DNA of 23,487 bases, from positions 1-23,487 of the IMG/VR virus record IMGVR_UViG_3300017697_000101. The stretch is one strand, 5' to 3'. Positions 1 to 23,487 of the stretch are shown here, piece by piece. Source of the stretch: a virus. The notes beneath the pieces are model-generated. The model worked only from the letters and a program-made list of their open reading frames with translations. It was not told the DNA's origin and made no database searches. Position 1 is the first letter of the stretch. Each line of letters starts with the position of its first letter. The position numbers were made by a program, and so were the translations under genes.

Positions 1-555
1 ATCTTGATCATAACTTCCAAAATAACCTGCTTTACATTGCCATCCTTTTACATCAGGAATTATAATGATTTCTTTTTTATCAGGATCCCAATATTTAAAG
101 TAACCATCTCCTGTTTCAGACCAGGTGAAGATGATGTTATATGCTGATGCATTAGCGTTATTGTGCCACGAAATAAATCCTCCAGGAGGATATACCGCAA
201 ACAGAGCGTTTCTTCTCATACACAAATTAGTAACTAAACCGCCAATGGTCTCTTGGAGGTTTTTATTAATCTCCTCAGCCTTTTCTGCTATATCATCACA
301 ATCAACAAACTTTATATTCTTAGAAACGAACGAATGTGCACATATAATTTCAGGAAATCCATCATGTTTGTCGCCCATATCCATAATTTTTTGAAGATAC
401 TGATCACTAATATATTCGTCAGAATGATTCAAAAAACTTTCACATGATAAAACCACTGCTTTATAATGTTCGTCTTGTATAAACCATTCAGCGCCTTTTA
501 GAATATCTAACGCATAATCATTCAAGGGTACATCTTTCAAACCAATTCTAATCAT
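1..555 (-). CDS. 2OG-Fe(II) oxygenase-like protein, C-terminus cut off by window edge
   Basis: I translated this frame by hand from the ATG at 555: 185 codons stay open to base 1 with no stop, so the gene continues outside the window. The protein begins MIRIGLKDVPLNDYALDILK. Residues 121-150 read VYPPGGFISWHNN, then ANASAYN, then IFTWSETGDG, followed by GWQCKAGYFGSY near 171-182. From memory this resembles proteins of marine T4-like phages annotated as 2-oxoglutarate/Fe(II) oxygenases (prolyl-hydroxylase-like), which hydroxylate a protein or small-molecule substrate. The expected first iron motif HxD appears as H131-N-N133, and the second iron histidine would lie outside the window, so activity is unproven. 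The ATG lies inside the end of the glycosyltransferase gene (8-base overlap, ATGATTAG), so the two are probably co-translated. The existence of the gene is well supported; the enzymatic role is moderately supported. Confidence 0.7.
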   Translation of the reverse strand, partial: MIRIGLKDVPLNDYALDILKGAEWFIQDEHYKAVVLSCESFLNHSDEYISDQYLQKIMDMGDKHDGFPEIICAHSFVSKNIKFVDCDDIAEKAEEINKNLQETIGGLVTNLCMRRNALFAVYPPGGFISWHNNANASAYNIIFTWSETGDGYFKYWDPDKKEIIIIPDVKGWQCKAGYFGSYDQD

Positions 556-1297
556 AGTTATTGTGTTTTGCTTTTGAGTTAGAGAAATGCCGTATCACAA
601 CAGGTTTAGTATTGTGTGCTGCTCTATAACCATTAAAAAAGTTCCAACGGGCATCATCTTCAAAGATGGCAACCTTTAAAGATGAGTATTTTGGTTCTTT
701 GTTTAACAACCTCCAAAGAGAGAATTGATCCCACCGTTTAAAAGAAGCTGGATAGTTCTTAAGATCTTCTGTGCCATCCTCGTTTAATGGCCACCAATGA
801 CCATCATATTGACGAATAGTGAGATCATGCCAATCCACCATAAATTCTTTTACCAAAGGATTAGTCATGTTATATAAACACACTCCTCCGCAAAGTTCAA
901 ATCCACCCATACTACCATCTGGTTTAGTTGCGCCAGGAAAGTAGACTTCAGCGTAACAATAATGTCTTTCTTCGGGCAATCCTGTGAAAACTAAATCATT
1001 ATCTCCAAGTTCATCAAACACTCTTGCGATGTCTTCATGTTCTACATCACAATCAGCATCAATATAAAATGTTTGGTCGTATGGTGATTTTGCCATTCCA
1101 TCAATCTTAGATCGTTTGTGACTGGCTACAAATTCTACTTTATCCGCACAAAATTCTTGACCGTCCAAAAAACGTTCTTCAGTGAAAAGGGTGACATTAG
1201 CATCAGGATTATATGCTTTAATAGTTTCGATAACATGAATAGCTGATAAGTAAAAATATTTTTTAACGGTACCAACTACTACATAACCACGGGTCAT
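548..1297 (-). CDS. GT8-like glycosyltransferase (glycogenin/galactosyltransferase type)
   Basis: This 249-residue protein would transfer a sugar from a nucleotide-sugar donor in the host cytoplasm; the acceptor is unknown. Features in GT8-like order are: an N-terminal strand VVVGTVKKYFYLSAIHV (6-22); the metal/nucleotide motif D80-A81-D82 in FYIDADCDV; a central FELCGGVCLYN (133-143), which matches the acceptor-side loop of the fold; WDQFSLW around D190-Q191; and a C-terminal RHFSNSKAKH (236-245), like the family's conserved H...K pair. There is no signal peptide or membrane segment. Its ATG overlaps the upstream stop as ATGA (4 bases), and its own stop overlaps the next gene by 8 bases. Downstream of two Tyr/Thr/Ser-rich repeat proteins, it is a candidate for modifying virion fibres. 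Modification of host surface glycan or of another phage protein is the alternative. The fold assignment is fairly sure; the substrate is inference. Confidence 0.8.
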   Translation of the reverse strand: MTRGYVVVGTVKKYFYLSAIHVIETIKAYNPDANVTLFTEERFLDGQEFCADKVEFVASHKRSKIDGMAKSPYDQTFYIDADCDVEHEDIARVFDELGDNDLVFTGLPEERHYCYAEVYFPGATKPDGSMGGFELCGGVCLYNMTNPLVKEFMVDWHDLTIRQYDGHWWPLNEDGTEDLKNYPASFKRWDQFSLWRLLNKEPKYSSLKVAIFEDDARWNFFNGYRAAHNTKPVVIRHFSNSKAKHNNYD

Positions 1298-1743
1298 TTA
1301 AAAAAACCCATTTCATATGCCATTACCATTGTAACCGAGGCATTGAGTTCAACTTCATTTTTTGCTCTACGTACTTTAGACCTAAGAGTTGTTTCTTTGC
1401 AGTTTTTTATATCTTCTATTTCAAAGGCCTGTAATTTTAAAGTATAAAGTTTTTCTAACTCTTTAGCCTGTTTATCCTGATCTCGTTTAACAGTATCGTC
1501 AATTTTGCGCTTTGCTTTTTCTGCATTTCTTTTAGCAGTACTAGCATTAATTCCTTCTACTGTTAACGCATCAATAACTTCATTATACAACGGATTTTCT
1601 GATCCGTCAAGTTGAAATTTGTGAACCGTCAGTTCATCTTTCTTTTCTTTGCCAGGACCAAGTTTGGTCATACGAATACATTTTAATTTAGAATGATCTT
1701 CTTCTTCCCAAAATGCATTGTCTAAAAATCGATACTCTGCCAT
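1294..1743 (-). CDS. Uncharacterised 149-residue protein with charged helical middle
   Basis: I do not recognise a named family. The N-terminus (MAEYRFLDNAFWEEEDHSKL) is acidic and aromatic. Residues about 68-110 are very rich in Lys, Glu, Asp and Ala, with heptad-like Leu/Ile spacing, and probably form a long amphipathic helix or coiled coil. The C-terminus (ASVTMVMAYEMGFFK) is hydrophobic. There are no catalytic motifs, signal peptide or clear membrane segment. The start is supported by a GAGGA ribosome-binding sequence at 1750-1754, which overlaps the stop region of the repeat-protein gene before it. The gene overlaps the glycosyltransferase start by 4 bases. Its position between the repeat proteins and the glycosyltransferase fits a small virion accessory protein or fibre-assembly chaperone, but that is inferred from context only. 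Confidence 0.75.
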   Translation of the reverse strand: MAEYRFLDNAFWEEEDHSKLKCIRMTKLGPGKEKKDELTVHKFQLDGSENPLYNEVIDALTVEGINASTAKRNAEKAKRKIDDTVKRDQDKQAKELEKLYTLKLQAFEIEDIKNCKETTLRSKVRRAKNEVELNASVTMVMAYEMGFFK

Positions 1744-1749
1744 AATAAA

Positions 1750-1754
1750 TCCTC
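1750..1754 (-). promoter_or_regulatory. Ribosome-binding site of the 149-residue gene
   Basis: GAGGA on the minus strand 6 bases before the ATG at 1743, just downstream of the stop codon of repeat protein B. It suggests independent ribosome entry here, whereas most neighbours depend on overlaps. Confidence 0.55.
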
Positions 1755-1756
1755 AT

Positions 1757-3376
1757 TTATGCCGCTCTTACATATAAAGTCCACGTCTCTACTCTCACAT
1801 AGGGCGCTTCAAGTCCAGAAGAAGCGCCGTAAATTAAGTCCGTACTATATTCAGTGGTATAGTCTGTATCATATTCAGATGCATAGTCTGAAACCGAATA
1901 CTCATGTGTATATATGTCTCCCTCAAAGTCTGTTGAATATTCTGTTTCGTAAAACTCACCGGTATATTCGGTATCATATCCAGTCTCATATTCAGTTCCT
2001 TCATATATACCATCAAAGGGTTCTTCATATTCTCCACTATATTCTGTAGTGTATGCTGTTTCATAATCAGTAGCGTAGTCGGTCGCATATAACCCACCAA
2101 AATCATCGGTGTAAGATGCGATATATTCACCGATATAAGTTTTAAGATAATCGCCCTCATATTCACCAACATACGTTCCTCCAAAAGTCGCTTCGTATAT
2201 GCTACCGTCGTATGTGCCTGAATAATCTCCTATATAAGTAGTTTCAAAATCATGTTGATACTCACCAGTATATATTTGACCATCGTATGTGCCAGTAAAT
2301 GCTGGTGCTTGAGTATATTCACCAGTGTATATTACCGATTCGTATGTGCCAGTAAATGCTGGATCTTGATCATATGATCCTGTGAATATTTCACCATCGT
2401 ATGTGCCAGTAAATGCTGGATCTTGAGTATATTCACCAGTATATATTTGACCATCGTATGTGCCAGTAAATGCTGGATCTTGATCATATGATCCTGTGAA
2501 CAATGTTCCGTCATAGATACCCTCAAAGGCTGGATCTTGAGTGTATGATCCTGTGAATAATACTCCGGTATAATTGCCTTCAAATGCTGGATCTTGATCA
2601 TATGATCCTGTGAATAACACTCCGGTATAATTGCCTTCAAATGCTGGATCTTGAGTGTATGATCCTGTGAACAATGTTCCATCATAGGTGCCTTGAAAAA
2701 TCGTTCCATCAAAATCTTCAGATATAATGTTTCCATCATAAGAAGGAACATAGTCCGTGATGTATGTAGGTTCATATTGCCCAGTGAACGTTGGGGTGTA
2801 AGCACCTTCGTAAGTTGGTTGATATTGCCCAGTGAACGTTGGAGTATAAGATCCTTCATAAGTTGGTTGATATTGCCCAGTGAACGTTGGAGTATAAGAT
2901 CCTTCATAAGTTGGTTGATATTGTCCAGTGAACGTTGGGGTGTAAGCACCTTCGTAAGTTGGTTGATATTGCCCAGTGAACGTTGGAGTATAAGATCCTT
3001 CATAAGTTGCTGTGTAAGGAACTCCGCCATCAAAGTTTTTGGCAACAGCAGAACCACTAAAGTTTTCAGCAACAGCATCACCACTAAAGTCTTCATCAAC
3101 AGCCAAACCACTATAGTTTTTGGTAACAGCAGAACCACTAAAATTTTCAGCAACAGCATCACCACTAAAGTCTTCATCAACAGCCAAACCACTATAGTTT
3201 TTGGTAACAGCAGAACCACTAAAGTTTTCTGGTACAGCATCACCTTGAAAGTCTTCATCAACAGCCAAACCACTATAGTTTTTGGTAACAGCAGAACCAC
3301 TAAAGTTTTCTGGTACAGCATCACCTTGAAAGTTTTCTGGTATTAATGGGCCTTCAAAATTTAAAAAATCTGCCAT
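1757..3376 (-). CDS. Tandem-repeat fibre/adhesin-like protein B (539 aa)
   Basis: Almost the whole protein is repeats. Residues 7-114 hold twelve 9-mers of the type [FY]xGxAVxxN. Residues 121-216 hold twelve 8-mers alternating YTPTFTGQ and YQPTYEG[AS]. Residues 231-372 hold seven 19-mers (Y[DT]G..[FY]TG[SE] then Y[TD]QDPAF[ET]G) plus a half copy. Residues 373-516 are acidic with Tyr or Phe about every fourth residue. Only the last 20 or so residues look non-repetitive. No signal peptide, membrane segment or anchor domain is visible. Residues 115-411 have no Lys or Arg. It starts 5 bases after the stop of repeat protein A with only a weak ribosome-binding site, so translational coupling is likely. 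Late position and kinship with protein A suggest a virion fibre or surface adhesin, since marine T4-like phages carry comparable Tyr/Gly-repeat structural proteins. The exact role is unknown. Confidence 0.85.
   Translation of the reverse strand: MADFLNFEGPLIPENFQGDAVPENFSGSAVTKNYSGLAVDEDFQGDAVPENFSGSAVTKNYSGLAVDEDFSGDAVAENFSGSAVTKNYSGLAVDEDFSGDAVAENFSGSAVAKNFDGGVPYTATYEGSYTPTFTGQYQPTYEGAYTPTFTGQYQPTYEGSYTPTFTGQYQPTYEGSYTPTFTGQYQPTYEGAYTPTFTGQYEPTYITDYVPSYDGNIISEDFDGTIFQGTYDGTLFTGSYTQDPAFEGNYTGVLFTGSYDQDPAFEGNYTGVLFTGSYTQDPAFEGIYDGTLFTGSYDQDPAFTGTYDGQIYTGEYTQDPAFTGTYDGEIFTGSYDQDPAFTGTYESVIYTGEYTQAPAFTGTYDGQIYTGEYQHDFETTYIGDYSGTYDGSIYEATFGGTYVGEYEGDYLKTYIGEYIASYTDDFGGLYATDYATDYETAYTTEYSGEYEEPFDGIYEGTEYETGYDTEYTGEFYETEYSTDFEGDIYTHEYSVSDYASEYDTDYTTEYSTDLIYGASSGLEAPYVRVETWTLYVRAA
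1829..2260 (-). repeat. Acidic Tyr/Phe-every-fourth-residue block of protein B
   Basis: Codons 373-516, for example YATDYATDYETAYTTEYSGEY in outline, with Tyr/Phe mainly every four residues and Glu, Asp, Thr and Gly between. It resembles the block at codons 431-567 of protein A but sits at the opposite end of the protein. Confidence 0.75.
2261..2686 (-). repeat. Seven and a half 19-residue repeats (57 nt) in protein B
   Basis: Codons 231-372. Each unit is a 9-mer such as YTGVLFTGS or YDGQIYTGE plus a 10-mer such as YTQDPAFEGN. The residue after the second Tyr alternates strictly T, D, T, D, T, D, T over the seven copies (residues 241 to 355), so the true period is 38 residues (114 nt). The final half copy is YDGQIYTGE. 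Confidence 0.9.
2729..3016 (-). repeat. Twelve 8-residue repeats (48-nt superunit) in protein B
   Basis: Codons 121-216: YTATYEGS, then alternation of YTPTFTGQ and YQPTYEG[AS], ending with YEPTYITD and YVPSYDGN. The unit count (twelve) and the leading PYTATY are the same as in the corresponding block of protein A. Confidence 0.9.
3035..3358 (-). repeat. Twelve 9-residue repeats (27 nt, 81-nt superunit) in protein B
   Basis: Codons 7-114, starting with a degenerate FEGPLIPEN. Units then cycle F[QS]GDAV[PA]EN, FSGSAVTKN, YSGLAVDED, giving a 27-residue superunit. The Lys in the TKN unit is almost the only basic residue of the repeat region. A stub FDGGVP leads into the 8-mer block. Confidence 0.9.
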
Positions 3377-3381
3377 TGTCT

Positions 3382-6345
3382 TTATGCCCGAGTATAACTA
3401 TAATAGAGTTCTGTTGTAAGGCCGAGATTAACCGTATCTTCAAGAGCACCTCGTGTATATGTGAAGCCTCCAGCTGATACTGAAGTTGGATCACTGAAGC
3501 CGCTAGCAACAATGGAGCCCTGATAATAAATTGTGTATTGATACTCGGTGATGTCGTCTTCCGGAATATACTCTGCTTCGCTTAACCAATATGACACTGG
3601 CGCAGTTCGAGAGTAAATGGTTCCAGGACCAACATATGTTCTTTGATAATTTCCAGTAAACGTTGGAGTATAAGATCCTTCATAAACTGGAGTAAAGGAA
3701 CCTTGAAAAATTGGAGTAAAGGAACCAGTAAACGTTGGAGTATAAGATCCTTCATAAACTGGAGTAAAGGAACCTTGAAAAATTGGAGTAAAGGAACCAG
3801 TAAACGTTGGGGTGTAAGCACCTTCGTAAACTGGAGTAAAGGAACCTTGAAAAATTGGAGTAAAGGAACCAGTAAACGTTGGGGTGTAAGCACCTTCGTA
3901 AACTGGAGTAAAGGAACCTTGATAAGTTGCTGTGTAAGGATCACCTTGGAAGTTTTCGGCAACAGCATCACCTTGGAAGTTTTGTGGTACAGCATCACCT
4001 TGGAAGTTTTGTGGTACAGCATCACCTTGGAAGTCTTGGTCTACAGCATCACCTTGGAAGTTTTGTGGTACAGCATCACCTTGGAAGTCTTGGTCTACAG
4101 CATCACCTTGGAAGTTTTGGTCTACAGCATCACCTTGGAAGTCTTGGTCTACAGCATCACCTTGGAAGTTTTGGTCTACAGGATCACCTTGGAAGTCTTG
4201 TGGTACAGGATCACCTTGATAAGGAACAGATACTGGAGTTCCTTCAAAAGTTCCTGTATATTCACCAGTGTATGTTATTGCATAACCGCCTTGATAACTG
4301 CCCTCATATTGCCCATCAAAAGTTGCAGCGTAACTGCCAATATAGTCAGGTTCATATTGTCCATCAAAGGTTGCAGTGTAACTACCAATATAGTCTGGTT
4401 CATATTGTCCATCAAAGGTTGCAGCGTAACTACCTTGATAACTGGCTTCATACTCACCATCAAAGGTTGCCGTATAGTCACCATCAAAACTTGATTCATA
4501 ATCGCCACTAAAAGTTGCAGCATAGTCACCATCAAAACTGGCTTCATACTCACCATCAAAGGTTGCCGTATAGTCACCATCAAAACTTGATTCATAATCG
4601 CCACTAAAAGTTGCAGCATAGTCACCATCAAAACTGGCTTCATAATCACCAGAGTAAATAGTTTCATAATCGGTAGAATATGGTCCTGCATATATGCCTT
4701 CAAACGATGCTTCATATAAAGTGCCATCATATTCACCATCGTAAGGTTCTATATCAATTTCACCTGTATATGACGTTTGATAGAATTCGCTGTCCGTAGT
4801 ACCTTCAAAATCCGTGCTGTAAGTGCCCTCATATTCGTGTTCATATTCTTGTTCATAATCAGTTAAATAATCAGTTTCATAACCACCCTGATACGTGCTT
4901 ATATAAGTACCTTCATATGGTTCAGAAAACTCGTTTAGATATTGTGTATCATAAGATGATTCATAATCGGTCGCATACTCTGTGATATAAGTAGATTGAT
5001 ATTCTGTTTCGTAATCAAGTACACCAAGAAAACTAGCCTCATAATCCGTTTCATACGTCGATACGGATTCATAACCTTCATTTACATTATAAGAAACTCT
5101 GGTGTCCAGTGCTACACCTCTAGCAATCCAAGTGCCTTCATCAGTAGGTGCACCTTGTTCACTAGATCTTAATTGATAACGACCAATCCCTGACTCAATA
5201 ATAATACGTTTGGCTCTTTCGCCAAATGTAAACTTCACTTGGTCTTCGGTCATTTCCTGAAGACCATCAAAATTATTATTATCGCGTCTAACCATTAAAG
5301 GTTTGTAAGGAGTTGGATGAAACGCATCGTTTCTGTTCCAGATACTATATCCAATTGCAGTACCATCATAACGAGTGTCAATAAATATGTTTGATAGATA
5401 CAATTGCCAATCTGAACCAGGCGACTCCGAAGCTAAACGATAAGTACCCGGGCGTTCATGTGTCATTATATTAGATACTATTCTTTGACACATAGCGTCA
5501 AGTTCAAGATCGTTTGTTTCTTTTAATCCTCTACGCCATCTATCATAGAATATAGGATATTTCCTATCATCACCTTCTTCCTGCACTACGTCTATAGAGT
5601 TTTGATAAACCGAAGATTCAATTTCAGATATTCCAGGAGTGTCTGAACGTTCTACCCGTATAAAAGAAGTGAAAAAATCGGATACAGAAGAGAGCGCATT
5701 ATCAGTATCTGTGACCGTTGTGGAAAATTCAAAAGTCATATAACCAATATCAGTAAATGTTATATCGTATGTTGCCGAGTACTGCCCTTGAAGTTTAGTG
5801 GGTGAAGAAGAAAAGTCTTCCCACGTAAAAGTTAATCCTTCTGCATTAACTCCAGTAGTTTCTATAAACCCAGCAGCAGGATTAATAACGGTCGAGTTAA
5901 TAACATAGTTATTAGACGCTTGACCGATGCTCATAGATGTTTGAATTTCTTCGAAGCCATTGCCCGCGTTTGTTGCATCAATAAGAATAGTAATACTAAC
6001 AGTATCATCAACGTATACTAACGAAGGTAAATTGACAGGATTTACGTACTCAAGTGTATTAGTTCCATTAGAAGGAACAGATGTTGCATCTATATTATAT
6101 ACACGAGAATGCGTTCTAGGTCCTTCACTGGGTTCAGAAGGATTTATTACGGTATCAACGTAAGTGCCTACATTTAAAGTAGTGACACTAGAATTGTTGG
6201 TTAAAGTGGTAGGATCACCTTCAACCATCTCACTAAGATGTTTTCCCGCCACATAAGCTAAATAGTCTTCGTCAGTTAACGTAAACTGTTTAACTGCACC
6301 AGCATTCTCGATAGAGTTGGCAAATCGGATTGGTCTAAATGACAT
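3382..6345 (-). CDS. Tandem-repeat fibre-like structural protein A with N-terminal domain (987 aa)
   Basis: Residues 1-430 are non-repetitive. They comprise MSFRPIRFANSIENAG and a following region to about 95, a beta-rich, possibly Ig-like stretch (about 95-230), and a mixed domain (about 255-425) with Trp- and Arg-containing motifs such as YDRWRRGLKE. Residues 431-567 are acidic with Tyr/Phe roughly every fourth position. Residues 568-695 are sixteen 8-mers ([YF]xxx[FY]xGx), 700-798 are eleven 9-mers (mostly FQGDAV[DP]Q[DN]), and 804-899 are twelve 8-mers in a 24-residue triplet. An 88-residue non-repetitive C-terminus ends YYSYTRA. Residues 431-899 contain no Lys, Arg, Cys, Met or Trp. A TATAAATA box lies 27 bases upstream of the ATG. 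The layout (anchor domain, long repetitive shaft, distinct tip) suggests a tail-fibre-like component attached to the baseplate. This is inferred from architecture and neighbours; I know no characterised homologue. Confidence 0.87.
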   Translation of the reverse strand: MSFRPIRFANSIENAGAVKQFTLTDEDYLAYVAGKHLSEMVEGDPTTLTNNSSVTTLNVGTYVDTVINPSEPSEGPRTHSRVYNIDATSVPSNGTNTLEYVNPVNLPSLVYVDDTVSITILIDATNAGNGFEEIQTSMSIGQASNNYVINSTVINPAAGFIETTGVNAEGLTFTWEDFSSSPTKLQGQYSATYDITFTDIGYMTFEFSTTVTDTDNALSSVSDFFTSFIRVERSDTPGISEIESSVYQNSIDVVQEEGDDRKYPIFYDRWRRGLKETNDLELDAMCQRIVSNIMTHERPGTYRLASESPGSDWQLYLSNIFIDTRYDGTAIGYSIWNRNDAFHPTPYKPLMVRRDNNNFDGLQEMTEDQVKFTFGERAKRIIIESGIGRYQLRSSEQGAPTDEGTWIARGVALDTRVSYNVNEGYESVSTYETDYEASFLGVLDYETEYQSTYITEYATDYESSYDTQYLNEFSEPYEGTYISTYQGGYETDYLTDYEQEYEHEYEGTYSTDFEGTTDSEFYQTSYTGEIDIEPYDGEYDGTLYEASFEGIYAGPYSTDYETIYSGDYEASFDGDYAATFSGDYESSFDGDYTATFDGEYEASFDGDYAATFSGDYESSFDGDYTATFDGEYEASYQGSYAATFDGQYEPDYIGSYTATFDGQYEPDYIGSYAATFDGQYEGSYQGGYAITYTGEYTGTFEGTPVSVPYQGDPVPQDFQGDPVDQNFQGDAVDQDFQGDAVDQNFQGDAVDQDFQGDAVPQNFQGDAVDQDFQGDAVPQNFQGDAVPQNFQGDAVAENFQGDPYTATYQGSFTPVYEGAYTPTFTGSFTPIFQGSFTPVYEGAYTPTFTGSFTPIFQGSFTPVYEGSYTPTFTGSFTPIFQGSFTPVYEGSYTPTFTGNYQRTYVGPGTIYSRTAPVSYWLSEAEYIPEDDITEYQYTIYYQGSIVASGFSDPTSVSAGGFTYTRGALEDTVNLGLTTELYYSYTRA
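3649..3936 (-). repeat. Twelve 8-residue repeats in 24-residue triplets (72 nt) in protein A
   Basis: Codons 804-899: YTATYQGS, then the cycle FTPVYEG[AS], YTPTFTGS, FTPIFQGS, ending YTPTFTGN. The Ala and Ser versions of the EG[AS] unit are encoded by two distinct linked sets of codons, and the same two sets occur in the neighbouring repeat gene. Confidence 0.9.
3952..4248 (-). repeat. Eleven 9-residue repeats (27 nt) in protein A
   Basis: Codons 700-798 encode eleven units, mostly FQGDAVDQD, FQGDAVDQN or FQGDAVPQN. Two degenerate units lead (FEGTPVSVP, YQGDPVPQD), and FQGDAVAEN comes last. At DNA level the core CCAAGGTGATGCTGTA recurs nearly unchanged. A truncated unit FQGDP links to PYTATY and the next block. 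Confidence 0.9.
4261..4644 (-). repeat. Sixteen 8-residue repeats (24 nt) in protein A
   Basis: Codons 568-695 encode sixteen units [YF]-x-x-x-[FY]-x-G-x, for example YEASFDGD, YAATFSGD, YESSFDGD and YTATFDGE. These four form a 32-residue higher-order unit present twice in a row; the two 96-base copies (4549-4644 and 4453-4548) are identical base for base. Later units become YEPDYIGS and Y[AT]ATFDGQ. The block ends with YTGT before the 9-mer block. Confidence 0.9.
4645..5055 (-). repeat. Acidic Tyr/Phe-every-fourth-residue block of protein A
   Basis: Codons 431-567 of the 987-residue protein. Tyr or Phe falls mostly at four-residue spacing (YETDYEASF, YETEYQSTYITEYATDY), and the spacers are dominated by Glu, Asp, Thr, Ser and Gly. 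There is no Lys or Arg and only one His. The block is degenerate at DNA level, unlike the blocks that follow, so it is probably the older part of the repeat region. A matching block ends protein B. Confidence 0.75.
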
Positions 6346-6371
6346 TTATAAAACTTCATATGATATGAGTT

Positions 6372-6379
6372 TATTTATA
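6372..6379 (-). promoter_or_regulatory. Candidate T4-type late promoter before repeat protein A
   Basis: The minus strand reads TATAAATA exactly, the T4 late-promoter consensus recognised by gp55/gp33-modified RNA polymerase. It overlaps the end of the 76-residue gene and lies 27 bases upstream of the ATG of protein A, in the largest gap of the window (29 bases). A chance match is possible in AT-rich DNA. Confidence 0.5.
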
Positions 6380-6605
6380 TAAGTTTTTTAGTTATCAGTT
6401 CCAATGCGTTTTTTATTTCAGATATGTCAGATTCCAAAGAATACAGTCTAGCATTTAGCATTGTTTCGTCCTGACGTTTTTCTAAACGTAGTTTTTTGGC
6501 AATTCGGGCCCGTTCAATTTTATCCATATCGACGTTTAATATAGCATTAGTCTTTTGATCACGAACTAAGCCCGGATAGCCTTGTACTTCAATAAAATCG
6601 TCCAT
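6375..6605 (-). CDS. Small coiled-coil virion-associated protein (76 aa)
   Basis: The protein begins MDDFIEVQGYPGLVRDQKTN, with a short globular segment (V-x-G-x-x-G-L-V-R-D, then AILN). A basic helix follows (residues 29-45, RIAKKLRLEKRQ-like), and the protein ends in a heptad-patterned helix (about 50-76; LYSLESDISEIKNALELI) that probably oligomerises. Small proteins of this pattern occur among the structural genes of T4-like marine phages, usually without assigned function. It begins 2 bases after the stop of the 1807-residue gene with no strong ribosome-binding site, so coupling is likely. It lies between the giant baseplate protein and repeat protein A. A connector or trimeric adaptor between wedge and fibre is a reasonable guess but untested. 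Confidence 0.8.
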   Translation of the reverse strand: MDDFIEVQGYPGLVRDQKTNAILNVDMDKIERARIAKKLRLEKRQDETMLNARLYSLESDISEIKNALELITKKLI

Positions 6606-6607
6606 AA

Positions 6608-9600
6608 TTAAACTGCAAAGAATCTAGTCACAATACCTTGTTTACTTTCCATAGTTAATCTAGGCGCACGATCAATACCAGTCATGACAAATTTAGTCTG
6701 AGCTTGTTGGAAAGGTGGTAGTGTGCCATTTTTGCCGCCAGGTAACCAATGTGCTTCTACTGAACTAGTAGAATTTGCAATTGAGTTTTCGGGTGGTTGA
6801 TAAACCCACGAAACTTCACTAATATTCTGATCAGCCGTAGCAGTTCTATAATACAGATCTACGTTTGAACCTGGAGGTGTCGTAACTTCGGCTTTAACAT
6901 CAATCGATACCGCAGGAACTTCAAGGGTTACTGGTGTAGTGATGTGTTTAGATCCTGCTGTTCCACCACTAGCGGCGGTTTCTGATACCGGATTAAGTGA
7001 GGTGTTACCATCGTCGAAACATTCTCCAATTAAAGTAAGAGATGCTCTTTGAAGATCTATGATAGGTGAAATATAATCATTAGAAGTTTTTAAATCAACC
7101 TTTACATAAACTGATGCGTTTGATCCTGGAGTTGTACCACCTAGACCACTAGTTCCATCTGTTTTTGCAGAATTAAAAATAGCTCTTGGTTGATCAAATT
7201 CAATATTTTGATCAGGAGTTATTTTTTCAAACTTAGCATCGATCATTGAACCCGCTTGATTATTAGGTTGGAATCTTACAGTTGTTGTATCTGATATGTG
7301 ATTGCCGGTAAGAAACTTAGCAGAATAGTCAACAGAAGAAAAGTTTGGTATGATAGATTCGATGTTAGGATTTGCAACATCAAAAATTGCATTTCTTCTT
7401 GATAGAACCTCATCGCCGCCACCACTAATATCTTTAGTTGGATTTATACCAGTAATTTGAATTCTATATCCTTCTAGATCCACTGCCTCGACTGTGTGTG
7501 CTGTATTTAAAGTGGCTGCAGAAACATTGTCAACAGTCGTACATCCAGCTAATGTGGTGACATCTCCAACAGATAATCCATGACAAGGCGCATTGACATA
7601 AACAAGGTCAGATCCGGAATAAAGTCGGATTGGATTATTATCTAACAGTAAAGCAGACAATGGTGCATTTTTCAACATAAGAGTGCCACCCGAAAGATCG
7701 AATTTAGCCCGAGTGAGTTTCATCATCAGATCTTGATTCATCGATTCTAACCAGATAATCCCGTTCTGTGGTAAGAAGAGTGTGCCGTTACCCTCTTGAG
7801 TGGTGACCAAACGACCCGCAGAACCCAACACGCTTTCTTTAGTTTTTGCACTATATATTTCATATTCATCTGATACTGATGATACAACAATAGCGTAATT
7901 AGTCCACGGTTGCAAAAATATAGGTTCTTCAAATGTAAATAATGTTTCGAAATCTTCTTTAATTGTATTCAACGTAACTACTTCATTTACCTCAGGCGTT
8001 TTCACATCACTCGGATTTAAAAATACGTGTGAATCAGGTACAATGTCTGTACTAGAAGGTTTACCATTCACAACAGGTCTTAGATGAATTGATACTGGCA
8101 ATCCTTGGGTGGACTTCGTTTTAAAATACAATGAAACTGTAGTCAACACAAGACCAAATTGATTATCAACATAGAAGGTTTGAGCAAGCGGATTCTGCGG
8201 AGTCGAAACAATAGAAGTGCTTCCTGAAGGATATTGTTTATTGTTAACACTAATGTAATCAGATAGAACTTGAGACAATTCACCATTATTTGATAACGTT
8301 TGTAACTGAGTATTGTTCAAGAAACTTGTTCCTGGACCATATTTACCTGCTAACTGCGCTTCAAATATACCAGTATAACCACCACTTAATGATACACCAT
8401 TCAAAGCGGATTGCAATTCGATAGGAGAGTATGTAGAGGGATGCCCGGCAAATCCTAATCCTAATGGTGAAACTGTTTTATAGCCTCTAGTAGTTAAAAT
8501 ATTATTTGATTTGTTATTTAATGCGCCAACAACGCTGTAGTAACCAAACGCTTTACTTTTTGCTTTTGCCCAATCGTTTACATTAATGTCTAAAAGTTTA
8601 AACTCACGAACACCTGATCTAAATCTGAGATACTCTGTTTTGATTTTAGACTTTCTTAATTTCTTAGAAATATAATATAGAGGTTTCCTATTTGGAATGT
8701 AAAACGATCCAATAATTTCTCCATTATCGTCTGATTGGAGTTCTGTTGATCCGTCTGGATGTGCACTATATTGTGCACCTTGATTTCCAATATCGTCGGT
8801 TCTATCTGAGAAAGGAACAAACGTGGTTTCTTCTCTACACCAATCAGTTACTATCTTACCATCAAAGAACGGAGTAAATTTAGTATTAGGTGTTAATCCT
8901 TTAGCGTGAAAATATATTTTTCTAGAACGAATCCAAGGAATCAAAGCCAGATCAATAGTACGATGACCGATCCTCATTCTTAAAGTATCACTAGCAACTA
9001 CTCGTCTAACAAATCCGGCAGCTTTTTTCGAAGATCTAGATGACGTATAGAAGTCATTAAACACCTGTGAAGCTCTGCTACGAATTCCGTTTGCAAGTCT
9101 GGATTTATCGCCAGCACTGATCCAAAGATCATCGTCATTACGCCCCTTCCAATTCCATTGCCAATTATTCCACAAAAAGGCTTGTTTAGAATCTAACCTA
9201 GAAGTGCCTTGTATCGCTTTAATTGCTTCGCTTTTACAATCTTTCCATTCGTCCGTTGAAGGTGACATTTTAATAACGCCGACATTATCCACCATGCCGA
9301 AAGGATTAATTTTAATTGAACGAGAAGCAAGATCCTGAAATTTCCATTCGTCAGAATCAAATTGTAAATAGACATTATCGCCTCGTTTGACTATATTACT
9401 AGTACCATAATCGGCTTCGCAAATTAAACGAATATTGTCTTCATCGGCTTTAGGTCGAATCAACTTATTTTCAGGATCAAGAGCCGCTGAATAGTCTCCA
9501 TCATCTGTGGCAGCACCAGATTGATCATCACCATTATCGACAATCAAACCAGCATCTGGGCGTTCTACACCGTCACTATCTAATCCTGGTGTGTGAAAAG

Positions 9601-12031
9601 CTCTGAGTTCTGCAAGATTAAGTTCTGTGTATTCTCTAAGTTCATCAATTTTGTTGTCCAACTTTCCAATATCAGACATAGTATACAATTTATGTTCGAT
9701 CGGTTTGACTTGAACATCGTTTTGATCAATAGTGTTAGCATTCATTAAAATTTGGTACAATTCTAAAGCGTTGTCGGGTGTTTTCTTTAATTGAGGATCT
9801 CTAGATTGTTGACCCATTAATATCTGAATATCACCTTCCTGAGTGACAAGCAACTTGTCTGCTCTAGGCAAGTAGTATGAAATATCAGCATTAATTGATG
9901 TGCCGTTTCTTGGCAGATATGAAATTTTTGTGAAAGCGCCGGCAGCATCTTTGTCGGGTCTAAAATCCAGATAGTTTCGTAGACTTACTATAGTGCCATC
10001 TTGTAAAGTGTGTTCTGGAATATCCGCATATGATGCATAACTTGATGCAGCAAAAAAGTCACCAGTACTGTGAGCGTAATATTTAAATGCAACGTATACT
10101 CTTAAAGGATCAGATTCACCACCTTTCAATAATAGTTTACTGTTTGCATAATAATTATCTCGTTGACCATCATCCAGAATAAATCTTTCTGAACAATCGG
10201 CTCCTGTAGTATTATCAGCTCCACCGCCAGCAGCAACGATTCTGATTTCGTCTATCTCATACACATCTGGTACACCCAGATCAACTTCACCCGTGACAAC
10301 ATCAGCATAATAGGAACCTACACTTGTAGTTAAAGTTTTGCTTTTCAATGTAAAGGCGCTGCCAGTGGCGGCTTGTGATGTTTTGATATAATAAGATATA
10401 CGATATTGTTTAGTATCAATCAAACCACTGATCGTTGCCTGTTGTGGATTAGTTATATCAACCGTAGGTACAGTTACAGCAGTATTATCCGTGATATTGT
10501 AAATTAACCATTGACTCGTATCCGTATATGAATCGCCAGAAAGAGTATCAAGCGTTACGGTAGTACCACTAGCCGTTTTGATTGCAGTTCTTTGTGTTGT
10601 TATGATAACATTGTCTAAAGATGATAATCTAGGTCTTGAGGTTGGAAACAAAAGATCGTTGTCGGTTGTTCCTAATAGTCTAGCGTTTGTAAAACCATTT
10701 TCGTCACCTAAATCGTTATTAGTTATTAAATATTTTCCGAGACCAATTGATCTCGCGGCCGCAAAATCTTGTCCTGCGTCCATAACAACATCAAACAAGT
10801 ACAATTTATAACCTGATCCTGAAGGTTCAATTCCTCGAATTCTACATTCACCAATTCTAGACGAACCACCGAGGTCTGAAGCGATTTCTAAAGATCCATA
10901 AGTGAGGTCAGGTAAGTCTGTTGCAGTGTCAAGTAAAACGTAGTTACCGTATATTACAGGAACAACATCGCTATTAACAAATTCAGTCGATTGTGATTTT
11001 GGTACGATTAGTTCAATAGGTGAAGGATTTTCTACACGATATCCATTGACATATGCAATACCGGACGATACGGTAAGACTTAAATTACTTGCATCATCAG
11101 CAGAATCAAAAGCTATAGTAAAAGGTTTAACAATATAATCGCCAGACTCTTCGTTTGTTCTTAAAGCAAGGACATCATTAATTTTGTTATAATTATCTAA
11201 AACATCAACCTTTTCCACAATTTTAGAATTTTGAATTTTAGCTACAAAGACGAACGTATCATCGGAAGTGATTGATTTTTTCTCAACCAGTTCTAATCTA
11301 ATTCTGTATCTGTCAGCACCAGGCGAGGCATTATTAATAATACCGCCACTATTATCATATAAATCAGTAGTATCATTTACTGATACTACTTCTTGAATAA
11401 CTTTATATCCTATCGTAGTATTAGCAGTTTGACTATATTTAGACAGAATTAAATTTTGTGGTGTTGCACGTACAAATCTACCTAATACAAAAAAGTCACC
11501 ACCCGCAACATCTACTCTAGTACCTCTGCCTACGGGAGACGCTGCATCAACACCTGTATTCCACACTGTTAACCCAAAGCCAGGAGCCGTTATATCGTCG
11601 GAAGGTGAGAATGAAGGCGATTCTCCGGAGGCAACGTTGGCACCGCCATCAATATAACTAACGTACAATGTATTAGGAGTAGAAACAGTGCTATTAAGAA
11701 CCGATATCACTTTAGCTTTAACACCGTTATCATTAGTAAATATAGTTCCCACAGGAATATCACTGAAGACCCCGTTTGCAATTGTAGCGATTTGGACATA
11801 ATCGTAAAAAGAGTTTATTCCAACACCACCAAATGACACTGCGGAACCCTCTTTGAAAATATTTCCACCAAACCGTCCCATCTCTTGATAGATCATAGTT
11901 TGCAGTTGAGTCAATTCTCTAGCTTGTAAGGCTCTACCAGAATTAAATAAAATTTGATGATAGTTATCAGAATCCTGATAATCATCGTTATATAAACCCG
12001 ATAAAGTGGTAGTAGTAAATGTTGTTGGCAT
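6608..12031 (-). CDS. Giant baseplate/virion structural protein, DUF4815-like (1807 aa)
   Basis: The N-terminus carries the DUF4815 signature: DDYQDSDNYHQILFNSGRAL followed by QARELTQLQT (about 15-45). Near residues 710-800 come SYYLPRADKLLV and YTMSDIGKLDNKIDELREYT, also typical of that family. A middle part has LALIPWIRSRKIYFHAKGLT and TPFFDG. About residues 1250-1400 contain VSLYFKTKSTQGLPVSIHLR and TNYAIVVSSVSDEYEIYSAK, a jelly-roll-like segment also seen in large phage structural proteins. The rest is beta-rich and Ser/Thr/Asp-rich. T4 has no protein of this length in the wedge. By position after gp6 and gp8 it may do the job of T4 gp7 and/or gp10, but I did not see direct similarity. 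Its ATG overlaps the gp8 stop as TAATG, with a ribosome-binding AGGAC about 9 bases upstream. Structural role is sure; exact baseplate position is not. Confidence 0.88.
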   Translation of the reverse strand: MPTTFTTTTLSGLYNDDYQDSDNYHQILFNSGRALQARELTQLQTMIYQEMGRFGGNIFKEGSAVSFGGVGINSFYDYVQIATIANGVFSDIPVGTIFTNDNGVKAKVISVLNSTVSTPNTLYVSYIDGGANVASGESPSFSPSDDITAPGFGLTVWNTGVDAASPVGRGTRVDVAGGDFFVLGRFVRATPQNLILSKYSQTANTTIGYKVIQEVVSVNDTTDLYDNSGGIINNASPGADRYRIRLELVEKKSITSDDTFVFVAKIQNSKIVEKVDVLDNYNKINDVLALRTNEESGDYIVKPFTIAFDSADDASNLSLTVSSGIAYVNGYRVENPSPIELIVPKSQSTEFVNSDVVPVIYGNYVLLDTATDLPDLTYGSLEIASDLGGSSRIGECRIRGIEPSGSGYKLYLFDVVMDAGQDFAAARSIGLGKYLITNNDLGDENGFTNARLLGTTDNDLLFPTSRPRLSSLDNVIITTQRTAIKTASGTTVTLDTLSGDSYTDTSQWLIYNITDNTAVTVPTVDITNPQQATISGLIDTKQYRISYYIKTSQAATGSAFTLKSKTLTTSVGSYYADVVTGEVDLGVPDVYEIDEIRIVAAGGGADNTTGADCSERFILDDGQRDNYYANSKLLLKGGESDPLRVYVAFKYYAHSTGDFFAASSYASYADIPEHTLQDGTIVSLRNYLDFRPDKDAAGAFTKISYLPRNGTSINADISYYLPRADKLLVTQEGDIQILMGQQSRDPQLKKTPDNALELYQILMNANTIDQNDVQVKPIEHKLYTMSDIGKLDNKIDELREYTELNLAELRAFHTPGLDSDGVERPDAGLIVDNGDDQSGAATDDGDYSAALDPENKLIRPKADEDNIRLICEADYGTSNIVKRGDNVYLQFDSDEWKFQDLASRSIKINPFGMVDNVGVIKMSPSTDEWKDCKSEAIKAIQGTSRLDSKQAFLWNNWQWNWKGRNDDDLWISAGDKSRLANGIRSRASQVFNDFYTSSRSSKKAAGFVRRVVASDTLRMRIGHRTIDLALIPWIRSRKIYFHAKGLTPNTKFTPFFDGKIVTDWCREETTFVPFSDRTDDIGNQGAQYSAHPDGSTELQSDDNGEIIGSFYIPNRKPLYYISKKLRKSKIKTEYLRFRSGVREFKLLDINVNDWAKAKSKAFGYYSVVGALNNKSNNILTTRGYKTVSPLGLGFAGHPSTYSPIELQSALNGVSLSGGYTGIFEAQLAGKYGPGTSFLNNTQLQTLSNNGELSQVLSDYISVNNKQYPSGSTSIVSTPQNPLAQTFYVDNQFGLVLTTVSLYFKTKSTQGLPVSIHLRPVVNGKPSSTDIVPDSHVFLNPSDVKTPEVNEVVTLNTIKEDFETLFTFEEPIFLQPWTNYAIVVSSVSDEYEIYSAKTKESVLGSAGRLVTTQEGNGTLFLPQNGIIWLESMNQDLMMKLTRAKFDLSGGTLMLKNAPLSALLLDNNPIRLYSGSDLVYVNAPCHGLSVGDVTTLAGCTTVDNVSAATLNTAHTVEAVDLEGYRIQITGINPTKDISGGGDEVLSRRNAIFDVANPNIESIIPNFSSVDYSAKFLTGNHISDTTTVRFQPNNQAGSMIDAKFEKITPDQNIEFDQPRAIFNSAKTDGTSGLGGTTPGSNASVYVKVDLKTSNDYISPIIDLQRASLTLIGECFDDGNTSLNPVSETAASGGTAGSKHITTPVTLEVPAVSIDVKAEVTTPPGSNVDLYYRTATADQNISEVSWVYQPPENSIANSTSSVEAHWLPGGKNGTLPPFQQAQTKFVMTGIDRAPRLTMESKQGIVTRFFAV

Positions 12032-13473
12032 TAGTTTTGTCCTAACTGAATAACGATTCTTATGTCTTCGGTTTGATTATCTGCACGATCTATTGCGGTA
12101 TCTAGATTATTTATATATAAAACGTCACCCGAATATATGTCAAAATCGGGTAATTGAAAGCTAACAACTGAGGCCGTTGTCTGATTTTGATTAAAGTTTT
12201 TTATAGAAGTATCCGCTGAAGTGAATGGAACATGCCCAGTTTCATCATCTTGATAGTAATAAAGTTTATTGGGGGTAGATATAGTATCGTGGTGAAAAAC
12301 TCTTCCAAACACGTTTTCTCCTGCATTGGAAATTAATTCGTCCTCTGTAAAGACTGTGCCACCACCACCATTAACTGTAATCTCAATATGTTTCATCCCA
12401 TTGCCTGTATTTGAGACGAAAGGAGTAATACCATCAGTTTGTTTAATATCACGTAAAAGTGCAACTTGTGCAAAATCATTATGTGCCAAAATTTCATTAA
12501 ATTCATTACCTGCAAAATCTGATTGCACCATTAAAGATTCCGCTTTCAAAGAAACAACAGGATTGGCATTAAGGCCTTCTTTGGGTCCAAGAATTGGTCG
12601 TAAGACAGATCCTCCAGTAGCAGTCTGAGCAGATGCGTGAGTATATCCACGGCCATGCCCACTATACACACCACCTTGTCGTGTAAATCCGCTCGGATCA
12701 GCAGTAACATCTAAAGGAATAGCCGAATCAATATTAATCTTAACAATTTTCCCATCATTGATTTCGCAAGAGAAAGCAGCGAATTCACCATCACCTCCAA
12801 TTATAATAGTAGGAGCTTCTGTATAGCCATATCCACCACTATCAATGGCAATGTTAATTATTTCACCTGCGATTGCAGAATCTTGTAAGTTACGTTGAGT
12901 GTTCTCTTCCGAAATTGCTAGAAAGTCTGAACGATCTGTAATGTGTTTCACAGGCATCCAATTTGCCGTTTTGAAATTAGCTATAGCCAAGTTACTCAAA
13001 ACACCAATCTGCCTCCAGAGATAATCATCTGACGTTTTAAATGTTCTGCCGGGTGAACCAGGTAAAGATAAACTCGATGTTGGTTCAACTGTTGAAATTA
13101 CACTTTGCCCGCCTGCTAATTTATTTTGTTGAATACAAATAAACACTTCGTTGAGTGAGTTTAAAACATAAAACTGTGTCACTTGATCTGTAGCACCCAG
13201 TGTTAAACCATCGTCATATTCTTGCCAAATAATATTTGGTGTCCAATTTATTAAAGGAACAACGAAAGAATTGGATGATAACGTTTTAACAGACTGTAGA
13301 GTATGACGCATCTCGGATTGATAATGAATAGATTTAATATCGAGCGGTGATGTTAAAGAAAAAGGAGTATTCTTTGCAATGCCTATAAAATATTCTACAC
13401 CATCACTATCAAGATCTTTCTTGAATTGGTCTAACATTGTTCTATTAAAACTTCTTGTCGTAGATGATGCCAT
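12031..13473 (-). CDS. gp8: Baseplate wedge protein gp8-like
   Basis: This 480-residue protein has the pattern of T4 gp8, the dimeric wedge subunit that links inner wedge parts to gp10 and gp7: an early beta region, then SFVVPLINWTPNIIWQEYDD (about 68-88), VLNSLNEVFICIQQN, a Ser/Pro loop, then SDDYLWRQIGVL and ANWMPVKHIT (about 147-178). The motif order (basic/aromatic strand, VFIC strand, DGY-W strand, VP or MPV strand) matches the family. It is about 145 residues longer than T4 gp8 (334). The extra length lies mostly in a Gly-rich region around 205-290 and the C-terminal half, as is usual in marine T4-like phages. It lies 24 bases after gp6 and shares a TAATG overlap with the 1807-residue gene. 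A one-mismatch late-promoter box lies about 22 bases upstream. Confidence 0.75.
   Translation of the reverse strand: MASSTTRSFNRTMLDQFKKDLDSDGVEYFIGIAKNTPFSLTSPLDIKSIHYQSEMRHTLQSVKTLSSNSFVVPLINWTPNIIWQEYDDGLTLGATDQVTQFYVLNSLNEVFICIQQNKLAGGQSVISTVEPTSSLSLPGSPGRTFKTSDDYLWRQIGVLSNLAIANFKTANWMPVKHITDRSDFLAISEENTQRNLQDSAIAGEIINIAIDSGGYGYTEAPTIIIGGDGEFAAFSCEINDGKIVKINIDSAIPLDVTADPSGFTRQGGVYSGHGRGYTHASAQTATGGSVLRPILGPKEGLNANPVVSLKAESLMVQSDFAGNEFNEILAHNDFAQVALLRDIKQTDGITPFVSNTGNGMKHIEITVNGGGGTVFTEDELISNAGENVFGRVFHHDTISTPNKLYYYQDDETGHVPFTSADTSIKNFNQNQTTASVVSFQLPDFDIYSGDVLYINNLDTAIDRADNQTEDIRIVIQLGQN
12108..12115 (-). promoter_or_regulatory. Possible late promoter inside gp8, before the 1807-residue gene
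   Basis: An exact TATAAATA on the minus strand lies within the last 30 codons of gp8, about 77 bases upstream of the ATG of the giant structural gene. The location is plausible, but the match is inside coding sequence and could be chance. Confidence 0.3.
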
Positions 13474-13494
13474 TTTATTTCTCTTTCAATCCTT

Positions 13495-13502
13495 TGTTTA
13501 TA
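13495..13502 (-). promoter_or_regulatory. Possible late promoter (one mismatch) before gp8
   Basis: The minus strand reads TATAAACA, one base from the TATAAATA consensus. It overlaps the gp6 stop and lies 22 bases upstream of the gp8 ATG, a spacing close to those of the two better boxes. Confidence 0.25.
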
Positions 13503-15303
13503 GTGAATCGGTAATAATTGCCGTTGTCGTAGATGCTGTTGCATCGAAATTTAAAACGTTATTACGCAAAGCATTAACTGTGGATTCGTTTGCGGGAACA
13601 GCAGTGATTTTAATATTTGCATTGTTCGATAATAGGGAACCAGTAAAAGAACTTAATGTTATTGTCCCTGTTGACGCATTATATTCTCCGACATTATCTG
13701 ATATATTTTTACCTGTACTAATATCTATAATTTCTATAACAGAAGATCCTAATCGATTACGAAAAGTTCCAACTTTACCTGAGATATTAAAACTATCACT
13801 AGTAATAGAATGTGAAGTGGTATTAGATGTTTCAATACTAGAAGGAAATTGTATCGTATAATTTGAAATACCGACACTGGGAATAAATCTATATTGCATT
13901 CTAACATTAGCCCGAGATGAAAGAATAGAAGGATCAGCATCATCAATTAATGTTAAAAGATTGGATCTTCTAAATGATTTATCAAAACCACCTAACTGTG
14001 CATCAAAGTAATTGATAACAGTGTCTTTGACAATCTGTTCAATTGCTGTTTGAGATGAACTTGTTAAATTAGGATTCCATTGAAACTTGGTATCTACTAC
14101 CAAATATGTTGTATTAGGATCAGTGAAGCTGATACTAAAGGAAGCCACCGATAGATTTTTTGCGAGTGATATAATATCTTTTTTTGTTTGTTCTATGATA
14201 TCGGCATTTTCAGTATTAAAAACAATAGATAAGAACACAGTACCATACTGAGGAGGAACGTTATCTTCTCCACCCCACGATTTAATGTCGCTAATTACAT
14301 TAGAAAATTTCCTTAGAACTAAAGAACTATAATCTGAGGCGGTAACCATTCTATTCTGTGTCGCATACAAATAAGGCGCATTTTTTCTAATAGAAGATAT
14401 AGGTTCTTTTTCTTGCCCTGCCATGGAACCCGTGACAGTAACTACATTTAATGTTAGATTGTTACCTTCTCCATCAGTAACAGTATCTACAGGAATAAAA
14501 GTTCTTCCTCCATTGGCATTAGGTCCAGCAACAGCATCGTAGATAACTTCAATTTTATTACCCGCTGATGGAAACTTTCCTAATCTAGCACCATTGCCAA
14601 ATGTCAACTCATATTGACCATTAGGGGTTTCTTTGACAACAAAAATTCTGGAGTCTTTACCAATACTAACAACATCACTAATTTCAGTATACACATCATA
14701 GAAAGTAGTAGAAGGATCAGCATAAACTCTAACCTGAACAGTTTGTAGATCCAAATTTTGAGTTGGAATAATATAAGATTCGTTTTCTCCTGCGGGCCCA
14801 GCAACAAAAAGTTTGCGTTGTTCAATACCCTCATAAATGGCTATGTTTTGATTTTCTCCAAGCTGAAAGTAATATTGATTAGAACCATTGTTAGTTGCGA
14901 TTAAAGTTTCTCGTGTTTTAAATGTATATGATTTATTATTAATCGTAGAACTAAATTTAAATCCAGAAGGCAAAACCATAGATGTTGGTATAAAAGGATT
15001 GACAACATATAAATTGGTTATAGCACAAGACGCGGTTTTAGATCTAACACTGTAACCTAATGATCCAGCAAGACTTACTAAAGAAGATCGAAGCTGTGCA
15101 GTCGAAAGAAAAGATTCGTTTAATGCAAAATTTGCTAATAACGAATTGTAATGAGTATTATAAGCCAACACATCCAGAATGCTTGAAAGCCCAGATGCTT
15201 CGAAATTATAATCGGCAAATTCAGGCGTTTGAGCTAGAAAAGTTTTAAGATTATTTTTAATATTGTCAAAATCTAACTCAGTAGATTTTATAGCCGTTGC
15301 CAT
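13498..15303 (-). CDS. gp6: Baseplate wedge protein gp6 (Baseplate_J family)
   Basis: The N-terminus (residues 8-90) is highly characteristic of gp6: STELDFDNIKNNLKTFLAQT, then FEASGLSSILDVLAYNTHYN and an ALNESFL-x-TAQLRSSL stretch. In T4, gp6 dimers form the inner baseplate ring that holds six wedges together and reorganises on sheath contraction. The central region includes GQYELTFGNGARLGKFPSAG (about 229-248), the beta-sandwich hallmark shared with gpJ/Baseplate_J proteins. At 601 residues it is close to T4 gp6 (660). A strong ribosome-binding sequence AGGAG at 15311-15315, about 7 bases before ATG, supports the chosen start. It lies 13 bases after gp25, and the gp25-gp6 order is the usual one for wedge genes in contractile injection systems. 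Identification is confident. Confidence 0.93.
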   Translation of the reverse strand: MATAIKSTELDFDNIKNNLKTFLAQTPEFADYNFEASGLSSILDVLAYNTHYNSLLANFALNESFLSTAQLRSSLVSLAGSLGYSVRSKTASCAITNLYVVNPFIPTSMVLPSGFKFSSTINNKSYTFKTRETLIATNNGSNQYYFQLGENQNIAIYEGIEQRKLFVAGPAGENESYIIPTQNLDLQTVQVRVYADPSTTFYDVYTEISDVVSIGKDSRIFVVKETPNGQYELTFGNGARLGKFPSAGNKIEVIYDAVAGPNANGGRTFIPVDTVTDGEGNNLTLNVVTVTGSMAGQEKEPISSIRKNAPYLYATQNRMVTASDYSSLVLRKFSNVISDIKSWGGEDNVPPQYGTVFLSIVFNTENADIIEQTKKDIISLAKNLSVASFSISFTDPNTTYLVVDTKFQWNPNLTSSSQTAIEQIVKDTVINYFDAQLGGFDKSFRRSNLLTLIDDADPSILSSRANVRMQYRFIPSVGISNYTIQFPSSIETSNTTSHSITSDSFNISGKVGTFRNRLGSSVIEIIDISTGKNISDNVGEYNASTGTITLSSFTGSLLSNNANIKITAVPANESTVNALRNNVLNFDATASTTTAIITDSL

Positions 15304-15310
15304 TTAATTT

Positions 15311-15315
15311 CTCCT
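15311..15315 (-). promoter_or_regulatory. Strong ribosome-binding site of gp6
   Basis: AGGAG on the minus strand about 7 bases before the gp6 ATG at 15303. It is the clearest Shine-Dalgarno sequence in the window and fixes the gp6 start. Confidence 0.7.
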
Positions 15316-15316
15316 G

Positions 15317-15913
15317 TTACGCTGTTATCAACGCTATGTCTAAATAAATTTCAGCATCATCATCGTAAGATATAAAACCACCTGCTTCGGTTATCAAACT
15401 ATCTAGATTTTCACTTACAATACGATCGCCCGTGAACTCTAGTTTTGGTGGAGCCGGATTAAAAGGAGGATCACAGATCTCTGAACCACCTAATACCAAC
15501 TGCAATACATCTATAATACCAGTATTAACAACACGAAATTCAATTAACACCTTTATTTTATTGTAATCTGGTTGAGAAACTACTTTTAGTTTTAAAATTT
15601 TAACTCGTGGTTCATAACGAGTAACCGTATTTTTAATTCGTGACGCGATTTCATTACCGGTATCAGCATCAGCAAGTTCAAACAAGAGACCTGATAAGTT
15701 AGCACCGTATGCTGGTCGATAAGGTTTTTCAAATCGATTTGTTAACAGTAAGTTTTTTAACGCCTGTTTTACAGAAGCGGCATCAGTTTTTCTAAACACA
15801 TCACCATCAGTTGCAGTTCTAGCACCAAAGGTTAAGTCTATATCAGAGTACGGTCGGATCTTGGTGACCCGAGGGCTCGATGATAAATTACCGTCTTCTT
15901 GATTAATTGCCAT
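15317..15913 (-). CDS. gp25: Baseplate wedge protein gp25 (GPW_gp25 family)
   Basis: Residues about 20-135 are a clear gp25 domain: PYSDIDLTFG at the start, SVKQALKNLLLTNRFEKPYR (48-66) and the core motif RYEPRVKI with E101-P102-R103. The EPR motif contacts gp6 and sheath in T4-type baseplates and is nearly universal in contractile tails. T4 gp25 has 132 residues, so this 198-residue version has roughly 60 extra C-terminal residues (Pro-rich CDPPFNPAPPKLEF, then an acidic segment ending in LDIALITA). The gene lies in one of the few real gaps of the window (27 bases), which holds an exact TATAAATA late-promoter box. Hence transcription of gp25-gp6-gp8 may be boosted here. Identification is secure; the function of the extension is unknown. 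Confidence 0.93.
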   Translation of the reverse strand: MAINQEDGNLSSSPRVTKIRPYSDIDLTFGARTATDGDVFRKTDAASVKQALKNLLLTNRFEKPYRPAYGANLSGLLFELADADTGNEIASRIKNTVTRYEPRVKILKLKVVSQPDYNKIKVLIEFRVVNTGIIDVLQLVLGGSEICDPPFNPAPPKLEFTGDRIVSENLDSLITEAGGFISYDDDAEIYLDIALITA

Positions 15914-15932
15914 TAATAAACCATTTTTCTTT

Positions 15933-15940
15933 TATTTATA
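15933..15940 (-). promoter_or_regulatory. Candidate T4-type late promoter before gp25
   Basis: An exact TATAAATA on the minus strand lies in the 27-base gap between the 208-residue gene and gp25, 20 bases upstream of the gp25 ATG. Such placement in an otherwise gapless operon supports a real late promoter for gp25-gp6-gp8. Confidence 0.5.
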
Positions 15941-16567
15941 CTAATCAGGTAAGATTTCTAGAAATTCGTTCTTAGTTTGCAACACACCATTATATTTTGT
16001 TTCAATATCATATTTATAACTTACTTCAAAAGTCACTGGGACAACGGGTGTTTCTACAACGATTTGAGATGTAAGATCTCCGTTTGGATCAAACGTGTCG
16101 TAATCTAACGTTATCTTATCATAGTTGATATAATCTTTCCAATATACTGCGAGATCGAATGTTTTTCTTGGATCAGTTTTACCTGCACGATCCACTAGTT
16201 GATATACAACTACTTGTCCTGTTCTTCTCAATTTAAGAATGTCGCCAGGTCTTTCGCCGATGTAATTGCCCGAAGGATCAAACGCGGGATTAGGTTCGTA
16301 GATACCTTCTGAAACTATCAGTCGATGTTGTGCGTACTCTTGGTTGCTTACCACAGTCTGCATAATTTGTGCATGAAGCACAAGATTTCTTGCTATCTGA
16401 TCTAGATCAGGTGGACCATTAAATCCTTCATTGTATAACTTTTTGATTTGAGTTCTAGATCCTCTAGCGCCTAGAAACTTTGCCATACTAATGCCTGGGC
16501 CTAGTTTCAATTTGGACGTAATTTCTTTACCTGTGGGATCATATTTTGGATCAATCAATAACTTCAT
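15941..16567 (-). CDS. Unknown structural protein between needle and gp25 (208 aa)
   Basis: I do not recognise a characterised family. The protein starts MKLLIDPKYDPTGKEITSKL. An alpha-helical stretch follows (about 28-100) that includes RGSRTQIKKLYNEGF and IARNLVLHAQIMQTV. From about 100 it is beta-rich, with EPNPAFDPSGNYIGERPGD and a VVVYQLVDRAG strand, and it ends FLEILPD. It has no signal peptide, membrane segment or enzyme motif. It overlaps the needle gene by 4 bases (ATGA), so the two are co-translated. Its stop abuts the promoter gap in front of gp25. A position immediately after the needle suggests a baseplate hub or wedge accessory, or a chaperone for the needle. T4 has no obvious counterpart at this place. 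Confidence 0.75.
   Translation of the reverse strand: MKLLIDPKYDPTGKEITSKLKLGPGISMAKFLGARGSRTQIKKLYNEGFNGPPDLDQIARNLVLHAQIMQTVVSNQEYAQHRLIVSEGIYEPNPAFDPSGNYIGERPGDILKLRRTGQVVVYQLVDRAGKTDPRKTFDLAVYWKDYINYDKITLDYDTFDPNGDLTSQIVVETPVVPVTFEVSYKYDIETKYNGVLQTKNEFLEILPD
16011..16018 (-). promoter_or_regulatory. TATAAATA box inside the 208-residue gene
   Basis: An exact TATAAATA on the minus strand lies about 98 bases upstream of gp25 and inside coding sequence. The box at 15933-15940 is better placed; this one may be chance or an accessory start. Confidence 0.2.
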
Positions 16568-18027
16568 TTCTTCACCTTGAACCTTTTACTTCTATTATCT
16601 ACAGGATTATTACCAAGTAATTCAACACCAAACCGTATCGTTCCATCTTTGTTCGCTGAACGACCAATATTCTTAGGTATTGTTTTGGAGAAATCTTTGT
16701 TTAATAACTCTTCACTTACCAGATAACTGGTAAACTTACCATTGTTTAAATTACTAGGTGATCTAATTTTAGATCTAATCTCGTGAATATCAGGATCAAA
16801 GTTGAACAACTCCTCATACTCATCAGACTTCATGATCTTCTCTTTCAGTTTAGAATCCACCTGTACGTTTCTAACACCATATGAACCAGTGGCTAACATA
16901 AGTTCAACAACAGCAGGATTAGGAAGAGGAGCCTTCGGAGGTATCGGAATGAACGGCATGATACCAGGTTTTGGTGGAACACCGACAGGAGGTGGTCCTG
17001 GTGTAGTACCTCCACCCTTAACAGCCGTTGCCGCAGCACCCGCATTTGTAGCAAAACCTGCGCCTGACGCATACATTGCATAATCACTATGCCATGCTTC
17101 GCTTGCTTTACCCACCAAACATCCATAGAAAGTTGCCAAGTTAGTTACACCACCCGGCAAACCACCGTATGTTGATCCGTAATAATCAATAAGAGGACCA
17201 CCAATGGTGCCTTTGTGCCCAATCATACTGATATGTCGTGCAGTAATGTTAGCAGTACCAGCAGCACTTGTCCATTCTGCAACCGCAGATGTTACCAAAT
17301 TTGTTCCTGCTGTGACTTCTATTTTAGCCTCACTGCGAATATTGGTGTTGCCTTTTGCTAGTACATTATGTGTGTCTAACATAGTTTCCGAGTTAGGACC
17401 GATCACCATCGCTCCTCGTGACCCTCTGACAGTGTAGTTCTGATCACGATTGACTACTTTGGTGTGACGCCCTTTAATGTTCTCTATCTTATCACCAGCC
17501 ACCTCTAGATTATAATTGCCATCTACATCTACATTGAAATCGCCCGCAACACGTAAATTAACATCACCCTTGTAAATTAGATTGCCTTCACCTTCTACTA
17601 TCACCGTTGCGTCACCGCCTGTGACTTGAACTGTCTGCTTCTGAGATGATATCAAAACACTACCGTCAGCACGAAGTTCCATACCAGCACCAGACCGATG
17701 CTTGATAAGAATGCGTTCACCTCCAGGAGTATCGTCAATCTCAATGACATGCCCAGACTCAGTTTCCTGTACTTGATTGAAAGGGTACACAGAAGGTTTT
17801 TGATCTGGCAATTCCAAATCTATGCCTAATTCACTACCACCTAATCCTAGATTATTTACTTTAGAACCTACAGCGGCTTTGTTAACACTAGATCCAAAAA
17901 AATAATCTCTCTTAGGATATTCTCCAGTAGGATCTACCATTCCATCTATAGTAACACCTTCGGTATCTTCTTGACCTTCATTTAAATATCGTTTTCTTCC
18001 CGAGAGGTCGTCAATCGTATTAGTCAT
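16564..18027 (-). CDS. gp5: gp5 C-terminal beta-helix needle protein with Pro-rich extension
   Basis: I prefer the ATG at 18027 (487 residues) because GGAAAA precedes it at proper spacing. A TTG four codons further upstream also keeps the frame open. Residues about 85-120 read VQETESGHVIEIDDTPGGER, then HRSGAGMEL, matching the region of T4 gp5 and VgrG that enters the triple-stranded beta-helix. Residues about 120-270 are short alternating strands (GDVNLRVAGDFNVDVDG-type), the membrane-puncturing spike. A Gly/Ala-rich part and a proline-rich linker (about 342-372, PGPPPVGVPPKPG then IPIPPKAPLPNP) follow. A charged 110-residue C-terminal domain of unknown role ends the protein. In T4 the OB, lysozyme and helix parts are one gene; here the helix is separate. 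The gene overlaps the amidase gene by 8 bases and the next by 4. Confidence 0.85.
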   Translation of the reverse strand: MTNTIDDLSGRKRYLNEGQEDTEGVTIDGMVDPTGEYPKRDYFFGSSVNKAAVGSKVNNLGLGGSELGIDLELPDQKPSVYPFNQVQETESGHVIEIDDTPGGERILIKHRSGAGMELRADGSVLISSQKQTVQVTGGDATVIVEGEGNLIYKGDVNLRVAGDFNVDVDGNYNLEVAGDKIENIKGRHTKVVNRDQNYTVRGSRGAMVIGPNSETMLDTHNVLAKGNTNIRSEAKIEVTAGTNLVTSAVAEWTSAAGTANITARHISMIGHKGTIGGPLIDYYGSTYGGLPGGVTNLATFYGCLVGKASEAWHSDYAMYASGAGFATNAGAAATAVKGGGTTPGPPPVGVPPKPGIMPFIPIPPKAPLPNPAVVELMLATGSYGVRNVQVDSKLKEKIMKSDEYEELFNFDPDIHEIRSKIRSPSNLNNGKFTSYLVSEELLNKDFSKTIPKNIGRSANKDGTIRFGVELLGNNPVDNRSKRFKVKK

Positions 18028-19975
18028 TGTTTTTTCCAAATCTAGTTAATACATAATCAGGCACATCAAATCCAGGATCAACATTCTGACCGGTTTCATC
18101 TACGTCACTATGCCCTACAATTTTAATGCCTGGATATACATTATAGAACGATCTACAAAAATGATCAAAGGTGTTTATTTGACTGCGTGTCAAAGATTGT
18201 GAGGATATAAAATTAGCAGCGTTAGGTGTTCCTGTTGGTGCATTGATACCACCAACAAAAACAAATGCTATTGTATTAATATCAAATCCTGGCGTATGTT
18301 CTCCATCTAAACTAACTGGGCGACCTCTTTGTAAAGAGCCGTCTCTACGACATACATAATGATAACCAATACCAGATAATCCAGCGGCGAGATGCCATCC
18401 ATTAATTTCTTCTGAGCCTATGTTCTTATTAGTGTGAGTTTCAGTCCAATGAACAATCACTGTATCTACTTCTCGTTTAATAATTCCAATTTCAGCCTGA
18501 AGTTCTTCAACAGATGAGATATAAGGAAAGGCAGGATTACCTTCACCTTTATTCCAATATTGTTGATAGGTACCGATCTGATATGGATCAGGAAATATTA
18601 CTGTGTCGGGTGGCAATTTTGTGGAGTTTGCTATTGTAGTATCAATAGATTTAATAAATCTTACTATTTCTGGATATGTTAAACCACTATTGTCTTGTAG
18701 GATTCTAATAGCAGCACTTTCATCAGCAGCATCGCCTTGTGATAATAGTATAACCTGTTCTACATTTTCATTAGAGATTTTTGGTGCAACTTCTTTAATC
18801 TTCTGTCGGATAGTTGTTAGTGTTTCAGTACTTAAACCTTGCACCATTCCGACTTGAGAACCTTTGGCAATTTTATTTGAAACCATTCCTTTGTATTCTA
18901 CAACACTTGCGGCGTAATCATTCCTAGCAGATGTAGCATTCTGTGTTGCAGTTAATACTGTCGCACCGTCTTTGCCGCCTGACAATGTAGCCAAATCAGT
19001 CTTAGCACCCTCAAGATCTTGAACGATCTCATTAGCCTTTGTTATGCGCCCACTTATATCAGAAATCGCGTCACTGTCTACATATCTCATAGCCTGATTA
19101 AATTCGTCCGAATCGGTAAAGCCCATCATGCCGCCAACTCCAGGCGAAGTAGTAGTAGCCGTTGATGTCACGATATTATTAAGGTCATCCACATTAATGC
19201 CTGTCACATACGTGATTTCTTTGTTTATATTCGCAGCACCGGCTAATGCAGAACCTACGGTGCTTCTAATTTCATCTGTTACTGAGTTTAACGCTGTTGT
19301 TGAAAGTTCACTGATCGACGTAGAAGTAAACGCGCCAATCTTACCCACTGCAAGATCTTTACCCGCAGACAACAAACCCTCGGCCGATACATCCGTGACA
19401 ATATTTTGAAGTTCGCCTTTAAAGTTGGCCGCAAGATCGGCAGGATTTAAACTAGCACCCAAACCTGTGATAATAGATAGAAGCCCGCTGATTGCACCGG
19501 ATGTAGGATCTGCTTCAAGAGAAGCTGCTATTGGAGTCACGATTCCCGTCTCAGGATCAGGATCACTATATTCGATTTTAACTTTAGTGCCGAGTTTAGA
19601 TAACAAACCTGAAACAGCACCATTTATCATATCAGTGCCCATATTCTTCAGAGAGGTAGTGTCCCCGCTCAGAAGCCCAGCCGCAGTATCTTTTGCATCA
19701 GACAGTTGATCTTTATAACCGTCAACTTTTGAAGTGAGATTTTCCATCCCACCTTTGATTTGACCCGCTACTTGCCCACCGATAGAAGATTTGGCATCAG
19801 TGAATGTACTTATTGCTTCTTTCGCTTTAGCATCAATATTATTTGTAGACACTGCACTTGCGGCTTTGTTAACTGTTTTTTTCAGTTCTTCCGAGAAAGT
19901 TTCGGTGGCATCATTAGCCTTTCTTTGGGAAACATTAAGGATCTTGCCTGTTTTTGGATCAACTACTTCTGGCAT
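18020..19975 (-). CDS. Baseplate-associated protein with C-terminal zinc amidase (Amidase_2)
   Basis: Residues 1-480 are Ala/Ser/Thr/Gly-rich, with helical, tape-like segments (for example SEELKKTVNKAASAVSTNN and DGYKDQLSDAKDTAAGLLSG) and no known domain. Residues about 491-651 form an N-acetylmuramoyl-L-alanine amidase of the T7 lysozyme/PGRP type, which would cut the amide bond of peptidoglycan. Visible motifs are TVIVHWTET (zinc ligand H509), GIGYHYVCRRDGSLQRGRP (H539, GYHY core), GEHTPG (H560), and VGHSDVD followed by NVDPGFD (zinc ligands H622 and D633). Wedged between the gp5 OB/lysozyme gene and the needle gene, with overlaps to both (TAATG upstream, 8 bases downstream), it most likely acts on the cell wall during injection rather than in lysis. 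Whether it is part of the tail tip is inferred from position. Confidence 0.88.
   Translation of the reverse strand: MPEVVDPKTGKILNVSQRKANDATETFSEELKKTVNKAASAVSTNNIDAKAKEAISTFTDAKSSIGGQVAGQIKGGMENLTSKVDGYKDQLSDAKDTAAGLLSGDTTSLKNMGTDMINGAVSGLLSKLGTKVKIEYSDPDPETGIVTPIAASLEADPTSGAISGLLSIITGLGASLNPADLAANFKGELQNIVTDVSAEGLLSAGKDLAVGKIGAFTSTSISELSTTALNSVTDEIRSTVGSALAGAANINKEITYVTGINVDDLNNIVTSTATTTSPGVGGMMGFTDSDEFNQAMRYVDSDAISDISGRITKANEIVQDLEGAKTDLATLSGGKDGATVLTATQNATSARNDYAASVVEYKGMVSNKIAKGSQVGMVQGLSTETLTTIRQKIKEVAPKISNENVEQVILLSQGDAADESAAIRILQDNSGLTYPEIVRFIKSIDTTIANSTKLPPDTVIFPDPYQIGTYQQYWNKGEGNPAFPYISSVEELQAEIGIIKREVDTVIVHWTETHTNKNIGSEEINGWHLAAGLSGIGYHYVCRRDGSLQRGRPVSLDGEHTPGFDINTIAFVFVGGINAPTGTPNAANFISSQSLTRSQINTFDHFCRSFYNVYPGIKIVGHSDVDETGQNVDPGFDVPDYVLTRFGKNND
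18032..18037 (-). promoter_or_regulatory. Ribosome-binding site that decides the needle-gene start
   Basis: GGAAAA on the minus strand lies a few bases before the ATG at 18027. It supports that ATG over the in-frame TTG at 18039, which would place this sequence inside the gene. Confidence 0.5.
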
Positions 19976-20835
19976 TATACTAAGACCTCGTCATATGCTC
20001 TTTGGGCGATTTGATCACTCTGAGATGCGCTGTTAAGATAATATTTATTAAAGACCTGACTAGCATCTTTAATGTTGTTTGTTACGTTTAGTTTTGAGTT
20101 GGTTAAATTAAATCTAGTACGCAATTCAAAAAGAACAAACTGTAATTGAGTAGAATATAATTTCCAGTCTACAGCAGGTCTATATTGTTGCGAAAATCTT
20201 AGTAATCCTGTGTAACGACTTCCTATAGAAGGATCAATTGACCATTGGGCAATTCCTGTATTAGACACTCCACCAAATGTAACAAATGACGATATGTTCT
20301 CTAATGCACCAGTGATAGCAGCGGCATGAATTATTTTATAACCATTATCAATAAAAAACTTCATAGATTGTTGTCTTCTAATACCAACACTAGGATTAGC
20401 AAGATCATCCTTTGCAATTTTTGCTATAACTACGTTTTGTATTCGTTTTTGATCATATTCGAATGAATTTTCAGACGAGCCGCGTTGTTCTTTTTGAATA
20501 GATGTGGGCAGTTCAGTGTGTGGCAAAGATCCAAGCACTAATGGTATTTGCGATGACATTCCATCGAGAAAAATACCGAACACAAAAGCACCTTTGGACA
20601 ACTGTGGTATTCTTCCGATACCAGATGAACCACCTTCTGTAGTAGGAATCAAGACTTGAGCCCACGGTAAATCTTTTTCAGGAATCTCTCCTGTATTGGA
20701 ATTATGAACACCAGTGATACGAATTTTAACACGGCCCTCTAGTCCAGCAGGAGGTGCCGAATTAATCACATAACCCAAAAACCAACGGTTATCATCTCCA
20801 TAATAATCTTTCTGTATAGGTCTTAATACGTTCAT
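19975..20835 (-). CDS. gp5: gp5-like hub protein: OB fold plus tail-lysozyme-like domain
   Basis: Residues about 15-107 resemble the T4 gp5 N-terminal OB fold: RWFLGYVINSAPPAGLEGRV, then KDLPWAQVLIPTTEGGSSGI and FGIFLDGMSSQIPLVLGSLP. This domain seats the spike on the gp27 hub. Residues about 155-284 resemble the phage tail lysozyme family (Phage_lysozyme2): KFFIDNGYKIIHAAAITGAL, GIAQWS (194-199), RY-x-GLLRFSQQY and LQFVLFELRT. The family's usual GNLxxESG active-site segment reads GALENISS here. The glutamate is at 179, while the standard column (181) is isoleucine, so activity may be altered. There is no C-terminal beta-helix; that part is on a separate gene downstream. The gene overlaps the gp27 gene by 4 bases (ATGA) and the amidase gene by 1 (TAATG). 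The OB assignment is strong; the lysozyme domain is good but not certain. Confidence 0.85.
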   Translation of the reverse strand: MNVLRPIQKDYYGDDNRWFLGYVINSAPPAGLEGRVKIRITGVHNSNTGEIPEKDLPWAQVLIPTTEGGSSGIGRIPQLSKGAFVFGIFLDGMSSQIPLVLGSLPHTELPTSIQKEQRGSSENSFEYDQKRIQNVVIAKIAKDDLANPSVGIRRQQSMKFFIDNGYKIIHAAAITGALENISSFVTFGGVSNTGIAQWSIDPSIGSRYTGLLRFSQQYRPAVDWKLYSTQLQFVLFELRTRFNLTNSKLNVTNNIKDASQVFNKYYLNSASQSDQIAQRAYDEVLV

Positions 20836-22193
20836 TCTATTGCGAAATCTCTAGGTAATTCGCCTATTTTGGTTAGACGCAATTGTGAAAAATGAGTGTT
20901 GTCTTTAAAAATATGATTGATCGCTAAAATGAAATAGTCGCCACTCTTACGTTTATCTATCTGTTCTATTGCGTCTTTGTTTTCAGATCCTGCTGCGGAA
21001 TTCAAAAACAAAACACGAATTCTGTTACCAGTCGATATTTTAGCAGAAAATATCAAACGGCCTTCAATACCGATGTCTAATATATTCTTTTTAAGAATAG
21101 ATCTTATTATTTTGTTTTTAACTTTCAGTTTAGATTCGATGATGTTCTTATCTTGATCTACAATAACTGCTTCATCATGATAACTAGAAAACTGATTGTA
21201 AGTATTAGATGATGTTATCTGAAAAATGTTTAATGAATTATATTCGTCAGAAAGTTTATCACCAATTTTTAAAGTAGGATCATATATGGTCTGTACAGTG
21301 TCCGAAGATATAAGATCGGTAGAATAAAACTCATCGACTATATCACGAATCGAAATATGTGCACCAGAACTAATACCTGTACCAGCGTCTAAATTGGAAT
21401 AATAAGATCCTACATTTCCATTTTCATATTGAGATAGCATGTTATCAGCATTTGCTTCGTTGTAGGATATAACACTGTAATAAGGTCTTTTCAAATCGTC
21501 TTTGGCATCAACGCTAGAAATTGCATCACTATAACGCAGAGGAAACTTTTTATTAACAACATCAACTTTCATTAAACTGTCAAAATCAGACAGAATTAAA
21601 TTATTACTCCACAGTATTGAACGCAAATATATTGGACCACCCGTTCGCGTAGTAGCACGATCTTTGATCCAACTCACTGCTTGAAGAGGGCTCATATAAG
21701 GAACAATGATCTTTCTATCGCCTTGAGCAGTACCCTCAAAGTCTCTACGAACCACGGTTTTGCCCAATTCAATAGAACATATTTGCTCGATGATTTCTTC
21801 AATGGGTGCAGTATACGAACGACTTAATTGTTTTATAGAATCAATGTAAAGATGATCTTCAATTAAATTTAGAGATATGATCTCAGAACGTTCGTTCATC
21901 TTTCGTGTACTATTGACTTTCCCGACAAAAAAGAATTTAGTGAATGTGGGTTCGTTAAGATCGTCTGGTGAACCCAAGGTAATACGAAACTTTTCAGTAC
22001 CCGCCATCGATAAGGTGTCTCTCATTCCAAAATCATCTACAAAAATAATCGTAGCATCTATATAAGGCTTGGCAAGATGTTCAAAAATTTGAAACTCTAC
22101 CAGATTGTTTCTGATATCAATTTCAACATCATTGCCTTCAGATCTGGATGATATAAGTACTGCTTCTAATATACTAAATGTTGTCTGAGACAT
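20832..22193 (-). CDS. gp27: Baseplate hub protein gp27-like
   Basis: This 453-residue protein shows the layout of the gp27/gpD hub family, whose trimer makes the central ring joining the tail tube to gp5. An N-terminal beta-barrel segment has EFQIFEHLAKPYIDATIIFV (about 33-52) and KFRITLGSP. Next comes IISLNLIEDHLYIDSIKQLS with SYTAPIEEIIEQICS (about 104-142), the region before the second barrel. Then SPLQAVSWIKDRATTRTGGP (about 172-191) is typical of the helical insertion. The C-terminal part includes NRIRVLFLNS and GDYFILAINHIFKDN, as expected for the second tube-like domain. T4 gp27 has 391 residues. It sits between gp53 and the gp5 OB protein, overlapping both by 1 and 4 bases, which agrees with its partner role. 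Family-level assignment is confident; strict orthology with gp27 is likely. Confidence 0.82.
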   Translation of the reverse strand: MSQTTFSILEAVLISSRSEGNDVEIDIRNNLVEFQIFEHLAKPYIDATIIFVDDFGMRDTLSMAGTEKFRITLGSPDDLNEPTFTKFFFVGKVNSTRKMNERSEIISLNLIEDHLYIDSIKQLSRSYTAPIEEIIEQICSIELGKTVVRRDFEGTAQGDRKIIVPYMSPLQAVSWIKDRATTRTGGPIYLRSILWSNNLILSDFDSLMKVDVVNKKFPLRYSDAISSVDAKDDLKRPYYSVISYNEANADNMLSQYENGNVGSYYSNLDAGTGISSGAHISIRDIVDEFYSTDLISSDTVQTIYDPTLKIGDKLSDEYNSLNIFQITSSNTYNQFSSYHDEAVIVDQDKNIIESKLKVKNKIIRSILKKNILDIGIEGRLIFSAKISTGNRIRVLFLNSAAGSENKDAIEQIDKRKSGDYFILAINHIFKDNTHFSQLRLTKIGELPRDFAIE

Positions 22194-22999
22194 TATTGAT
22201 TACCGAGTATCGACTTGTATTTGCCCACAACATTTCCGATCAATTCTTTTTTGATGATACGTATTTTTTTAAGTTTCTCATTATCTTCGATAAGTTTGTC
22301 TAAATTAGTAATAGCAATCTTAGGAGTTACGACCACTTGTGTATCTTCACCTTGTTCGTTGTATAATGGAAAATAGAGATAATCTATAGGCTCGCCTTGA
22401 CTATTACGATACTCATAAGTTCCAAACGATTCTTTTACAGTAGATACTAAATTATTCTCAATAACTACATTGTCAGAATCTGTATAACTTATCAGTCCTC
22501 CTGCAGCAGTAAAATCACTGTCTACACTATAGTTGGGCGAATACACAGAAATTTCACCAAGTTGAAGATTTTTACTTTTGACAATTAAAGATTTACCATT
22601 AACACTGACCGTTTGTCCTATAGGATATTTTGTTGAGATAGATTTGCTCACACTGTCCGCTGTATAATATTCATATTCTAATTTGCACGTCCAGTCTTTA
22701 TGTAACTCGGTAGTACTTAACTGATATAAATCTTGAAGAGCCAAAGGCCAACCTTGTTCCATGATAGGATCATTCATCATAAAAAACGTCCAGTCATATT
22801 CACTAGTTCCGTAAAGTTGTTGCGACAAAGAATCGGGACGTTCAAAATCTTTTATCTCATATTCAATATAAGTAGAAATCTCATCAGATATGTTTTTTAT
22901 ATAATTACTTGATTTTGAAAGATTCTGAAAAGCGACTGGAGTAATTTCATCACCAAAAAGATACAGTACCTTCGGGAATTTTTTAAAATAATTAGACAT
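22193..22999 (-). CDS. gp53: Baseplate wedge protein gp53
   Basis: The N-terminal 95 residues match the gp53 pattern: NYFKKFPKVLYLF, then an acidic helix ending in YEIKDFERPDSLSQQLYGTS, and YDWTFFMMNDPIMEQGWPLA. The segment of basic/acidic turn, RP-x-x-L-x-x-x-LYG, and Trp-containing LMxND is the family signature. In T4, gp53 clamps adjacent wedges around the hub. T4 gp53 has 196 residues; this one has 268. The surplus is a beta-rich C-terminal half (about 110-250) with YPIGQTVSVNGKSLIVKSKN and a Lys-rich end. It overlaps the gene before and the gene after by one base each (TAATG at 22999 and 22193), so it is translated in lock-step with its neighbours. Confidence 0.9.
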   Translation of the reverse strand: MSNYFKKFPKVLYLFGDEITPVAFQNLSKSSNYIKNISDEISTYIEYEIKDFERPDSLSQQLYGTSEYDWTFFMMNDPIMEQGWPLALQDLYQLSTTELHKDWTCKLEYEYYTADSVSKSISTKYPIGQTVSVNGKSLIVKSKNLQLGEISVYSPNYSVDSDFTAAGGLISYTDSDNVVIENNLVSTVKESFGTYEYRNSQGEPIDYLYFPLYNEQGEDTQVVVTPKIAITNLDKLIEDNEKLKKIRIIKKELIGNVVGKYKSILGNQ

Positions 23000-23487
23000 T
23001 AATATCCATCCCTTACTTTTTGTTTGTCTAGCGTTACGATTTCGGTAAACGATAATGACACACTTACCTCAACAAAATTGCCGTCTGAAAAAAGACCTGT
23101 TGCAGTTTCGTTAAATGTAGTCTCTACATTTTTTAAGTAACATCGCTGAATCTTAAAACCAGGATTTGAATTTAAACCACTATATCTATTTTTAATTTCA
23201 ATTTCAAATACATTAGGAAATTTATAACCTAAAGGAACACCTGATGTACCTAATGCTATTTTTTCAGGATAAAGTTCTTGACGAAACATTTTTACTATAT
23301 TTCTAATGGCGACAGATTCTTGTGGGCTTGTTGCAATCATTTTGAAATCAAAAGTGAAATTTCTAAGATCGACCTGTTCAAATAAAGTTCTTATATTGGG
23401 CGCAGACGCAATACGTGTAGCACTACTAACAGCGGCTTCTGCTTGATCGCCAAGACCACTACCTACAGCACCGCCCAAAACAGCGCC
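22999..23487 (-). CDS. gp48: Tail tube cap gp48-like protein, N-terminus cut off by window edge
   Basis: The reading frame is open through the right end (GAVLGGAVGSGLGDQAEAAV at the edge), so the first visible start-like codon (TTG at 23478) is most likely an internal leucine and the true start lies outside. The visible part has a Gly/Ala-rich, possibly hydrophobic stretch followed by NFTFDFKMIATSPQESVAIR and NIVKMFRQELYPE. Then come beta-strands with YKFPNVFEIEIKNRY, KIQRCYLKNVETTFNET and FVEVSVSLSFTEI. This is the tube-like fold of T4 gp48, which caps the hub and starts the tail tube. The related gp54 is the alternative. It lies directly before gp53 with a 1-base TAATG overlap. Presence of the gene is sure; 48 versus 54 is somewhat open. 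Confidence 0.8.
   Translation of the reverse strand, partial: GAVLGGAVGSGLGDQAEAAVSSATRIASAPNIRTLFEQVDLRNFTFDFKMIATSPQESVAIRNIVKMFRQELYPEKIALGTSGVPLGYKFPNVFEIEIKNRYSGLNSNPGFKIQRCYLKNVETTFNETATGLFSDGNFVEVSVSLSFTEIVTLDKQKVRDGY

Follow-up and report, generated by a model that had tools for sequence, protein, structure and literature searches.

Why would a marine virus of bacteria keep genes for a glycosyltransferase and an oxygenase-like protein beside two giant repeat proteins, and what might these enzymes modify? The window analysed here is the whole virus record (23,487 bp), and the module in question lies at the start of the contig with all of its genes on the minus strand. A first-pass annotation had described two repeat reading frames followed by a glycosyltransferase (GT) and an oxygenase-like protein (OG), an arrangement borne out by the ORF coordinates on that strand. 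The enzymes do follow the repeats, as it said, but not directly, since a further gene (Pc, 1294-1743) intervenes. The proposed cassette of repeat proteins, GT and OG is real but has four parts, of which Pc had been overlooked.

Features of the window, in the order in which the minus strand is read:
6608..12031, minus strand: Pg, large conserved protein with a match to phrog_358 (no assigned function); flank, beside T4-type baseplate genes
6375..6605, minus strand: Pf, virion structural protein by its match to phrog_473; flanks the module and is not a member of it
3382..6345, minus strand: R1, repeat fibre protein of 987 aa, from the ORF list
1757..3376, minus strand: R2, the second of the two repeat fibre proteins, 539 aa long, from the ORF list
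1294..1743, minus strand: Pc, conserved linker gene, 149 aa, recognized by its constant position immediately upstream of GT
548..1297, minus strand: GT, predicted GT-A fold glycosyltransferase, 249 aa, from alignments, a predicted model, Foldseek and residue counts
1..555, minus strand: OG, predicted double-stranded beta-helix (DSBH), 2OG-oxygenase-like protein, first 185 residues only, from alignments, a model of its homologue in relative L002, and Foldseek

The reading frame of GT shares 4 bp with its upstream neighbour and 8 bp with OG. The contig end cuts OG, such that two residues considered below, H192 and R200, fall beyond it; the L002 homologue is about 226 aa long.

Linkage of the four genes across relatives

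Relatives were collected by using GT, OG, Pc and the fibre domain as baits in turn, with the fibre-domain alignment limited to closer members. Whichever bait was used, all four genes occur together on essentially every informative viral contig, and more than 100 related virus contigs keep fibre, Pc, GT and OG together. The GT sequences form 45 clusters at 70% identity (14 at 50% and 6 at 40%). Pc lies immediately upstream of GT in 45 of 45 clusters at the 70% level, whereas OG is next to GT in 41 and within three genes of it in the other 4, and is therefore at most three genes away in all 45. Pc is as conserved in linkage as both enzymes. When the fibre served as bait, Pc-GT-OG was found on all 57 contigs that extend past the fibre; one further contig stops within GT, and another 22 stop at the fibre or no more than 182 bp from it. 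A tblastn search of 50,697 phage records gave convincing matches to GT, the fibre domain and OG only in phage C48C1, where the order is the same. C48C1 is a genome from a cultured collection.

A single genome could not have revealed how well the cassette is conserved, and its description as self-contained holds in every informative relative found. The case that the earlier annotation named as contrary to its proposal, an enzyme pair lacking a repeat protein, was looked for and was not seen in any informative relative. Because the four genes co-occur under every bait, the pair is never seen without this fibre family. Some loci carry no repeat label although sequence is available upstream of Pc (for example L024, L051, L061, L140 and L227), and in these the fibre either has different repeats or has an N-terminal domain that is related; the remaining unlabelled loci end at a contig edge. 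Three or so groups (L067, L074 and L076) have a different 420-aa protein directly before Pc, with the repeat fibre further upstream.

Could this pattern be ordinary synteny, in which four tail-operon genes are inherited together with no functional tie? Tail gene clusters are frequently conserved among T4-like phages, and some of the synteny observed here does reflect common descent. Moreover, pairwise identity correlations (0.35 for GT-OG, 0.42 for OG-Pg) do not set the module apart from its structural neighbours. We nevertheless regard this explanation as improbable, since the block persists across roughly 32-96% GT identity while both flanks are replaced: among the 45 GT clusters, genes of 8 families occupy the position after OG, and genes of 12 families the position before the fibre. 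The block was also regained or kept after rearrangement in L358, where GT has been relocated but a 5.4-kb stretch still holds all four genes, and a further GT-like gene comes after them.

A stronger challenge is that the enzymes share a late operon with the fibre but act on another target, which could be a different protein of the virion, a glycan on the host surface or a sugar nucleotide. Gene neighbourhood alone names no substrate, and the tail-gene operon includes other fibre genes downstream of the enzymes. Furthermore, OG paralogues adjoin a tail tube gene with no GT beside them, so OG need not act on a fibre of the R1/R2 type. What makes this reading unlikely is that, at all informative loci, the pair accompanies only this fibre family, and that the association survives both the L358 rearrangement and, in L062 and L069, an insertion between GT and OG that is itself a second fibre. 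Proteins encoded downstream of OG contain just one short run (4 units) of collagen-like GXY repeats. Several loci include a further glycosyltransferase of phrog_1962, a point in favour of fibre modification.

Predicted folds and active sites of GT and OG

The GT model (pLDDT 96.3) matches UGGT, LgtC, GT6 and glycogenin structures when compared with the PDB by Foldseek (E 1e-8 to 3e-7, TM 0.5-0.6), with GT24, GT8 and GT6 enzymes as the top fold matches. The model places GT among the retaining GT-A fold proteins, in one group with GT8, LgtC and glycogenin. The earlier label "GT8-like" is thus apt for the predicted fold group but not at the profile level, because neither the window GT nor 21 members of its family match a Pfam GT8 profile at E<=1; a PDB sequence search with GT likewise returned nothing informative. 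Among 72 GT homologues, D80 and D82 of the DxD metal motif, D190 and H237 are invariant, and Q191 is present in 66. These residues had all been assigned correctly from the single sequence, whereas the proposed K242 is not conserved and K244 (60/72) takes its place. The C-terminal motif of GT8 enzymes is of the type HxxGxxKPW. In GT, the spacing from H237 to the lysine is +7 instead of +6, and neither the G nor the PW is conserved.

The model of the L002 OG homologue (pLDDT 97) predicts a DSBH fold whose best Foldseek matches are 2OG oxygenases, prolyl hydroxylases among them, at probability 1.0 but with TM of only 0.3-0.4. The putative iron motif reads H131-x-N133...H192...R200, with each of these four residues present in 72 of 72 sequences. 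R200, which lies 8 residues past H192, supplies the distal Arg expected for 2OG, but Asn occupies the carboxylate position, and OG therefore departs from the HxD/E...H metal triad of 2OG-Fe(II) oxygenases. Sequence searches add little: OG has no Pfam 2OG match at E<=1, and its PDB search was uninformative. Single-sequence hmmscan matched the cyanophage 2OG family phrog_81 for only 3 of 72 members (E=4e-4 to 8.5e-4), and hhalign of the OG profile against four cyanophage phrog_81 proteins gave a probability of 1.25%, which does not confirm membership. Calling the protein "2OG-Fe(II) oxygenase-like" is consequently justified by predicted fold and by the H...H...R pattern, and not by profile or by the H-x-Asn that replaces H-x-Asp/Glu. 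Given this motif, ordinary prolyl hydroxylase activity of OG is unproven.

These features bear on the proposal that GT, OG or both are catalytically dead and serve as fibre assembly factors. The Asn that replaces the metal-binding carboxylate in every OG sequence favours such a proposal, and Pc together with a fibre-assembly-like gene in the neighbourhood (phrog_3304) would suit an assembly cluster. However, the invariance of the GT and OG site residues suggests working sites rather than decay, and metal sites made of two His and no carboxylate are known in some oxygenases. We consider loss of catalysis rather unlikely. Pc itself has no phrog match, either in the window or in C48C1, and no match to a known phage tail-fibre chaperone family, with only scattered weak matches among 48 members. 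Pc is possibly a fibre chaperone and, lying between the fibre and the enzymes, probably helps the fibre to fold or presents it to the enzymes.

Array composition and the candidate acceptor

R1 begins with N-terminal domains (residues 1 to about 420, including a D3 domain at window positions 5089-5559), after which arrays of 8-, 9- and 16-aa units place Tyr or Phe every 4 residues; R2 ends in a conserved tail, ETWTLYVRAA. The longest runs of Tyr/Phe/Trp at spacing 4 are 40 in R1 and 24 in R2, whereas 2000 shuffles gave runs of at most 9 and 8, respectively; the repeats are thus far beyond chance. The motifs reported at first pass recur as well, with TPTFTG found 4 times in R1 and 5 times in R2, although QDPAFEG (3 copies) is limited to R2. 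We infer that R1 and R2 are tail fibres of the virion, with a set of N-terminal domains and then a long array, probably a beta-rich shaft, that has an aromatic residue at every fourth position.

The original proposal for the locus was that a glycogenin-like GT glucosylates the repeat Tyr and that OG hydroxylates Pro, by analogy with hydroxyproline-rich glycoproteins. The window is compatible with this chemistry, since its repeats contain 9.5 and 13.4% Tyr and 4.8 and 4.6% Pro, and the fold matches include glycogenin for GT and prolyl hydroxylases for OG. A survey of 145 distinct repeat arrays makes it very improbable. Nearly all Tyr is replaced by Phe in some arrays, and these Phe-based arrays (0.7-1.7% Tyr) keep the enzymes; one FTGDFTGDF-type array has a single Tyr in 153 residues and the same enzymes. 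Tyr glucosylation consequently fails as a general rule for the repeats, and the free exchange of Tyr and Phe at the aromatic position fits a structural role. Prolyl hydroxylation fares no better, as Pro is below 1% in 57% of the arrays and is absent from two that are 855 and 903 residues long, and OG carries H-x-Asn.

Lys is scarce as well (below 1% in 90% of the arrays), and array composition led us to reject a general acceptor role in the repeats for Pro, Lys or Tyr. The only hydroxyl acceptors common to every array are Thr, which never falls below 7%, and Ser, which never falls below 2.5%. An important caution is that phage structural proteins are generally rich in Thr and Ser (background Thr 10.7%).

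We hold it somewhat better than an even chance that the four genes form an obligate fibre-modification module of T4-like marine phages, most likely for O-glycosylation of Ser/Thr. GT would most likely transfer sugar from a nucleotide sugar to Ser or Thr of the fibre array, and OG, if active despite its missing carboxylate ligand, would perform a second modification on the fibre or on the attached sugar. The proposed chemistry is throughout something that we infer from gene order, repeats, obligate linkage and conserved residues, all of them observed, and from predicted folds.

Known systems and implications for marine phages

Two precedents show related strategies. Mimivirus collagen is modified by the lysyl hydroxylase/glucosyltransferase L230 and the glucosyltransferase R699 (PMC9546862), and the locus described here would likewise pair a virus-encoded oxygenase and glycosyltransferase with the virus's own repetitive structural protein. 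The Mimivirus substrate is collagen Lys, whereas the present fibre has no collagen repeat and little Lys; unlike in L230, GT and OG are encoded as two proteins, and the motif of OG is H-x-Asn. In mycobacteriophage virion glycosylation, putative capsid glycosyltransferases have been proposed (PMC11256854), and the resemblance to the present phages is that phage-encoded glycosyltransferases are thought to decorate virion proteins. The target proposed in that work is the capsid, in contrast to a tail-fibre family accompanied by an oxygenase-like partner and Pc.

At the level of the individual proteins, GT shares its predicted fold, DxD and DQ pair with retaining enzymes of GT8, GT24 and GT6 (LgtC, glycogenin, UGGT and BoGT6a) and has a C-terminal H...K that resembles theirs, but differs in its H-to-K spacing and in matching neither a Pfam profile naming GT8 at E<=1 nor a PDB chain by sequence. 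OG shares the predicted DSBH fold and the usual H...H...R spacing with AlkB, PHD2, P4H and cyanophage phrog_81, and differs in its Asn and in its low TM values. A PDB sequence search with the fibre repeats gave nothing at E<=0.01. Their octad spacing and regular Gly recall the C-terminal triple beta-helix of T4 gp5, which is built of octapeptide repeats, and a stretch of 133 residues in R1 (562-694) is weakly similar to phrog_430 in its gp5 region (E=1e-11, a score that low complexity may inflate), with tblastn matches to gp5 proteins as well. The arrays differ from gp5 in having an aromatic residue every 4 positions.

A limited literature search found no description of a tail fibre linked to a glycosyltransferase of its own together with an oxygenase-like partner. 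A more ambitious interpretation, which we offer tentatively and consider possible rather than probable, is that these genes represent a phage system that is widespread yet undescribed. In it, a giant tail fibre with aromatic repeats would be modified in succession by a dedicated GT and by an oxygenase with an unusual H-x-Asn metal site, and Pc would be its dedicated partner. Enzymologists, too, would find interest in an oxygenase family whose H-x-Asn site is invariant.

Few examples of protein modification by phage-encoded enzymes are known. The preservation of four genes on more than 100 contigs suggests, from comparative sequence data, that such phages add chemical decorations to their own fibres. 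If true, then fibre decoration would be routine across a large, uncultured group of T4-like marine phages, where it could affect adsorption, stability or the evasion of fibre-binding factors.

Conservation of the module

The module consists of a repeat fibre and three further genes, and lies in the window as follows.

3382-6345, minus strand: R1, repeat fibre protein of 987 residues
5089-5559: D3, a domain in R1
1757-3376, minus strand: R2, repeat fibre protein of 539 residues
1294-1743, minus strand: Pc, protein of 149 residues
548-1297, minus strand: GT, glycosyltransferase of the GT-A fold
1-555, minus strand: OG, DSBH/2OG-oxygenase-like protein, truncated by the contig end

The window is an entire IMG/VR virus record of 23,487 bp. 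T4-type baseplate and tail genes share this strand, where the order of transcription is the large protein Pg (phrog_358), Pf (phrog_473), R1, R2, Pc, GT and OG. GT, OG, Pc and the fibre domain were used in turn as baits, each scan being represented by its best 80 matches, and many of the contigs are near-duplicates. The first three baits yield 242 loci in 112 near-identity groups, and among those left intact by contig ends nearly all carry repeat fibre, Pc, GT and OG in one orientation. With the fibre-bait loci included, 291 loci bear GT, and these fall into 45, 14 and 6 clusters at identity thresholds of 70%, 50% and 40%. Pc lies directly upstream of GT in all 45 of the 70% clusters, and OG is the next gene after GT in 41 and within three genes in the remaining 4. 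Similarly, 57 of the best 80 loci found with the fibre domain contain Pc, GT and OG; another stops inside GT, and 22 stop at the fibre or no more than 182 bp from it.

The variety of the flanking genes served as a control for plain synteny. Genes following OG belong to 8 families (the largest accounting for 22 of 43), and those preceding the fibre to 12 (18 of 36). Rearranged loci also occur: in L062 and L069 GT and OG are separated by the insertion of a second fibre, and in L358 GT has moved upstream with all four genes still within 5.4 kb. Correlations of sequence identity did not set the module apart from neighbouring genes. Gene linkage strongly supports the cassette proposed in the first-pass annotation.

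In many loci the gene after OG (e.g. L002:11477-11830) matches phrog_3304, "L-shaped tail fiber protein assembly", and phrog_1084. Further glycosyltransferases, of phrog_1962, occur just after OG at L160:10528-11301, L187:11839-12504, L322:13860-14555 and L226:11763-12413, and a similar gene is present at L358 10932-11696.

Phage affinity and the wider OG family

When GT, the fibre N-terminus and OG were searched by tblastn against 50,697 phage records, the sole convincing match was C48C1, which encodes a 3347-residue fibre, Pc, GT and OG in the order of the window. C48C1 is also nearest in the baseplate wedge protein (38.5%), followed by Pelagibacter, Methylophilales and cyanophages, which makes the source of the window a distant marine T4-like phage without a close cultured relative. 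Its gp5-like baseplate hub seems to be in two pieces: an amidase-domain protein (phrog_822, 18020-19975) separates the N-terminal segment (19975-20835) from the beta-helix segment (16564-18039).

C48C1 has additional copies of OG: one is next to the tail tube gene, near 18.3 kb (L033:18252-18920), and another lies near 40.2 kb. GT is absent from 20 of the 21 contigs carrying the tail-tube-side family (a set including L242-L261), the other being a module locus; therefore, the OG family is broader than the module. The same WHNNANA motif recurs in these paralogues where matched (seven loci checked).

The GT and OG enzymes

The GT model (pLDDT 96.3) matches the retaining GT-A enzymes UGGT, LgtC, GT6 enzymes and glycogenin (E 1e-8 to 3e-7, TM 0.5-0.6). 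The first-pass observation of this gene set was sound, with details in need of correction. Specifically, D80, D82, D190 and H237 are invariant among 72 GT sequences, but the conserved lysine is K244, not K242 as had been proposed.

The OG model (pLDDT 97) matches AlkB, PHD2 and prolyl hydroxylases (probability ~1, TM 0.3-0.4) as well as viral 2OG oxygenases, an unnamed phage protein being the best match among the latter. All 72 sequences keep H131, N133, H192 and R200, which are spaced as in 2OG oxygenases, with Asn standing at the carboxylate position. The matching position is likewise variable in cyanophage phrog_81 proteins, although profile comparison did not join the two families. Four phrog_81 proteins (P-SSM2, syn9) differ at the carboxylate position, and P-SSM2 (L263 and the record behind it) contains 14 to 15 stretches matching phrog_81 (2OG-Fe(II) oxygenase).

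Repeat arrays and the candidate acceptor

Tyr or Phe occupies every fourth residue in R1 and R2, with longest runs at this spacing of 40 and 24 (shuffled maxima 9 and 8; 2000 trials) and lag-4 aromatic autocorrelations of 0.48 and 0.53; for Gly the peak lag is 8 in R1 and 9 in R2. Tandem units include 24, 27, 48 and 57 bp, besides others. Many relatives have one giant ORF of 2000-3300 residues or two fibre ORFs at this place. Every fibre is built of N-terminal domains, with D3 immediately ahead of the array, and most end in a conserved C-terminal tail (ETYTLYVR-A). The arrays turn over fast: the near relative L002 is 96-100% identical to the window in Pf, Pc, GT and OG but only 80% in R1 and 66% in R2, which also differ in length. 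One stretch of R1 is similar to the gp5 region of phrog_430, and gp5 proteins were also matched by tblastn, which suggests a possible beta-helical shaft. A match between R1 (residues 780-936) and Bbp36 of Bordetella phages BPP-1 and BMP-1 falls in annotated variable region 2 and probably reflects low-complexity similarity.

Of 145 distinct complete arrays, 57% have less than 1% Pro, with none at all in arrays 855 and 903 residues long, and 90% have less than 1% Lys. The Tyr share drops to 0.7% when Phe takes its position (FTGDFTGDF), and Asn and Asp are each zero in some arrays. No array has less than 7% Thr or less than 2.5% Ser. If one rule holds family-wide and the array is the target, Ser/Thr would be the sole remaining hydroxyl acceptor. 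Alternatively, lineages might modify different residues, or the target might be conserved sites in the fibre N-terminal domains. The specific chemistry suggested earlier, Tyr glucosylation and Pro hydroxylation of the repeats, is not supported. For the module as a whole, whose every function we infer, the closest known parallels are collagen modification in mimivirus (PMC9546862) and the proposed glycosylation of mycobacteriophage virions (PMC11256854).
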